DNA from: Fibrobacter sp. UWB13
Lineage (GTDB): Bacteria > Fibrobacterota > Fibrobacteria > Fibrobacterales > Fibrobacteraceae
Direction: 5' to 3'
Assembly (NCBI RefSeq): GCF_900177805.1
Contig: NZ_FXAX01000006.1
Span: forward strand, 62,001 to 126,000
DNA: 64,000 nucleotides
Within the stretch, counting starts at the first letter, position 1. Each line of letters starts with the position of its first letter. A program made the translations under genes and the position numbers. This document shows, one piece after another, positions 1 to 64,000 of this stretch. The notes under the pieces are model-generated. The model made no database searches and was not told the origin of the DNA. It saw only the letters and a list, made by a program, of their open reading frames with translations.

Positions 1-1
1 G

Positions 2-2329
2 ATTATCGACTGGCACATCGAAAGCTCTGACGGTTTTACGTCTGACGCTGTCAAGTTCTTTGAATACGCAGCCAAGGAATATGGTTCCTACAACAACGTG
101 ATTTTCGAAATCTGGAACGAACCGACCGGAAGCATGGAAGCCGTGAAGCAGCATGCCGATCAGGTTATTCCGGTTATTCGTAAGTATTCTAATAACCTCA
201 TCCTCGTGGGTAGCCCGGGATGGTCCAGCCAGCCGAATGCTTGCGCTTCCGCAGGCATCAACGACAAGAACTATGGCTGCACGCTCCACTTCTATGCCGC
301 AACTCACTATATGGGCGATGGCGGTTACAACAAGGCTGCAGAAACGGCTATGGCTGCAGGCGTGCCTGTGTTTGCTACCGAATGGGGTACCGTCAATGCT
401 AACGGTGATGGCCAGCCGGATGAAGGCTCCAGCAACAAGTGGGTAGAATGGATGGCTCAGAAGGGCGTGTCCTGGACAAACTGGAACGCTTCTGCCATGA
501 ACGAAACTTCTGCTGCATTTGCTAATGCCGTGTTCGAAAATGGTTTCACTTACACCAATTCTGGTAAGTATGTGAAGGGCAAGCTCGGTGGTGCAACTTA
601 TAAGGATTGCGGCCTCCAGAATGGTTCTGCTTCTGAAGAAAGTGGCTTCTCTGCTGGCGTTGCCAATGGCGCTACGACTTCCATTCTCGATGACATGGAA
701 GATGGCGACCGTTATGGTTACCTCGGTGGTGCATGGGCTGCTGTTGAAGACCAGGAAAACGGTGGCGCAAGCTCTATTTCTAACGAAAAGATTGAAGATG
801 ACTTTGGCAACACGACCTATAAGGTTGTCTACCCGGTCAGCGGCGATACCAAGAATACGTCCAAGTATGTTGCTGCCCTTAAGGATGTTAAGATCGGTAA
901 GGGTTCCCTTACTTACGGTCCGTACATCAAGATGTTCCTCACGCTTTTGAAGGAACCGGCAAAGGATTCCCCGAAGGCTTATGCAGATTTCTCCAAGTGC
1001 AAGACCATCAAGTACAAGTACAAGGGTGCAAGCCATAACTTCGCAATCGAAACGACCGATGTTACCGACTACAACTATCACCGCGTGAACAAGGACGCTT
1101 CTGAAGGCTGGAAGGAAGTCGAAATTACGACGGACATGTTGAAGCAGGAAACTTGGGGTGATGATTCTCGCTCCAAGCCGATCAAGATGGAAAATGCAAC
1201 TCGTCTTTCTTGGGAAATCAAGGGCCTCGAAAAGGTTCCGGACGATATGAACCAACCCAAGTATCCGTACCTCTATGTGGATGACGTGAAGTGCGATGGT
1301 CTTTCCTTCACTGCTGTTAGCGGTGGTGCTAGCGAAACTCCGAAGTCTTCTTCTAGTGCTGCAGTTGGTCAGAGCTCTTCTTCTGTTGTTGCGGGTTCTT
1401 CTAGCAGCGCAAAGGCAGTCTCTTCTTCTAGCGCAATCGTTCCGGGTTCTTCTGCTACGGTAACCTACAAGACTGTTGTCGATATCGACGATGTTGAAGA
1501 TCTTGATGAAGTTCTCAAGACGACTGGTACCTGGTACGCTTACACGGATAAGGAACCGGGTGGAAAGTCCTCTATTTCTAACGTCTATGACCAAAAGCTT
1601 GGCGGTTATGTGGTTGCCTTCCCGGGTACTGAAGATCCGACGAATGGCACTAAGGGTTATGTTGGCTTGAAGGACATCAATTGGGATCAGGGAACTTATA
1701 CTGAAGCTCCGTTTGTGGCTCTCGGCCTCAACACGAATGCTGATACCTCCAAGGGTATTGACTTGAGCAAGTGCGGTGCTATCAGCTACCGTTACAAGGG
1801 TTCCGCTCATACCTTCAAGGTTCAGGATGGTTCTGTGACGGACTACGCTTACCACGAATATCCGCTTGATGATTCCCAGGTTTGGAAGACCATGGTCATC
1901 AATGTCGAAGACATTGCTCAGCCGAACTGGACTCAAGATCCGAAGGACCTCAACTGGGGTGCTATCAAGAAGATGGCTTGGGAAGTCATTGGCTACAAGG
2001 GTATTGTCTATCAGCCGACAATCAACTACCTCTATGTGGATGATCTCAAGTGCGTCGAAGTGCCGAAGGTCGGCTTCAAGACGGTTGCTCGCGCTGCTAG
2101 CGGCATCAAGGTCGGCTTCAAGGGCAATATGCTCAACGTGAACTTCAGCAAGGCTGGTGAAGCTCGTATCCAGGTGTTCGACATGATGGGTCACGTTGTT
2201 GACAGCCGCGTTGCTAACGTCTCTGCCGGTGCAAACCAGTTCTCTCTCAAGAACATGGCTAACGGCAACTACGTTGTGCGTGTGATGATGAACGGTGCAG
2301 CAAAGACTGCTCGTATCTCCATCAAGTAA
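2..2329 (+). CDS. GH5 family cellulase with two CBM11-like modules and sorting domain (5' partial)
   Basis: Secreted endoglucanase-type enzyme whose 5' end lies outside the window; the frame is open from base 2. The GH5 core shows the acid/base glutamate in IFEIWNEP (codon at 119) and the nucleophile glutamate in FATEWG (codon at 380). Two homologous beta-sandwich modules of CBM11/CIA30 type follow (about 690-1310 and 1470-2060). Each starts with a D-D-M-E-D or D-D-V-E-D motif and ends LYVDD(V/L)KC, and Ser-rich linkers (about 1330-1460) separate them. The last ~85 residues (RIQVFDMMG.., GNYVVRV) resemble a type IX secretion C-terminal sorting domain. In such families the CBMs bind beta-glucan. 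GH5 assignment is firm; the CBM family number is less sure. Confidence 0.93.
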   Translation: MIDWHIESSDGFTSDAVKFFEYAAKEYGSYNNVIFEIWNEPTGSMEAVKQHADQVIPVIRKYSNNLILVGSPGWSSQPNACASAGINDKNYGCTLHFYAATHYMGDGGYNKAAETAMAAGVPVFATEWGTVNANGDGQPDEGSSNKWVEWMAQKGVSWTNWNASAMNETSAAFANAVFENGFTYTNSGKYVKGKLGGATYKDCGLQNGSASEESGFSAGVANGATTSILDDMEDGDRYGYLGGAWAAVEDQENGGASSISNEKIEDDFGNTTYKVVYPVSGDTKNTSKYVAALKDVKIGKGSLTYGPYIKMFLTLLKEPAKDSPKAYADFSKCKTIKYKYKGASHNFAIETTDVTDYNYHRVNKDASEGWKEVEITTDMLKQETWGDDSRSKPIKMENATRLSWEIKGLEKVPDDMNQPKYPYLYVDDVKCDGLSFTAVSGGASETPKSSSSAAVGQSSSSVVAGSSSSAKAVSSSSAIVPGSSATVTYKTVVDIDDVEDLDEVLKTTGTWYAYTDKEPGGKSSISNVYDQKLGGYVVAFPGTEDPTNGTKGYVGLKDINWDQGTYTEAPFVALGLNTNADTSKGIDLSKCGAISYRYKGSAHTFKVQDGSVTDYAYHEYPLDDSQVWKTMVINVEDIAQPNWTQDPKDLNWGAIKKMAWEVIGYKGIVYQPTINYLYVDDLKCVEVPKVGFKTVARAASGIKVGFKGNMLNVNFSKAGEARIQVFDMMGHVVDSRVANVSAGANQFSLKNMANGNYVVRVMMNGAAKTARISIK

Positions 2330-2337
2330 AGACTGAT

Positions 2338-2406
2338 AGCGCTCCTTCACGGAGCGCTTAAGTAACCATCAAAAACGCCCCGGACTTTTAGTCCGGGGCG
2401 TTTTTG
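2338..2406 (+). terminator. Hairpin plus rho-independent terminator after GH5 gene
   Basis: An 8-bp hairpin (2338-2345 with 2351-2358) is followed by a GC-rich stem CGCCCCGGAC/GTCCGGGGCG with a T5 tract ending at 2405. It should end the GH5 transcript; the A-run on the left also permits termination from the minus side. Confidence 0.9.
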
Positions 2407-2494
2407 CATTTCGTCATCCTGACTCCTGTCATCCTCGACCGTCAGGGAGGGAAACCATTATTTTTCGTTATACAATTGCGGGAGGAGCCGGGTT

Positions 2495-2520
2495 GTCATG
2501 CCGGACTATGTTCCGGCATC
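2495..2520. repeat. GTCAT-stem-ATC mini-palindrome
   Basis: GTCATGCCGGA and TTCCGGCATC form an 8-bp stem around a 5-base loop, just beyond the tgt stop codon. It shares the layout GTCAT/GTCAC, GC stem, (A/G)TC with elements at 3933, 9557, 11350, 19425 and 33704. Two fragments starting GTCATCCT lie at 2413 and 2429. Confidence 0.65.
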
Positions 2521-2534
2521 GCCTTACTCAGAAC

Positions 2535-3719
<1,185 letters not shown>

Positions 3720-3726
3720 TGCAAAT

Positions 3727-3757
3727 AAAAAAGACTCGATTTTCATCGAGTCTTTTT
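3727..3757 (-). terminator. Terminator of first tRNA-Leu unit
   Basis: Minus-strand stem GACTCGATG/CATCGAGTC-type hairpin followed by T6; an identical copy lies at 3994-4024. Confidence 0.85.
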
Positions 3758-3758
3758 C

Positions 3759-3842
3759 TGCGGTCGGACAGACTTGAACTGTCATGAGATTGCTCCCACT
3801 AGCACCTCAAGCTAGCGTGTCTACCAATTCCACCACGACCGC
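3759..3842 (-). tRNA. tRNA-Leu(GAG), copy 1
   Basis: An 84-nt class II tRNA. The acceptor arms GCGGTCG and CGACCGC pair. The anticodon arm CTAGC-TTGAGGT-GCTAG gives anticodon GAG, and there is a long variable arm and a TTCAAGT T-loop. The discriminator is A and CCA is not encoded. It has its own promoter and terminator and is base-for-base identical to copy 2. Confidence 0.95.
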
Positions 3843-3866
3843 GTGGTCCTTAGCGGAACGAACACA

Positions 3867-3895
3867 AAGATAGTATAATTTTTTGATTTTGGAAA
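3867..3895 (-). promoter_or_regulatory. Candidate promoter of tRNA-Leu copy 1
   Basis: On the minus strand TTTCCA, a 17-base spacer and TATCTT running into TG (TATCTTTG) end 22 bases before the tRNA 5' end. Same geometry as the promoter of copy 2. Confidence 0.55.
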
Positions 3896-3932
3896 CTCTT
3901 GTTGCAAAAATAATTGATTTTTTTTTGACATT

Positions 3933-3959
3933 GTCACCCCGGATTTATTCCGGGGTCGG
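3933..3959. repeat. GTCAC-stem mini-palindrome
   Basis: GTCACCCCGGA/TTCCGGGGTC hairpin between the two tRNA-Leu units; it belongs to the same small-hairpin family as the elements at 2495 and 9557. Confidence 0.6.
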
Positions 3960-3993
3960 CGTACGCATTTTTAGTTGCGTTTTAAACTAAATG

Positions 3994-4024
3994 AAAAAAG
4001 ACTCGATTTTCATCGAGTCTTTTT
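3994..4024 (-). terminator. Terminator of second tRNA-Leu unit
   Basis: Identical to the hairpin and T-tract at 3727-3757. Together with the tRNA it makes a 134-bp perfect direct repeat (3727-3860 and 3994-4127). Confidence 0.85.
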
Positions 4025-4025
4025 C

Positions 4026-4109
4026 TGCGGTCGGACAGACTTGAACTGTCATGAGATTGCTCCCACTAGCACCTCAAGCTAGCGTGTCTACCAATTCCAC
4101 CACGACCGC
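4026..4109 (-). tRNA. tRNA-Leu(GAG), copy 2
   Basis: Identical to the tRNA at 3759-3842, 267 bp upstream in transcription order. Its own promoter (TTTACA-N17-TAAATT-TG) and terminator suggest independent transcription. Confidence 0.95.
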
Positions 4110-4132
4110 GTGGTCCTTAGCGGAACGGCACA

Positions 4133-4161
4133 AATTTAGTTTAAATGTTTGATCTTGTAAA
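4133..4161 (-). promoter_or_regulatory. Promoter of tRNA-Leu copy 2
   Basis: Minus strand TTTACA (4161-4156), 17-base spacer, TAAATT (4138-4133) continuing to TG. The -10 ends about 21 bases before the tRNA. Confidence 0.7.
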
Positions 4162-4191
4162 GGGGTTTGTGCGCATTTTTATAAAAAAATT

Positions 4192-5553
4192 TTAAACCCC
4201 TTCAACGAGCTTATCAAACACCTGTCCGCGGACTTTGTAATTCTTGAACAGCCCAAAGCTTGCGCATGCGGGGCTCATAATGACCGTACCGCCTTCGCCA
4301 ATGTTCAAGCTGTCTGCAAAAGCTTCTTCGAGTGTGGGGAAGATGGCTGTCTTGATTCCGGCTTCGTCTACGCCTGCCTTTTTCAAGTCGGCGAGCATGC
4401 GTTCTGCCGTTGCACCGATGAGTGCCACGCGCTTCAGGTTCGGGCGCTGCTTTACGAGAATCTCTGAAAGTTCCGTGAAGTCGGCATTCTTTTCAGAACC
4501 GCCGAGAATCAACGCAAACGGACGCTTCATGCTGCCGGTTGCTGCAATCGTAGCGTCTGGGCGAGTGGCGTAGCTGTCGTTATAAAATTCAATACCGCGT
4601 TTTTCTCCCTTGAATTCCATGCGGAAGGGGAGTGTCTCGTAGCTCTTGAGTGCTTCAAACGCATCGGCGACTTTTACGCCCAAAGCTTTGCAAGCGAGCG
4701 TTGCTGCAGCCATGTTTTCGAGCTGGTAGATGCCGCGCACTTTGCAGTCGGCGAGGTACAGCGTCACGCCGTCAATCGTAAGTGTAGCGCCGTCAATTAC
4801 GGCGTCTCCGTCTCCATTGCTTGCGCCATCGGCGAGGCTTACTGCATACTTTGTCTTGGCAGGACTTTCCGATGCGATTTTTGCGGTCGGTTCTGCGTCT
4901 TTCAGATAAACGCATGTGCCTTCGCGCTTTTGCCAGCGCACAAGATTTGCCTTTGCATCGCGGTATTCTTCAACGCTTTTGTGCCAGTCCAAATGTTCTG
5001 TTGAAACGCGCAATACTACGCCTACATCCGGCGATACGGACAAAGTCATAAGCTGGAAACTCGAAAGTTCCAAGATGCTAATACGGTCCGGAGTCTCGTC
5101 TTCGAGTAAGTCCAATGCCGGCACGCCAAAGTTTCCGCCGATGGCGTTCGCTTTGCCACATTTGTCCAAAATGTGGCTGATCATGCTCACAGTAGAACCC
5201 TTGCCGAGTGTTCCCGTGACACCTACGGTTGTTTTTGATTGAGTTTGTTCTAAAAACAGCTGAATCTGGCTCGTCATGAGCCCGCCGTTCATCTGGAACT
5301 GGAACAGCTCCTTGCTCATCGGATAAACGCCCGCTGAACGCACAACGGTCACGCAGTCCTTGAGTCCGTCCAAATAGTTTTCGCCGCTGCTAACCTTGAC
5401 GTTTACGCCTGCGGGCACATCCGGGAGCGTCACCGGGTTCTTGTCCATCACGACAATATCCTTGACGCCTTCGCGGAAAAGGTAACGCAACGTGCTCTGG
5501 CCTTCAACGCCAAAACCCAAAATTCCAACCGGAGAAACGAGTGTGTTCTGCAT
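4192..5553 (-). CDS. murD: UDP-N-acetylmuramoylalanine--D-glutamate ligase
   Basis: Adds D-glutamate to UDP-MurNAc-L-Ala in the cytoplasm during peptidoglycan synthesis, using ATP. The 453-residue protein begins with a nucleotide-binding fold (VGILGFGVEG) and has the Mur ligase ATP loop at about 111-121. That loop reads GVTGTLGKGST instead of the common G-T-N-G-K-T/S form. The C-terminal ligase domain shows FYNDSYATRPDA and FALILGGSEKNAD. An AAGGA Shine-Dalgarno sequence precedes the ATG at 5553. It stands alone rather than in a dcw cluster. The family call is firm; the altered loop is the only oddity. Confidence 0.95.
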   Translation of the reverse strand: MQNTLVSPVGILGFGVEGQSTLRYLFREGVKDIVVMDKNPVTLPDVPAGVNVKVSSGENYLDGLKDCVTVVRSAGVYPMSKELFQFQMNGGLMTSQIQLFLEQTQSKTTVGVTGTLGKGSTVSMISHILDKCGKANAIGGNFGVPALDLLEDETPDRISILELSSFQLMTLSVSPDVGVVLRVSTEHLDWHKSVEEYRDAKANLVRWQKREGTCVYLKDAEPTAKIASESPAKTKYAVSLADGASNGDGDAVIDGATLTIDGVTLYLADCKVRGIYQLENMAAATLACKALGVKVADAFEALKSYETLPFRMEFKGEKRGIEFYNDSYATRPDATIAATGSMKRPFALILGGSEKNADFTELSEILVKQRPNLKRVALIGATAERMLADLKKAGVDEAGIKTAIFPTLEEAFADSLNIGEGGTVIMSPACASFGLFKNYKVRGQVFDKLVEGV

Positions 5554-5626
5554 AAAAATCCTTGATGTAATTCCAATTAAAATTTAGCAACCCTTACCAA
5601 ATGTGGGCGCTCAGATAATCAAAAAC

Positions 5627-5655
5627 AAAAAAATCCGCTCTCTTTCGAGGGCGGA
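5627..5655 (-). terminator. Terminator of the tpiA-secG operon
   Basis: Minus-strand stem TCCGCCCTC-GAAA-GAGAGCGGA followed by T7, about 50 bases past the secG stop codon. Confidence 0.85.
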
Positions 5656-5702
5656 CTTCTGAATGCGGTTTGACCGACTTGAAACCAAGTCAATCTAAAC
5701 TT

Positions 5703-6203
5703 TTACTTTGCGGCTTTCTTCTTGCCTTTCTTAGCTTTCGGAGCTTCTGACGGAGCAGCAGCTTCAGGAGCCGGTGCGGCTTCGGTCTTTACTTCGGCAG
5801 CAGGTGTGGCCGGAGCTTCAGCCTTGACTTCAGCGGCAGCCGGTGCTGCAGGAACTGCTTCAGCCGGAGCGTTGAATGTAGCCGGAAGTGTCGGAATTTC
5901 CGGTGCCTGTTCGGCAGCGCTTTCGCGTGTTGCCTTCTGCATAGCGGATTCTTCGACAGCCTGATCCTGCTTAGCCGTGATGAGACCAAGAGCAAAAACC
6001 ACGATGAAGAAAATCACAGCAACGACACGAGTCAACTTCTGGATGAAGGTCGCTGCGCCAGCGGTAGAAAATGCAGATTGCGAAGTCATACCACCGATTC
6101 CTGCCAAACCGCCCATCTTGTCGTTCTGGACGAGAACGAGGAGTGCGAGGAAGAAGCAGAGAAACACGTGGAGGACGATCAATACCCAAAAGAGAGTTGT
6201 CAT
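5703..6203 (-). CDS. secG: Preprotein translocase subunit SecG with long Ala/Pro tail
   Basis: Inner-membrane subunit that assists SecYEG protein export. The first ~80 residues are typical SecG: a hydrophobic helix at about 3-27, the conserved loop VLVQNDKMGGLAGIGG, and a second helix at about 57-77. Residues ~85-166 are an extra tail rich in Ala, Pro and Glu that ends in a Lys cluster (KAKKGKKKAAK); ordinary SecG is about 75-110 residues long. The gene starts 25 bases after tpiA, so the two are probably co-transcribed, a common pairing in bacteria. The core call is firm; the tail's function is unknown. Confidence 0.92.
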   Translation of the reverse strand: MTTLFWVLIVLHVFLCFFLALLVLVQNDKMGGLAGIGGMTSQSAFSTAGAATFIQKLTRVVAVIFFIVVFALGLITAKQDQAVEESAMQKATRESAAEQAPEIPTLPATFNAPAEAVPAAPAAAEVKAEAPATPAAEVKTEAAPAPEAAAPSEAPKAKKGKKKAAK

Positions 6204-6228
6204 TAGTGACGTTTCCTTTCGTTAAAAG

Positions 6229-6990
6229 TTACTTAGCTTCAGCAGCGTCGATGATTGCCTTGAAGGTGTCAGCCTTGAGGCCTGCACCACCGATAAGACC
6301 GCCGTCGATGTCCTTCTGAGCGAGGAGGCCCGGAGCGTTTGCACCCTTCATGGAACCACCGTACTGGATGCGCATGCCTTCAGCAACAGCTTCGCCGTAG
6401 ATTTCCTTCACGACAGAACGTGCGTAAGCCTGAGTGTCCTGAGCCTGTTCGTCCGTAGCGGTAACGCCGGTACCGATTGCCCAAACCGGTTCGTAAGCGA
6501 GAACGCACTTTGCAGCGTCTTCAGCAGAAACGTCCTTGAAAGCACCCTTGATCTGGAGGCCGAGGATTTCCTTGAGGATGCCGCCGTTGCGCTGGTCGAG
6601 AGTTTCACCAATGCAGATGATCGGCTTGAGGCCAGCTTCGAGAGTCTTCTTGACCTTGAGGTTCACGGTTTCTTCCGTTTCGTGGAAGTACTGACGCTGT
6701 TCGGAGTGACCGATGATCACGTATTCAGCACCGATTTCCTTGACCATGTCAATGGAAACCTTACCCGTGTATGCGCCCTGGTCCTTCCAGTGGATGTCCT
6801 GGATAGCGAGCTTCACGTTCGTGCCCTTGATGACGTCTGCAACCTTAGCAGCGGCGAGGTAGGTCGGAGCGATAACGACTTCGGTCTTCTTCACGTCCTT
6901 GACGGCTTCCACGATATCCTTAGCGAGCTGAACGGATTCGCTAACGGTCTTGTTCATCTTCCAGTTACCAGCAATGATATACTGACGCAT
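6229..6990 (-). CDS. tpiA: Triosephosphate isomerase
   Basis: Interconverts dihydroxyacetone phosphate and glyceraldehyde 3-phosphate in glycolysis. The 253-residue barrel has all catalytic residues: K11 in GNWKMN, H95 in IGHSEQR and E167 in YEPVWAIGTG, plus the phosphate-loop region QYGGSMKG. The ATG at 6990 was chosen over an in-frame ATG 33 codons upstream because AAGGAG precedes it and the protein then starts exactly like the family. secG follows 25 bases downstream. Confidence 0.97.
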   Translation of the reverse strand: MRQYIIAGNWKMNKTVSESVQLAKDIVEAVKDVKKTEVVIAPTYLAAAKVADVIKGTNVKLAIQDIHWKDQGAYTGKVSIDMVKEIGAEYVIIGHSEQRQYFHETEETVNLKVKKTLEAGLKPIICIGETLDQRNGGILKEILGLQIKGAFKDVSAEDAAKCVLAYEPVWAIGTGVTATDEQAQDTQAYARSVVKEIYGEAVAEGMRIQYGGSMKGANAPGLLAQKDIDGGLIGGAGLKADTFKAIIDAAEAK

Positions 6991-7089
6991 AATTAACTCC
7001 TTGAGAGGTTTAAAATTTAACGCGCGTAAATGTAGAAAATTTTTGAGTTTTGACGAGTGTTTGCTCGCATAGACTCTTGTAATTTGCAT

Positions 7090-7123
7090 AAAAAAAAGCC
7101 CCTCGGCGGTTCAACCAAGGGGA
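7090..7123 (-). terminator. Terminator downstream of the BamE-like lipoprotein gene
   Basis: Minus-strand stem CCCCTTGG with CCGAGGGG (one mismatch) followed by GC and T8. It lies immediately beyond the heptad-repeat element at 7136-7225. Confidence 0.75.
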
Positions 7124-7135
7124 GCAGTGCTTTTT

Positions 7136-7225
7136 TAGTTCATAGTCATTAGTTATTGGTTGTTAGAATAACTGTTGCGGCTTTACCGCCAATATAAACT
7201 AATGACTACTGACTATTGACCAACG
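7136..7225. repeat. Bipartite heptad-repeat element (A)
   Basis: Left arm: five consecutive 7-mers of form TAGTCAT/TAGTTAT/TGGTTGT (7136-7170). Right arm: four 7-mers ACTAATG, ACTACTG, ACTATTG, ACCAACG (7198-7225). The arms are near reverse complements and flank a small GCGG/CCGC hairpin (7177-7189). The element sits in the 3' untranslated region of the lipoprotein gene. Related elements start at 41726, 51062 and 54872. Confidence 0.75.
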
Positions 7226-7232
7226 TCAAACA

Positions 7233-7676
7233 CTAGTGATCGTACGTGCTCGAACGGCTAGAAGACGGCGGAGGAGATCCACCATAGCGGTCGCCTTCGA
7301 TCTTGTCGAGAACCTTTTCGCCTTCGTAACCCTTCAGACGAGCCTGTTCCGGATACTTCCAGAAGAGACGTGTGATGAGTTTACCTTCACGAGTGAAGTA
7401 TTCCCAGACCATGCCATCAGCAGTTTCGTGGTCGGGAGGTCCCCACAGGAGGTTCACCATGTCGGTCGTCATGCCTTCTTCGATGTACCCCTGCTTGAAT
7501 GTGTTCTGCAAGTGCTTGTCGATGCCCATGCTTTCCTTGGAAATGAAGTACTCGCGTTCGTATTCGTTTTGGCCGACGCCGCGTTCAATCAGCACAGGCG
7601 ACGAATACTTGCTGTTCGTACATCCAAAGAGCATGAGTGCACCGAAGGATATAGCGCACAGATGTGAAAATTTCAT
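7233..7676 (-). CDS. BamE/SmpA-like lipoprotein
   Basis: A 147-residue predicted lipoprotein with a signal peptide and lipobox LFGC (Cys 19), so it is probably anchored in the outer membrane facing the periplasm. The segment GMTTDMVNLLWGPPD followed by a W-Y aromatic pair resembles the BamE/SmpA fold, where a G-M-T..V...LG.P motif is typical. Several Fibrobacter-type genomes have many such small lipoproteins, so a role in the BAM complex is only a suggestion. The C-terminus is a Pro/Ser-rich tail. An AGGAG Shine-Dalgarno sequence precedes the ATG. It is a single gene in opposite orientation to 7757. Confidence 0.7.
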   Translation of the reverse strand: MKFSHLCAISFGALMLFGCTNSKYSSPVLIERGVGQNEYEREYFISKESMGIDKHLQNTFKQGYIEEGMTTDMVNLLWGPPDHETADGMVWEYFTREGKLITRLFWKYPEQARLKGYEGEKVLDKIEGDRYGGSPPPSSSRSSTYDH

Positions 7677-7756
7677 TGGATCTCCTTGTATTTGATGACC
7701 ACAAAATAAGAATTTATTGCGCGAGTAGCTAAATAATTTTTAGATTTTACACTGAA

Positions 7757-8743
7757 ATGAATAAGATTAACGCTTTGTTTAAAATTATTTTACTTAATGT
7801 TGCGTTTTTGGGCGCCTTGAGCTTTGGTGCTGTCTGGGTGGACCAGTCTAGTTTGGTCGGATTGCGGTATGGTCCGAATTTGTCTTGGGGAGGCATGGCG
7901 AATTCTCCGATTGTCTGGGGACAGTGGGTGCCGCAGGCAAATGTCGGTATGCAATACACGTGGCTTGAACCCTTGCAGCCCTTGAATTACGGTGAATCTA
8001 TTGGTCTTGCTTCGTCGTACCTCAAGATGGACGCCTCTATTGAGCTTTCTCCGTTTTACGGTGGATTCCGTGCAGGACTTGGACTTAGGCCGTTCCAGAT
8101 AAACCCACAAATTGAATTTGGTTTTGCCTACGAAAGCTATTTTTATTTCAAGTCCAATCTCGAAATGGTGAATGCCGATGTCAAGGGGAAGGGGCATATC
8201 GCAGAGACCTGGAATTCCGATTACATCTTCGATCATGTAGGCAAGTCGGATTCGTCCGATTTTGACTACGCACAGCTTTTTGACATGAGCGTTGATTTTA
8301 GCTACTACTTACCCCATGGAGGCGTTATCGGGCTTGGCGCTCATTATGTGTTGACCGATATTAGCACAGATTTCGAAGGTAAAAGCTACGATTACGAACG
8401 CAATATTCCAGTGTTCAGCCGCGACTACATTGTTGAATTTCAGAGCTTTGGACGCTTCCCGGTATCAGATTTTATATCCATCCTTTACGAAGGCTGTTAT
8501 ATCAAAACGGGACTTTTACGCAGTGGTGGTAGCGTAAAAAAAGAATCCTTGAGCTACCGAATGGTGCTTCTTGGAACTCATTTCACATGGAATGAGGGAT
8601 TACGTAATTTTATTGTCAAATTTGGTGGCTGGAGCCGCGATAAAAAGCGCTTTTACAATGGTTCATTCGCTCAGCAGCTTTTGATTCAGCTTGAGTATAA
8701 GGGGTATTTTTCGTTCCCCTTCCACAGCAATTTTTCCAAATAA
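7757..8743 (+). CDS. Secreted protein, probable outer-membrane beta-barrel (unknown function)
   Basis: Not recognised at family level. The 328-residue protein has an N-terminal signal peptide (hydrophobic ILLNVAFLGALSFGA). It then has alternating hydrophobic/polar strands rich in aromatic and Gly residues, for example FGFAYESYFYF, VDFSYYLPHGGVIGLGAHYV and LLIQLEYKGYFSFPF, a pattern usual for small outer-membrane barrels. The last 81 bases overlap the 3' end of the convergent gene at 8663. An OMP-like role is inference from composition only. Confidence 0.6.
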   Translation: MNKINALFKIILLNVAFLGALSFGAVWVDQSSLVGLRYGPNLSWGGMANSPIVWGQWVPQANVGMQYTWLEPLQPLNYGESIGLASSYLKMDASIELSPFYGGFRAGLGLRPFQINPQIEFGFAYESYFYFKSNLEMVNADVKGKGHIAETWNSDYIFDHVGKSDSSDFDYAQLFDMSVDFSYYLPHGGVIGLGAHYVLTDISTDFEGKSYDYERNIPVFSRDYIVEFQSFGRFPVSDFISILYEGCYIKTGLLRSGGSVKKESLSYRMVLLGTHFTWNEGLRNFIVKFGGWSRDKKRFYNGSFAQQLLIQLEYKGYFSFPFHSNFSK

Positions 8744-9451
8744 CTTAGGCACCGGGAGCAAAATCTTTGGTTTGACAGGTTTTTGCACCGGGTCCATTTC
8801 TAGAGCCTGGGCAGGGTAGGCGGATCGAATCCAAAGGCTTCCGCTGTAATCTTCGCTAGACATGCTTGCCAAGGTCGGGAGCATGTCGCCCGCAAAGGAC
8901 TTCCAGTTCGTGATAGAAAAATAGCGGGGTTTCTTCGGGGCTCCGCGCATTACGGCTTTTTCCGGATTGGGGAGGGTGTCAACGACTAGACTCCACCAGG
9001 TATTCGAAACTGCCGTTGAAAATACATTGGGATTTTGCTCCAGTTTTGTAGAGTCAGGGCACTTGAAATAACCGTTTGCCAAAAGTTCCAAATCGTCAAG
9101 CTTGAGCGGTGTATTGCCGATGTTTTCTCGGAGATGATGGAGACCCAGCTGTCGTTTGATTTTTCCTCCTTCGAATTCCATGTAGCGAAATTTGCCGGCT
9201 GTAATGTAATTGAACGGGCGGCTGCCGCTGGAATTTACAAAGAAGGTGTCGAGAGCATCGTTGTGATGTCTCCATTCGATTTTGATGTTAGTCTTGTTTT
9301 TTTCCTCGTTTACGAATTTCCCTTCGACATTGATAATCATGGCTGAATTCGTTAAGAGGTGCGGGCAAACTTTTTGCAAGCTGCTGTTGGCCATTGTTGC
9401 TACGGCTGAAATACAAATGGCGAAAGCTGTTAATTTTATGCCTCTAATCAT
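8663..9451 (-). CDS. Secreted protein of unknown function
   Basis: A 262-residue protein from the ATG at 9451. That start gives a signal peptide (MIRGIKLTAFAICISAVATMA), whereas the upstream in-frame start would add 16 residues before it. The mature part has paired cysteines (VCPHL and YFKCPD) and short beta-type segments such as PFNYITAGKFRYMEFEGGKI. It loosely resembles outer-membrane lipoprotein-carrier-like periplasmic proteins, but there is no motif firm enough to name a family. Its final 27 codons lie antisense to the end of the gene at 7757. Confidence 0.6.
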   Translation of the reverse strand: MIRGIKLTAFAICISAVATMANSSLQKVCPHLLTNSAMIINVEGKFVNEEKNKTNIKIEWRHHNDALDTFFVNSSGSRPFNYITAGKFRYMEFEGGKIKRQLGLHHLRENIGNTPLKLDDLELLANGYFKCPDSTKLEQNPNVFSTAVSNTWWSLVVDTLPNPEKAVMRGAPKKPRYFSITNWKSFAGDMLPTLASMSSEDYSGSLWIRSAYPAQALEMDPVQKPVKPKILLPVPKLFGKIAVEGERKIPLILKLNQKLLSE

Positions 9452-9480
9452 AAAATCGAATATAGATAAATTTTTGTATA

Positions 9481-9530
9481 AAAGAAAACCCCGACCCATC
9501 CCAATGGCTAAAAGGAAAGGTCGAGGTTTG
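9481..9530 (-). terminator. Probable recA terminator
   Basis: Minus-strand arms AAACCTCGACC and GGTCGGGGTTT enclose a 22-base loop and are followed by TTCTTTT. The large loop makes it weaker than the others. Confidence 0.5.
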
Positions 9531-9556
9531 TGTTTTTCAGGAAGAAAATGTTCTTT

Positions 9557-9582
9557 GTCATGCCCGCTACTGAGCGGGCATC
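9557..9582. repeat. GTCAT-stem-ATC mini-palindrome at recA 3' end
   Basis: GTCATGCCCGCT/AGCGGGCATC forms a 9-bp stem with a 4-base loop, only 6 bases past the recA stop codon. Confidence 0.65.
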
Positions 9583-9588
9583 TCCTTG

Positions 9589-10689
9589 TTAAGCTTCTTC
9601 TTGGATCGCTTCGCCTTCTCCGTCGTCGCCAAGATCGACGGCATCGTTTTCACCGAGCTTGAAGAGTTCCACGTCCTTCATGCTTTCACGAATCTTCTGT
9701 TCGATTTCGTTGCAGAGGTCTACGTTGTCCTTCAAGAACAGGCGTGTATTTTCACGACCCTGACCGATGCGTTCGTTGTTGTAGCTAAACCAGGAACCAC
9801 TCTTCTGGATGATGTCCAGTTCGCAGGCGAGGTCGAGAATGGAGGCTTCGCGAGATATACCCACACCGTAGAGAATGTCGAATTCGCACTGGGTAAACGG
9901 AGCGGCAACTTTGTTCTTCACAATCTTTACGCGGGTGCGGTTACCGATGACTTCTTCACCGTTCTTGATAGCGGCGATACGGCGGATGTCGATACGCTGC
10001 GTAGCGTAGAACTTGAGCGCGTTACCACCGGTGGTCGTTTCCGGGTTGCCGAACATCACACCGATCTTCATACGGAGCTGGTTGATAAAGAGCATGCAGG
10101 TGTTCGACTTGGAGAGAATGCCGGTAAGCTTGCGGAGTGCCTGGGACATGAGACGAGCCTGGAGACCGACGTGGTTGTCGCCCATTTCGCCGTTAATTTC
10201 TGCCTGCGGTACAAGAGCTGCAACGGAGTCCACGACGATGATGTCGATAGCGCCAGAACGCACGAGCGTTTCGGCAATGTCGAGAGCCTGTTCACCGGTG
10301 TCCGGCTGGGACACGAGGAGCGATTCGATATCGACACCGAGCTTGCGGGCGTAGACCGCGTCAAATGCGTGTTCAGCATCGATGAATGCAGCAACGCCAC
10401 CAAGCTTCTGGGCTTCGGCAATCGCATGCAATGCGAGAGTTGTTTTACCGGAAGATTCCGGTCCATAAATTTCGATGATACGTCCGCGGGGGAATCCGCC
10501 TACGCCGAGAGCCATGTCGAGCTGGATGCAACCCGTCGGAATGACCGGGATATCTTCGACTGGCTGTTGACCGAGGGCCATGATGGAACCTTTACCATAA
10601 TTCTTTTCGATTTGGGCAATTGCCGCTTCGACTGCTTTGGCTTTTTCGCTGGAAAGGTTGCTGGTGGGTGTTGTTGTTTTCTTAGCCAT
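9589..10689 (-). CDS. recA: Recombinase RecA
   Basis: ATP-dependent DNA strand-exchange protein and SOS co-protease. The 366-residue protein has the Walker A motif GPESSGKT at 76-83, the Walker B region [12 protein letters not shown], and the DNA-binding loop [19 protein letters not shown] (L1). The C-terminus is acidic ([12 protein letters not shown]), as expected. It starts 41 bases after pncC, matching the cinA/pncC-recA order found in many bacteria. No convincing LexA-type operator could be picked out upstream by eye. Confidence 0.98.
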
Positions 10690-10730
10690 ATAGGACTCCG
10701 TTTTTTATCTTTTTTCTGTTAATATACTAA

Positions 10731-11261
10731 TTAGTGAACTTTTGTGCAAGTGCTTTTTTGACCATTCAGTAAAAAAAGAAGCTTGCTCATTATCATATAC
10801 ACGCTTTTTTCACGGATTTGTTCACGGTTTCCTGCAAAAATTTCGCAAAAAGCTTCATTTTGCAAACTATTGGCGACACACATCCAAACCGTACCGACGG
10901 GTTTTCCTGGTTCTGCTCCGGTGGGTCCCGCGATTCCCGAAGTGGCGACCGCCCATTCGCAGTGGAATTTTTGGCGAGCGCCTTCTGCCATGGCTTTAAC
11001 GGTCTGTTCGCTGACTGCACCGTATTTTGCCAAGATTTCCTCGTCCACACCCAGCAAGTCGTGCTTGACTTCGTTTTGGTAGGCGACGATTCCACCCTTC
11101 AAAATCGCAGAAGAGCCCGCTTCGTTGACAATGCTCGATGCGATAAGCCCGCCCGTGCAGGATTCCGCCGTTGCCATCATCTCACCGCGCTTGATCAGTT
11201 CTTCCTTGATTTTCATGGCTAGTTCGTGAATTTCGTGTTTGATATTGATTATCTCGTTCAT
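10731..11261 (-). CDS. pncC: CinA-type nicotinamide-nucleotide amidohydrolase
   Basis: Short CinA C-terminal-domain protein (176 residues from the ATG at 11261; an ATG four codons upstream is possible). PncC deamidates nicotinamide mononucleotide in NAD recycling. The family signatures ATAESCTGGL, GGIVAYQNEVK, TSGIAGPTGAEPGKPVGTVW and the GNREQIR segment are all present, so the active-site Ser/Lys region appears intact. The N-terminal MoeA-like domain of full CinA is absent. A TTGACA lies upstream of the start on the minus strand. Probably co-transcribed with recA. Confidence 0.92.
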   Translation of the reverse strand: MNEIINIKHEIHELAMKIKEELIKRGEMMATAESCTGGLIASSIVNEAGSSAILKGGIVAYQNEVKHDLLGVDEEILAKYGAVSEQTVKAMAEGARQKFHCEWAVATSGIAGPTGAEPGKPVGTVWMCVANSLQNEAFCEIFAGNREQIREKSVYMIMSKLLFLLNGQKSTCTKVH

Positions 11262-11349
11262 CGTTATACCCATAAGTTAAAAACATTAAATGTCAAAAAC
11301 AGACAATTTGATGGATTTCTTAAAAAATGTTATTCCTGCATTTCGCTTT

Positions 11350-11379
11350 GTCATTCCCGCCTCCGAGTGGGAATCGCCA
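11350..11379. repeat. GTCAT-stem-ATC mini-palindrome
   Basis: GTCATTCCC and GGGAATC form a stem in the 200-bp divergent spacer between pncC and the gene at 11466; same family as 2495, 3933 and 9557. Confidence 0.6.
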
Positions 11380-11465
11380 TTTGCCGCAAAAATTAAATAA
11401 ATTCAAGCTCTTGCAACTCCAGGCTCTGGCGCCGCTCGTATAAACTTTTTCTATATTCGCCGTCA

Positions 11466-12572
11466 ATGACTTTAAAAACCACCATAATGGCGCTTTTTAT
11501 GCTTTGTGCCTCGCTTTTTGCTCAGGCTGTAGCGCCCTCTGTTGCCCCCGATACGGCTCAGGGGCGTGCTGCTGTATCTGCTGGTGGTAATGTCGAAACA
11601 TCTGTAGCCGATGAAGACGATGAATCCGAAGACGAGGAGCCTACGGAAGCTCCTGCCGAAGCTGATTTTGAAGTCTCTACGACTCCGCTTTTAAGGGGCA
11701 AGACGGGGATTGAAGCTATTGATACGCTTCCCGTGAATGAATGGGACATCCCGACAAAGCGCAATTCTCTCAAGTACGCGATGCTTTTCAGCCTTCTTCC
11801 CGGTGGTGGTCAATATTACACGGAACATTACGTCCGTGGCGGGTTCTTGACGGGCATCGAGGGTTTGCTGATTTATGACGTTTTCTTCAACAGGTCTTAT
11901 CAAAAAGATCGTCTTTTAGATCGTGCCCGTCCCTTCCAGGATTCAGTTCTTTATTTCTCGTCTCGGCTTTTGAATGGTCCTCGCGATAGTATTCAGTATT
12001 ATCATGGAAAGCGTGTGGAATTCCTCGAGCGCGTGCGTGCCCAGAGTGACAAAAAAATGGAACAGGAGGATGTACGTAAGGCAGAAGTCGCATGGCTTAT
12101 CGGCATACACCTTTACGGCATGTTTGATACGTTTGGAATTTGGTTCAACAACAACCATCGAAGCACGGAATATCGTGATATGAAGACTGCGATGCTGTGG
12201 GCGCTGTTGCCCGGTGGCGGACAGATTTTTAATCGCGATTTTGGTAAGGCGGGCCTAGTCTATATGGGCATTCTTGGCGCTGTGGCGAGTGTAGCCACTT
12301 CGCAGAACATGGTCAATTATTACCTTGATCGTAAGCACTTGATTGAAAGGGAGAATACGTCATCTGAAGAATATGACCGCATCAAGGAACGTGTGACGTA
12401 CTATCGAAAGAACCGCAATACGTATATTTGGGGTGGTGCGTTAATTTACTTGTACTCTATCGCCGATGCCGCTGTTGATGCGCTTCTGAGCGATTTCGAC
12501 AGCCCCTTGCACATGGCTCTTCTTCCGAATTTTGAAGGCGGCGCCCAAGCCGTCATGACTTTGGATTTTTAA
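11466..12572 (+). CDS. DUF5683-like membrane protein with duplicated LPGGGQ unit
   Basis: A 368-residue protein with a signal peptide (LKTTIMALFMLCASLFAQA), an acidic Glu/Asp-rich spacer (residues ~35-60), then two copies of a unit headed by AMLFSLLPGGGQYY and AMLWALLPGGGQIF. Each is followed by hydrophobic helices. The A.....LPG.GQ.YN pattern is that of DUF5683 proteins in Bacteroidota and Fibrobacterota, envelope proteins of unknown role that normally have one unit; here it is duplicated. The stop codon overlaps that of the convergent gene at 12569. Confidence 0.7.
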   Translation: MTLKTTIMALFMLCASLFAQAVAPSVAPDTAQGRAAVSAGGNVETSVADEDDESEDEEPTEAPAEADFEVSTTPLLRGKTGIEAIDTLPVNEWDIPTKRNSLKYAMLFSLLPGGGQYYTEHYVRGGFLTGIEGLLIYDVFFNRSYQKDRLLDRARPFQDSVLYFSSRLLNGPRDSIQYYHGKRVEFLERVRAQSDKKMEQEDVRKAEVAWLIGIHLYGMFDTFGIWFNNNHRSTEYRDMKTAMLWALLPGGGQIFNRDFGKAGLVYMGILGAVASVATSQNMVNYYLDRKHLIERENTSSEEYDRIKERVTYYRKNRNTYIWGGALIYLYSIADAAVDALLSDFDSPLHMALLPNFEGGAQAVMTLDF

Positions 12573-13192
12573 GCCTTTTCCATCTTGAGCGAGGGCATTG
12601 GTATGCCGTCGTGAATTTTCGTAAACGTTCCGTGGTACATCCCGTCTGCATTACGAGTAAATTCAAAACGTGTTACCATGGCGTACGTAAACATTCCCTC
12701 AACGAAGACCTCGTCTGGCAGTCCGCAGCGTGAATGCTGCAATGAGGCGATTACGCCTGCGTGCGTGATGCACAGGAATTCTCCATCGTCTGGGAGTGAG
12801 TCCAAGAACTTTCCTGCACGCTCGTCGATGTCATAAAAATTCTCGCCCTCGGGGAACCTGTATCCACGGAGGTTGCTCGTCCAAGCGTGCATCTCTGAAC
12901 GGGGGACTGCAGTCAGCTTTTGACCTTCCCATGTTCCGAAATTGAGCTCGATGATAGCGGGTTCCTTTTCGACAGGGAGTTCTAGCAACTTGGATGCTTT
13001 GTCTGCAAACTTGGTGCAGCGGATAAGCGGACTCGAAAAAAGACGGGTCGGCTTTGCTTCTGCTTCAACCAAGGCTTTGAGGGCCTTGTCCGATTCTTCT
13101 TCGAACGTGGGGGAGACGTCAAAGTCCAGTCTTCCGTAGCAAACATCTTTTGGGTTGTATGGCTTAGTATGTCGAATCGTCCAAAGAATCAT
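12569..13192 (-). CDS. Histidine phosphatase superfamily protein (phosphoglycerate mutase/CobC-like)
   Basis: A 207-residue branch-1 histidine phosphatase. The catalytic RHT in ILWTIRHTKP (His 8) is present, followed by YGRLDFDVSPTF, the second-core arginine in SSPLIRC, the glutamate of ELNFGTWEGQ and the second histidine in CITHAGV. Members range from alpha-ribazole phosphatase (CobC) to metabolite phosphatases; the YGRLD segment is common in CobC-like proteins. The start at 13192 was chosen because a longer frame would run through the SRP RNA gene. There are no cobalamin genes nearby, so the substrate is open. Confidence 0.85.
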   Translation of the reverse strand: MILWTIRHTKPYNPKDVCYGRLDFDVSPTFEEESDKALKALVEAEAKPTRLFSSPLIRCTKFADKASKLLELPVEKEPAIIELNFGTWEGQKLTAVPRSEMHAWTSNLRGYRFPEGENFYDIDERAGKFLDSLPDDGEFLCITHAGVIASLQHSRCGLPDEVFVEGMFTYAMVTRFEFTRNADGMYHGTFTKIHDGIPMPSLKMEKA

Positions 13193-13230
13193 AGATAGGC
13201 TCTTAGGTGATAGGTCGTGGGGTTTAGGGC

Positions 13231-13256
13231 AAAAAAAAAACGCCCTTGCCGGGCGC
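13231..13256 (-). terminator. SRP RNA terminator
   Basis: Minus strand CGCCC-GGCAA-GGGCG stem followed by T10, ten bases beyond the SRP RNA stem. Confidence 0.9.
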
Positions 13257-13264
13257 AATATAAA

Positions 13265-13362
13265 AAATCCTAGGCTACCTGAGCACATAAAGATCCGCAA
13301 GTCCGTTGCTGCTTTCGCCCTGGCGAGTTGCCCGCAAATAATCATTGCGCAGGGCCTAGGAC
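13265..13362 (-). ncRNA. ffs: Signal recognition particle RNA (small bacterial type)
   Basis: A ~95-nt minus-strand RNA. The ends pair (TCCTAGG with CCTAGGA), and the stem continues as GGC/GCC, CCTG/CAGG and GCA/TGC with a UA bulge. The centre has the SRP signature CCAGG-GC-GAAA-GC-AGCA (Ffh-binding symmetric loop capped by a GNRA tetraloop). The 3' strand TGTGC..CAGGTAGCC matches the usual G-UGUGC..GG-U-GCC strand. It has a TTGAAA-N17-TATATT promoter and a T10 terminator. The cap stem of 2 bp is one pair shorter than in E. coli 4.5S RNA. No search was run, so the call rests on motif and fold. Confidence 0.83.
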
Positions 13363-13367
13363 TACAA

Positions 13368-13396
13368 AATATAGAATCAAAACGCTATTTTTTCAA
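13368..13396 (-). promoter_or_regulatory. SRP RNA promoter
   Basis: Minus strand TTGAAA (13396-13391), 17-base spacer, TATATT (13373-13368) running into TTG; transcription should start at about 13362. Confidence 0.8.
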
Positions 13397-13511
13397 GGGT
13401 TTTATGTTATTTATGAAACGAATCACCCCATATAATACAAACTCTGTGTGATAACTCTCAAAAAGTGGTCGAAATTACCCCGATTTTTGTACTTTTCTTC
13501 GTAACTAATGT

Positions 13512-13539
13512 TTTACTGTTAAATATTTGTTACTATATT
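13512..13539 (+). promoter_or_regulatory. Candidate promoter of first giant cadherin gene
   Basis: TTTACT, 16-base spacer, TATATT. The segment GTTACTATATT followed by GTGTTTG is shared with the promoter of the second giant gene (19558-19585), suggesting common control. Confidence 0.5.
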
Positions 13540-13586
13540 CAGTATTAGGTGTTTGAGGTAGTAGACTTTTTTTGTTGGGGTCTGTT

Positions 13587-16500
13587 ATGAAAAAAGGAAA
13601 TTTAATTTTGAGAACAGTTTTGAGTACTGTTTCGGCCGTACTAGGGCTGGCAGTATGCGCTTCGGCTGAAGATGTGCCGGAGGTTGAACGCGACACCGTC
13701 TTATTGTCTCCGCTTCATTTTGAAAAGGATGGTGCCGCCGTTACCGATGAAACCGAGAACCAGCGCCTCTGGAATGAGCTTATGAAGTATAAGCTCTGGG
13801 GCACCGATTCTGTTATCTTCAATAAAGGTCTGTTTAGAATCGCTGATCCGAGTGGCTATACGGGAACGGCCAAAGGTAAAGTCTATTTCCGCAATGGATA
13901 CCACACGCTAGGTGGTCCGATTGTTTCTGGTAACGATATTGAAATCAGTTATCCTGGTATGGGTGCCAATTTCGACTCCCTACTGGTTGGACCGGTTCGT
14001 GCTGGGTGGCTTGTGCTTCCGGGTTGGTATGACGCTGCTGGTGTGAAGTATGAAGGAACTTATTGCTTTGAAGGACAAGTCTTCTTTGATTCCCCAGATC
14101 GCTTTGCAAATACAAATGGTGATGCTGCCACAGTAATGAGACGCTTTATTGCAAATGTTCATAAAAGTGGTGGTAAAATTTATGCGGACTGGGATAAGGA
14201 TATGGCTGTCCCTGGTATGACTGATGTTGTTGTTCCTGGTTTGCCTGATTTGTTTGTTAACAAGGATGCTAACGGTAATCCTTTAGAAGCCCTTGATGGT
14301 CATTTTTCTGATTGCCCTGAAGAAGTCCCTCAACCAGAAAAGAGTCTTTCCGTTCCTGAATTAGATTTGTCGGGAATTTCGTGGGAACCTGCTGTTACTT
14401 TGACTGAACCTTACGAAGAAACTAAATATATTCAGGTTCCGCCTATTACCGCTGCGGATTTAGCTCAATCACCGAAGCACGTTTGGTTTGACAAGTATGT
14501 GGAGAAAATTCAGGCTTCTAGCCATACGGGTAAAAAGCTCTATATCTTGATGCCTTCGAACAAACAGAATGCGAATAAAAAAACAGGCCGCTTGACGCGT
14601 GTGTTCTCAAGGGATGGCTTTGATTTTAATAATTCTGCCAATGACTTGAGAATTCAGGTTGTCTATGTCAATGATGATGCTACTTGGAACGAAACAACCC
14701 AATCTTGGGATAACTTTGATTTGAGCAAGGCTACGGTTGTCCCGGATTCTAACTATGCGGGTAATCTTTTGTTCTATACGCCTGCTGATGTGAAATGGAT
14801 GCCGTTCAAGGCGAGTTCTGGAGAAGCAGGTGACGGCGCTCATTTCCAGGGAACATTTATTACTTCTGGTACGTTCATGATTTATGACCACTTAAGCATT
14901 GCTGGTCAGCTGATTGCTGGCAAGTGGCTTTGGTTTGAATCTGAATTTAATGGTGAATTCCATTACGTTCCGTTCAACTCTCCCGAAATCAAGACTGACG
15001 TCTTTGTCAAGGACGTCTTCAAGGAAGATGATAAGACTTGGTATGACATGCAGTTCTACTTGACCGATACTGCCCATACCGAAGTTTCTTTTGACTACTG
15101 TTTCGCCTTCTTCGGCATTGATGCGGATACGACTGGCGGTAAGTATGATAGGTACAAGAGCTCTACAGGTACTTTTGCTGAACCTGCTGATTTGGGTGAA
15201 AGTGATGATGAACATGTGATGCCGCTTTGCAGCAAGGGCGAATCGAGACATATTGTCATCAAGAAAGGTCAGCGTCGCCCGACGGTGCCGAAATACTCCG
15301 CTTATCTCAAAGTCATTGAAGATGATAAAATCGAAGATGATGAATACATGTTGTTCAAAATCATGAACTTGAACGGTGCCGTCATTTCTGGTAATAAGTT
15401 CGATGGCGGTCTCTTGGTCAAGATCATGGATTCCGATAACAAGCCTCCTAAGTTTGTCGATTTGGACAAGCTCAATCTCGCTGTTCCTGAAAATGCAACG
15501 AAGGCTAGAGCGGGTAAGATTAAGGCTTCCGACGAAGAAAATGATGGATTCAAGTTTGAAATTGTTGGCGGCACAGCTGAGGATTTGTTCGAGATAGATC
15601 CGTCTTCTGGTGTAGTGACTATGAAGGCTGGTGTCGAACCGTTCGATTATGAAACTTGGAAGGATGCTGGAACAAAGTACAATATCGAAGTCGAAGTCTG
15701 CGATGAAAAGGCTACGGGATATAGCGCAATGCTTTGCGATAGCCGTGTGTTCAAGATTAGCATTACCGATGTCAACGAAACGCCTTACTTTACCTATAAG
15801 GCTACCGACAAAAAAGAAATTAAGATTGCTGAAGATCAGCCGTTCTCGACTGATGCTGTCAAGTTTGCAGATACGGACATCCACAATACAGACGGCTTGT
15901 TTACAAACAACGAGGTTATCGCCATTAATGGTGATACCGATTATTTCGATGTGACCCCTGCTGGCTATATTTATCCGAAAAAAGGTGTTGTTCTCGATTA
16001 CGAAACGAAGAACTCCTACACCATTACGTTGCGCGTTCGCGATGCAACGGTTGATGACAATGGCAAACTTGTGTATCCGGATCTTTATGACGATATGGAA
16101 TTTACCATCGTTGTAACGGATGTTGATGACGGTCCGAAGTTTGACTATAAGGCTTACAATGGAACCGTAGATGAAAATTCCATCGCGGGCACTGAAGTCG
16201 ATATGGATAATGCCATTAATGCCACGACAACTCAGACGGGTGCCGTGATTACATACAAGCTGTTGGATGAAACCGGATCGTTTGAAATTGACCCGGGCAC
16301 GGGTGTGATTACTGTGGCAAAGGGCGCTGTGCTTGATTATGAAACCAAGAGCACCTACGAAATGAAGGTCGTGGCTTCTGATGAAGACAAGTCCAAAAAG
16401 AATCAAATCGTGCAGACGGATACGGCAACGGTTGTCATCAAGCTTAACGACTTGAATGAAAAGCCGATCTTTGTCGAACCGACCAAGACGTTGACTTTCC

Positions 16501-19391
16501 CGGAAAATAAGAAGGGATACGAAATTGGTACGCTTACCTTTGATGACCTTGATACGGCATCGAAGTTCCGCAACAACAAATTTGAGTGTCTCGAATGCGA
16601 TGAATTGGGCTTTAATCTGAATCCGGAAACGGGTGTTCTGACAACGACTCGCAAGTTTGACTATGAAACTGAACCCAAGACATACGAGTTGACCGTAATT
16701 ATCCAGGATGCTTCGGAAAGGGCTGACCTTGTCGCTACGGGTACGATTACCGTTGAACTTACGAACGTCTACGAATTTACGGAACTTGTATATACTGTTC
16801 CGGAATCGGATTCTGTCGGTACGTCTTTCAAGAAGTCTCTTGAAGTGGATAATGTCGAAGGCGCTAACGGTGACCTTAAATTCTACATCCTCGATGGTTC
16901 TAAAGAAGTAAGTGCCACCAAGGAATTCAAGCTGAATTCCAAGACGGGAACCTTCTCTGTAGCATCTCCGCTGGATTATGAAACGACAGAATCTTATTCT
17001 GTAAGAGTTCGCGTCAAGGATACTGAAGGCGGATACTCCGATACGACTGTGACTATCAAAGTCATTGACGTCAATGAAGCCCCGTCTGTTGTGGTTGATA
17101 CAATCTACGTGTCCGAAGACCAGGTCATTAAGGATCCGTTCAGCACTGTTAAGACGGACAAGGATGACCCGGATACCAAGAATGCTGATTTCCGCAACAA
17201 CGTCTATGAAAATACGGACAAGAACGATGTCGTCTTTGTTAAGTCTAATGGCGATGTCATTCTCCTGAAGCCCGTCGATTACGAAGTGGATTCCGTCTAT
17301 ACGATTATGGTCCGCGTGACGGACAAGGACGACAAGACTCTGACTTCGACGAAGAAGGTCGTGGTCAAGGTTAAAGACGTCTATGAAAAGTCTGTCGTCG
17401 AAATCACTCGCGTCGAGAATAAGGATTCTGTCTACCTCAAGCCGACTACAATTTATGTGAACGATTCCATTCTGAATGTCGAATGGACGAGGGATGGCAA
17501 GTTTGCCTCTAGTGTCGATACGGTTCAAGAAGGTTGCCACCTCATTATCAAGACGTACAAGGACCCGACCAAGAACGACCCGGGTGCAGACACGGTTGAA
17601 GTTTGCTACAGCACCGCTGCTCCGATTGTAACGGTTTCCGCCAATGGTGAAGATGTTACTGCAGATAACATTTATACCGTTGTCGAAAAGGCTACAAAGA
17701 ATGATAGCGCCGTCTATGTGAACGAGAAGAAGAACGATATCAAGGTAACGGTCAAGGATACTGCTGCCAATGTGTCTAAGTCGTTTGTTGTGAACGTAAG
17801 CCTCGATACGGTTTCTGTTTCGTCTAAGGAATTCAAGAATGTGCAAAAGATTGCTGATACTGAAGTTGCCCGTAAAAAGGATCCTGCTTCGGGAATCACT
17901 TCTGTTCCTGAAAATGGCGATTACTACAAGAACTCTTATACCGAAACGGTTAACGGCGTTAATGTGACGGTCTCTTACTACACGGATAAGAATGGTAAGG
18001 ATGTCAAGAAATCTGTAATCACTTCTTCGGGTAAGACGAAGGATATTGCCGTTATCGAAGTCTCTTATACGACGAAGATTGATGGCAAGGACGTTACAAT
18101 CTCGTACTATGCAGATGCCTCTACTGGTGAACGCGTGACTCTGAATACGGGGCTCACGGATAGTGAATCTGTACTTTCTGCGGATGGCGAAGACGTTACT
18201 GGTTCGTACAAAGTATCTTATACCTATGAAGATAAGAAGGGCAATACTGTCGAGGTCTCGTACTTCTTGGACGAGAAGGGCAAGATTGCTAAGAACAACG
18301 AAGGTAACATTGGCTATAACGTCAGCTACACCTATGTGAACATCTACGGCAATTCTTCGACGAAGGATGTATTCATTGTTCTTGACCAGAAGGGACCTGT
18401 CGTAAAGATCGAGTCTCCGACTGAAGATCAAATCCTTACATCGAATTTTGCAAATGTCAAGTGGACGGTCAATGGCATCGAGCAAGATACGCTTAATGTT
18501 CAGGGCCTTGACAACGGTGTGAATACGATTATCCGCGTGTTCCGTGACAAGGCGGGTAACGAATCTCGTGATTCTGTTCATGTCATGGTCAAGAACGTCA
18601 AGAACATCAATATTGACGTTGAAAAGCCGGTAACGCTTGTCAGCCGTGATTCTGTTGAAAAGTACTACAAGGAAAATCCGCCCAAGAAAGACCAGAACTA
18701 CGGTGTGACATTCTATAACTACAAGAAGGGTGAGGAAACCGAAGCTCTTGTGGGTATCGACGGCAAGGCTAAGGATGGCTCTGGTGACGTTCCGTATCCT
18801 GGCTTTGATGGTCACCTCGGACCGACTCTGGCAGTCGACGCTCGTGTGCCTGTCGTAAGTGCTGTGGGTGGACTGGCAACGCTGGACGATATCGTCATCA
18901 ATGGCGGTATGATTGCTCTGGACGGTGTGGATGCAGCCAACAGTAGAAAGGTTTCTGTCGAAGAATACGTTGAGAAGTATTGCACGGACGAATTTAAGAA
19001 GTCCATGACTTCGGACTATAGCAAGATGAACCTCTACTGGACGACGCTCAAGGTTAAGATCTGGGTGTACTCGAACACGGGTGTGTTTGCGGATTACTAC
19101 AGCTTCGATTACGACCTTGACGATCCGGATTATGTGAACGATGCTGGTCTTTTGAAGTTCTACTTCGAAATGAAACCCGATGAAAATGGTGACGTAAGGA
19201 CTAAGGATGGACGTCTCTATGGTACGGGCGCCTACCTCTTCAAGACCGAAGTCAAGATGACGTCGAAGCTCCGTTGCGATCTCCCGACGAGTCCTGACGA
19301 GGATAGTTCTAACAAGAAGAAGAACGCCGTTATCAAGTCTAGCGATGAACTTCTCAAGTCGTTCGGTTACAGACGTCCCGTTAATAAATAG
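13587..19391 (+). CDS. Giant cadherin-repeat surface protein 1
   Basis: A 1934-residue protein from the ATG at 13587 (a TTG five codons earlier was rejected because the ATG opens the signal peptide MKKGNLILRTVLSTVSAVLG). Order: signal peptide; N-terminal module with KLWGT and SGYTGTAKG; beta-rich region ending GTFITSGTFMIYDH; a Calx-beta-like domain ending DNKPP (about 15420). About six cadherin-type repeats follow, joined by D-V-N-E..P linkers and D-Y-E-T motifs, which in cadherins bind calcium. A shared C-terminal region (17400-19391) ends FGYRRPVNK. No type IX-like tail or LPXTG is seen. Probably cell-surface; adhesion is inference. Confidence 0.85.
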   Translation: MKKGNLILRTVLSTVSAVLGLAVCASAEDVPEVERDTVLLSPLHFEKDGAAVTDETENQRLWNELMKYKLWGTDSVIFNKGLFRIADPSGYTGTAKGKVYFRNGYHTLGGPIVSGNDIEISYPGMGANFDSLLVGPVRAGWLVLPGWYDAAGVKYEGTYCFEGQVFFDSPDRFANTNGDAATVMRRFIANVHKSGGKIYADWDKDMAVPGMTDVVVPGLPDLFVNKDANGNPLEALDGHFSDCPEEVPQPEKSLSVPELDLSGISWEPAVTLTEPYEETKYIQVPPITAADLAQSPKHVWFDKYVEKIQASSHTGKKLYILMPSNKQNANKKTGRLTRVFSRDGFDFNNSANDLRIQVVYVNDDATWNETTQSWDNFDLSKATVVPDSNYAGNLLFYTPADVKWMPFKASSGEAGDGAHFQGTFITSGTFMIYDHLSIAGQLIAGKWLWFESEFNGEFHYVPFNSPEIKTDVFVKDVFKEDDKTWYDMQFYLTDTAHTEVSFDYCFAFFGIDADTTGGKYDRYKSSTGTFAEPADLGESDDEHVMPLCSKGESRHIVIKKGQRRPTVPKYSAYLKVIEDDKIEDDEYMLFKIMNLNGAVISGNKFDGGLLVKIMDSDNKPPKFVDLDKLNLAVPENATKARAGKIKASDEENDGFKFEIVGGTAEDLFEIDPSSGVVTMKAGVEPFDYETWKDAGTKYNIEVEVCDEKATGYSAMLCDSRVFKISITDVNETPYFTYKATDKKEIKIAEDQPFSTDAVKFADTDIHNTDGLFTNNEVIAINGDTDYFDVTPAGYIYPKKGVVLDYETKNSYTITLRVRDATVDDNGKLVYPDLYDDMEFTIVVTDVDDGPKFDYKAYNGTVDENSIAGTEVDMDNAINATTTQTGAVITYKLLDETGSFEIDPGTGVITVAKGAVLDYETKSTYEMKVVASDEDKSKKNQIVQTDTATVVIKLNDLNEKPIFVEPTKTLTFPENKKGYEIGTLTFDDLDTASKFRNNKFECLECDELGFNLNPETGVLTTTRKFDYETEPKTYELTVIIQDASERADLVATGTITVELTNVYEFTELVYTVPESDSVGTSFKKSLEVDNVEGANGDLKFYILDGSKEVSATKEFKLNSKTGTFSVASPLDYETTESYSVRVRVKDTEGGYSDTTVTIKVIDVNEAPSVVVDTIYVSEDQVIKDPFSTVKTDKDDPDTKNADFRNNVYENTDKNDVVFVKSNGDVILLKPVDYEVDSVYTIMVRVTDKDDKTLTSTKKVVVKVKDVYEKSVVEITRVENKDSVYLKPTTIYVNDSILNVEWTRDGKFASSVDTVQEGCHLIIKTYKDPTKNDPGADTVEVCYSTAAPIVTVSANGEDVTADNIYTVVEKATKNDSAVYVNEKKNDIKVTVKDTAANVSKSFVVNVSLDTVSVSSKEFKNVQKIADTEVARKKDPASGITSVPENGDYYKNSYTETVNGVNVTVSYYTDKNGKDVKKSVITSSGKTKDIAVIEVSYTTKIDGKDVTISYYADASTGERVTLNTGLTDSESVLSADGEDVTGSYKVSYTYEDKKGNTVEVSYFLDEKGKIAKNNEGNIGYNVSYTYVNIYGNSSTKDVFIVLDQKGPVVKIESPTEDQILTSNFANVKWTVNGIEQDTLNVQGLDNGVNTIIRVFRDKAGNESRDSVHVMVKNVKNINIDVEKPVTLVSRDSVEKYYKENPPKKDQNYGVTFYNYKKGEETEALVGIDGKAKDGSGDVPYPGFDGHLGPTLAVDARVPVVSAVGGLATLDDIVINGGMIALDGVDAANSRKVSVEEYVEKYCTDEFKKSMTSDYSKMNLYWTTLKVKIWVYSNTGVFADYYSFDYDLDDPDYVNDAGLLKFYFEMKPDENGDVRTKDGRLYGTGAYLFKTEVKMTSKLRCDLPTSPDEDSSNKKKNAVIKSSDELLKSFGYRRPVNK

Positions 19392-19424
19392 TTGAAACGA
19401 TTGTTAATAAATTGAAGTTTGACT

Positions 19425-19456
19425 GTCACCCCCGGTTCTCTTGCCGGGGGTGTTTT
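19425..19456 (+). terminator. Terminator after giant cadherin gene 1
   Basis: CACCCCCGG/CCGGGGGTG stem, 7-base loop, T5. It starts GTCACC, like the GTCAC hairpin family, so a family member may have been adopted as a terminator. The rest of the 285-bp spacer holds only the next promoter. Confidence 0.85.
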
Positions 19457-19557
19457 TGTGACCATTCATATAATACGCATGATACGCTTTTCGCAGAATA
19501 GTAGCTCAAAAACGGCGGAAATGGTATTTTTTTCTTACATTTTTACAAGATTTCATA

Positions 19558-19585
19558 TTGCTTTCGTGAACCTCGTTACTATATT
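19558..19585 (+). promoter_or_regulatory. Candidate promoter of second giant cadherin gene
   Basis: TTGCTT, 16-base spacer, TATATT, leaving a ~90-base leader. AAGGAG and AAGGA lie before the ATG at 19677. GTTACTATATT and GTGTTTG are shared with the promoter of giant gene 1. Confidence 0.5.
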
Positions 19586-19676
19586 TCATAGTAAAAGTGT
19601 TTGGATGATTTGGGAAAGAAACTGTGACAAATTTCTGGAGTGGATTTTGTCGTAGCAAAAGGAGCATAAGGATATT

Positions 19677-22600
19677 ATGTGGTTTGGCAAATTAAGTCTT
19701 AAAGCTGCAGCCCTGGTCTTGGCCGGAGCATTCTCTTCTGCATTTGCTGAGGTTGGTCCGTTAGATATTAGTGCCGATGACTGGAATTACCTCTCCAACT
19801 TTAAACTTTGGGGAACTACTGGTATTGATACCCGTAATAGACCTGAATTTTATGATTCTAGGTTCTACGATCGTAAGAACGAAAATGATTTTAGCGGCTA
19901 CACAGGTGTTGACCCCGATACGCTTGGTTGGGTTGGTACCGCTAAGGGCGATTTGACAACAGATGAAGTTGGGTGGTTTGATGGTCCTGTTATTGTTGGT
20001 GGTGCAGTAACTGTTCCGAGTGATTATGCGGAAAGCCGTAGGGCATATCTTTTGACTGGTCCTATTCGTACTACGGGTGGCATAGGTAGTGCTAGGTCTA
20101 GAGGTACCATATGCCAGGGTGCAAATAGAGCTTCATCGGGTGCTTGCGCTAACGTTCCTGAAGTTCGTTCAAATTTGAGTGTTCCTGGATTGACTGGTGC
20201 AACTTTGTCTGGAACATATAATGTTAGTGGCAGAACTGTTCTTAATGTGAGTTCTTATTGCGATGATAATCAAATTTGTGATATCTTCTTTGATAAGATT
20301 TCTTTTGGTAATGATAGCCGATTGGTTGTTCAAATGCCTGCAGAGGGGCAGCCTACACGTATTTTTGTAAATAGCATTAGTTTTGGAACTCATCCTGAAA
20401 TTGTTGTGGCTTATCAGGGAAAAGGTGACTTAAAGCTGGATGAATACGATGGCAACTTGCTGATATATTCTAAAGGTGATATCAACTTTGATAATACAGA
20501 TAATGTGCCTATAATGGGTACAATTGTTAGTAAGGGGACTATAAAACTGGGACGCAATATGATTTTTGCGGGACAGTTTATTGCTAATAAAATTGAAGTT
20601 GGTAACGAAATTAAAGCAGAAACTTTTGTCTTTAAAAAGTTTGACCCGAAGATTGAACTTTTCATAGGAAACAAGTCTAAAAAGATTAAAGAAGGCGATA
20701 ATGTTTCTTTGGATGTTGTGCTCAGTGAAACTTCTAAAAATGATGTGACGTTTAATTATTGCTTCTATTTCCAATCTGCAGCTGGCGTTGATGGTGTTTA
20801 TGCCGGGCATAAGGATGTTGATACTAAAAATCTCCCGATTTGTGGAACATCCACAACCAAAGCAACAATTCCTGCTGGAAAAACGAGTGCCACGGGAATC
20901 AATATCAAGCCTTTGGTTGATGGTCTTGTTGAAGAAGATGAACAGCTTTGGTTCCAAATCAGTGACCTTAAGGGTGCGGAAACGAATTCGGATTATGAAG
21001 CCAATAAGGGGTACAAAATCTACATTGTAAGTAATGATGCGGCTCCGACAGTCTCTAGCGAGCTTGTTATTAATGTCAATGAAGATGACTTGCATCAATT
21101 TACGGCGTCTGAATTCAAGTTCCTGCATGCAACACAAAAATTTGCATCCGTTATTATTACGAGTCTTCCGCCTTCGACAAAGGGTGTAATTGCTAAATTA
21201 GATAAAAATGGTACAATTACTCTTAATGATGGATCTAAGGCAACTCCTATTAAATTGGAGTCTACGGGTACTACTATTACTGTTGCTGATTTAACTAAGC
21301 TTGTTTATCAGCCTGCTGCTGATGACTTTGGTGACAACTATACGACTTTCAAATATAAAGTTGTTGGCGATGGAGTGGGTGACAATACATCTATCGAGTA
21401 TAAGGCTACGATTAATGTCATTCCGGTAAACGATCAACCTTCTGCCAATAATTTCAATTTTTCTGTCGCTGAACATCCGACCAAGGATGCTATCGTTGGA
21501 ACGGTTACTCCGAAGGATAAGTCTAACGAAATCGATGTGGATACCTATGTCTTCACGAAGGTTTCTGGCGACTCCAGATTTGTTGTGACATCTAATGGTA
21601 CGGTAAAGGTAAATGGTAGTGTTTCGTTCAATGCAAAAACCGAAAGTAAGTTTGTCATCAAGGCTACGGTTAAGGATGATGCCGGAACTGAAAAGACGAA
21701 GATTGCAGGTCCTTTGACTTCTGATCAATTCACAATTACAATCAAAATCAACAACGAAAACGATGCTCCGGTTATTGCCGCTCAGACGTTCTCGATTCCT
21801 GAAAAGAATACCGATGGCTCTGATTGGCCGAGTGGTACGCTTGTTCCCAAGGGAACTGTAGTTGCAACGGATGATGATGGTGATAATTTGACGTTTACAG
21901 CACCGTCAGATGTTCCGTTTGGTTTCAAGAAGGGAACGAACCAACTCATTGTTACGGATGGTAGCGCACTCGATTACGAAAAAAAGACTTACTATACCTT
22001 TAAGGTAACTGTGACGGATGGCAATGGTGGTTCCGCTTCGGCAAACATTACAGTGAACATTACGGATGTGAATGAACCGCCTCCACCTCCTGATGTGAAG
22101 AAGGAATATTCCATAAAGGAAAATTCTGCAAAGGGTACTACTTTGGGAACCTTTGTTGTCAAGGATTATGATAAAATTTCTGGAAAACTTGAAACTCTGA
22201 AGTATACATTGACTGGTGCTATTACGGGTGCCGCTGGCGCTACGACAACTTTAAAGAACAAGACCTTGGCTGATATCTTTGAAGTTGTGGAAGTTGATGC
22301 TAATGGTGGCGATAGGGAAGTGGCAATTCGTGTCAAGAATCAGGCCTTGCTCGATTACGAAGCCCTCTACAATGCTTCTAATAAGACTACTTATCCTGTG
22401 ACCATTACCATTAAGGATAATGCTAATCCGGCTGTATCTGTTTCGACCAAGATTGCTATTCAGGATGTGAATGAAAAGCTTACTGCAAATGATGCCGCTT
22501 TTGTCTTGAATGAACATTCTCCGGTGGGTAGCCCGGTTTGCGCGACGTATAACGCTGATGGCGACTGCAAAGTTGTTGCAAAGGTAACTGCTGAGGATTT

Positions 22601-25600
22601 GGATATTTATAATCCTGCATTTAGAGATTTCACATTTGCAATTTCTAAAAACAATTCCGGAACTATGGCTACTGATGCCAAAAAGTTCGGTGTAAATCCG
22701 TACGATGGTAGCTTGTACACTACAGATGATTTTGATTACGAAACTGGCAAACATTCATTCAAGTTCTTGGTGACTGTTTCTGATGGTCAATTCTCTGATG
22801 ACGCCGAAATTACCGTAACGATTAACGATATCGAAGAACCCAAGATTATTGTGAATACAGAAGGTTCGGCTGTCGTTCCTGAAAATACAGGAACAGGTAC
22901 CGAAGTTGATAATTTTGCGGAAATTGATGATGAAAATGTAAGACAGCAGTTAAGTACTATTGTTGGTAAGCCTACCTATGACATTGATGATGCGGCTAGT
23001 GCCAATGCTGCGGGGCTGTTCCATATTGATGCCCGTTTGGGTTTTATTACCGTAGAAGATGGTTCAAAGCTTGATTTTGAAGCTTTGTACCCCAAAAATA
23101 CATATACTGTTGCTATTGTTGCTAAGGGAACGGATAAGTATGGTGCTTCTGTTGTGGTTAATATCAATAGAACTATTGTCGTGACGGATGTTAACGAAAA
23201 GCCGACGATTGAAAATACGGACCCGATTAAGGTTCCTGAAACGGCTACCAGCAAGGACGGTTCTATTGGTCAAATTGAAGCTTCTGATCCGGATTTCTGC
23301 TCTGTAAATAGCACGTATTCTTGCAAGAATGGGTTGCATGAATATGGTTACAATAAGTTGACTTATAAGGTTGAAGAAGTTCTCCCAGTTGACGGAAGTA
23401 CAGATTTCCCATTTGATATTGATCCTAACACGGGTAAGATTTCTGTTGCCGTTGGTAAGGAATTGAACTATACAAAGCAAAGCGAGTACAAGTTCATTGT
23501 CAAGGTAATGGACCGTCCGTTGATTGCTGGTGTGCCTTCTCAATCCGCCACAGCCGAAATGACCATCGTTGTTACGGATGTGAATAGACCGTCTAAGTTC
23601 GAAGTGGTGACTAACCCCTATGAAGTTGAAGAAAATGTTAGCGTCCCGACGGTTTTGGATGGTGGTAATATTGTTATCTATGATGAAGACGCGGCTGATG
23701 TGAATAAGCTCAAAGTCACCATTACTGATAATGATGCAACAGCAGCTCTTGATGCTGCAAAACTTTTCAAAGTCGTTCAGGTGGGTAAGACTGATGCAGA
23801 AACGCTTTTGAGCACGTTTGTGATTCAGACCGCTGATGACTTGGATTACGAAGAACTCTACAAGAAAGTCGAAAAGGATGCTGTATTCAATATTACTTTG
23901 ACGGTTGAAGATACCGAAGGTAATAAGACTTCTCAGGATACGAAAATTCGCGTGATTGACGTGAACGAAGAACCTGCATTTACTAAGACTTCTTATACCT
24001 TTAGCATTGCTGAAAATACGACTGAGACGACTTCGCTGGGCGTTGCTGAAGCTACTGACCCGGATAAGTACAATACCAAGTTTAACACGTTGTCTTTCTC
24101 GCTTAAGGGTGAAGAAGCCGCTCTGTTTGATATTGACGAACGTTCTGGCGAAATCTTTACGGTCAATAACGCAAAGTTTGATTACGAAACCAAGCGTCAA
24201 TACAGCTTTGAAGTGGTCGTTAAGGATAAGGATTTCACAAAGAAGGTTCCTGTAACGGTCAATGTCACGGATGTTTCTGAAGGACCTAAGTTCACGGATA
24301 TTCCGACTTTGACGGTTGATGAAAATACTTTGAAGGGTACTAAGGTCGGCGAAATCTTGGCTACGGACGATGACTGCAAGGCTTCGTTTGCTGCAACCTG
24401 CAAAAAGCCGACGTATACTATTACAGCCTCTGACGTAGCCCCCAATGATTACAAGGCATTTACGTATGTTGACGGTGTCATTAAGGTCGCTAAAGACAGT
24501 ATTTTGGACTTTGAAGGACAGAGTGAATATACCGTTCATCTCGTGGTAAAGGATGGTTCTGATCCGACACTTTCTGATGGTGTTGACGTTAAAATCATCA
24601 TCAACGATGTGAACGACGCTCCGACTTACGAAGAAAAGGAATACGTCTTCGAAATTCATGAAAAAGCACCTAAGGGCGAATTTGTCGGTTCCGTTGTTGC
24701 TGATGACCAGGACCACTGGGCTGTTCTCCACTATGCGCTTACGGATTATGAAGCTAACTCTGGAGACGCTTCCATCTTTGATATTGATGAAGAGGGCAAT
24801 ATTTACTTGTCTTCTAAGTCTTTGAACTATGAAACGCAGAAGCAGTATCAAGTTTGGGCTACAGCCACGGATAATGGTAAAGACAAGGGCTTTGAAAATT
24901 ATAGTGCAACGACTCTTGTTACCATCAAGATTATTGACGACCCGGATGGTCCGGAAATTATTGATGATGGCAAGAAGAGCTATGATGTTAAGGAAAACAC
25001 CGTTGAAGAACCGATTAAGGATACGGAAATCGCTTGCTACGAAGTCAGGGATGAAGACAAAGGTCAAGTTGCAACTCTCGTTCCTTATGTGACGGACAAT
25101 GGTGACACGGATGCAGACCGTCTGTTTGATGCAAAAATCAAGAAGAACGGCTCCAAGTACGAACTTTGCCTTATTGTAAATGATGTTAAACGCTTGAATT
25201 ACGAATCGATCGCTCATACTCATTCTATCAATGTGAATGTGATGGATGCAGATAAGCTGACCGCTCATGTTACCAAGACCATCAATCTCATTGATGTGAA
25301 CGAAATGCCTATTATTTCGGGTAATGCAACGTTCTCGTTCTATGAAAATAAGGGCAAGGATTATGTAATCGGTCGACTCTATTCTGATGATGTCGATACT
25401 TCCAAGGTATTTACTCAGAACAAGTTTACCGCTATTGGCGGCGATACGGAACTCTTCGATATTACTGAAGATGGTAAGATTATTACTAAGCGTAATTTCG
25501 ACTACGAAGAAGAAAAGAACCATACATTCGAACTAGAAGTCGCTCTGTCTGATAAGGATGTCAAGACGGCGTATCCGAAGCTTACCACGACGACGACGAT

Positions 25601-28325
25601 TCAGATTACGCTTAAGGATTTGCCTGAAGTTCCGGAAATCACAAGTAAGGAATTCGAAGTCAAGGAAAACTCTGATCCTGACGTCCTTATCGGGGTAGTT
25701 GAATCGAGTGACCCGGATGGCAACGACAAGCTGCTGTTTGAACTTGCCGAAGAAAGCCCGTATGTGATTGTCAAGCCGAATGGCGAAATCCGAGTTAAGG
25801 AAGGCGCCGATATCGACTACGAAAAGATGCAGGAATTCACAATCACGGTAACTGTCAGGGATGAAGATGGCCTTGAATCCGATGGCGATATTGTCATCAA
25901 GGTTATCGATGAGAACGAAGCTCCGAAGATTGAACCGCAGGAATTCACGTTCCCTGAAGATTCTAAGCCGGGTACCAAGAAAGGTCCTGTCGAGGCTAAG
26001 GATCCGGATACGAAGAATCCGAAATACAGTGACTTGAAGTTCTATCCTGTCGAAGAAAATGAAAAGTTCGAAGTCAAGCCGAATGGTGACATCGTCTTGA
26101 AGGGTGAACTTGATTATGAAGATGAAAAGTCTTATGTCATTACGGTTCGTGTGACGGATGGTGAATTCGAAGATACGACGGATATCACGGTCAATGTCGG
26201 CAATGTCATTGAAAAGTCCGATGTTGAAATTACACGTGCTGAAACCGGCAATTCTGTCTACCTGAATCCGAAGAAGGATGAAACGATTTACACGAACAAG
26301 GATGTCATCTCTGTGGAATGGAAGCAGGATGGCAAGACGATGTCCAGTCTGGATTCCTTGAAGGAAGGCTGCCAGTACATTATCAAGTCTTATAAGGCTC
26401 CGAATAAGGATGTTGCAGGTGCCGATACGATTGAAGTGTGCTATAGCACCGCTGCTCCGATTGTCGATATCGATGCTTCTAAGACCAAGGTTACTGCAGA
26501 GAACATCTATACGATTGTTGAAAACGTCGATAAGAAGGACTCTTCTATTTACGTGAACAACAAGAATAAGGATGTCAAGGTTTCTGTGAAGGATACGGTT
26601 TCTGGGTATTCTGAATCCTTCAAGGTCGATGTTGTCCTGGATACGGTTGCCGTGTCGAGCACCACTGTGAAGGATATGGTGGATATCTCCAAGTCCGAAA
26701 TTAAACTGGAAAAGAATCCGAAGTCCGATGTCTATGAAAAGCCGATTGGCGACAAGACCAAGGTTTCTTACGACAAGGTCGTGAATGGCGATACGGTTAC
26801 GGTTTCTTACTATGTTGACGAAGATGGCGAAATCGTCAAGACGGCTGTCTTTGATGAAGATGGCAAGAAGACGATGACCGAAGTCATTGAAGTGTCTACC
26901 GAGGTTGAAGTCAAGGGCAAGAAGGTCACTGTTTCTTATAAGGCTGATGCTGAAACGGGCAAGATTCTTTACGCAGACTCCGAAGGCAACTTGATGGTCG
27001 AAACTCCGAAGAGCTCTTCTAGCAAGAGTGATTCTAAGGATAAGGACGAAGTTGACCTGAAGACCGGTGTGGGCGCCTTTACCGTCACCTATGATGCAAA
27101 GGGTGAAGAAGGTAACAAGACGATAGTTTCTTACGTCATTGACGAAAAGGGCAAGGTCGTAGCAAATGACGAAGGTGATAGAGGCTATCTTGTGACTTAC
27201 ACCTTTACCAATAAGTACGGCAATACTGCTGAAAAGTCGGTCTTCATGGTGCTTGATAAGCTTGCTCCGATTGTCAAGATCCTCTCTCCGAGTGATGGCG
27301 AAGTTGTCTTTGCAAACTTTGTCGATGTAGACTGGTGCATTGCTATTGACGGCGACGAAAAGAACTGCGTCAAGCAAGATACTTTGAACTTCCAGAGTCT
27401 TGAAAGAGGCGTAAACACGATTAAGCGTATCTATCGCGATAAGGCCGGTAACGAAACTATCGCAGAAATCAACGTGATGATGAAGAAGGCTAAGGATGTC
27501 AATATCAACCTTGAAAAGCCGATGGTTATCGTTTCGATTGATTCTGTGAACAAGTACTATGAATCGAATCCGCCTGATGAAGATCAGAGATATGCTGTTA
27601 GCATCCTGAACCCGAAGACTCAGAAGGAAAAGGAAGTTGTTAAGGGCAATGTCGATGAAGTCAAGAAGGGTTCTGGTGATGAACCGTATCCGGGTTACGA
27701 TGGTCATATCGGTCCGACGGTTACGATTGACATGAAGTTGCCGATTGTAAGCGCTGTGGGCGGTCTCGCTACTTTGGACGATATCATTATCAACGGCAAT
27801 ATGATTGCTGTGGATGGTGTTGATGCCGATGGTAGTGAAAAGATCTCTGTAAACGAATACGTTGAAAAGTACTGCTCTTCTGAATTCCAGGAAGAACTGG
27901 GCAAGGACTACAGCAAGGCAAGACTTTACGCAACAACGGCTCGTGTAACGCTCTGGTTCTACACGACGGGTGGTGTGTTTGTCGATAAGTACCAGTTTGA
28001 TTACGAAGTGGATGATCCGGATTATGTCGATAAGGCTGGTCTCGTGAAGTTCTTCTTCGAAATGAAGCCGGATATCAATGGTGAATTGAGAGACAAGTCT
28101 GGACGTCTCTACGGTACGGGTCCGTACATCGTAAAGACCAAGGTCGATCTCCGTTCTCAGCAGCGTTGCGTGGTTCCGCCGATTACAGAAAAGTCCAAGG
28201 TTGGCGATGTGCTGAAGTCTAGCGATGAAATGCTGAAGCGCTTTGGTTATCGTCGTCCGGTGCTTCGCGGAAACGAAAAGGGCTCCAAGTCTTCTTCCAA
28301 GAAGTCTTCCTCGAAGAAGAAGTAA
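19677..28325 (+). CDS. Giant cadherin-repeat surface protein 2
   Basis: A 2882-residue relative of the protein at 13587. Order: signal peptide (MWFGKLSLKAAALVLAGAFS); N-terminal module with FKLWGT, SGYTG and GTAKGD; a strand-rich NLLIYSKGDI..GTIVSKGTI..GQFIANKI region reminiscent of polymer-forming or PilX-like stacks; a Calx-beta-like domain (VSLDVVLSE..DEQLWFQI). About 15 cadherin-type repeats follow, with linkers such as DVNDAPTY and DVNEKPTI. The C-terminal region is homologous to giant 1 from VEITRAETG (about 26220) through VSAVGGLATLDDIIING to FGYRRPV. It then adds a Ser/Lys tail (KSSSKKSSSKKK). A surface role is likely; a carbohydrate or calcium-dependent adhesin is inference. Confidence 0.85.
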   Translation: MWFGKLSLKAAALVLAGAFSSAFAEVGPLDISADDWNYLSNFKLWGTTGIDTRNRPEFYDSRFYDRKNENDFSGYTGVDPDTLGWVGTAKGDLTTDEVGWFDGPVIVGGAVTVPSDYAESRRAYLLTGPIRTTGGIGSARSRGTICQGANRASSGACANVPEVRSNLSVPGLTGATLSGTYNVSGRTVLNVSSYCDDNQICDIFFDKISFGNDSRLVVQMPAEGQPTRIFVNSISFGTHPEIVVAYQGKGDLKLDEYDGNLLIYSKGDINFDNTDNVPIMGTIVSKGTIKLGRNMIFAGQFIANKIEVGNEIKAETFVFKKFDPKIELFIGNKSKKIKEGDNVSLDVVLSETSKNDVTFNYCFYFQSAAGVDGVYAGHKDVDTKNLPICGTSTTKATIPAGKTSATGINIKPLVDGLVEEDEQLWFQISDLKGAETNSDYEANKGYKIYIVSNDAAPTVSSELVINVNEDDLHQFTASEFKFLHATQKFASVIITSLPPSTKGVIAKLDKNGTITLNDGSKATPIKLESTGTTITVADLTKLVYQPAADDFGDNYTTFKYKVVGDGVGDNTSIEYKATINVIPVNDQPSANNFNFSVAEHPTKDAIVGTVTPKDKSNEIDVDTYVFTKVSGDSRFVVTSNGTVKVNGSVSFNAKTESKFVIKATVKDDAGTEKTKIAGPLTSDQFTITIKINNENDAPVIAAQTFSIPEKNTDGSDWPSGTLVPKGTVVATDDDGDNLTFTAPSDVPFGFKKGTNQLIVTDGSALDYEKKTYYTFKVTVTDGNGGSASANITVNITDVNEPPPPPDVKKEYSIKENSAKGTTLGTFVVKDYDKISGKLETLKYTLTGAITGAAGATTTLKNKTLADIFEVVEVDANGGDREVAIRVKNQALLDYEALYNASNKTTYPVTITIKDNANPAVSVSTKIAIQDVNEKLTANDAAFVLNEHSPVGSPVCATYNADGDCKVVAKVTAEDLDIYNPAFRDFTFAISKNNSGTMATDAKKFGVNPYDGSLYTTDDFDYETGKHSFKFLVTVSDGQFSDDAEITVTINDIEEPKIIVNTEGSAVVPENTGTGTEVDNFAEIDDENVRQQLSTIVGKPTYDIDDAASANAAGLFHIDARLGFITVEDGSKLDFEALYPKNTYTVAIVAKGTDKYGASVVVNINRTIVVTDVNEKPTIENTDPIKVPETATSKDGSIGQIEASDPDFCSVNSTYSCKNGLHEYGYNKLTYKVEEVLPVDGSTDFPFDIDPNTGKISVAVGKELNYTKQSEYKFIVKVMDRPLIAGVPSQSATAEMTIVVTDVNRPSKFEVVTNPYEVEENVSVPTVLDGGNIVIYDEDAADVNKLKVTITDNDATAALDAAKLFKVVQVGKTDAETLLSTFVIQTADDLDYEELYKKVEKDAVFNITLTVEDTEGNKTSQDTKIRVIDVNEEPAFTKTSYTFSIAENTTETTSLGVAEATDPDKYNTKFNTLSFSLKGEEAALFDIDERSGEIFTVNNAKFDYETKRQYSFEVVVKDKDFTKKVPVTVNVTDVSEGPKFTDIPTLTVDENTLKGTKVGEILATDDDCKASFAATCKKPTYTITASDVAPNDYKAFTYVDGVIKVAKDSILDFEGQSEYTVHLVVKDGSDPTLSDGVDVKIIINDVNDAPTYEEKEYVFEIHEKAPKGEFVGSVVADDQDHWAVLHYALTDYEANSGDASIFDIDEEGNIYLSSKSLNYETQKQYQVWATATDNGKDKGFENYSATTLVTIKIIDDPDGPEIIDDGKKSYDVKENTVEEPIKDTEIACYEVRDEDKGQVATLVPYVTDNGDTDADRLFDAKIKKNGSKYELCLIVNDVKRLNYESIAHTHSINVNVMDADKLTAHVTKTINLIDVNEMPIISGNATFSFYENKGKDYVIGRLYSDDVDTSKVFTQNKFTAIGGDTELFDITEDGKIITKRNFDYEEEKNHTFELEVALSDKDVKTAYPKLTTTTTIQITLKDLPEVPEITSKEFEVKENSDPDVLIGVVESSDPDGNDKLLFELAEESPYVIVKPNGEIRVKEGADIDYEKMQEFTITVTVRDEDGLESDGDIVIKVIDENEAPKIEPQEFTFPEDSKPGTKKGPVEAKDPDTKNPKYSDLKFYPVEENEKFEVKPNGDIVLKGELDYEDEKSYVITVRVTDGEFEDTTDITVNVGNVIEKSDVEITRAETGNSVYLNPKKDETIYTNKDVISVEWKQDGKTMSSLDSLKEGCQYIIKSYKAPNKDVAGADTIEVCYSTAAPIVDIDASKTKVTAENIYTIVENVDKKDSSIYVNNKNKDVKVSVKDTVSGYSESFKVDVVLDTVAVSSTTVKDMVDISKSEIKLEKNPKSDVYEKPIGDKTKVSYDKVVNGDTVTVSYYVDEDGEIVKTAVFDEDGKKTMTEVIEVSTEVEVKGKKVTVSYKADAETGKILYADSEGNLMVETPKSSSSKSDSKDKDEVDLKTGVGAFTVTYDAKGEEGNKTIVSYVIDEKGKVVANDEGDRGYLVTYTFTNKYGNTAEKSVFMVLDKLAPIVKILSPSDGEVVFANFVDVDWCIAIDGDEKNCVKQDTLNFQSLERGVNTIKRIYRDKAGNETIAEINVMMKKAKDVNINLEKPMVIVSIDSVNKYYESNPPDEDQRYAVSILNPKTQKEKEVVKGNVDEVKKGSGDEPYPGYDGHIGPTVTIDMKLPIVSAVGGLATLDDIIINGNMIAVDGVDADGSEKISVNEYVEKYCSSEFQEELGKDYSKARLYATTARVTLWFYTTGGVFVDKYQFDYEVDDPDYVDKAGLVKFFFEMKPDINGELRDKSGRLYGTGPYIVKTKVDLRSQQRCVVPPITEKSKVGDVLKSSDEMLKRFGYRRPVLRGNEKGSKSSSKKSSSKKK

Positions 28326-28343
28326 GGCATAAAGCTTAGATTC

Positions 28344-28378
28344 AAATCCCGGTCCTTCGACCGGGATTTCTATTTTTT
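28344..28378 (+). terminator. Terminator after giant cadherin gene 2
   Basis: AAATCCCGGTC/GACCGGGATTT stem with a short loop and a T-rich tract (TTTCTATTTTTT). Confidence 0.88.
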
Positions 28379-28398
28379 GGCAAAAAAGAGGTTATCAC

Positions 28399-28725
28399 AT
28401 GGGTGTCGAAGAACGTTCTACATTGGTGTTTGCAAGTGGTGTCGGTCGAATCAAGGAAGAAAAGCCAAAGGCTGTCCGCCCGCAAGGGGATGGCGTAGTC
28501 CGCATTACGCTGAAGCGTCTTGGCGGTGGCAAAATGGCAAGTGTTGTTTCGGGCGTGCCGATGGAAGAAGACGAGCTTAAGGATTTAGCCCGTGTGTTGA
28601 AGCAGAAGTGCGGTGTTGGCGGTTCTGTCAAGGATTTCAATATTGAAATCCAGGGCGACAAGCGTAACGTGCTAAAAGCTGAACTCGAAAAAAAAGGCTT
28701 TACAGTTAAGCTTGCGGGCGGCTAG
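28399..28725 (+). CDS. yciH: YciH/SUI1 family translation factor
   Basis: A 108-residue relative of eukaryotic initiation factor 1. The core VRITLKRLGGGKMASVVSGVP, LKQKCGVGGSVKD and IEIQGDKRN matches the SUI1 domain of bacterial YciH, thought to influence start-site fidelity or stress translation. AGAGG precedes the ATG. It sits between a terminator and an 88-bp spacer, so it may be monocistronic; its place beside the giant surface proteins is probably incidental. Confidence 0.92.
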   Translation: MGVEERSTLVFASGVGRIKEEKPKAVRPQGDGVVRITLKRLGGGKMASVVSGVPMEEDELKDLARVLKQKCGVGGSVKDFNIEIQGDKRNVLKAELEKKGFTVKLAGG

Positions 28726-28813
28726 TATGTTTTACATCATCTTTTGCAAATTCTTGCCCAAAATTTTTGCAAAAAAAGTAAATTTATTGTAAGAAAATAA
28801 GTAAAGAGGTCTT

Positions 28814-30160
28814 ATGTTTAAGCAACTGTCTTTGTTGAGTTTGCTGCTTGCTTTAATCGTTCCTTCGAACGCCTTGGCTGCTAAAGCTGGACAAGTTCGC
28901 CATGTCGATCCTACTGCCGAAAAGAGTAAGGGTAGCTGTGCAGATGATGCTACATGGAAAGTTGTGACTGTTGGCAGTTTTGATCCTAAGACCTGCTTTA
29001 AGACTTCTGATGGTGGCGCTGTCGAATTGCAGTTGAATGGCGATAACAGCAGTATCAAGATAGCTGAAAATTCGGTTGTTTTTTTGGATTCCCTTGTTGA
29101 AAAGAATGCAGACGGTTTCTACGTCACTAAGCCTCATATCCAGAAGGGATATATTGGTTTTAATGTCGAAAAGAATAAACACAATAAGGTGGACTTCAGT
29201 ACGGGGACGGCTGCGGCTTCAATCCGTGGTACGAAGGGCTTTATCGGTGGTGACTCCCTTTCGTTCATGGCTAGCTTGGAATCCGGTAAACTAGCCATTT
29301 TCCCAACAGGTCAAGATTCCCTTGCTATTAGCCAAGGTGAAACTGTAATTGGCAGGGAAAAGTTTATTATCCTAAAGCTCAAGTCTTCAGGCGATATGGA
29401 GTTTGCGAAAAAATTGATTAAACTCCTTGCGGATACGACAAAGTCTATCGATGAACTGGCAGCTGCTGCCATCGCCGCAGACCAGGCATTCCAAGAAAAG
29501 CTTGCTGAGAAAAAAGCGGCTGAACAGGAAACGCAAGTCGCTGTAGATACGACTCAAAAAGCCGAAGAGGTAAGTTCGTTAAAGGCTCCTCGAATTAGCT
29601 ATACCGGTTACGACTCCTTGCGTTGTGTTGCAAATGTTTCTATAACGGATGTTCCGAAGGATACAGAAACGATCGTGCAGACGCTCATGGACGGAACTCC
29701 GATATCTGAAGTCAACGTGAAAAATAGTTCCTCAAAGCGCTTGAAATTGCAGAGTGGCGTTCATGAATATGAATTTATTGTAGAAAACAGTATTGGCCGT
29801 AGCAGTGTCCAGCAAACGCTTGGCTGCTATCCTTTAAAGCCCTTCTCTATTAAGGTCTTTGGTCTTCCACATGAGCACTTGCAGATTCCGCCTCCGCCTC
29901 CGGGAGTTGAAGATGTCATTATGGAGACTTTGCAATTCCAGATTCGTATTCCTGAAAACGATCCGAACTTTTTGAATAGAGTCTTGGTGCGTCAGGACGG
30001 AACGGTTATTCTGAAGGAAACTTTGTCCCAAATCCAGAATCTTGATTACCAGATTCCTGTTGAGCTGAAACGCGGCCACATGAACCGCTTTGTTATCGAA
30101 GCAATTCACAAGAGCGGTTATGTTGTCAAAACCACTAAGGTTTATGAGGTTGAAAAATGA
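28814..30160 (+). CDS. FecR-domain secreted protein
   Basis: A 448-residue protein with signal peptide (LSLLSLLLALIVPSNALA). The FecR-like domain lies at about 40-190 (GSFDPKTCFKTSDGGAVELQ.., SSIKIAENSVVFL, then ASIRGTKGFIGG), the pattern of extracytoplasmic FecR proteins. An Ala/Glu/Lys helix (about 205-240) and an Ig-like C-terminal half with a PPPPPG linker follow. FecR domains classically regulate sigma factors, but free-standing secreted versions occur in surface loci. No sigma gene is near. The stop overlaps the next start (ATGA at 30157-30160), so the two are translationally coupled. Confidence 0.75.
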   Translation: MFKQLSLLSLLLALIVPSNALAAKAGQVRHVDPTAEKSKGSCADDATWKVVTVGSFDPKTCFKTSDGGAVELQLNGDNSSIKIAENSVVFLDSLVEKNADGFYVTKPHIQKGYIGFNVEKNKHNKVDFSTGTAAASIRGTKGFIGGDSLSFMASLESGKLAIFPTGQDSLAISQGETVIGREKFIILKLKSSGDMEFAKKLIKLLADTTKSIDELAAAAIAADQAFQEKLAEKKAAEQETQVAVDTTQKAEEVSSLKAPRISYTGYDSLRCVANVSITDVPKDTETIVQTLMDGTPISEVNVKNSSSKRLKLQSGVHEYEFIVENSIGRSSVQQTLGCYPLKPFSIKVFGLPHEHLQIPPPPPGVEDVIMETLQFQIRIPENDPNFLNRVLVRQDGTVILKETLSQIQNLDYQIPVELKRGHMNRFVIEAIHKSGYVVKTTKVYEVEK

Positions 30161-32472
30161 TTTCTAGGCAACTCGTTTTAGCTTCTTTTGTTGCAATTCC
30201 TGCTTTTGCGCAGTCCGTTGTGGATTCCGCTGAAGCACCTCAGTCAAAATCTTCTTGGTCTGTAACCGGATCTGTTGGTGCTGAATTTGGTTACCATTCT
30301 GTGGTAACGGGTAAGAATGAAACTGATTCAGTTTTTTTCAGTGGCAATGATTCTATTTATCCGGGCCAAAAGTACCGAAATTATTTCCAGGTGCCTGGTA
30401 TCTTTGGGGCATGGAATGCATTTGTCCAGATGGAATCCGCTTCAGGACAAAAAATTGAATTTGCTTTAGATGCATCTAGCGATAAATGGAATCGTTTTAA
30501 TCCGAGGTTTGTACAGGCTTTGTACGAAGATCGCCATCAAAAATTGGTTTTGGGCGACCAGTTTGTTTTGGGCGGTGACTTGTATTTGGCGAGTATTGAT
30601 TTATTCGGTGCTAGTTATGATTTTAAGTTGAATCCGGATAATTCTAAAAATCCGTTGCTTGTGTTCAGCGTATTTGGCGGAGAAAACCAAGCGCCTAAAC
30701 TGCCCGGCGAAAAAGACCCGGATCAGTACAACAAGTATACCGAGCTTGATGAAGTCGAAGCTCAAAAAATGTTGATTGGCGGAAAACTCCTTTGGAATGC
30801 AACGAAGGATTTTGATGCTACGATCGGTTTTATTGGCAGCAAGGATTACTTGGAAGATCCGTATTTCCGTGATGGATTTTCTCGGGATGTAAATCTTTCC
30901 AATCCGATGTTCTCTTCGAGGACTTTCTTTGGAGAAGTGAACGGTGCTGTTCTTGGCGGTCGCGGAAAGTATAATGTCCAATTGGGCTTTGGCGGTACCG
31001 ATACCGTGAATGTCATTGCTCACCGGGCTGTGAACTCTGTGTTTGAAAAGGCTGGGTTGGATGTTTCTCGATTTGCTCAGTTGCGCCGCTTGATGAACAA
31101 TACTTCGCAGGTAAACCGCATGAACCGCGATGAATTGGAACTTATCTTTGGCGACAATACCGAGATGAGTGTTGACGACATGCGTAAAGAACTCCTTCGC
31201 GTATTAAGTGTTGCACAAGGGGCTTTGAAGAAACATCGCAATGAAAACAATGATGATCCGACGGATTGGACGGCTCAGAATCTCGCTCTTTCGGGTTCTT
31301 ACAACTGGAAGAAAAAATCGACGATGATTGACGCCTACTTCCGTTTTGTGGGGCGCAACTATTACAGTGCGGGTTCTCCGGACTTGTTGCAGAATTCTCG
31401 CCAGTTAGGGTTCAAGCTCGACCAGACGATTAAGGATTTCTGGAAGTTGAACTTTGGCTACGAATTGAATATTGAAAATGCATCGGGGCATGGAGATGCT
31501 TATAACGTATTCGGTTTTGCCGAAGGCTCTAAGCTTGGGCTTTTGCCTGGTGCCGATGATGATTGGCTCGAAAAGCATGAACGGGATGTTCCGAGAACGC
31601 TTTACATTCATGATTTTAAATTGAAGAATACCTTTAAGGTTCGTGATTCTATCGAGGTCACAGCTCGTTATGCTCTTAATTATCGCACTCGTAGTACCCC
31701 GCGGAGACTTCGCGGCAATTTCTTTGCTAATTCGGGAATTTATTCGGATTCCTGGTTTGACGTTCAGAAGGGAAAGCCGACAATCGATGTGGATACGGGC
31801 AAAGACACGATCCAGATTGACTCTGCTCGTTGGGCAAAGTATGCCGCTTTGCAGGGTGAGGAATATTTAGCCTCGCAGTTTGAAGAACGTTTGGCTAAAC
31901 ATACTGTTGAACTTACGGCTACATTCAAGTTCCCTAAAAATGTATTGAAGATTGGCGGTGTCTGGACTTATCGTACTGATATGTCGAGATTCAATGAGAG
32001 AGACTTGCTCAATGGTTTTGATTTCTCTGACGAAACTTATGGACTCCTTGGTTACTATTTCCATGGTGGCGATTACTTGGATGCCCGCTATCCGATTTCT
32101 CTTACGACGACGCTTGACTGGCTTCGCAATACGGTTGCCTTGACGCCGAGATTCAGGACTTATAATCGTAATGATATGGGTGAATTTGAATGGACGCTCT
32201 TGGATAATGCTTCTTTCAGGTTAAAGCCCGGATTCTTGGATCTCATGTTGCACGGAAAAGTTCGCCAGAATTTCATGAGCCGCAAAGAAGATGGCAAGGA
32301 TGTTGACGAGATGGAAATGGATTTGGATTTCTCGGCTGGTTTGAAGTTCCAGTTTACGGAAAGACTTGGAACCGAATTCATGTTGGGAACTTTCGTCAAC
32401 TACCGTCCTGATAGCGAATCTGAAGATTACCGAGATATTTACGGAAGCGTATCCGTTAATTACGATTTCTAG
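30157..32472 (+). CDS. Large outer-membrane beta-barrel protein
   Basis: A 771-residue protein with signal peptide ([20 protein letters not shown]). Repeated amphipathic strands such as [37 protein letters not shown] and [18 protein letters not shown] end in a terminal aromatic residue (SVSVNYDF), the hallmark of BAM-inserted barrels. A helical insert of about 90 residues ([17 protein letters not shown]...) lies near the middle. It is not recognised as a named porin, TonB receptor or secretin. Coupling to the FecR-like gene suggests they act together; a transport or display role for the giant cadherin proteins is speculation. Confidence 0.75.
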
Positions 32473-32474
32473 TT

Positions 32475-33302
32475 ATGCATATTGGTTGCCATCTCTCGTC
32501 TTTGGGAGGCTTCTTGGCGATGGGCGAGACTGCCCTTTCCATTGGAGCCGATACGTTCCAATTCTTTACGCGTAATCCGCGTGGCGGTGCCGCAAAGCCT
32601 TTTGATAAGGCAGATGCCGAAGCTCTGAATGCTTTTATGGATGCCCATAGCTTTGCGCCGATTCTTGCCCATGCTCCTTACACGTTGAACGCTTGTGCGG
32701 CTGATCCGTCACTTAGGCAGTACGCTCAAGACGTGATGAAGGATGACTTGTTCCGCATGGATCATTTCCCACGAGCAATGTATAATTTCCATCCCGGAAG
32801 CCATGTGAAGCAAGGTGCCGAGGTCGGAATTGAACTTATTTCCCAGCACTTGAATAATATTCTGCATAAGGATTTGAAGACAAAGGTGCTGCTGGAGACG
32901 ATGGCAGGGAAGGGGTCCGAAGTAGGGCGCACTTTCGAGGAGTTGCGGGCGATAATCGATCGCGTAGAACTCAGCGAAAAAGTTGGCGTTTGTTTGGATA
33001 CATGCCACGTATTTGATGGTGGTTATGATATTGTAAACCATCTGGACGATGTGCTTGAATCTTTCGACAAGGTTATTGGACTCAAGCGTCTGCATGCTGT
33101 TCATCTGAATGATAGCAAGAATCCTATGGGTAGCCACAAGGATCGTCATGAAGTGATTGGTGGCGGAAATATTGGGCTCGAGGCTCTTGTGAACGTGGTA
33201 AATCATCCGTCGCTGAAAGGACTTCCGTTCTATTTGGAAACTCCGAATGAGTTGCCCGGCTATGCACAAGAGATTGCCTTGATGCGCAGTCGTGAACGCT
33301 AA
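32475..33302 (+). CDS. nfo: Deoxyribonuclease IV (endonuclease IV)
   Basis: Zinc-dependent AP endonuclease of base-excision repair. The 275-residue TIM barrel shows [39 protein letters not shown] (metal Glu), [14 protein letters not shown] and [16 protein letters not shown], covering the metal-binding His, Glu and Asp set. The ATG lies two bases past the stop of the barrel gene, so it may be read from the same transcript although unrelated in function. Confidence 0.96.
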
Positions 33303-33330
33303 AAAAGTTGAACTTTTTTACGCTTATACC

Positions 33331-33359
33331 TTGACAAAAGAATAGAAATCATCTATATT
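33331..33359 (+). promoter_or_regulatory. Promoter of tRNA-Asn copy 1
   Basis: TTGACA, 17-base spacer, TATATT running into TG (TATATTTG); the -10 ends 12 bases before the tRNA. Confidence 0.85.
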
Positions 33360-33371
33360 TGTGCCCGTCGA

Positions 33372-33444
33372 TGCTTCATAGCTCAGTTGGTAGAGCCCGC
33401 GACTGTTAATCGCGTTGTCCTTGGTTCGAGTCCAAGTGAAGCAG
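33372..33444 (+). tRNA. tRNA-Asn(GTT), copy 1
   Basis: A 73-nt tRNA. The acceptor arms TGCTTCA/TGAAGCA pair, the anticodon arm CGCGA-CTGTTAA-TCGCG gives anticodon GTT, and the T-loop is TTCGAGT. The discriminator is G and CCA is not encoded. Confidence 0.95.
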
Positions 33445-33447
33445 CTC

Positions 33448-33484
33448 AAAACCCTCGATCGAAAGATCGGGGGTTTTGTGTTTT
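33448..33484 (+). terminator. Terminator of tRNA-Asn copy 1
   Basis: AAAACCC.CGATC-GAAA-GATCGGGGGTTTT hairpin with following T-rich tract. Confidence 0.85.
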
Positions 33485-33533
33485 TGCCCCAATAACAAAA
33501 ATTGAATAAAAACGAAAAATGCGTGCAATACCC

Positions 33534-33562
33534 TTGACAAAAGAATAGAAAACGTCTATATT
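33534..33562 (+). promoter_or_regulatory. Promoter of tRNA-Asn copy 2
   Basis: TTGACA, 17-base spacer, TATATT-TG. Differs from copy 1 by only three adjacent spacer bases. Confidence 0.85.
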
Positions 33563-33574
33563 TGTGCCCGTCGA

Positions 33575-33647
33575 TGCTTCATAGCTCAGTTGGTAGAGCC
33601 CGCGACTGTTAATCGCGTTGTCCTTGGTTCGAGTCCAAGTGAAGCAG
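33575..33647 (+). tRNA. tRNA-Asn(GTT), copy 2
   Basis: Identical to the tRNA at 33372-33444, 203 bp downstream. The whole 156-bp unit (33329-33484 and 33532-33687) is duplicated with its own promoter and terminator. Confidence 0.95.
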
Positions 33648-33650
33648 CTC

Positions 33651-33687
33651 AAAACCCTCGATCGAAAGATCGGGGGTTTTGTGTTTT
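33651..33687 (+). terminator. Terminator of tRNA-Asn copy 2
   Basis: Identical stem-loop to 33448-33484. Confidence 0.85.
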
Positions 33688-33703
33688 AGGTTAAATCGCG
33701 TCA

Positions 33704-33728
33704 GTCATGGCGGACTTGATCCGTCATC
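33704..33728. repeat. GTCAT-stem-ATC mini-palindrome
   Basis: GTCATGGCGGA..TCCGTCATC; a degenerate member of the small hairpin family. Confidence 0.45.
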
Positions 33729-33742
33729 TCTCGCTTCAGTTG

Positions 33743-33776
33743 TAAAAAATCCCGGGCGGTGAAACCGTCCGGGATG
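33743..33776 (-). terminator. Terminator of the nfeD-floA operon
   Basis: Minus strand ATCCCGGACGGT/ACCGCCCGGGAT stem followed by T6, about 45 bases past the stop at 33822. Confidence 0.88.
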
Positions 33777-33821
33777 AATTGTTTGATTTTGACAGGTCGC
33801 GCGTTTGGTTGGTCGCGAAAA

Positions 33822-34661
33822 TTACCTGCTGTATGCAGTCCAGCGTTTCTTGAATCTGGGTTCGTCGATAACCTTACCCCAGATGAATCCACGGCGGACG
33901 CTTTCCCGGCTTATAGAGCGCTCAACAGAGCGCTTTTTAAGCGGGTCTGTAATCTCGGCAGGTTCTCCAGAATAGCCGTTTTCGATATCGCTTTTGCGGG
34001 CGGCTTCGTCTGCTTCTTCGCGAGCCTTGCGGGCACGTTCTTCGAGAATCTTGAGCTGGCTTTGTTTTTCGCTTAACGCCGAAGACACATTTGCGTGTGG
34101 CTTCATGGACTCAAGGTGCTCGTGTGATAACAGGTTGTTCAGCTCTGCGACATCTTGTACGAGAACGTCATATACGCCTTCTCCCATATCATGACCGATG
34201 ATGCGGTGGAGCTGAAGTTGAGAAATCATCTCGATAGCACTACCTTCGGACATTTCGAATTCATCCATCAGGTATTCGACATCGATAATGTCTAACTGGA
34301 CGATGTTCTCTGCAACTTCTCGCATGGTCACATGGTTTCCCATGCGATGATTGCTCTCGGGAATGGGTGGGGGCATTGGAGATTCCATCGTTCCTTGGGA
34401 AGCCTCGCGTTGTGCTGCTTCAAACTGCTTGATGTACTCTTGCAGTTTGCGGGCGGCGAATGGCTTTGGCTCCGGAGGAGCGTCCTCGTCTGTCCTTTCG
34501 TCGAAATCTTCGTCGCTGGTTTCGTCTTCGAGGTCATGCGAAGAATCCGTCTCGGAATTTTGCCACGGCGGTGGCTGCTGCTGAGACTTCTTCTTTGCAT
34601 TTGCCCGCTTGATGAGAGCGTCAATGACAAAGATGGCGATGAATATGAGTAATGATTCCAT
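33822..34661 (-). CDS. Membrane-anchored protein of the nfeD-floA operon (unknown)
   Basis: A 279-residue protein: N-terminal membrane helix (MESLLIFIAIFVIDALI) and a basic stop. A highly acidic and Pro-rich stretch follows (about 35-70). Next is a winged-helix-like segment at about 117-160 (VAENIVQLDIIDVEYLMDEF..SAIEMISQLQLHRIIG) that resembles the FtsK-gamma type fold. A coiled coil (LEERARKAREEADEAARKS) and a basic C-terminus complete it. No known family is recognised. The ATG at 34661 is 22 bases after floA, so the gene is the third member of nfeD-floA-this. A role with flotillin or nucleic acid is inferred only from context and fold resemblance. Confidence 0.7.
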   Translation of the reverse strand: MESLLIFIAIFVIDALIKRANAKKKSQQQPPPWQNSETDSSHDLEDETSDEDFDERTDEDAPPEPKPFAARKLQEYIKQFEAAQREASQGTMESPMPPPIPESNHRMGNHVTMREVAENIVQLDIIDVEYLMDEFEMSEGSAIEMISQLQLHRIIGHDMGEGVYDVLVQDVAELNNLLSHEHLESMKPHANVSSALSEKQSQLKILEERARKAREEADEAARKSDIENGYSGEPAEITDPLKKRSVERSISRESVRRGFIWGKVIDEPRFKKRWTAYSR

Positions 34662-34683
34662 GGGCTAAACCCTTTTGGTCAAA

Positions 34684-35658
34684 TTACTTGTTCACTTCCG
34701 GGGCGGTTCCGATTTCTTTACGCATCTGCGTGTCGGCTTCGATGTTCTTGAGGTTGTAGTAGTCCATCACGCCGAGCTTTCCGTCGCGGAGAGCGGTTGC
34801 CATAGCCATCGGGATCTGGGCTTCGGCTTCCACAAGTTTTGCCTTCATTTCCATCACCTTGGCCTTCATTTCCTGTTCTGCAGCAAATGCCATGGCGCGG
34901 CGTTCTTCTGCCTTTGCCTGAGCAATCTTCTTGTCAGCTTCGGCACGGTCGGTTTCGAGGATAGCACCAATGTTCTGACCCACGTCCACATCTGCAATGT
35001 CGATGGAAAGGATTTCGAATGCTGTACCTGCGTCAAGGCCGGAGGCGAGCACCTTCTTGGAAATCATGTTCGGGTTTTCGAGCACTTCCTTGTGGCTCTG
35101 AGCAGAACCGATGGAGGACACGATGCCTTCGCCAACGCGGGCGACGACTGTTTCTTCGCCGGCACCACCGACGAGCTTCTGGATGCTGGCGCGCACGGTG
35201 ATACGGGTAATGGCGTGGAGCTGGATACCATCGAGAGCCACAGCGGAAACCTTCGGGGTTTCAATCACCTTCGGGTTCACGGACATCTGCACAGCTTCGA
35301 GCACGTTACGGCCGGCAAGGTCAATGGCTGCAGCTTCTTTGAAGTCGAGCTTGATGTTTGCCTTGTTGGCAGCGATGAGTGCCTGGATCACGCGGAGCAC
35401 GTTACCGCGGGAGAGGTAGTGGGCTTCGAGCAAGTTAGTATCGACCGGGAGACCCGCCTTGCAGCTAAGGATTCGGGCTTCCACGATGACCTGAGGCGGA
35501 ACCTTACGGAGGCGCATACCGATGAGCTGGAAAATGCTCACGTTTGCCTTGGAGAACAAGGCCTGGAGCCAGAGGCTAAAGAACTTGCCGATAAAGGCGA
35601 GAACGATGATGACGACGATGGCGGCAATGATAATGCCAACGGTAAGAAGTGTATCCAT
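34684..35658 (-). CDS. floA: Flotillin-like protein FloA
   Basis: Membrane-organising SPFH protein of the FloA/YqfA type (324 residues). It has a membrane helix or re-entrant loop at about 5-25, an SPFH domain, and an Ala/Glu/Lys-rich coiled coil (about 235-290, [19 protein letters not shown] and following). The motif [28 protein letters not shown] is characteristic of FloA. In Bacillus the orthologue forms lipid-raft-like foci and is encoded next to an NfeD protein, as here (40-base gap). Confidence 0.95.
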
Positions 35659-35698
35659 TTGTTTTTCTCCAAGTTAGTTGTTTTGTTTAAAATCTATG

Positions 35699-37240
35699 TT
35701 AGGCGCGGGTCACCCAGATGTGGGCTTCTTGCACGGATTCGACCTTGACGTTTTCGCCGGCTTCGATGATTTCGCCGTGGGTCTGTACGTCGAAAAGTTT
35801 TGTACTTCCATCCGGCAGAGTAAAGCTTGCTTGGCCTACAGGGCGGAGGAATGTTTTGGCTGTTCCGACAGTGCCAATGGCGACTTCTTGCACAGCTTCG
35901 GTCGGGGAGACGGCTGTTTCCATGTCGGTCTTGAGCATCGGTGTCCAGCCTTCGGGTAAAAGCGGAATGAGGTACTTGCTTGCGGCAATCGGGATGATAA
36001 GTGCAATCGCTGCACTCCCGAGAACGAAGAACAGCCCGAATAGCCATGGGGTGGCATCGAATGTTGTTTCGACGGCTTCTGGGACGTATTCCGGGATGTT
36101 TGCCGTATCAAAGCTCATGATGAGTGCGATAATCATGCAGGCGATGCCGCCAACGCCGAATAGGAATGTGCCCGGCATGACGAATATCTCGACTAAGAAC
36201 AAAATCACGCCTGCCACAAGCAGAATTGCCGGGATGTAGCCGTCGAGCTGCGGTGCGAACTGCCCGAAAAAGACGATGCCGATAAGGATGATACCGATAA
36301 TGCCGAACATTCCAAATCCAGGCGTCTTAAATTCTATATAAAGTGCACCGAATCCGAGAATCAGGAGGATGCCTGAGATAGCGGCGATGGCGCTTGCGAT
36401 TTTCTCGCCGGTGTTCGTTTCGACTTCGCTTTTGCGTTCGATGGCGAGTTTTGTTTCAAAGTCTTCGCGGTTCTTGAATGTACCTCTGGAGAAACCGAGC
36501 TCTTCGGCTTCCTTGTCGGTCATGGTCAAGAGTTCGCCTTCTTTTACGAGAATCTTGGGCGCGCCCCAGAACTTCTTTTCGGTGCTGTCGAGGACTGCAA
36601 ACTTTTTGCCTTCAATGATAAGCGTGGTGTCGCGCTGTGTCGGCGTTCCCTTATCAAGCGTGGCGGTAAGCTCAAGTACTTCGAGTTCCGGAGTCACAAA
36701 CGAGGAGGCTAGGAGCTCGGGGTAGTTGTTGCGCTGGGCGAGGTTCCTGAACTTTGCGCGGAGCGGGGACTGGATCTTTTCACCGACGATTTGCGGTGTA
36801 CCGTCGCCACCTTGCACAATCGGGGCGCAGTCGCCAATAGTTGTGGCTTCGAGCATGTAGAGGCGTTTGCAGGCAAGTGCGATGAGAGAACCGGCGCTTA
36901 TTGCCTTCTTTTTCACGAGAGCGATGGTTTCGGGACCCTTGACGGCCATGATGGTATCGACGAGGTCGAATGCCGCATCGAGGCGACCGCCGAACGTGTT
37001 TATTTCAAAGACGATGTAGTCAGGTTTCTTTTCGAGAGCTTCACCAATAGCTCGGGCGCAGAATTCGTACATGGCGGGGTCGACGTCGCCTTCCAGTTTA
37101 ATCCAGACCGCCTGTTTTTTGGGGGCTGAAATCTCGGTTTTTGCGGAATCGACCACTGGTGTTGTGACGGTTGTCGTATCGGCGAACGTAAATGAGGCTA
37201 AAAATGCTAAAAGGAGAAATAATTTGGGTAATAATTTCAT
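35699..37240 (-). CDS. nfeD: NfeD family membrane-bound ClpP-class serine protease
   Basis: Long-form NfeD (513 residues from the ATG at 37240, chosen because it opens the signal peptide MKLLPKLFLLLAFLASFTFA). The periplasmic ClpP-class domain has INTFGGRLDAA and the catalytic Ser in KKAISAGSLIALAC. Then come about five membrane helices (ISGILLILGFGALYI through IACMIIALIMSF and WLFGLFFVLGSAAIALI) and a C-terminal OB-like domain (GTVGTAKTFLRPVGQASF). Family knowledge links NfeD with flotillins and stomatins in membrane quality control; floA follows directly. Confidence 0.93.
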   Translation of the reverse strand: MKLLPKLFLLLAFLASFTFADTTTVTTPVVDSAKTEISAPKKQAVWIKLEGDVDPAMYEFCARAIGEALEKKPDYIVFEINTFGGRLDAAFDLVDTIMAVKGPETIALVKKKAISAGSLIALACKRLYMLEATTIGDCAPIVQGGDGTPQIVGEKIQSPLRAKFRNLAQRNNYPELLASSFVTPELEVLELTATLDKGTPTQRDTTLIIEGKKFAVLDSTEKKFWGAPKILVKEGELLTMTDKEAEELGFSRGTFKNREDFETKLAIERKSEVETNTGEKIASAIAAISGILLILGFGALYIEFKTPGFGMFGIIGIILIGIVFFGQFAPQLDGYIPAILLVAGVILFLVEIFVMPGTFLFGVGGIACMIIALIMSFDTANIPEYVPEAVETTFDATPWLFGLFFVLGSAAIALIIPIAASKYLIPLLPEGWTPMLKTDMETAVSPTEAVQEVAIGTVGTAKTFLRPVGQASFTLPDGSTKLFDVQTHGEIIEAGENVKVESVQEAHIWVTRA

Positions 37241-37400
37241 ATCGTCAATGTATAAAGATTTGTTTTCGTATGGACACATTTTTGTGAAAAAAAGCACGTT
37301 TTTAAAGAAAAACTAGTTCAAATGCATTTATTTTTTGAAATTTCCCGTCGAAACGCGTTTTCAAAATGTATAATATACTTGGAAATGTTACAAAAAACTT

Positions 37401-40400
37401 ATGAACAATAATTTTTTTAAAAGAAATCTAATTGTATCGCTGCTCCTAGTTGCGTTTTTGTTTATTGTAACAAACGTTTCTTTTTTGTACATAAACAGGC
37501 AAGCGATTGACGATAGCTGGGACTCCCTTGACGAAGTTGCCTATGCTTCTGAAGCGAAAATTGGATTTTTGGGACGTTCTCTGTTGAGCGCCTTGTCCAA
37601 TATTTCGACTGTGGTGGGGATGGAAGAGAATCTCCTGTCTGAAAACATGATTCGTTTGATCCGCGGATCCCGTATTGGTCCTCTGGTTTCTGTGGTTCGC
37701 TTGTATTTGCCCGATGGTCACATTATTGCAGACCATGCGGTTGTTTTTGATTCTTCGTATATAGAGAACTATCAGAAAATCGTATCTCCCAAGCCGTACA
37801 TTTCGAAAGTGGGTCGCGATGTTGTTCATTCCGAAAATATCGTGTTTGAACAGATGGTGCCTGTCCGTCGTAGGGGACAGGTGGTGGCTATGCTTTCTGC
37901 TGTTTCCGAAATCAAGGCGCTATATGGCTATGTCGCGTCAAATGCGTTCAAGGGTAAGGTTTCCCTGATTGTGGTTGACCGTCGAGATGGTTCCTTTGTT
38001 GTCGAAAAAACGGGAAAATGGAAGAATTTTAATGATCTGGTAAGGACTATCAATCCCAAGAGCGGTTATTCTCTGGATGAATGGGCTGCTAACGTGATGA
38101 AGGGTGAAAGTGCGCATTTGTCGTACGAGGAAACTTCGTCGGATGAGGCTAAGCTTTTGGTGGCTCTGCCTTTGTTTGGTGGCAGCTGGACTCAGCTTTT
38201 GTATGTCAACGAAAATATTGCATTTGCCCGTGTCGATAAAATCCGCAAGTTCTATATCGGGCTTTCTGCCATTGAACTTCTCGTGATTCTCTTGTATTTG
38301 CTCCGTATGGTGTGGAATGCCCGCCGTATGGCAGAAGCCGAAAGTAACGAATATTCTGAAATTGCAGATGCCTTGAGCGGAACTTATGAATGCATTTTCT
38401 ACGTGAACGTTCTGGACGATACATTTGACACGTTCCATTCCGACAGGCTTATGGATAAGCTACACGAAGAGGTTCACGGAAAGGACTTCTTCTTTGAATC
38501 GATATCGAGCTTGCGTCATAATCTTTATGAAGACGATCTTGAAGTTGTCATGCACTTTATGGAAAAGGGTTCCTTCTTAAAACGTCTTGAAGAAAATCCA
38601 AGTGCATCTGTGGAATATAGGCTTGTCATTGATGGAAATCCGCGATTCTATCGAATGAAGGCGATTAAGTCCAGTAAGGACGAAAACCACGTCATCGTGG
38701 CTGTTGAAAATATCGATTCCGAAGTCAATAAGGCTATTGCACAACGCCAGGAAATGGACCGTAACAATAGGGTGATTGAGTCCCTGGCTTCTGACTTTGA
38801 CTTTGTGAACTACGTAACGATTGGCGAAGATGCTTCTTCGGACTTTGTTGTGACGTACCGCGCCAGTTCTGTGCTTTTGAAGGCAATCCCTGGATGGTCT
38901 TCTGAAAAGAGTTTCTCTAAGAGAATGGATCTGTTGCTCAAGTATCTTGTCTGTGATTCTGACAAAAATCAGTTCCAGGTGCAGACGAGCCGCGATCGCC
39001 TTGTCTCGACGTTGAAGAACGAATCGGTGATTCATGTCAACTTCAAGATCAAGCTTGAAGGCAAGGAAGTTTGTTACCAGATGAAGATTATTGCCGACAA
39101 GGATGAAATTGGCAATCTCAAGGGTATCGTTTTTGGTCTGCACAGTGTCGATGAAGAAATCAAGAAGCAGATGGAAATCCAGTCGAACCTGAAGCAGAAC
39201 CTTGAAATTATCGACATTCTTTCGGAAGATTATTCATCACTCTTCTACTTCAATCTTGTCGATAACACAAGCGGTGTCCTTGCTGTTCGTGAAGATATTA
39301 GGGCTGCTTTAAAGGATCCTTTTGCCAACTGCGAAAGGCTGGAAGATGTCTTTAAGGCGTTTGTCCTGGATATGGCGCACCCGGATGACCGTGAAAAGCT
39401 TATCGGGCTTGCTTCTAGAGAGTATGTGGCCGGACAGCTTATGCACCAGAAGCGCCTGACTATTGTATTTAGGCACCTCTATGGTACAGAATACAAGTAT
39501 ACGCGTCTCGTGTTTGCCAAGGCTGAACCGATTGATGTCCCGCCGAAGCTTATCGCTGTTGGCTTTGTCGAAGTGGATGCCCAGTACCGTGCAGAAACGG
39601 AACACCAGGAAAATATTGAACGCATTATGAGCCTTTCGGACCAGTATGAAGTCGTGTTCGATGTCAATATCGATACGGGCTTGTTTAGCGTTTCGTTGAA
39701 AGGCGGAAAGTTCAAGGATGTCGTTAATGAAGAGACTGGAGAAGGCGTTGACTTCTTTAAGGACAGGGTGAAGGATGTCCGCAAGATTGTCTATAAGGAC
39801 GATGTGGATTTGATTTTCCATGCTCTTAATCGAGATAATGTTATTGCTCGCTTGCAACATGAAAACTCGTTCTTCCAGGATTATCGACGCGTAACTAGCG
39901 AAGGCCTTAAATGGTACCGCATGAAGGTGACCAAGATGGGTGACTGGTCTAAGAACCGTCGCGTACTCGTTGGGCTCTTTAATAACGATGTCGTTTATCG
40001 TAAGGAAATGGCGCAGCAGGCGGCTTTGGAACAGGCGCTTGAAATGGCGAAGTCCGCATCGCGCGCAAAGACGATGTTCCTTAACAACATGAGCCATGAT
40101 ATTCGTACTCCGATGAATGCTATTATCGGTTATACGGAACTGGCGACCATGCATATTGGCAACAAGGAGCAGGTCAAGGGATTCCTTGGAAAGATTGAAC
40201 TTTCGTCGAATCACTTGCTGTCGCTTATTAACGATGTGCTTGACATGAGCCGTATTGAATCGGGCAAGCTGAACTTGAATGCAAAGCCGGAACACCTGCC
40301 CGAGATTATCCATACGCTCAAGGATATTGTGCAGGCGGATATCAATGCAAAGAAGTTGCAGTTCTTTGCCAATAGTATCGGTGTCCACAATGAAGATGTT

Positions 40401-41597
40401 GTCTGTGATAGGCTCCGTTTGAATCAGGTTTTATTGAACGTGGTTTCGAATGCTATCAAGTACACACCTGCAGGTGGCTCTATCTGGTTCTCCGTGGAGC
40501 AGAAGGAATCTCCGGAACCGGGCTTTGGGGCTTATGAATTTAGGATCAAAGACTCGGGCATCGGCATGAGTGAAGATTTCTTGCCGAAGATTTATGATGC
40601 CTTTACGCGTGTGAACTCCTCGACGGTTTCTGGTATTCAGGGAACTGGCCTTGGCATGGCGATTACAAAGAACATCGTCGATATGATGAAGGGTTCCATT
40701 GATATCAAGAGCAAGGTGGACGAAGGAACCGATGTCGTTATCGACTTTAAGTTCAAGCTTGCTGGGACTAAGCAGGAATCGTCTCGCATCAAGGAACTGG
40801 AAGGCAAGAGGGTTCTTGTCATTGATGATGATGTGGACTGCGCTAAGAGCATTCCGCAGATCTTTAAGGAATTTGGCGTTGATGCGGAGTGTTGCTATTC
40901 CGGTGCGGATGCCTTGAAACGAGTGGAAGCATCGAAGAATGAAGGACGTTCTTATGATGCGTTCCTCGTGGACTGGCGCATGCCGAACATGGATGGCATG
41001 AAGACGACGAAGATGCTTCGCGAATTGCTGGGGAATGATATCCTCGTGATTGTGATGTCTGCTTATGAATGGTCGGATATAGAGGACAAGGCGACTGAAG
41101 TTGGAATCCACAACTTTGTGAGCAAGCCGGTGTTCCCGTCAGATGCCCGTGATACGCTGATGCGTAGTTTTGGGCTGATGCAGGCGGAAACTCCTGTGTC
41201 GGATAAGAAAGTCAGCTTTAACGGTAAGAAGGTGTTGCTTGTCGATGACAACGAACTGAACCGTGAAATTGCTCAGGAAATTCTGGAAGACTGCGGAATC
41301 CTTGTGACGACGGCTTGCGATGGCGAGAAGGCGGTGGAGTACATGAAAAATGTACAGCCGGGCGCCTGCGACTTGATCTTGATGGATGTCCAGATGCCGA
41401 TTATGGATGGTTACGAGGCAACGCGGCTTATCCGTAAGCTCGATAACAAGATTGCGGCGGATATCCCGATTATTGCTATGACGGCAAACGCGTTTGCTGA
41501 TGACCAGCAGGCGGCTTTGGATGCCGGCATGAACGAGCATGTGGCAAAACCCGTGAACGTCAGCAAACTGAAGGAAGTTCTGTCAAGATTCTTGTAG
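37401..41597 (+). CDS. Hybrid sensor histidine kinase with four PAS-like domains and two receivers
   Basis: A 1398-residue membrane sensor. Two membrane helices (about 9-31 and 283-303) flank an extracytoplasmic Cache-like domain. Four tandem PAS-like units of ~130 residues follow (about 320-880). Then HisKA with phospho-acceptor H899 in NNMSHDIRTPMNAI, an HATPase domain ending GTGLGMAITKNIV, and two receiver domains with phospho-Asp D1191 (FLVDWRMPN) and D1329 (LILMDVQMP). The first receiver has DDD in its acidic pocket, and the second ends in TANAFADD..KPVN. No Hpt or output gene adjoins, so the downstream partner is unknown. A TATAAT -10 lies at 37369-37374. Confidence 0.92.
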   Translation: MNNNFFKRNLIVSLLLVAFLFIVTNVSFLYINRQAIDDSWDSLDEVAYASEAKIGFLGRSLLSALSNISTVVGMEENLLSENMIRLIRGSRIGPLVSVVRLYLPDGHIIADHAVVFDSSYIENYQKIVSPKPYISKVGRDVVHSENIVFEQMVPVRRRGQVVAMLSAVSEIKALYGYVASNAFKGKVSLIVVDRRDGSFVVEKTGKWKNFNDLVRTINPKSGYSLDEWAANVMKGESAHLSYEETSSDEAKLLVALPLFGGSWTQLLYVNENIAFARVDKIRKFYIGLSAIELLVILLYLLRMVWNARRMAEAESNEYSEIADALSGTYECIFYVNVLDDTFDTFHSDRLMDKLHEEVHGKDFFFESISSLRHNLYEDDLEVVMHFMEKGSFLKRLEENPSASVEYRLVIDGNPRFYRMKAIKSSKDENHVIVAVENIDSEVNKAIAQRQEMDRNNRVIESLASDFDFVNYVTIGEDASSDFVVTYRASSVLLKAIPGWSSEKSFSKRMDLLLKYLVCDSDKNQFQVQTSRDRLVSTLKNESVIHVNFKIKLEGKEVCYQMKIIADKDEIGNLKGIVFGLHSVDEEIKKQMEIQSNLKQNLEIIDILSEDYSSLFYFNLVDNTSGVLAVREDIRAALKDPFANCERLEDVFKAFVLDMAHPDDREKLIGLASREYVAGQLMHQKRLTIVFRHLYGTEYKYTRLVFAKAEPIDVPPKLIAVGFVEVDAQYRAETEHQENIERIMSLSDQYEVVFDVNIDTGLFSVSLKGGKFKDVVNEETGEGVDFFKDRVKDVRKIVYKDDVDLIFHALNRDNVIARLQHENSFFQDYRRVTSEGLKWYRMKVTKMGDWSKNRRVLVGLFNNDVVYRKEMAQQAALEQALEMAKSASRAKTMFLNNMSHDIRTPMNAIIGYTELATMHIGNKEQVKGFLGKIELSSNHLLSLINDVLDMSRIESGKLNLNAKPEHLPEIIHTLKDIVQADINAKKLQFFANSIGVHNEDVVCDRLRLNQVLLNVVSNAIKYTPAGGSIWFSVEQKESPEPGFGAYEFRIKDSGIGMSEDFLPKIYDAFTRVNSSTVSGIQGTGLGMAITKNIVDMMKGSIDIKSKVDEGTDVVIDFKFKLAGTKQESSRIKELEGKRVLVIDDDVDCAKSIPQIFKEFGVDAECCYSGADALKRVEASKNEGRSYDAFLVDWRMPNMDGMKTTKMLRELLGNDILVIVMSAYEWSDIEDKATEVGIHNFVSKPVFPSDARDTLMRSFGLMQAETPVSDKKVSFNGKKVLLVDDNELNREIAQEILEDCGILVTTACDGEKAVEYMKNVQPGACDLILMDVQMPIMDGYEATRLIRKLDNKIAADIPIIAMTANAFADDQQAALDAGMNEHVAKPVNVSKLKEVLSRFL

Positions 41598-41625
41598 AGC
41601 AGTAAGACAAGGGCTTGGAAAATTG

Positions 41626-41700
41626 ACTGGATCCTTCACTATCGTTCAGGATGACGATTGTGTTGACGTCATTCTGACCCTGAAAGGGGAAGAATCCAGT
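41626..41700. repeat. ACTGGA..TTCAGG inverted-repeat element
   Basis: Imperfect 75-bp palindrome: left arm ACTGGATCCTTCACT.. TTCAGGATGACG, right arm its near complement ending GAATCCAGT. The left arm is closely matched (about 27 of 31 bases) by sequence inside the methyltransferase gene at 61315-61345, so this is a dispersed repeat. It may also end the kinase transcript. Confidence 0.7.
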
Positions 41701-41725
41701 TAAAAAGACCCTTTTTCCTGCATTT

Positions 41726-41760
41726 TCTAATAACTATTAACTATTAACTAACCACTAATT
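41726..41760 (+). repeat. Heptad-repeat array (C), upstream of rpsO
   Basis: Five 7-mers in register: TCTAATA, ACTATTA, ACTATTA, ACTAACC, ACTAATT, ending four bases before a TATATA that may be the rpsO -10. Preceded by GCATTTTC, as is array D at 54872. Confidence 0.65.
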
Positions 41761-41763
41761 TTC

Positions 41764-41885
41764 TATATATGAGCTCAAATTGCATTTTTGCCTGGGTCCT
41801 GTGACCAGATTCGCCAATTCCACTGGTGCTAGAGCAGTAAACTCGGACAAAAACATGTAATGAAACAAACAATCAAAAAAAAGGA
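41764..41885 (+). promoter_or_regulatory. rpsO leader with alternative hairpins
   Basis: A candidate -10 TATATA (41764-41769) is followed by a ~115-base leader. CTGGGTC (41792-41798) can pair with GACCAG (41803-41808), and the same ACCAG can instead pair with CTGGT (41823-41827). Mutually exclusive structures are typical of S15 autoregulation, but this is only a visual inference. Confidence 0.35.
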
Positions 41886-41894
41886 ATGGCTACA

Positions 41895-42167
41895 ATGGCT
41901 ACTATCACAAAAGAAAAGGCTGCAGAACTCACCGCTAAGTTTGGTGCTAACGAAAAGGACACCGGTAACGTCCGCGTTCAGATCGCTATCCTCACGGAAA
42001 AGATCAAGAACCTCACCGAACACATCAAGACCAACAAGAAGGACTTCCACTCTCTCCGCGGTCTGTCCATGATGGTTGCAAAGCGCAAGAACCTTCTCAA
42101 GTACTACGGCGAAAAGGACATTATCGCTCAGCGTGCATTGATCAAGGATCTCGGTCTCCGCGGCTAA
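41895..42167 (+). CDS. rpsO: 30S ribosomal protein S15
   Basis: Binds 16S rRNA in the platform of the small subunit. The second ATG (41895) was chosen: it gives 90 residues, the family norm, and has AAGGA nine bases upstream, whereas the ATG at 41886 directly abuts that AAGGA. Conserved S15 segments include GNVRVQIAILTEKIKNLTEHI, DFHSLRGLSMMVAKRKNLL and YYGEKD. pnp begins 20 bases downstream, the classical rpsO-pnp operon, in which PNPase often controls its own mRNA. Confidence 0.96.
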   Translation: MATITKEKAAELTAKFGANEKDTGNVRVQIAILTEKIKNLTEHIKTNKKDFHSLRGLSMMVAKRKNLLKYYGEKDIIAQRALIKDLGLRG

Positions 42168-42187
42168 TTCTCTGACTGGAGATTTTT

Positions 42188-44428
42188 ATGTCAACAGAAG
42201 CTTATCAAGCTAAATACGGCAAGATGCTCGACCCGAAGGAAGTGTCTGTAAACCTTCCGGATGGTCGTGTCATTACGTTTGAAACAGGCCGTATCGCAAA
42301 GCAGGCACGTGGTTCTGCTGTCGCCAAGATGGGGGACGCGTTTGTCCTTTCTACCGTTTGCTACGGTGAAGAAAAGGATGGTGACTTCTTCCCTCTGACA
42401 GTTGAATACCGCGAAAAGTCTTACGCTGCCGGACGCCTGCCTGGTGGCTATAGCAAGCGCGAACCGGGTCGTCCGAGCGATGAAGAAATTCTTTCTGCTC
42501 GTATCATCGACCGTCCGATTCGTCCGATGTTCCCGGAAAACTTCACTCGTGAAGTCCAGGTCATCGTTCAGGTTCTTTCTTCCGACAAGAAATTCGCTCC
42601 GGACGTTCTTGGCGTAAGTGCTGCATCTCTCTCTATCGGTCTTTCTGAACTTCCGTTCGAACAGCAGGTCGCTGCTGTTCGCGTGGCTGTGGTCGATGGC
42701 CAGAACATCGTGATGCCGACTTATGACCAGGTTGCCGTGGCCGATCTAGACCTCGTGGTCGCCGGTACGGAAGACTCTGTGTGCATGGTCGAAGGTGGTG
42801 CTTACGAAGTGTCCGAAGACACGATGATTGGCGCTATCCTCGCTGGTCACGAAGTCATCAAGCAGATGTGCAAGGCCCAACAGGAACTGGTGGACCGCTG
42901 TGCTAAGCCGAAGATGGAACTCAAGCCGAAGTTTGTTGGTGAAGAACACGACAAGCTCGTTGCTACGGTCAAGGAAGTTGTCTGGGACGAACTGAACAAG
43001 GACGTCCACTCCAACATGGTGAAGACGGACTTCTATCCGGCTATGGCAGACCTCTGCGCTCGTATGCTCGAAGATCCGCGTATCCTCGCTATCATCGGCG
43101 AAGGCGAAGCACAAAATGCTCAGCTCGCTGCAGATGCAAAGGGCATCTTCAGTGACCTCGAACGCACGGCTATGCGTGAAATGATTTTGAACGAAGGCGT
43201 TCGTCTTGACGGCCGTACCACGACCGAAGTCCGCCCGATCGAAATCGAAATGGGCGTGCTCCCGCGTGCTCATGGTTCTGCAATCTTCCAGCGTGGCGAA
43301 ACCCAGGGTCTCGTCATTTGTACGCTTGGAACAAAGGCTGACGAACAACGTTTCGAAAGCTTGCAGGGCGAAGGCGCAAAGAGCTACATGCTCCATTACA
43401 ACTTCCCGCCGTTCTCCGTCGGTGAATGCAAGAAGCTCGGTCTCTCTCGCCGTGAAATTGGTCACGGTCACTTGGCCGAACGCTCCCTCGCTGCAGTTCT
43501 TCCGCTCCCGGAAGACTTCCCGTACACGATCCGCGTGGTTTCCGAAATCATGGAATCCAACGGTTCTTCTTCCATGGCCTCTGTTTGCGGTGGCTGCCTC
43601 AGCTTGATGGACGCTGGCGTTCCTATCAAGGCTCCGGTTGCAGGTATCGCCATGGGCCTCATCTCCGAAAAGGGCTCCGTCAAGGAAGGCGGCAAGATCA
43701 AGATCTTGTCCGACATTACCGGTACGGAAGACCACCTCGGCGATATGGACTTCAAGGTAACGGGTACTGCTGAAGGTATCACTGCATTCCAGATGGACAT
43801 CAAGATCCGCGGTATCACCCCGGAACTCATGCGCGAAGCTTTGGAACAGGCTCGTCAGGGCCGTATCCATATCCTCGGCAAGATGGCTGAACTTGGTCTC
43901 CCGGCACCGCGTCCGCACGTTTCTGAAAAGGCTCCGACGATGCTCAAGATGCGCATCCCGACCACGAAGATTCGTGACGTTATCGGTTCTGGTGGCTCTG
44001 TCATCAAGGGTATGCAGGCTCAGACTGGCTGCACCATCAACATTGACGACAACGGCAATATCGACATCGCCGCCCCGACGGGTAAGGCTGGTGAAGTTTG
44101 CCGCCGCATGATCGAAGAACTCACTGCAGAACCGGAACCGGGTCGCAAGTACAAGGGCAAGGTGAAGACGATCCAGCCGTTTGGCGCATTCGTCGAAATC
44201 CTCCCGGGTCGCGATGGTCTCGTTCACATCTCTGAACTTGCCGACCGCCGTGTCGATAAGGTCGAAGATGTTGTTCACGTCGGTGACGAAGTCGAAGTGC
44301 TCTGCCTCGGTGTTGACCCGAAGGGCAAGGTGAAGCTCTCTATGAAGGCTTTGCTCCCTCCGAAGGCTGCCCCGGCTGCTGAAGCTGCTCCGGAAGCACC
44401 TGCTGCCGAAGCTCCGACTGAAGCTTAG
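42188..44428 (+). CDS. pnp: Polyribonucleotide nucleotidyltransferase (PNPase)
   Basis: Phosphorolytic 3'-5' exoribonuclease of mRNA decay. The 746-residue protein has two RNase PH domains (GRLPGGYSKREPGRPSDEE in the first; SMASVCGGCLSLMDAGVP in the second), a KH domain (TKIRDVIGSGGSVIKG) and an S1 domain (YKGKVKTIQPFGAFVEILPG). It closes with an Ala/Pro/Glu tail (PKAAPAAEAAPEAP..). GGAG precedes the ATG. Follows rpsO; a terminator lies 32 bases downstream. Confidence 0.97.
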   Translation: MSTEAYQAKYGKMLDPKEVSVNLPDGRVITFETGRIAKQARGSAVAKMGDAFVLSTVCYGEEKDGDFFPLTVEYREKSYAAGRLPGGYSKREPGRPSDEEILSARIIDRPIRPMFPENFTREVQVIVQVLSSDKKFAPDVLGVSAASLSIGLSELPFEQQVAAVRVAVVDGQNIVMPTYDQVAVADLDLVVAGTEDSVCMVEGGAYEVSEDTMIGAILAGHEVIKQMCKAQQELVDRCAKPKMELKPKFVGEEHDKLVATVKEVVWDELNKDVHSNMVKTDFYPAMADLCARMLEDPRILAIIGEGEAQNAQLAADAKGIFSDLERTAMREMILNEGVRLDGRTTTEVRPIEIEMGVLPRAHGSAIFQRGETQGLVICTLGTKADEQRFESLQGEGAKSYMLHYNFPPFSVGECKKLGLSRREIGHGHLAERSLAAVLPLPEDFPYTIRVVSEIMESNGSSSMASVCGGCLSLMDAGVPIKAPVAGIAMGLISEKGSVKEGGKIKILSDITGTEDHLGDMDFKVTGTAEGITAFQMDIKIRGITPELMREALEQARQGRIHILGKMAELGLPAPRPHVSEKAPTMLKMRIPTTKIRDVIGSGGSVIKGMQAQTGCTINIDDNGNIDIAAPTGKAGEVCRRMIEELTAEPEPGRKYKGKVKTIQPFGAFVEILPGRDGLVHISELADRRVDKVEDVVHVGDEVEVLCLGVDPKGKVKLSMKALLPPKAAPAAEAAPEAPAAEAPTEA

Positions 44429-44460
44429 TCTTGGTTTAGTCCAAATTGGCTCTTTTATGG

Positions 44461-44501
44461 AAACGCATGGTTTAGGCTATGCGTTTTCTTTTTTATTTTT
44501 T
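44461..44501 (+). terminator. Terminator of the rpsO-pnp operon
   Basis: AAACGCAT/ATGCGTTT stem with 10-base loop followed by TCTTTTTTATTTTTT. Confidence 0.8.
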
Positions 44502-44600
44502 GTATGGAATTTTTTGCAAAGAGGACTTTTTTAGGAGGCGGATTGCTCTTTTTTGCAAAAATAGATTACCTTTATAAATAGTTACATACCAGTTGCGGAT

Positions 44601-46307
44601 ATGGGTTACATCTATTTAACATTGATGTTTGTTTTGTCTGCTGTCAACTTGGCAGTGCTTTCGCTTCGTTTTCAAAACCAGCGAAATAATTACGTTTATT
44701 ACGCCTTCTATGCGATCCTTGTCGCGAATTTTGGTCACTGGCTTTTAGGTTTTTCGGAATCCGTTGAAGGGGCGATTATTGCCAACAAGGTGAACTACCT
44801 TGGTGGGTCGTTTTTGCCGATGTTCATGTTCTTTGCACTTTTGCAAGTTTGCAAGATGAGCATCCCTAGATGGCTGCATTTGACCCTTATCTTTATGAGC
44901 TTTGCCATTTGTGCATTGGCGATGACGGTTGGTTATTTCCCGGCATATTACAAGACTGTGGAGTATGTGGTTCAGGCGGGTGTCGGTAACTATGTGGCGA
45001 CATATGGCTGGGCTCATGGCTTGTTTAATGCGTTCCTGGTAAGCTATGTAATCCTGGATATCTGGATTATCATTCGAGCCATTTTGCATCAGAAAATGGT
45101 TTCGCTCAAGAATATCATTGCCATGATTATTGGCGAAATTGCGACAATCATGTCGTTCTTCTTGGCTAGATTCTTGGGAAGCGACATGCTCATTATGCCG
45201 TTTATCTATGCCCTTGACCAGATCCTCCTGTTGTACATTTGCAACAACGTCAAATGGTACGATATTACGGAATGTGTGATTGAATCGATTGAAACGGAAA
45301 GTTCCTGTGCGTACATGTCGTTCTCCATTGATGGCGCCTATTTGGGTGCAAACCGCATTGCTATGGACTTTTTCCCGGAACTCGTCAAGATGAGAGTGGA
45401 TGCCCACTTGAAAGGCGAGACGGAATTGCAACAGCACATTATTTCGTGGATCGAGAAGTACAGAAAATCAAGGATTTTGACAGACTACTGCCAGATGACC
45501 GAATTCAACTATTCGGGGCGCCACTACAAGTGCGAGGTTAAAGTTTTGAGACAGGTCCACGGGAAAAACGTGTTCCTGTTCAGAATCGAAGACAATACGC
45601 AGGAAAGGCAGTATATTGACGCTCTTGGACGTAGCAATTCCATGTTGCAAAAGAACATGGTGCAGACTGAGAACGAAAAACTCTCGGTGCAGGAAAAGTG
45701 GATTGTCGGTATGGCGCAGATGGCGGAAAGCCGTGCGGGGAACATGGACGGTCACATCAAGCGTACGAGCGAAGTTGTGAAGATCCTTGTTTCGATGATG
45801 CGCAAGAAGGGCTTTGATAACTTGTCCGATAAGTTCCTCGATGTGCTGATTGCTGCCGCTCCGATGTACGATTTGGGTAAGGTTGCCATTGACGATGCCG
45901 TGTTGCGCAAGCCGGGACGTTTCAACGTTGATGATCGTGAAATCATGAAGACTCATGCCGAGAAGGGTGCTAACATTATCGAGAAGCTTCTCTCTGATGT
46001 GAAAGACAGTTATTTTGTCAGTGTCGCGAAGAACATGGCGCTTTACCATCACGAACGCTGGGATGGTCAGGGATACCCGGAGCAACGCTCTGGCGAAAAT
46101 ATCCCGATGGAAGCTAGAATTATGGCTCTTGCCGATGTGTACGATGCTTTGGTAAGCAAGCGTTGCTACAAGGAACGCATGTCGTTTAGGGAAGCTCGTG
46201 ATGTGATTTTGGCGTCGATGGGCAAGCAGTTTGACCCGCATTTGAAGGATTCGTTCTTGGAATGCCAGGATCAGTTGATGGATTATTACTGTTCTGTTGA
46301 TCATTGA
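44601..46307 (+). CDS. 7TM sensor HD-GYP-type protein with Tyr in place of the HD histidine
   Basis: A 568-residue protein. About seven membrane helices (residues 1-215) are of the histidine-kinase N-terminal 7TM type. A PAS-like middle (about 225-335), a short coiled coil and a C-terminal HD-GYP domain follow. HD-GYP enzymes hydrolyse cyclic di-GMP using a bimetal site. Here the HD doublet is YD (Y423 in APMYDLGKVAID), and the GYP loop reads HHERWDGQGYPEQRSGE, departing from the usual DG-GYP-GL-G. Other metal histidines (DGHIKR, KTHAEKG, HHER) are kept. The paralogue 23 bases downstream is intact, so this one is probably a degenerate or regulatory partner. Confidence 0.88.
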   Translation: MGYIYLTLMFVLSAVNLAVLSLRFQNQRNNYVYYAFYAILVANFGHWLLGFSESVEGAIIANKVNYLGGSFLPMFMFFALLQVCKMSIPRWLHLTLIFMSFAICALAMTVGYFPAYYKTVEYVVQAGVGNYVATYGWAHGLFNAFLVSYVILDIWIIIRAILHQKMVSLKNIIAMIIGEIATIMSFFLARFLGSDMLIMPFIYALDQILLLYICNNVKWYDITECVIESIETESSCAYMSFSIDGAYLGANRIAMDFFPELVKMRVDAHLKGETELQQHIISWIEKYRKSRILTDYCQMTEFNYSGRHYKCEVKVLRQVHGKNVFLFRIEDNTQERQYIDALGRSNSMLQKNMVQTENEKLSVQEKWIVGMAQMAESRAGNMDGHIKRTSEVVKILVSMMRKKGFDNLSDKFLDVLIAAAPMYDLGKVAIDDAVLRKPGRFNVDDREIMKTHAEKGANIIEKLLSDVKDSYFVSVAKNMALYHHERWDGQGYPEQRSGENIPMEARIMALADVYDALVSKRCYKERMSFREARDVILASMGKQFDPHLKDSFLECQDQLMDYYCSVDH

Positions 46308-46330
46308 TTGAACTTGTTTGAGAGAGTGGT

Positions 46331-48058
46331 ATGTTTGTTATCTATTACTTGATTGCGATGTGTGTCTTCTCGGGAGTGAACGCCTGTTTGCTCTCGTGCT
46401 TTTATCGCAGACCGCTAAATACTTATTTTACGGCATTCTTCTTTTCGATTGTTCTTGCCGATTTTGGTTACCTGTTCCTCGCTCTTTCGACAACGATTGA
46501 GGGAGCGATTGTTGCAAACAAGGTGTGCTACCTTGGTGCATGCTTCTTGCCTTTGTTCCTGTTCCTCTTGATTTGCCGTCTGTGCTCTTTTGATTTGTCC
46601 AGATGGATCAAACTGCTGATGTTCCTGTATAGCGCCTTTGTATTTGCGCTTTCTTGTACGGTGGGCTTTAGCGATGTGTTTTATGAATCGGTTCGCTACG
46701 TTGTCTTAAATGGTTTTGGCAGCTATATGCCGACATATGGACCGGGGCATGTATTGTGGGATTTCTTGCTGTACTTTTACATGGTGGCAAATGTTGTCGT
46801 GATTGTTGTTGCGGCAAAGAAAAAGCGCAATGTCAGTTACAAGACTTTGATTGCGATTGCTGGGCTTGCTTTTGTTTCCATTGGTGCGTTTATCTTGACG
46901 CGTAATTTGGAAAACGACACTTTGCTCATGCCGCTTGTGTACTTGATTGATGAACTGGTTTTGCTTTACATTTGTGCGTTGGTCAAAATGCACGATGTGA
47001 TGAACAGTGTGCTTGAATCTCTGGAAGCTGAAAATACGGCGGCGTACTTGGCGTTCTCTCCGAAAGGTCAGTATTTGGGATGCAATGATATTGCAAGTCG
47101 CTATTTCCCGGAACTCTTGGATTGCCGTGTAGACCATGCATTGCCAAGTGATATTGAAATTGAAGGCATCTTTAAAGAGGGAATGGAACAACTGAAGGGC
47201 GCTAATGGCGACAAGGTTTATCGCTTCACTTACAAGGATCGCTATTTCAAGGCGGTGATGCGCAATGTGCGCCAGAACAAGAAATTGCAGATTTTCCTGT
47301 TCCGCATTGAAGATGAAACAAATATCCAGCGCTACATTGAACGCTTGGATGCGAACAATACAGAGCTTGCCGCATTGATCAAGAATAACAAGGATCAGAT
47401 TCGCTTGTTCCAAAACCAGATGCTTGTTGGCATGGCAGAAATGGTTAACAACAAGGATGGCTTTACGGGAGCTCATCTGAAGCGTACAAAGGAAGTGGTC
47501 AGTATTCTTGTCTCCAAAATGCAGAAGGACCCGGATCTCAATTATTCGAAAGAATTCTATGATGACATGATTGCTGCAGCACCGATGCATGATATTGGAA
47601 AGATTGCCATTGATGATCACGTGCTTTGCAAACCGGGCAAGTTTACGCCTGAAGAATTTGATGAGATGAAGACGCACGCCGAAAAGGGCGCTATCATTAT
47701 CAAGAATTTGCTTTCGAATTTCCAAAGCGAACTGTTTGTGGAAATTGCAAAGAACATGGCTGGTGGCCACCACGAACGCTGGGACGGCAGTGGCTATCCG
47801 TATGGACTCAAGGGTGAGGCAATTCCGCTGGAAGCTCGCGTGATGGCTGTTGCGGATGTGTATGACGCTCTCGTGAGTAAGAGGTGTTACAAGGAAGCGT
47901 TCTCCTTTGATGATGCTTACGATATCATCGACAAGTCGATGGGCAAGCACTTTGATCCGAACCTCAAGAAGTATTTTGACCAGAGCCGCGAGGAACTCGA
48001 AGAATACTATCGGAAGGAATGCGAAGCGGAAAGGGCTGCTGTCGAAAAGGCTAATTAA
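46331..48058 (+). CDS. 7TM sensor HD-GYP domain phosphodiesterase
   Basis: A 575-residue paralogue of the preceding gene with the same layout: about seven membrane helices, a PAS-like region, coiled coil and HD-GYP domain. The catalytic doublet is intact (H420-D421 in APMHDIGKIAIDD), as are KTHAEKGAIII and GHHERWDGSGYPYGLKGE. It is therefore expected to cleave cyclic di-GMP, although substrate was not testable here. GAGAG precedes the ATG. The 23-base gap indicates an operon of the two, perhaps acting as a heterodimer. Confidence 0.9.
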   Translation: MFVIYYLIAMCVFSGVNACLLSCFYRRPLNTYFTAFFFSIVLADFGYLFLALSTTIEGAIVANKVCYLGACFLPLFLFLLICRLCSFDLSRWIKLLMFLYSAFVFALSCTVGFSDVFYESVRYVVLNGFGSYMPTYGPGHVLWDFLLYFYMVANVVVIVVAAKKKRNVSYKTLIAIAGLAFVSIGAFILTRNLENDTLLMPLVYLIDELVLLYICALVKMHDVMNSVLESLEAENTAAYLAFSPKGQYLGCNDIASRYFPELLDCRVDHALPSDIEIEGIFKEGMEQLKGANGDKVYRFTYKDRYFKAVMRNVRQNKKLQIFLFRIEDETNIQRYIERLDANNTELAALIKNNKDQIRLFQNQMLVGMAEMVNNKDGFTGAHLKRTKEVVSILVSKMQKDPDLNYSKEFYDDMIAAAPMHDIGKIAIDDHVLCKPGKFTPEEFDEMKTHAEKGAIIIKNLLSNFQSELFVEIAKNMAGGHHERWDGSGYPYGLKGEAIPLEARVMAVADVYDALVSKRCYKEAFSFDDAYDIIDKSMGKHFDPNLKKYFDQSREELEEYYRKECEAERAAVEKAN

Positions 48059-48118
48059 TTGACGCATTCAGCGTGATTATTGATGGCTCAAAATTGGAAA
48101 AAATTCTAAATTTGAGCC

Positions 48119-49867
48119 ATGCTAGATTTTACTACACTTCCGTATGTTGATGACCGTTTTAAGGCGGTTCGCAGGGAAACTGTTCAGGTCCGCGTGGGCG
48201 AGGCCTTGATAGGGGGCAACGCCCCCATTTTAGTTCAATCCATGACGACGACCAAGCCGAAGGACGTGGACGAAACCGTCCGCCAGACGCTTGCTCTTGC
48301 TAAGGCAGGATGTGGCTTGGTTCGCATCACGACTCCGACTTTTGCCGATGCCGCTGGGCTTGAAGAAGTCATGAAGCGCGTGCGCGCTGCCGGTTGCACG
48401 GTGCCTGTTTCTGCAGACATCCACTTCCAGCCGAAGGCTGCTTTTGAAGCGCTCAAGTGGGTCGAAAAGGTACGCATCAATCCGGGTAACTTTGTAGATA
48501 CCGGCATTTTGACACTTGACCAGCAGACGGACAAGTTGTTTGACGAAGGCAAGGAAAAGGTTGCCGAAGCATTTACTCCGTTTGTACAGGAAGCTAAGCG
48601 TCTCGGTCGTGCAATTCGCATTGGCGTGAATCACGGCTCGCTTTCGGCTCGTATGATTTACCGCTATGGCGACACCGTGGAAGGCATGGTGGAAAGCGCC
48701 TTGGAATATTTGGCGGTTTGCGAAGCGGAACATTTTGACCAGGTGGTCTTGAGCCTCAAGTCGAGCAATCCGCGTGTGGCAATTGCCGCTTACCGCTTGC
48801 TCGCTGCTCGCTTGAAGCAGGAAAACTTCAAGCCGTATCCGTTCCACGTGGGTGTGACGGAAGCAGGTGCAGGTGCAGATGGTCGTTTGAAGTCTGCCGC
48901 TGGCATTGGCGCTTTGTTGCTCGATGGCCTTGCCGATACGATTCGCGTTTCGCTTACTGAAGATCCGGTGGCAGAAGTTCCTGTCGCCCAGGACCTGATT
49001 GAAGCATGCGAACTCAAGGCTGACGCTCCGAAGTTTGATGTGCCGGTGTTCAAGAAGGACCCGTATCATTATGAACGTCGCGAATCTTCTGTGGAGAAGA
49101 TTGCTGGCGTGGAAATTGGCGGTAGCCTTCCGGTGAAGGTGGGCGTGAAGTCTGATGCCGCAAGCCTCACGGGCGAACGCCGTGGTCCTGAATTTGCTTT
49201 GGCTGGCTTTGATGCTTCTGCCGGTGCAAACATCGTGACGTTCAAGGACGCTATGGATGTGGCTGGTTTTGCTGCAAATCCGGCGAGCGTTCCGGCGGGC
49301 TCTATTTTCTGCTACACAGGTAGTGACATGGTCTATGGCGTGCGTGCGCTTGCTTCTGCTTTGGCAGCCGCTGACCGCAAGGACCCGATTCTGCTTTATG
49401 CAAAGATTGGTAGCTCGGACAAGGACATGCTCCGTGTTTCTGCCGACTTTGGAAGCCTCTTGACGGATGGTCTTGGCGATGCCGTTGTGATTGACGGCTA
49501 CAAGGGCGCTAAGGAATCTGTTGCGCTCGCATTTGATATTTTGCAGGCTGCCGCATGCCGCCGTAGCAAGACAAACTTTATCAGCTGTCCGGGCTGCGGT
49601 CGCACGCTGTATGACATTCGCACGGTGCTCGGCAAAATTAAGGAACGCTTTGGTCACTTGCAGGATATTTCCATCGCAGTGATGGGCTGCATTGTGAATG
49701 GTCCGGGCGAAATGGCGGACGCCGACTTTGGCTACGTCGGTGGTGGTCCTGGCCGCATTACGCTTTTTGAAGGCAAGACCGCAGTGAAGAAGAACATCCC
49801 TGAAGAAAACGCGATTGAAGAACTTGTGAATTTGCTCAAGGAAAAAGGTCGCTGGGTGGAACCGTAA
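48119..49867 (+). CDS. ispG: 4-hydroxy-3-methylbut-2-enyl-diphosphate synthase (large form)
   Basis: Iron-sulfur enzyme of the MEP isoprenoid pathway (GcpE). At 582 residues it is the long version with a central inserted domain, as found in Chlamydiae, Bacteroidota and plants, rather than the ~370-residue E. coli type. The N-terminal barrel shows ILVQSMTTT, GCGLVRITTPT, PVSADIHFQ and VRINPGNF. The cluster cysteines are C490 and C493 (CPGCGRTLYD) and C524 (MGCIVNGPGE). Single gene between the HD-GYP pair and the serA-like gene. Confidence 0.95.
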   Translation: MLDFTTLPYVDDRFKAVRRETVQVRVGEALIGGNAPILVQSMTTTKPKDVDETVRQTLALAKAGCGLVRITTPTFADAAGLEEVMKRVRAAGCTVPVSADIHFQPKAAFEALKWVEKVRINPGNFVDTGILTLDQQTDKLFDEGKEKVAEAFTPFVQEAKRLGRAIRIGVNHGSLSARMIYRYGDTVEGMVESALEYLAVCEAEHFDQVVLSLKSSNPRVAIAAYRLLAARLKQENFKPYPFHVGVTEAGAGADGRLKSAAGIGALLLDGLADTIRVSLTEDPVAEVPVAQDLIEACELKADAPKFDVPVFKKDPYHYERRESSVEKIAGVEIGGSLPVKVGVKSDAASLTGERRGPEFALAGFDASAGANIVTFKDAMDVAGFAANPASVPAGSIFCYTGSDMVYGVRALASALAAADRKDPILLYAKIGSSDKDMLRVSADFGSLLTDGLGDAVVIDGYKGAKESVALAFDILQAAACRRSKTNFISCPGCGRTLYDIRTVLGKIKERFGHLQDISIAVMGCIVNGPGEMADADFGYVGGGPGRITLFEGKTAVKKNIPEENAIEELVNLLKEKGRWVEP

Positions 49868-49897
49868 AAGTTTTAACTTAAAACAAAGGAATGAAAA

Positions 49898-51064
49898 ATG
49901 GCAACTATTAAGACAATGAACAACATTTCCAAGAAAGGCTTGGGCTTGTTTGGCCCGTTCTATCAGGTTTCCGATTCTATCGAAAATCCGGATGCTATCT
50001 TGGTGCGTTCTGCTCAAGTTGATACCGACAATTTTGACGGCCTTTTGGCTGTCGCTCGCGCTGGTGCAGGCGTGAACAACATCACGATTGACAAGGCTTC
50101 TGCAAAGGGCATTTGCGTGTTCAATACTCCGGGTGCAAACGCAAACGCTGTTGCTGAACTCGTGATGACCGTGCTCGGCATGGCTGTCCGTAACGCAGAC
50201 AAGGCTGCTGCTTGGGTCAAGGGTCTCGACGTGAACGATCCGGATCTCGCAAAGACTGTTGAAAGCGGCAAGAAAAAGTTTGCTGGTATGGAACTTGCCG
50301 GCAAGACTCTCGGTGTTGTTGGCCTTGGCAAGATCGGTGTGCTCGTTGCTAACTATGCTCGTTGGAAGAACATGCGCGTGATCGCTTACGAACCGTATCC
50401 GAACGCAAACAACATGCATGAACTTTCTAACAAGGTCGAAATTGCAGACCTCGACACCGTGATTGCAAATTCTGATTTCCTCACGGTTCATGTTCCGTTC
50501 ATCAAGGGCGTTACCGAAAACCTCCTCAACCGCAAGAACCTCGCTCAGTTCAAGGGTTCTTACATCATGAACTTTGCTCGTGGTGGCATCGTTGAAATGG
50601 ATCCGGTGAACGAAATGCTCGCTTCTGGTTCCCTCCAGGGCTACCTCTGCGACTTCCCGACTGCAGAACTCATCAAGAACGACAAGGTCACTTGCTTCCC
50701 GCACCTCGGCGCTTCTACTGAAGAAGCTGAAGAAAACTGCGCAGTGATGGCTGTTGAAGAATTGAAGGACTATATCGAATACGGTTGCGTCCGCAATTCC
50801 GTGAACTTCCCGGCTCTCGTCGATCATCCGCATGCTGGCATCAAGAGCCGCGTGGTTGTGATCAACCAGGACGTTCCGAACATGATTTCTGAAATCACGA
50901 AGGTGTTCGGTGCAGAAGGCATCAACATTGCTTCTTTCAGCAACAAGAGCAATGGCAAGATCGGTTACAACCTCGTTGATGTTGAAAGCAAGGTCGATGA
51001 TTCCATCGTTGAAAAGCTCTCCAAGCTCGACAAGGTCATCAAGGTCCGCGTAATCCACTTCTAG
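49898..51064 (+). CDS. serA: D-3-phosphoglycerate dehydrogenase with ACT domain
   Basis: First step of serine synthesis, NAD-dependent. The 388-residue protein has the substrate domain start ILVRSA and RAGAGVNNI, the dinucleotide motif GVVGLGKIG (139-147), FARGGIVE (catalytic Arg) and PHLGASTEEAEENC (catalytic His). A C-terminal ACT domain (VVVINQDVPNMISEITKVFG) probably gives feedback control by serine. An AAGGA precedes the ATG. Its stop codon lies within the first heptad of repeat element B. The substrate could in principle be another 2-hydroxyacid, but the ACT domain favours SerA. Confidence 0.92.
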   Translation: MATIKTMNNISKKGLGLFGPFYQVSDSIENPDAILVRSAQVDTDNFDGLLAVARAGAGVNNITIDKASAKGICVFNTPGANANAVAELVMTVLGMAVRNADKAAAWVKGLDVNDPDLAKTVESGKKKFAGMELAGKTLGVVGLGKIGVLVANYARWKNMRVIAYEPYPNANNMHELSNKVEIADLDTVIANSDFLTVHVPFIKGVTENLLNRKNLAQFKGSYIMNFARGGIVEMDPVNEMLASGSLQGYLCDFPTAELIKNDKVTCFPHLGASTEEAEENCAVMAVEELKDYIEYGCVRNSVNFPALVDHPHAGIKSRVVVINQDVPNMISEITKVFGAEGINIASFSNKSNGKIGYNLVDVESKVDDSIVEKLSKLDKVIKVRVIHF

Positions 51065-51160
51065 TCATTGGTCAATGGTCTTTGGTTATTAGATTTCAAT
51101 CAGGCGGCGAAGCCGCGATTGTTAAACTAGTGACTAATGACTAACAACTAATAGCTAAGA
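51062..51160. repeat. Bipartite heptad-repeat element (B)
   Basis: Left arm: TAGTCAT, TGGTCAA, TGGTCTT, TGGTTAT, TAGATTT (51062-51096). A 5-bp hairpin GCGGC-GAA-GCCGC follows (51104-51116), then right arm ACTAGTG, ACTAATG, ACTAACA, ACTAATA, GCTAAGA (51126-51160). It fills the whole gap between two convergent genes and overlaps both stop codons. Same design as element A. Confidence 0.75.
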
Positions 51161-52924
51161 ATACATCGCTTCAATTTGTTCGGCGTACCGTTTTTCAGCA
51201 ACGGTGCGCCGAATTTTTAATGTGGGCGTCAAGAGCCCTGATTCAATCGTGAGCTCGTCACCGACCAAAGTCCATTTGCGAATTTGTTCCCAATGGTTAA
51301 GTTTTTGGTTGATATGCTCGATATGGCGATTGATGGAATTTAAGATAAGCGGCGACTTTAGCGCATTTTCGACATCGTAATCTTCATTTTGTGGCTTGAG
51401 CATACGGCGGGCGCCTACTGGGTTTAGCCAGATAATGGCTGAGGCGAACTTTCGGTCGTTTGCAATGACAAGCGCCTGCTCCACAAGCGGATGGCGCGTG
51501 ATTTCAAGCTCAATAGGGTTAGGACTTACATATTTCCCAGTACTTGTTTTTAACAGTTCTTTGATGCGACCGGTGAAATAAAGGAATCCGTCATCGTCAA
51601 AGTAGCCTTGGTCTCCTGTATGGTAGAAACCATCGGGGGTGAAAATATTGCCGTTTAAGTCAGGGCGATTGTGATAGCCTTTAAAGACGCTTTCTCCACG
51701 AACTTGGATTTCGTTGCAGTTCCCAATTCGCACGGTGAGATGTGCAAGTGGCTTACCAATGGAACCGGGTCTAATAGCTTGTTTGCAATTTGCAGAAACG
51801 ACCGGAGAACATTCCGTCATGCCGTAGCCTTCGAAAACGGGAAGACCGATGTTCAAAAGGAAACGCAAAATAGATTTGTTCAAGGCACTGCTGCCCGAAA
51901 TAATCATGCGGAAATTGCCACCGACGGCTTCGCGCATTTGTTTGTACACAAGTCGATTGAAAAGCCAATGGAGAGGTTCGAATTTTCTATTCGGGTCTTT
52001 TATCTTTGCAATTTTAATGGCTTGTTTGATCAGGAATCGCTTGATGCCTTTAGCTCGATCCGCTGCTGTTGTCATGCTTTCGTAAAGGCGCTCGAGAATG
52101 CGCGGGACGACAATCATGATGGTGGGGCGAACTTCGCGCAGAATGTGCGAGAGATTTTTTGGATTGTCACCAAAGTAAATTGTAACGCCGCTGAGCGTGT
52201 AGAAATAGACCGCCATGCGTTCGAGAACGTGCGCTACTGGAAGAATTGTAAGGCAGGTATCTTTTTTGTTGTCGAATCGGAACATGGGTTTGATGTTTTG
52301 AATTTGTACCAACATGTTCCTGTGAGTGAGTTCCGCGCCTTTGGGACGTCCTGTAGAACCGCTTGTATAGATGATACTGAAAATATCGTCTGAATTTATT
52401 GTAGAAAGTTGATTGTCAACCCATTTGGCACGTGCTTGGTCGGCGAGAGCGTCGTATCCTCTTCTAAGGAGTTCTTCCCAGTAAATTCCGTTATCGGGGA
52501 GAAATGATTCGCTGTCAATGCAGATAATCTTTGAAAAAAGAGGGATTAAATCGTAAAGGGGTTCATCAAGTTCTTCGAATGAATTGATGATGAGGATCTT
52601 GATGTTGCTATCGATGCTTTGGTAGGCAAAGTTTTCCGATGAAATGTTTGGGAAAAGCGGAACGACACGTGCGTGGTTCAGTTGAATGGCAATGTCTGCG
52701 ATAATCCAGTTTGGAGAACTTGGCGCAATGATGCCGACGCTTTCTTTTTCTTTTAACCCGAGTGAATTTAGGGCTAGAGCAAGTGCTTGGGAGTTGCGTT
52801 TGAGAGTTTCTCTGGAATAGTGGATCCACTCACCGTCTTTACGGTGATACCATCCTTTAAAATCGGCTCTGTCGCAGTTCGCAAAGAACATGGACGGCAG
52901 AGATTTGAATTCCAACGACTCCAT
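51155..52924 (-). CDS. AMP-forming acyl-CoA synthetase (long-chain fatty acid--CoA ligase type)
   Basis: Activates fatty acids with ATP and CoA via an acyl-adenylate. The 589-residue protein (from the ATG at 52924; an in-frame ATG 12 codons upstream is possible) shows the P-loop-like YTSGSTGRPKGAELTH, the GYGMTECSPV motif, the YHTGDQG motif and FTGRIKELLKTSTGKYVSP with the catalytic-lysine region behind it. The length and the TGKYVSP segment favour the FadD15/FAA long-chain branch. Its 5' region is shared with the divergent gene at 52986. Confidence 0.9.
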   Translation of the reverse strand: MESLEFKSLPSMFFANCDRADFKGWYHRKDGEWIHYSRETLKRNSQALALALNSLGLKEKESVGIIAPSSPNWIIADIAIQLNHARVVPLFPNISSENFAYQSIDSNIKILIINSFEELDEPLYDLIPLFSKIICIDSESFLPDNGIYWEELLRRGYDALADQARAKWVDNQLSTINSDDIFSIIYTSGSTGRPKGAELTHRNMLVQIQNIKPMFRFDNKKDTCLTILPVAHVLERMAVYFYTLSGVTIYFGDNPKNLSHILREVRPTIMIVVPRILERLYESMTTAADRAKGIKRFLIKQAIKIAKIKDPNRKFEPLHWLFNRLVYKQMREAVGGNFRMIISGSSALNKSILRFLLNIGLPVFEGYGMTECSPVVSANCKQAIRPGSIGKPLAHLTVRIGNCNEIQVRGESVFKGYHNRPDLNGNIFTPDGFYHTGDQGYFDDDGFLYFTGRIKELLKTSTGKYVSPNPIELEITRHPLVEQALVIANDRKFASAIIWLNPVGARRMLKPQNEDYDVENALKSPLILNSINRHIEHINQKLNHWEQIRKWTLVGDELTIESGLLTPTLKIRRTVAEKRYAEQIEAMYS

Positions 52925-52985
52925 ACTTTTAAAATAACATTCTATTTTGCAATAGCTCATTTTTTTTGAAAAATTTCAGTATATT

Positions 52986-53318
52986 ATGGATATGCTGAAA
53001 AAGTTGAGCGATTACGAAAATGAACTTTTGAAAATGGTGGAGGCTGGGGTGCCTTTGACGGCGGAACAGCTCTTGTCGGTGCGGACGCACATCGGCTTTT
53101 TTCAGCATGAGCGCTTGGTTCACGAGCTCGTGATGATCTTGTTTGCGCTTTTGACTGTTGGTGGAATTTTATTCTTGGTGGTTGTGCCGGAAATCCCGGT
53201 GCTTGCGCTGGACGTGCTTTTCTTTGCGCTACTCGTGCCGTATGTGAAGCATTACTACGGGCTTGAGAATGGGGTGCAGCGGTTGTACGACGCGTATGAA
53301 AAGTTGGAAAAATTGTAG
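52986..53318 (+). CDS. Small two-helix membrane protein (unknown)
   Basis: A 110-residue protein: an amphipathic N-terminus (MLKKLSDYENELLKMVEAG), two adjacent membrane helices (about 47-65 and 70-87, LVMILFALLTVGGILFLVV and VLALDVLFFALLVPYV), then a short charged tail (YDAYEKLEKL). No family recognised. A TATATT directly before the start suggests a very short leader or leaderless message. It is monocistronic, ending at a strong terminator. Confidence 0.65.
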   Translation: MDMLKKLSDYENELLKMVEAGVPLTAEQLLSVRTHIGFFQHERLVHELVMILFALLTVGGILFLVVVPEIPVLALDVLFFALLVPYVKHYYGLENGVQRLYDAYEKLEKL

Positions 53319-53321
53319 ATG

Positions 53322-53355
53322 AAAAAAAAGCAAGTCCGTGAGGACTTGCTTTTTG
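53322..53355. terminator. Bidirectional terminator between 52986 gene and serS
   Basis: AAAAAGCAAGTCC-GTGA-GGACTTGCTTTTT: a 9-bp GC-containing stem flanked by A8 and T5, able to serve both convergent genes. Confidence 0.9.
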
Positions 53356-53395
53356 AAATTTGGTGGCTCCCGTCGCAAAGCGACAGGATGCCGAA

Positions 53396-54682
53396 TTACT
53401 TCTTCGGGGTGATGAATTCGAGTCCACCCATGTACGGACGCAGCACTTCAGGAATCTTGAGCGAGCCGTCTTTCTGCTGGTAGTTATCGCAGATGCCGAC
53501 CATCACGCGCGGAGTGGCGAGGCCAGAACCGTTAAGCGTGTGGAGGTAGACGTTTTTGCCGTTGACCTTCGTCTTGATGTTGGCGCGGCGTGCCTGGTAG
53601 TCTTCGAAGTTCGAGCAGGAGCTGACTTCGAGCCACTTCTTTTCGACCGGAGCATAGACTTCGAGGTCATAGCACTTGGCGGCACCGAAACCGAGGTCGC
53701 CCTTGCAGAGTGCCAAGCGGTGGTAGGGGAGGCCGAGCTTTTCGAGGAGCTTTTCGCCGAAGCGGGTGAGTTCTTCGTGGTCTTCGTAGCTGTGTTCCGG
53801 ATGAGCGAAGTAGACCATTTCCACCTTGTTGAACTGGTGCAAGCGGAGGAGACCGCGGGTGTCCTTGCCGTAGCTACCAGCTTCACGGCGGAAGCAAGCA
53901 GAGTAGGCGCAGATGCGCTTCGGAAGTTCAGATTCCGGAATCACTTCGCCAGAGTAGAGGTTGGTAAGCGGGACTTCTGCCGTCGGGATGAGGAACAGGT
54001 CGTCATCCTTGTCGCAACGGTACATGTCTTCTTCGAACTTCGGGAGCTGACCCGTGCCGCGCATGGTGTTGCGGGTAACGAGGTACGGCGGAGTGAATTC
54101 TTCGAAGCCTGCCTTCTGGTGTTCGTCAAGGAAGAACTGGATGAGGGCGCGTTCGAGGCGAGAGCCGAGACCGCGGTAAACCGGGAAGCCGGATCCAGAA
54201 ATCTTGGCGCCACGTTCAAAGTCAAAAATGCCAAGGCGTTCGCCGAGAGTCTTGTGGTCGACGCGGGCGAAGTCATCGTTCTTGGTGTAGTAGTCAAACG
54301 GGATCGGACCGTCTTTTTCGACAACGTTGTCCGAACTGTCCTTGCCTTCCGGAGAACGCGGAGCGATGTTCGGAACGTGCATGAGCATTTCGGTCTGCTT
54401 GTAGTCAAGTTCCTTGAGCTTCTTGTCGAGTTCGTCAATCTTATTGCCAAGTTCGCGTGTTGCGGCCTGGGCTTCGTCAGCGTTTTCGCCCTTCTTCTTG
54501 AGTTCGCCAATGCGCTTGGACTGGGCGTTACGTTCGCTCTTGAGGCGTTCGACTTCGGTGAGGAGCGGGCGGCGTTCGTTATCAACGGCGAGCACGTCAC
54601 GAAGGCTTACGGTCGTATATTTCTTTTCGGTTTCAGCAATATAATATTCCGGATTTTCGCGGATCTTTTTAATATCAAGCAT
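53396..54682 (-). CDS. serS: Seryl-tRNA synthetase
   Basis: Class II aminoacyl-tRNA synthetase charging tRNA-Ser and tRNA-Sec. The 428-residue protein begins with the usual helical arm (about 30-105, coiled coil of KSERNAQSKRIGELKKKG). It carries class II motifs 2 and 3: YSACFRREAGSYGKDTRGL and LHTLNGSGLATPRVM, with the serine pocket TAEVPLTNLY. AGAGG precedes the ATG at 54682. Confidence 0.97.
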   Translation of the reverse strand: MLDIKKIRENPEYYIAETEKKYTTVSLRDVLAVDNERRPLLTEVERLKSERNAQSKRIGELKKKGENADEAQAATRELGNKIDELDKKLKELDYKQTEMLMHVPNIAPRSPEGKDSSDNVVEKDGPIPFDYYTKNDDFARVDHKTLGERLGIFDFERGAKISGSGFPVYRGLGSRLERALIQFFLDEHQKAGFEEFTPPYLVTRNTMRGTGQLPKFEEDMYRCDKDDDLFLIPTAEVPLTNLYSGEVIPESELPKRICAYSACFRREAGSYGKDTRGLLRLHQFNKVEMVYFAHPEHSYEDHEELTRFGEKLLEKLGLPYHRLALCKGDLGFGAAKCYDLEVYAPVEKKWLEVSSCSNFEDYQARRANIKTKVNGKNVYLHTLNGSGLATPRVMVGICDNYQQKDGSLKIPEVLRPYMGGLEFITPKK

Positions 54683-54771
54683 TTTATGCCTCTGTTGAAA
54701 ATTTTACGAGGGGAAATTTAGAAACTTTTGCGTAAGGCGAGTGAAACGAGACTGTTTACAGTCCCACTTTT

Positions 54772-54818
54772 GAGCCTAGCAAAAGACACTCGAAGAGTGT
54801 CAAAGGCGAGTGCCGCGG
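54772..54818. repeat. AGGCGAG-family repeat, copy 1
   Basis: Order of parts: GAGCC-TAG, palindrome GACACTC-GAA-GAGTGTC, AAAGGCGAG, then a GC-rich CCGCGG. The same order occurs on the minus strand at 58780-58832. Confidence 0.5.
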
Positions 54819-54871
54819 CAAAAGTGTGCAAGGCGAGAAAGCGCAAAAAACTTGTTTTTGCATTTTCAATA

Positions 54872-54906
54872 ACTAACGACTATAGACTAATGACCAATGA
54901 CTCTTT
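54872..54906 (+). repeat. Heptad-repeat array (D)
   Basis: Five 7-mers in register: ACTAACG, ACTATAG, ACTAATG, ACCAATG, ACTCTTT, preceded by GCATTTTC as in array C at 41726. Confidence 0.65.
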
Positions 54907-55045
54907 ATTTAGTTCATCTGTTGTTTGTGTTTACATCGGTAATTGAGTGGGACGTGTTGTCCCGAAATTTTTTGAATATACATTATAACTTGGGAAAGGA
55001 AGAGAACAATGGGTAAACAAGGAAGGAATCTAGAGGAGTACAAAA

Positions 55046-56512
55046 ATGAAATTTCCTTTACTGCTGTTAGTTGCCGCGTCGTTCTCTTTTGCCCAGTGGG
55101 GCGGCGGTGGCGGAAAATCGCTAAACGACTATAAAAAAGAATCGGTGTCGGGTCGAGAAATCCACGTGTATGCTCCGAGCAATCTCGCGCCAAAGAGCCC
55201 GTTGCTTATTTCGTGCCATGGTATGGACCAAGACCCCAATTACCAGCAGTCCAATACGCATTGGGAAGCGGTTGCCGATACGGCTGGCTTTGTTGTCGTG
55301 TATCCCAGAGGTGGGACAGGGATGAGTACCTGGGATATCAGCGGTGACAAGGATACAAAATGGGTGGTGCAAATTATCGAACAGATGGTCAAGGAATATG
55401 ACATTGACCAAAGGCGTGTTTACCTTTCGGGATTCTCAATGGGGGGCATGTTCACTTACCATGCAATGAGCAAGATTGCAGATAAAATAGCGGCGTTTGC
55501 GCCAACATCTGGTACAAATGTGATGGGTGCGTCAAAGGCGATGCGTCCTGTGCCTATCATTCACCCGCATGGAACAAGTGACGATGTCTTGAATTACAGC
55601 CAGGTTGAAGGCTTTATCAAGAATTACCGTGATCAGTTCCATTGCCCGTCTCAGGCGGAAGTCCAGAATAATTACCCCAATAGTGAAAACAGGGCGACGA
55701 TGTATACTTGGGGCCCTTGCGATGAAGGCGTTTATATTAAACACCTTAAGCTTGAAGGCCGTGGCCATAGCCCTTCCAAGGCTGATGTTTCTGACATCTG
55801 GAATTTCGTGAAGCAGTATTCTTTGGATGGTTCTTCGATTACGCCGCCGATTGAAGTTCCGACGAACAGGGATTCCGTGTTTAACGGCTCTTTCTCGGAT
55901 TCGCTTAAGCTTGCAGGCTGGACTTTGCAGCAACATAGCGGCGAAGGATCCTTGAAGTTGACTGAAGGCAAGGCCGAAATCAATGTGACCAAGACGGGTA
56001 CGAATGCCTATGACATACAAATGATCCAAAATGGCATCCATTACGAAAAGGGAAAAAGCTACAAGGTGATTTTTGATGCCTATGCATCTGCGGCGAGAAC
56101 GCTTGAAGTGAATATCGAAAAGGATACCGATCCGTGGACGAGTTATTTGGGCGAGGCCAAAACATTTGATCTCGGTACCGAGAAAAAGAACTTTGAAATT
56201 GTGTTCACGATGAATGAGGCTACGGATGAAAATGGTCGTGTTTCCTTTAATGCAGGGCTTGCTACGGGCAGCGTGTTCATTGACAACGTGGTGCTGAGCA
56301 AAGTTGAAGGTACGATTGGTATTGCAAACGATGTGCGTGTGCTTTCGGATGAAAGAACTCTTAGCGTCTACAACATGAAGGGTGGTTTTGTCTGTAAGCT
56401 GAAGGGAACCCGTTTGGGCGATGTCCAGTCGAAATTGAATTCGATGAAGCTTGAAAAGGGATTGTATGTTGTAAAGGAAGGTTCTTTCAACAAGATTTTC
56501 TTTGTGAAATAG
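55046..56512 (+). CDS. Secreted CE1/LpqC-type carbohydrate esterase with accessory modules
   Basis: A 488-residue secreted alpha/beta-hydrolase related to feruloyl and acetylxylan esterases (CE1) and PHB-depolymerase-like LpqC. Signal peptide (MKFPLLLLVAASFSFAQ), Gly-rich start, catalytic serine S131 in SGFSMGGM, oxyanion region SCHGMD, Asp near HGTSDD (179-180) and His 241 in GRGHSP. Residues ~285-425 form a CBM4/9-like beta-sandwich (NGSFSDSLKLAGWTL.. VFIDNVVLSKV). The last ~60 residues (LSVYNMKG.., KGLYVVKEG) resemble a type IX secretion sorting domain, like the GH5 protein. GAGGAG precedes the start. Confidence 0.85.
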   Translation: MKFPLLLLVAASFSFAQWGGGGGKSLNDYKKESVSGREIHVYAPSNLAPKSPLLISCHGMDQDPNYQQSNTHWEAVADTAGFVVVYPRGGTGMSTWDISGDKDTKWVVQIIEQMVKEYDIDQRRVYLSGFSMGGMFTYHAMSKIADKIAAFAPTSGTNVMGASKAMRPVPIIHPHGTSDDVLNYSQVEGFIKNYRDQFHCPSQAEVQNNYPNSENRATMYTWGPCDEGVYIKHLKLEGRGHSPSKADVSDIWNFVKQYSLDGSSITPPIEVPTNRDSVFNGSFSDSLKLAGWTLQQHSGEGSLKLTEGKAEINVTKTGTNAYDIQMIQNGIHYEKGKSYKVIFDAYASAARTLEVNIEKDTDPWTSYLGEAKTFDLGTEKKNFEIVFTMNEATDENGRVSFNAGLATGSVFIDNVVLSKVEGTIGIANDVRVLSDERTLSVYNMKGGFVCKLKGTRLGDVQSKLNSMKLEKGLYVVKEGSFNKIFFVK

Positions 56513-56543
56513 CAGAAATCGGTTAAAACGTATTATGCGAAGT

Positions 56544-56576
56544 CCATGGCAATTTTGTTGCTGTGGGCTTTTTTTT
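56544..56576 (+). terminator. Esterase gene terminator
   Basis: CCATGGCAA/TTGCTGTGG stem (two wobble pairs), 5-base loop, then GC and T8; 32 bases past the stop. Confidence 0.75.
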
Positions 56577-56587
56577 AAATTTCAACT

Positions 56588-57103
56588 ATGTTTTGCTGTA
56601 AGAAATTTTCTCGCTTGTTTTTCGCTTTGGTCGTGGCGATGTTTGCGTGCACGTTTTCGGGATGCTATAGCTTTACTGCAAGTACGCTCCCGAGTCACAT
56701 CAAGACTGTCAACATTCATGAAGTTGATGATAAAACTTTGGACCCGGTGCTTGCGAACAACATCCATACGGCGGTTGTCGATATGTTCAAGCGCAACGCG
56801 GGCGGTGTGCGACTTGTGAACGGCGAAGCCAATGCTGATTTTGAAATTACTTTGTTAAGCTATTCAAACAAGCCTGAAAACTACAACAGCAATAGCGATG
56901 TAGAAACGTACCGTGTTACGATTCGTGTTGAAGTTAAATTTTACGATAACGTAAAAGAACGAATCATCTACGAAAGCAAGTCGCTCTCTGCGGATGGTGT
57001 CTATGACGTCCAAGCGAACGAGACCGAAGACCGCCATGGTCAGACGCGTGCCGTTGAAAAGCTTCAGGACTTGATTGTCTCGAACGCCCTTGCTAAGTGG
57101 TAA
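56588..57103 (+). CDS. LptE-like lipoprotein
   Basis: A 171-residue lipoprotein with lipobox TFSGC (Cys 26), probably in the outer membrane. GCYSFTASTLPSHIKTVNI followed by LANNIHTAVVDMFKRNAGGVRLV matches the opening of the LptE family, which plugs the LptD barrel for lipopolysaccharide export (pattern: C-Y-S-F, S-L-P, I-K-T, then a helix). No lptD lies nearby. It could also be a related LptE-fold lipoprotein with another role. Confidence 0.78.
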   Translation: MFCCKKFSRLFFALVVAMFACTFSGCYSFTASTLPSHIKTVNIHEVDDKTLDPVLANNIHTAVVDMFKRNAGGVRLVNGEANADFEITLLSYSNKPENYNSNSDVETYRVTIRVEVKFYDNVKERIIYESKSLSADGVYDVQANETEDRHGQTRAVEKLQDLIVSNALAKW

Positions 57104-57117
57104 TAGAAAAGGGTAAT

Positions 57118-57165
57118 AAAAAAAGCGACTCGGCAATATCGTAGGAGTACGCATCTTGCCGAGTC
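57118..57165 (-). terminator. Terminator of the Nudix gene
   Basis: Minus strand GACTCGGCAA/TTGCCGAGTC stem with a 19-base loop that itself contains CGTA/TACG, followed by GC and T7. Confidence 0.8.
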
Positions 57166-57263
57166 TGGGGTTGGTTTGGAGTATCACAAATATGCTTAAT
57201 TTAAAGCACTTTGTTAAGCCCTGCTTTGAATAATTCCCCAAAAATTTGCGGAAAATCACATTA

Positions 57264-57749
57264 CTACAGAAAATCCTGTAGTGTCACTGGCTTTTCGTTT
57301 AGTAAAGCTTCTGTGAGCGTGCTGCCTTTGTAGGTGAGCTTGAGCGAAAAGAATGGCTCGCCGCGTTCCAGAAGGGCTAGGAATATCAGGTCGCCGTCCC
57401 AGTGGGGGAGTTCCTTCACTTTTTGCTTGTCCACCCATTCCAGTACGCCTTCGTCGCACTCCTTGATGGATCCTGTAAATTCGGTTGCGGTAAAGAGGTG
57501 CATGAATTCGGTCTGATCCATGCCGTCGCTGATGAACGTGACGATGCCGCGGTACTTGGGGCGGATGAGTGTGAGCCCTGTTTCTTCGAGTGCTTCGCGG
57601 TGGATGCAGTCTTCGGGCGATTCCCATTCTTCGAACTTTCCGCCAATGCCGATCCACTTGTCCTTGTTGATGTCGTTTTTCTTTTTGATGCGGTGGAGCA
57701 GCAGGTACTTGCCGTCTTGTTCGATGTAGCAAAGGGTTGTGTTTATCAT
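57264..57749 (-). CDS. Nudix hydrolase (MutT/MTH1-like)
   Basis: A 161-residue Nudix protein from the ATG at 57749 (an in-frame ATG 12 codons upstream was rejected because the Nudix fold starts at INTTLCYIEQDG). The Nudix box at 37-59 fits G-x5-E-x7-REUxEExGU exactly, with catalytic REALEETG. The protein resembles 8-oxo-dGTP diphosphatases of the MTH1/MutT type (WIGIGGKFE, WVDKQKVKELPHWDGD), so nucleotide-pool cleansing is likely; other nucleoside diphosphate substrates are possible. Confidence 0.88.
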   Translation of the reverse strand: MINTTLCYIEQDGKYLLLHRIKKKNDINKDKWIGIGGKFEEWESPEDCIHREALEETGLTLIRPKYRGIVTFISDGMDQTEFMHLFTATEFTGSIKECDEGVLEWVDKQKVKELPHWDGDLIFLALLERGEPFFSLKLTYKGSTLTEALLNEKPVTLQDFL

Positions 57750-57809
57750 GCGGGAAAATATAGAATTGTTTGCTTTTAAACACATTTTTTAGGGCTTTTT
57801 GCAGAAATA

Positions 57810-57839
57810 TTGACAAACTGCGCGAGATAAATGTATAAT
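57810..57839 (+). promoter_or_regulatory. Promoter of the HATPase/STAS pair
   Basis: TTGACA, 18-base spacer, TATAAT: both hexamers are at full sigma70 consensus, 34 bases before the start codon. Confidence 0.85.
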
Positions 57840-57873
57840 TATTGTATGATTTACGAAACTTTTGGCTGGTACT

Positions 57874-58287
57874 ATGCAGAATTGGGTTAAAGAAATCGTC
57901 GTAGATTCAAAATTTGAAAATGTTAGGACTTTGACTGATTTTGTTGAAAGCTCCTTGGAGCCGCTGAATCCGTCGCCTAAGGCTATCATGCAGATTGGCG
58001 TAGCCATTGATGAACTGTTCAGTAACGTTGTTCGTTATTCTGGTTCGTCGAATATGAAGCTTATCCTGAATGTCAATGAAGATGTGCTGACTGCAAAGCT
58101 GACCTTTATTGATGAGGGGGTGGAATACGATCCGCTGAAGAAGACGGATCCGGACGTTTCGCTCTCGGCGGAAGACCGTGAAATTGGCGGGCTCGGAATA
58201 TTCCTCGTGAAGAAAATCATGGATGGCGTTGAGTACAAACGTGATGGTCAGAAGAATGTTTTAACCGTTGTAAAAAAATTGGGTTAA
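57874..58287 (+). CDS. Anti-sigma-factor-type serine kinase (RsbW/SpoIIAB-like HATPase)
   Basis: A 137-residue GHKL ATPase from the ATG at 57874 (TTG four codons upstream possible). It shows the N-box AIDELFSNVVRYSG, the G1 motif FIDEGVEYDP and the G2 motif EIGGLGIFLVKKIMDGVEY. Such proteins phosphorylate a STAS antagonist and bind a sigma factor or other target. The STAS partner follows 37 bases downstream. No sigma factor or phosphatase gene is adjacent, so the controlled target is elsewhere. Confidence 0.9.
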   Translation: MQNWVKEIVVDSKFENVRTLTDFVESSLEPLNPSPKAIMQIGVAIDELFSNVVRYSGSSNMKLILNVNEDVLTAKLTFIDEGVEYDPLKKTDPDVSLSAEDREIGGLGIFLVKKIMDGVEYKRDGQKNVLTVVKKLG

Positions 58288-58324
58288 TTTATTGTAGATT
58301 TAAAAATACAAAGAGAGGCTGATA

Positions 58325-58621
58325 ATGAAAATCGAAAAAAATGTGGATGGTTCCAATACCTCTTTCGCTTTGGAAGGGCGTCTGGATACGATGACGGCTC
58401 CTTTGCTCGAAGCTGAAATTCAGGGCAAATTGGAAGGTGTCACGGACTTGGAATTTGACTTTGCCAAGCTGACTTATATTTCTTCGGCGGGATTGCGCGT
58501 GTTGCTTTCTGCTCAGAAGATTATGAACAAGCAGGGCAAGATGATCATCAAGAATGTCTGCGATGAAATCAAGGAAATTTTTGAGGTGACGGGATTCTCG
58601 GACATTCTGACTGTCGTGTAG
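58325..58621 (+). CDS. STAS-domain anti-anti-sigma factor (RsbV/SpoIIAA-like)
   Basis: A 98-residue single STAS domain. The strand-helix core GRLDTMTAPLLEAEI and the phospho-acceptor serine in YISSAGLRVLLSAQK (S53/S54) are conserved. In partner switching, the neighbouring kinase phosphorylates this serine to release the protein from the complex. GAGAGG precedes the ATG. Probably in one operon with the HATPase gene. Confidence 0.92.
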   Translation: MKIEKNVDGSNTSFALEGRLDTMTAPLLEAEIQGKLEGVTDLEFDFAKLTYISSAGLRVLLSAQKIMNKQGKMIIKNVCDEIKEIFEVTGFSDILTVV

Positions 58622-58646
58622 TTTGGTTTAAAAAATTTGTATGGAT

Positions 58647-58680
58647 GAAAAAACGGCACCTGCGCGGTGCCGTTTTTTGT
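58647..58680. terminator. Terminator after the STAS gene
   Basis: AAAAAACGGCACC/GGTGCCGTTTTTT stem with short loop; symmetrical A and T runs would also stop minus-strand transcripts coming from ilvD. Confidence 0.9.
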
Positions 58681-58699
58681 ATGCGGGGAATTCCTTTAA

Positions 58700-58738
58700 T
58701 TACTTCACACCAATCAGAGACAAGTCGCGGACTGCGCC
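58700..58738 (-). pseudogene. Orphan second copy of the ilvD 3' end
   Basis: Thirteen codons on the minus strand read [12 protein letters not shown]-stop, exactly the C-terminus of the ilvD gene that ends at 58838. The 39 aligned bases differ at 7 positions, and every difference is a synonymous third-codon base. It lies 99 bp beyond the real ilvD stop. It looks like a leftover of a different ilvD allele, not a random repeat. Confidence 0.85.
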
Positions 58739-58779
58739 ATGTGACGACCGGCGGCTCGATTGCAATATACACTGCGATA

Positions 58780-58832
58780 CCTCGCCGCCTCTCGCCTCCG
58801 ACGACTCGTTAATACGAGTCGCCTACGGCTCA
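58780..58832. repeat. AGGCGAG-family repeat, copy 2
   Basis: Read on the minus strand: GAGCC-GTAGGC, palindrome GACTCG-TATTAA-CGAGTC, then AGGCGAG and GGCGGCGAGG. The same order of parts is at 54772-54818. It occupies most of the spacer between the two ilvD ends. GGCGGC and GCCGCC arms (58751-58788 region) can also pair. Confidence 0.5.
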
Positions 58833-58837
58833 CAGGC

Positions 58838-60694
58838 TTACTTTACTCCAATGAGCGATAAATCGCGGACGGCGCCCTTGTCTGCGGACGATGCCATGGC
58901 GGCATATGCCTGGAGTGCCTTGGACACGACGCGGTCGCGGTTCTCAGGTTTCCATGCCTTGGCACCACGGGATTCCATTTCCTGACGGCGAGCGGCGAGT
59001 TCTTCGTCGGTGAGTTCCACGTTGATGGTGCGGTTCGGAATATCGATTTCGATGACGTCGCCCGTGTGCACGAGGCCGATATTACCCTTGTTGGCTGCTT
59101 CCGGAGAAGCGTGGCCGATGGAGAGACCGCTTGTACCACCGGAGAAGCGACCGTCGGTGAGGAGGGCGCAGGACTTGCCGAGGTGACGGCTCTTGAGGTA
59201 AGAAGTCGGGTAGAGCATTTCCTGCATGCCAGGACCACCCTTCGGGCCTTCGTAGCGGATGACGACGACGTCGCCTGCCTTCACCTTGTTGCCGAGAATG
59301 CCGTTCACTGCTTCTTCCTGGCTTTCGAACACGATTGCCGGACCGGTGAACTTCCAGATGGATTCGTCAACGCCTGCGGTCTTCACGATGCAGCCGTCGA
59401 TAGCGAGGTTACCGTAAAGAACAGCGAGGCCGCCGTCCTTGGTGTAAGCGTGTTCGCCATCGCGGATGGCACCGTTTGCGCGGTCGAGGTCGTGATCCGG
59501 GTACATGAAGTTCTGAGAGAAGGCTTCGATGTTGTACTTGCGGCCCGGACCTGCGAGGTAGCGCTGCTTGGCTTCGGCAGTCGGATTGCGCTTGAGGTCG
59601 TTTGCTTCGAGAGCATCGCCCATCGTGGCGGCGTGAACAGTCTTTGCGCTCTTGTGGATGAGACCCATGCGGTCGAGTTCACCGATGATGCCCATGATGC
59701 CGCCTGCACGGTTCACGTTTTCGACGTGGATGTTGTGGACGGTCGGGGCGACTTTGCAGATGCACGGCGTGTTGCGGGAGAGACGGTCGATGTCCTTCAT
59801 GGTGAAGTCTACGCCAGCTTCCTGAGCGACGGCGAGCAAGTGGAGCACGGTGTTAGAAGAACCGCCCATGGCGATGTCGAGGCGCATGGCGTTTTCGAAG
59901 GCGTCCTTCGTGGCGATGCTGCGCGGGAGGATGCTTTCGTCGTTCAAATCGTAATACTGGTGGCAGAGTTCCACGATGCGCTTTCCGGCGGCTTCGAAGA
60001 GCTTCTTGCGTTCGGCGTGCGTTGCGACGATGGTGCCGTTGCCCGGGAGGCTAAGGCCGAGGGCTTCGGTAAGGGAGTTCATGGAGTTTGCGGTGAACAT
60101 GCCGGAGCAGGAACCGCAAGTCGGGCAAGCGTTGGCTTCGATGTCGGCAACTTCTTCGTCGCTGATGGTGTTGTCTGCAGAATCGATCATGGCGTCGATC
60201 AAGTCGAGAGCGCGGTCCTTGCCGTCCTTCGTCGTGACGTGGCCAGCTTCCATCGGACCACCGGAAACGAAGATTGCCGGGATGTTGAGGCGCATGGCAG
60301 CCATGAGCATACCCGGAGTCACCTTGTCGCAGTTGGAGATGCAAACGAGGGCATCGGCGCGGTGGGCGTTTGCCATGTATTCGGTGGCGTCTGCAATGAG
60401 GTCGCGGGACGGAAGGCTGTAGAGCATGCCGTCGTGGCCCATGGCGATACCGTCGTCGACTGCGATGGTGTTCATTTCTTTAGCGACACCGCCGGCAGCT
60501 TCGATCGCGCGTGCGACAACTTGGCCGACATCCTTGAGGTGGACATGACCCGGTACAAACTGGGTGTAGCTGTTCACCACGCAAATGACGGGCTTACCAA
60601 AGTCTTCTACCTTGGTTCCTGTTGCGTGCCAAAGGGCACGTGCACCGGCCATTTCGCGGCCTTCCATAGTCTTGAGCGAACGAAGTTTCGGCAT
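58838..60694 (-). CDS. ilvD: Dihydroxy-acid dehydratase
   Basis: Iron-sulfur dehydratase of valine, leucine and isoleucine synthesis. The 618-residue protein is of the E. coli-like long class. It shows [30 protein letters not shown] and [17 protein letters not shown] (cluster cysteines), [10 protein letters not shown], and the C-terminal [19 protein letters not shown]. It starts at the ATG at 60694, downstream of a palindrome containing the -10. A second copy of its last 13 codons lies just past its 3' end. No other ilv genes adjoin. Confidence 0.97.
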
Positions 60695-60724
60695 AATGAT
60701 CCTTTTTTGTCTTTAATAATTCTA

Positions 60725-60743
60725 GTGGCATTATATATGCCAC
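60725..60743. promoter_or_regulatory. Palindrome overlapping the ilvD -10
   Basis: GTGGCAT-TATAT-ATGCCAC, 7-bp perfect arms with a 5-base centre. The minus-strand TATAAT (60735-60730) lies inside it, about 30 bases before the ilvD start; a possible operator. Confidence 0.45.
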
Positions 60744-60800
60744 CTTAAATTTCGGTTATAAGTTAGAAAATTAATTCTTGTGATGAAAATGGCGAGGCGC

Positions 60801-62294
60801 CTAGATTGTTGCAAAGAAGGCGTTGAGGCTAAAGCCACCATGGCTTGTTTGGATGACCTTGGCGGTTGTGGAATGTTCTCTCGAAAGGGCGGGGCATTCG
60901 CGCAAAAGGTTTGCTGTGCAGGTGTACTTGGCGCCGTCGCGGGTGTCATCTTTCGGGGCGAGGATGGCGACTGTGAGCGTTTTGCCCAAATGGTGTAAGT
61001 CTCGGGCGAGTTCCGTTAGCTTTTTGCCGATTTGCGTGTAAAGCTTTGGGGCGTCAAAATCGAGGCGCTTGCCGTAGGGTGGGTTTAGCACGAGAATGGG
61101 CGAGGAGTCGCCGCAGGCATCTGCAATTTCTTTGGCGGTGTAGCTGAAAAAGTCGTGGAGTTGCGGAGTAATTGTGGGCGTGTTTTCGTTCGGCGCGATT
61201 TGTGCGAGCGGGCTACATTCGATGTTGTGCTTGATGATGTTTACCGCGCGTTCGGAAATGTCGCTCGTGAGGATTTTTGCGATGATGGGATGCTTTGTCG
61301 CATTGTAAGACTTTACTGGACCCTTCACTTCGTTCAGGGTGACGGATGTTGATGTATCGCCTCTTGTATCGTTCTGGGTGACGCTTCGCGTTATAAAATT
61401 CCAGGTGGCTTCTTTGAAGGCGGGCTGGTGCTTTAGTGCAAAATCGCGGCATGTGCCGGGAATGATTTTGTTTGCAATGCAGGCGGCTTCGAGGCTGAAC
61501 GTGCCACTGCCGGACATGAGGTCGATAAGGGTGATGCTTCGCGGATGGCTTGTGTCATCCTGAGCGGAGCGCGGAGCGCGAAGTCGAAGGATCTCTATTG
61601 CTTCAAAAATCATCGCGGAGGCGATGGTTTCTTTGAGCGGAGCGTCGTTCACGAATCGCTCAAAACCGCGCTTGTAGAGTTCTTCGCCGGCGAGGTCAAG
61701 CCAGATGGTGCAGCGGTCGTCAAGAAAGTTGACGTAGAGATTTTGTTGAATGCTGCGATTCTCGTATTGCGACGGGGCGTTGCGGGGTGTCCCCGCAGAG
61801 GGGGTAGCGGATGCCGTGTCGGCAGAAGCGAGGGGGACACTTACCCCTTCTATTATTTTATATAAACGTTCGGCGATGGCGTCGCTGTGGTACAGGCGGG
61901 AATGCTTGCAAGTAACGTGGATGTTTATAGATCCTTCGACTTCGCAACTAGCGTTGCTCCGCTCAGGATGACACGGAAGGTAAAGTTCCCAAGGAATTTC
62001 GCTTGCTTTCTTTTCGAGTTCGCGGAAGTTTTCGGCTTTGAAACTGGCGACTTCCATGAGCACGCGGTTTGCGATGCGGCTTACAGCGACGACTTTCCAC
62101 GCTTCAGTGAGTTTTGTGGCAAATTCGACTTTGCCGTCCCCAGTGGCGTGTGGCTGTTCCGTTGCGCTTTCGCCTAAAATGATTTCTAATTCTCTCGAAA
62201 GAGTTTGTTCGAAACCAAGCGGAGAAACGGCTAAAAAGCGGTGCGGTTTTCCGATGATGTGTTTCTTGATGCGTTTTTCGAGAGCGTCACTCAT
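60801..62294 (-). CDS. THUMP-domain rRNA methyltransferase (RlmL/YpsC-like) with in-frame repeat insertions
   Basis: A 497-residue class I SAM methyltransferase that probably makes N2-methylguanine in 23S rRNA. The N-terminal THUMP region starts FLAVSPLGFEQTLSRELE. The SAM-binding LIDLMSGSGTFSLEAA and catalytic NPPYGKRLD motifs are intact. YpsC-type relatives are about 385 residues; the surplus matches four repeat-derived insertions at about residues 108-122, 149-175, 234-247 and 303-328. The ATG at 62294 was chosen over an upstream TTG. It starts 20 bases after the lipoprotein gene's stop and is likely co-transcribed with it. Confidence 0.87.
   Translation of the reverse strand: MSDALEKRIKKHIIGKPHRFLAVSPLGFEQTLSRELEIILGESATEQPHATGDGKVEFATKLTEAWKVVAVSRIANRVLMEVASFKAENFRELEKKASEIPWELYLPCHPERSNASCEVEGSINIHVTCKHSRLYHSDAIAERLYKIIEGVSVPLASADTASATPSAGTPRNAPSQYENRSIQQNLYVNFLDDRCTIWLDLAGEELYKRGFERFVNDAPLKETIASAMIFEAIEILRLRAPRSAQDDTSHPRSITLIDLMSGSGTFSLEAACIANKIIPGTCRDFALKHQPAFKEATWNFITRSVTQNDTRGDTSTSVTLNEVKGPVKSYNATKHPIIAKILTSDISERAVNIIKHNIECSPLAQIAPNENTPTITPQLHDFFSYTAKEIADACGDSSPILVLNPPYGKRLDFDAPKLYTQIGKKLTELARDLHHLGKTLTVAILAPKDDTRDGAKYTCTANLLRECPALSREHSTTAKVIQTSHGGFSLNAFFATI
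61315..61383. repeat. Repeat insertion 4 within the methyltransferase gene
   Basis: ACTGGACCCTTCACT..TTCAGGGTGACGG closely matches the left arm of the intergenic element at 41626. A second TTCTGGGTGAC half follows. Translated on the minus strand it gives Thr/Asp/Ser-rich residues ending TLNEVKGPV. Confidence 0.75.
61553..61595. repeat. Repeat insertion 3 within the methyltransferase gene
   Basis: GTCATCCTGAGCGG ... GAAGTCGAAGGATCT, the inverted orientation of insertion 1; encodes the RAPRSAQDD stretch in frame. Confidence 0.75.
61770..61850. repeat. Repeat insertion 2 within the methyltransferase gene
   Basis: GTGTCCCCGCAGAGGGGGTAG and AGAAGCGAGGGGGACAC arms, a different palindromic repeat; encodes an Ala/Ser/Pro-rich loop (ASADTASATPSAGTP). 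Confidence 0.7.
61929..61973. repeat. Repeat insertion 1 within the methyltransferase gene
   Basis: Exactly 45 bases, AGATCCTTCGACTTCG .. CGCTCAGGATGACA, encoding 15 extra residues (CHPERSNASCEVEGS) with no frame disruption. Confidence 0.75.
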
Positions 62295-62314
62295 GGACTG
62301 CAATATAAAAATTG

Positions 62315-62686
62315 CTAGGAGTCCAGGTCAACGGCGATCAAGTCCTTGGATGGTACCGTTGGGGCAATCATGGGGAGCTTGCTCAAGTCCAGGTTGATGG
62401 CGATGATTTCGCCGGAGAGCGACATGATGGCGCCTGTGGAGGTGTTGAACGTGCCGATGACGTTCCCGGAACCGTCGCTGACGGTCATTGTCTTGGGGGC
62501 GATAACGTAGTAGTTAGCCCCGAGCTGGTAGAAGTAGCTGGGTTCGCTAACGACGATATTTTGCGGAATTTGGAGGTCTGAAGTCTTATTTGATGCAGAA
62601 TCTTGAGTTGCTGCGCTTTCGGAGCAATTCCATGCAGTGGCAAGAATGCCTGCCAATAGTAAGCATCTAAAAACTTGAAACTTCAT
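62315..62686 (-). CDS. Small secreted protein, possible lipoprotein
   Basis: A 123-residue protein with a signal peptide (MKFQVFRCLLLAGILATAWNC). The cysteine at 21 could be a lipidation site, but the -3 to -1 residues (A-W-N) do not fit a classical lipobox. The rest is a beta-rich domain with SYFYQLGANYYVIAPKTMTV, GNVIGTFNTSTGAI and a C-terminal Leu/Asp-rich end. No family recognised. It leads the methyltransferase gene by 20 bases on the same strand. Confidence 0.6.
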   Translation of the reverse strand: MKFQVFRCLLLAGILATAWNCSESAATQDSASNKTSDLQIPQNIVVSEPSYFYQLGANYYVIAPKTMTVSDGSGNVIGTFNTSTGAIMSLSGEIIAINLDLSKLPMIAPTVPSKDLIAVDLDS

Positions 62687-62856
62687 AATCTTTCCTCGGA
62701 TTGTAAATCTATATTGACATTTCGTTTTCGTAATAAAAAACAGATTTTCGTAAGTTTTAAATGTTCCCTTTGTGTTCTCGGATACGATTGCCTAGATGAT
62801 GCGTTCTTGAACTTGGGTTTTGAAATATTTATTTCTCGTGTTACTATCTTTTACGT

Positions 62857-64000
62857 ATGATTATGAAAAAGTTTGTGTTGATTTCTGCGATTGGCTTTTT
62901 GGCCGCATCTGCTTTTGCTGCACAGGGCGCTCCGATGGGTGCATCTGTGGATCCGACTCCTGAAGAACAGAAGGCTCTCGATGCCCTGAAGGGTAAGCTC
63001 GAAGGGGCTATTGTCTGGTCTACGAGCCGTGCGAATTCTCTCCATGATATTTGGATTATGAATGCTGACGGAACGAATGCCCGTGCGCTGACCAAGAGCA
63101 ATAATGTAGACTGGTTCCCGCGTGTCGCTCCAGATGGCTCGAAAGTGCTTTTTAACCGTAGCAAGGCTGGTTGGGTTCCTGAAAATGATGCAAATTACCC
63201 GGAAAAGTGGGATTTGTGGACTGTCGGTATTGACGGTACGAACGAAACGAAGATTGTCGAAAATGCAACTTGGGGCACTTGGCGCCCGGATGGCAAGTCC
63301 ATTGTGTTTAGCCGTGCCGGCAAGGTCTTTACGATGGATCTCGCGAGCAAAAAGGAAACGCTTGTGCTTGATGGCGAAAAAGCGTTCAAGAAGGCTGGCG
63401 TGATTTTGCAGGAACCGAACATGAGTCCGGATGGCAAGCACCTCGCGATTACGCTTCGCGGTTCGATGCGAGAAACGGGCGTGTGGGATTTGGCTAAGAA
63501 CGCCTGGACCAAGTCCGGCGACGGTTGCCAGATTGACTGGAATTTCGATGGCTCAAAGCTCTACCGTGTAAACCCCACGGGTAACGGTGGTACGGCTGCT
63601 CCGAGTGAAATTTTGTGGTTCACGGCTAAGGACGGCAAACAGGTAGAAAAGGTCGGCTTCTTTGGTATCCCGAAGAACGTGAAGCTGATGGACTTGCCGG
63701 GTCGTCGCAGTCATGAATACTTCCCGCGCCTCTCGCCGGATGGCAAGTGGCTTGTGTGGGGTGCAACCGACAAGGGCCACGACCACGATTTGTTCGACTA
63801 CGAACTCTATATTTGGAAGATTGGCGAACCGGTTGAAACGGCAACGCGTATCACGTACAATAGTGGCAACGACCGCTGGCCGGATATCTGGTTTGGTAAG
63901 GTCCCGGTGAGCGCTGCTCCGGTTGCTGCAAAGGCTGTTGAAACGGCTGCAAATGCGACGGCTGCTGCCATTGCCGGTGGCGTAAGCGATGCCAAGATGG
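62857..64000 (+). CDS. TolB-like beta-propeller secreted protein (3' partial)
   Basis: Frame open from ATG 62857 (or 62863) to the window end, at least 381 residues. The signal peptide (MKKFVLISAIGFLAASAFA) is followed by repeated PD40/WD40-type blades: DIWIMNADGTNARALT, FPRVAPDGSKVLFNRS, TWRPDGKSIVFSRAGK, EPNMSPDGKHLAIT and FPRLSPDGKWLVWGA. Such D-G-(S/K)-x-(I/V/L) blades occur in TolB and in many periplasmic or surface propellers. The last visible stretch is Ala-rich (AAPVAAKAVETAANATAAAIAGG), perhaps a linker to a further domain. A TTGAAA-N16-TACTAT promoter would leave almost no leader. Confidence 0.85.
   Translation, partial: MIMKKFVLISAIGFLAASAFAAQGAPMGASVDPTPEEQKALDALKGKLEGAIVWSTSRANSLHDIWIMNADGTNARALTKSNNVDWFPRVAPDGSKVLFNRSKAGWVPENDANYPEKWDLWTVGIDGTNETKIVENATWGTWRPDGKSIVFSRAGKVFTMDLASKKETLVLDGEKAFKKAGVILQEPNMSPDGKHLAITLRGSMRETGVWDLAKNAWTKSGDGCQIDWNFDGSKLYRVNPTGNGGTAAPSEILWFTAKDGKQVEKVGFFGIPKNVKLMDLPGRRSHEYFPRLSPDGKWLVWGATDKGHDHDLFDYELYIWKIGEPVETATRITYNSGNDRWPDIWFGKVPVSAAPVAAKAVETAANATAAAIAGGVSDAKM

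Follow-up and report, generated by a model that had tools for sequence, protein, structure and literature searches.

The genome of Fibrobacter sp. UWB13, a member of a genus of gut cellulose degraders, encodes two giant cadherin-repeat proteins upstream of a translationally coupled gene pair for a FecR-domain protein and an outer-membrane beta-barrel. The giants end in a tail that also occurs on fibro-slime proteins and a GH9 cellulase of this genome, the T9SS translocon SprA is present, and at one slot in related genomes the partner of the FecR-barrel pair is replaced by a giant of another type. Throughout the genus, this conserved pair is found with giant secreted proteins, which suggests a surface-anchoring partnership. 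By analogy with known systems, we tentatively favour the reading that the giants are T9SS-type surface adhesins and that the pair is an accessory anchor or shuttle. This bears on how Fibrobacter keeps cellulose-binding and cellulase proteins at the cell surface, a matter of rumen biology. A second tail class uniting fibro-slime proteins, a GH9 cellulase and giant cadherins would be a directly testable signal, and the FecR-barrel pair is a concrete anchor candidate outside the Bacteroidota.

The giant cadherin proteins and their region

The window is the whole stretch of DNA that was analysed (64,000 nt; positions 62,001-126,000 of the forward strand of NZ_FXAX01000006.1, assembly GCF_900177805.1), and all coordinates are those of this window. 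The two giants, a SUI1-type gene, the FecR-domain gene and the barrel gene all lie on the + strand, and the coordinates of the giants, the FecR gene and the barrel gene were confirmed. The features are as follows:

13587..19391, +, giant 1 (1934 aa, 214.5 kDa, pI 4.66): signal peptide, N-module, 6 cadherin repeats, middle region, C-terminal tail domain
15441..17384, +, cadherin repeats 1-6 of giant 1 (residues 619-1266; Pfam PF00028 and own-repeat profile)
18567..19388, +, C-terminal domain of giant 1 (residues 1661-1934; AlphaFold2 pLDDT 81)
19026..19388, +, last 121 aa of giant 1, the tail common to the fibro-slime proteins and GH9
19427..19452, +, terminator-like hairpin 3' of giant 1 (10 pairs, T run)
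19677..28325, +, giant 2 (2882 aa, 315.6 kDa, pI 4.59): plan of giant 1 with about 14-15 cadherin repeats
21429..26210, +, cadherin repeats of giant 2 (residues 585-2178; Pfam and own-repeat profile)
27474..28322, +, C-terminal domain of giant 2
27918..28322, +, shared tail of giant 2, ending in FGYRRPV plus a Lys/Ser-rich extension
28344..28369, +, terminator-like hairpin 3' of giant 2 (11 pairs, T run)
28399..28725, +, SUI1/YciH-type translation factor gene (108 aa; PF01253, E-value: 4.7e-16), a bystander
28814..30160, +, FecR-domain secreted protein (448 aa; PF04773, E-value: 4.4e-7), gene 1 of the coupled pair
30157..32472, +, outer-membrane beta-barrel (771 aa, about 26 strands in an AlphaFold2 model), overlapping the FecR gene by ATGA
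32475..33302, +, AP endonuclease IV-type gene (xylose isomerase-like TIM barrel; PF01261), a slot marker and bystander

Both giants can be classified as cadherin-repeat proteins (PF00028 cut-off: 28.8 bits; giant 1: 177 bits, E-value: 9e-53; giant 2: 286 bits, E-value: 1.2e-86). Six stretches of giant 1 and 11 of giant 2 pass Pfam singly. A profile made from the giants' own repeats finds 6 repeats in giant 1 and 14 in giant 2, with an extra borderline repeat at residues 385-470 of the latter, in keeping with an earlier count of about 6 and 15. The signal peptide of giant 1, as judged by eye, is 27 aa long and is cut at ASA^E. The earlier note also described end modules shared by the two proteins. 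This holds for the C-terminal 660-700 aa, which are 53% identical, and to a lesser degree for the N-modules, which are only about 25% identical and have no Pfam matches. A shared promoter layout is weakly supported: GTTACTATATT is found upstream of both giants, with little else conspicuous.

The two hairpins listed above are the strongest terminator-like hairpins of the region, so each giant is probably transcribed as a separate unit. The FecR-barrel operon does follow the giants in order, as had been noted, but the SUI1 gene and the two terminators that stand between them had been overlooked. The SUI1 gene is missing from this place in several relatives. The AP-endonuclease gene is the 3' neighbour in many relatives, including some in which the FecR-barrel pair is absent.

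A common C-terminal tail on the giants, fibro-slime proteins and a GH9 cellulase

The giants had been thought to have neither a sorting tail nor a known anchor. Their C-terminus, however, has homologues at the C-terminal ends of a GH9 cellulase and seven fibro-slime proteins. A first profile, made from the last 200 residues of the giants together with a 1950-aa GH9 cellulase from the same genome, also touched fibro-slime proteins. A joint profile of the giant, GH9 and fibro-slime ends matches ten proteins of the genome, nine with E-values no higher than 1.5e-22 and one at 4.5e-4, in every case at the C-terminus. These are seven fibro-slime-type proteins (TIGR02148 confirmed in all six that were scanned), the GH9 cellulase and the two giants. 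The tail comprises a VxVYSxxGxFV-type strand, then a loop that closes with GRxxGTGxYI, and a basic end, mostly FG[YIV][RK]R. Among 24 aligned cadherin-giant ends, FGY[KR]RP is invariant save for the K/R position. The tail is present in 120 of 168 Fibrobacterota genomes. In UWB13, the fibro-slime and GH9 tail proteins are encoded elsewhere in the genome, which has one barrel copy.

A T9SS is available to this genome, since it encodes the translocon SprA (TIGR04189; 1362 bits, E-value: 0), a PorU-like protein (E-value: 1e-107; 360 bits, below its cut-off of 420) and about 50 type A tails. The giants and the tail set do not match TIGR04183 (type A), neither the giants nor the tails gave an NCBIfam match to TIGR04131 (type B), and no NCBIfam sorting domain of any kind is matched by the giants. 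Assignment of the tail to type A was rejected on the lack of a TIGR04183 match and an hhalign value of 2% against type A tails.

The tail weakly resembles the Ig-like domains of PorU and FlgD, in a set of concordant signals that lie below usual confidence. In hhalign comparisons, it reaches 79% (E-value: 1.6e-5) against a set containing the genome's FlgD/PorU-type CTDs, its own PorU-like C-terminus among them, 40% against three FlgD-type domains alone and 0.2% against a cadherin control; a giant-only tail profile reaches 11% against the FlgD/PorU-type domains. In a structural comparison (VIA), the PorU CTD is the top row (Z 7.5, rmsd 3.0, 102 aligned) but is tied with unrelated Ig domains. One fibro-slime tail weakly matches positions 1023-1083 of the 1095 in the NCBIfam PorU model, which are its CTD (E-value: 0.2), and FlgD appears at an E-value of 0.68 in a PDB sequence search with the tail. 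A Foldseek search of the PDB with the giants' C-terminal domain returned nothing under an E-value of 0.001, and the structural matches of this domain are generic Ig folds. In the accessible part of the paper that proposes a T9SS for Fibrobacter enzymes, the case is made from basic terminal domains together with TIGR04183, no such tail is listed for the GH9 enzyme FSU_0809, and a tail common to the giants, fibro-slime proteins and GH9 was not found described (PMC6851124).

The FecR-barrel pair and its association with giant proteins

The FecR domain lies above its family cut-off (30.7 bits against 24), and the earlier description of a FecR-like protein coupled by ATGA to a 771-residue barrel was borne out. 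The arrangement was compared across 72 FecR-barrel loci from named genomes; with a single exception, the label is Fibrobacter or Fibrobacteraceae/Fibrobacterales. In 68 loci the gene immediately 5' of the barrel encodes a FecR homologue, and a coupled stop/start (ATGA, TAATG or TGATG) recurs in most. The loci that lack an upstream FecR gene comprise contig ends, one doubtfully labelled record and one locus with no called FecR frame. Unlike the FecR iron-sensing regulators, the UWB13 FecR gene has no FecI-type sigma factor gene beside it; the neighbours are the SUI1, barrel and AP-endonuclease genes.

The barrel has relatives in the Fibrobacterota and belongs to no Pfam or NCBIfam family; the PorP/SprF profile in NCBIfam is likewise unmatched. 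A plasmid search with the barrel gave no matches, and its profile gave only chance-level matches to PDB sequences. The AlphaFold2 model (built with 54 relatives; pLDDT 83) has about 26 strands. Its best structural match is MtrB (6r2q_B; Z 20.0, rmsd 4.4, 488 aligned), and the 26-strand fold is common to MtrB/PioB. Unlike those proteins, to which it shows 13% identity, the barrel has no MtrB family match and is neighboured by a FecR gene rather than a multihaem cytochrome gene. Apart from those of the F. succinogenes-like group, most barrel orthologues are extended at the N-terminus by about 270 aa, a stretch that by eye looks like a beta-helix. The idea that this extension is a fused FecR protein was rejected: it is repeat-like and without a Pfam match, and FecR is a separate upstream gene. 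Our literature search found no mention of FSU_2933, FSU_2934 or Fisuc_2378.

The earlier note had proposed co-occurrence across the Fibrobacterota as a check, and the outcome is mixed. Barrel orthologues with at least 45% identity occur in 55 same-genus genomes, and in 52 of these a giant C-terminus lies 1.8-6.5 kb upstream of the barrel on the same strand; in one of the three exceptions, the barrel sits at a contig end. The spacer between giant and pair holds the SUI1 gene, an Aas-type acyltransferase fusion, both or nothing, and this varied content indicates that the association outlasts local rearrangement. The partner can also be replaced. In loci L141-L144, L146 and L159, the SUI1 gene lies before the pair and the AP-endonuclease gene after it, no cadherin giant is present, and a GLUG giant of about 1650-1700 aa directly follows the barrel. 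Downstream GLUG giants are likewise found with FecR-barrel pairs at other sites. The GLUG giants have type A tails, with 4 of 8 tested passing the TIGR04183 cut-off.

Against this stand giants without the pair and pairs without giants. Cadherin giants lie upstream in 28 of the 72 loci, GLUG giants downstream in 15 and both in 3. The remaining 32 have neither type adjacent, a few of them being cut by contig ends, so that a wide occurrence of the barrel and FecR genes away from giants, which had been named as evidence against a common system, was found in part. Barrel copies of about 36-41% identity occupy another slot with no giant nearby. In three genomes the AP-endonuclease gene directly follows the giants, with no FecR-barrel pair between, and in five relatives, all of one genus and one of them a single-contig genome, giants are present while no barrel could be detected. 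The distant pairs without giants and the giants without a pair refute an obligatory dependence of one on the other.

These observations give weight to an alternative in which the giants are T9SS-type adhesins and the pair, an envelope module in its own right, just shares their stable neighbourhood; it could be, for instance, a transport barrel capped in the periplasm by FecR. Neighbourhoods in a single genus also persist through descent, which counts against a functional partnership. The conservation of the flanking AP-endonuclease gene fits the alternative. So do the separate transcription units with SUI1 between them, the FecR-barrel paralogues without giants at another slot, and the giants without an adjoining pair. 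Against it stand the different giant that directly follows the barrel where the SUI1/AP-endonuclease slot lacks cadherin giants and the GLUG giants downstream of the pair at further sites; a random neighbourhood would predict neither. We consider this alternative a serious one, if somewhat less probable than a pair that serves the giants as anchor or shuttle.

Proposed model and comparison with known systems

The proposed model, with the pair as accessory anchor or shuttle, is as follows. The giants would be surface adhesins that are first exported by Sec and then cross the outer membrane through the T9SS by means of their non-type-A C-terminal domain. The FecR protein and the barrel would form a separate, translationally coupled outer-membrane unit and most likely serve giant secreted proteins as their cognate anchor or shuttle, receiving cadherin giants here and GLUG giants in other lineages. 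We infer T9SS export of the giants, their physical binding to the barrel and adhesion to cellulose.

The model draws on the Bacteroidota. There, cognate PorP/SprF barrels gather and retain type B substrates, one of which is the giant adhesin SprB, and some of these systems also use the periplasmic protein PorE; the genes are often side by side, and orphan substrates share a barrel (PMC9143113, PMC12618676). Like SprB-SprF and PG1035-PorP-PorE, the UWB13 locus combines a giant repetitive secreted protein, an adjacent outer-membrane barrel gene and a periplasmic partner, and there are likewise several paralogous pairs and orphan substrates. Location beside the cognate giant holds for 52 of 55 orthologues but not for all paralogues. 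In contrast to the 14-strand FadL-type PorP/SprF barrels, the UWB13 barrel has about 26 strands; a FecR protein replaces PorE, the tail is not TIGR04131, the pair is a separate transcription unit, and the host belongs to the Fibrobacterota. The pair may therefore function like PorP/SprF-PorE only by analogy, with the barrel, periplasmic partner and tail all drawn from other families. A more far-reaching reading is that the FG[YIV][RK]R end marks a new T9SS-type tail class, to which the cadherin giants of Fibrobacterota belong along with fibro-slime proteins and a cellulase. On this reading the FecR/26-strand-barrel pair is a new, partner-switching anchor or shuttle with an evolutionary origin separate from that of PorP/SprF; taken as a whole, this is possible but rather doubtful. 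Within Fibrobacter, the giants resemble the fibro-slime proteins (such as FSU_2502, a 180-kDa cellulose-binding protein) in being large, secreted and of a common tail family. They differ in having cadherin repeats in place of a fibro-slime/PA14 domain, and the fibro-slime proteins have no FecR-barrel neighbour in the UWB13 genome.

The earlier note had proposed the barrel as exporter of the giants over the outer membrane, with the FecR protein as connector. The adjacency of the genes, the large size of the barrel (about 26 strands) and the ushers FimD and PapC among its Foldseek matches would agree with such a role, but the barrel need not be an exporter, as the genome encodes an SprA-type T9SS. 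Giants also occur in genomes without a barrel, the GLUG giants beside barrels of this kind have type A T9SS tails, and the cadherin giants' tail is common to proteins encoded at other sites of this single-barrel genome. Export by the barrel is therefore improbable.

It is equally hard to credit that the giants are periplasmic, with a C-terminal domain that is a structural Ig-like cap: the generic Ig folds among its matches would allow this, but the same tail family ends a GH9 cellulase and fibro-slime proteins, among them FSU_2502, for which cellulose binding and a surface location are described, and the cadherin proteins of strain S85 occur in the membrane proteome and are predicted to be outer-membrane or non-cytoplasmic (PMC4619616). 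For the surface-adhesin model, these S85 proteins, FSU_2931 and FSU_2932, are a close point of reference. Both were detected in the membrane proteome together with FSU_2502, FSU_2932 only on microcrystalline cellulose and by two peptides, and no specific function was assigned to either (PMC4619616). They are probable orthologues of the giants, matched by name, order and size rather than by sequence comparison; FSU_2932 has a mass of 317.9 kDa and a pI of 4.69, against 315.6 kDa and 4.59 for giant 2.

Neighbours of the FecR-barrel pair

Within the supposed surface locus, between the cadherin giants and the FecR-barrel pair, lies a SUI1/YciH-type translation factor gene, which is found at the corresponding place in many relatives too. 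In some genomes, an Aas/LplT-type MFS-acyltransferase-AMP-binding fusion is placed between giant 2 and the SUI1 or FecR gene. The pairs in loci L142, L117 and L138 have a GLUG-type giant secreted protein with a type A T9SS tail encoded immediately 3'.

Window 28399-28725: SUI1/YciH-type gene
L088:8284-11736 (-): Aas/LplT-type fusion
L142:12231-17282: GLUG-type giant
L117:12213-15836: GLUG-type giant
L138:12242-17758: GLUG-type giant

Size and antisense frames of the giants

Giant 1, the probable window homologue of S85 protein FSU_2931, is 214.5 kDa, whereas PMC4619616 Table 1 gives FSU_2931 a mass of 22.06 kDa, possibly a misprint. Very long open frames (up to 1307 aa) antisense to the giants are taken as shadows of their coding strand.

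Window 14892-18815 (-): antisense open frame
Window 23064-27707 (-): antisense open frame

Related sequences elsewhere

The tail of the cadherin giants is also carried by a GH9 cellulase (1951 aa). Where source-genome contigs C7 and C8 end, short stretches match this tail, which suggests that additional copies bearing it were broken up during assembly. The genome also encodes another FecR-domain protein, of about 555 aa, with no adjoining barrel gene. Locus L170, in a record labelled uncultured Bacteroidia (RUG13567), contains a piece of Fibrobacter barrel (80% identity), probably through a binning error.

L015:287-6142 (G000:C7): GH9 cellulase
L018:4427-6094 (G000:C1:79771): second FecR-domain protein
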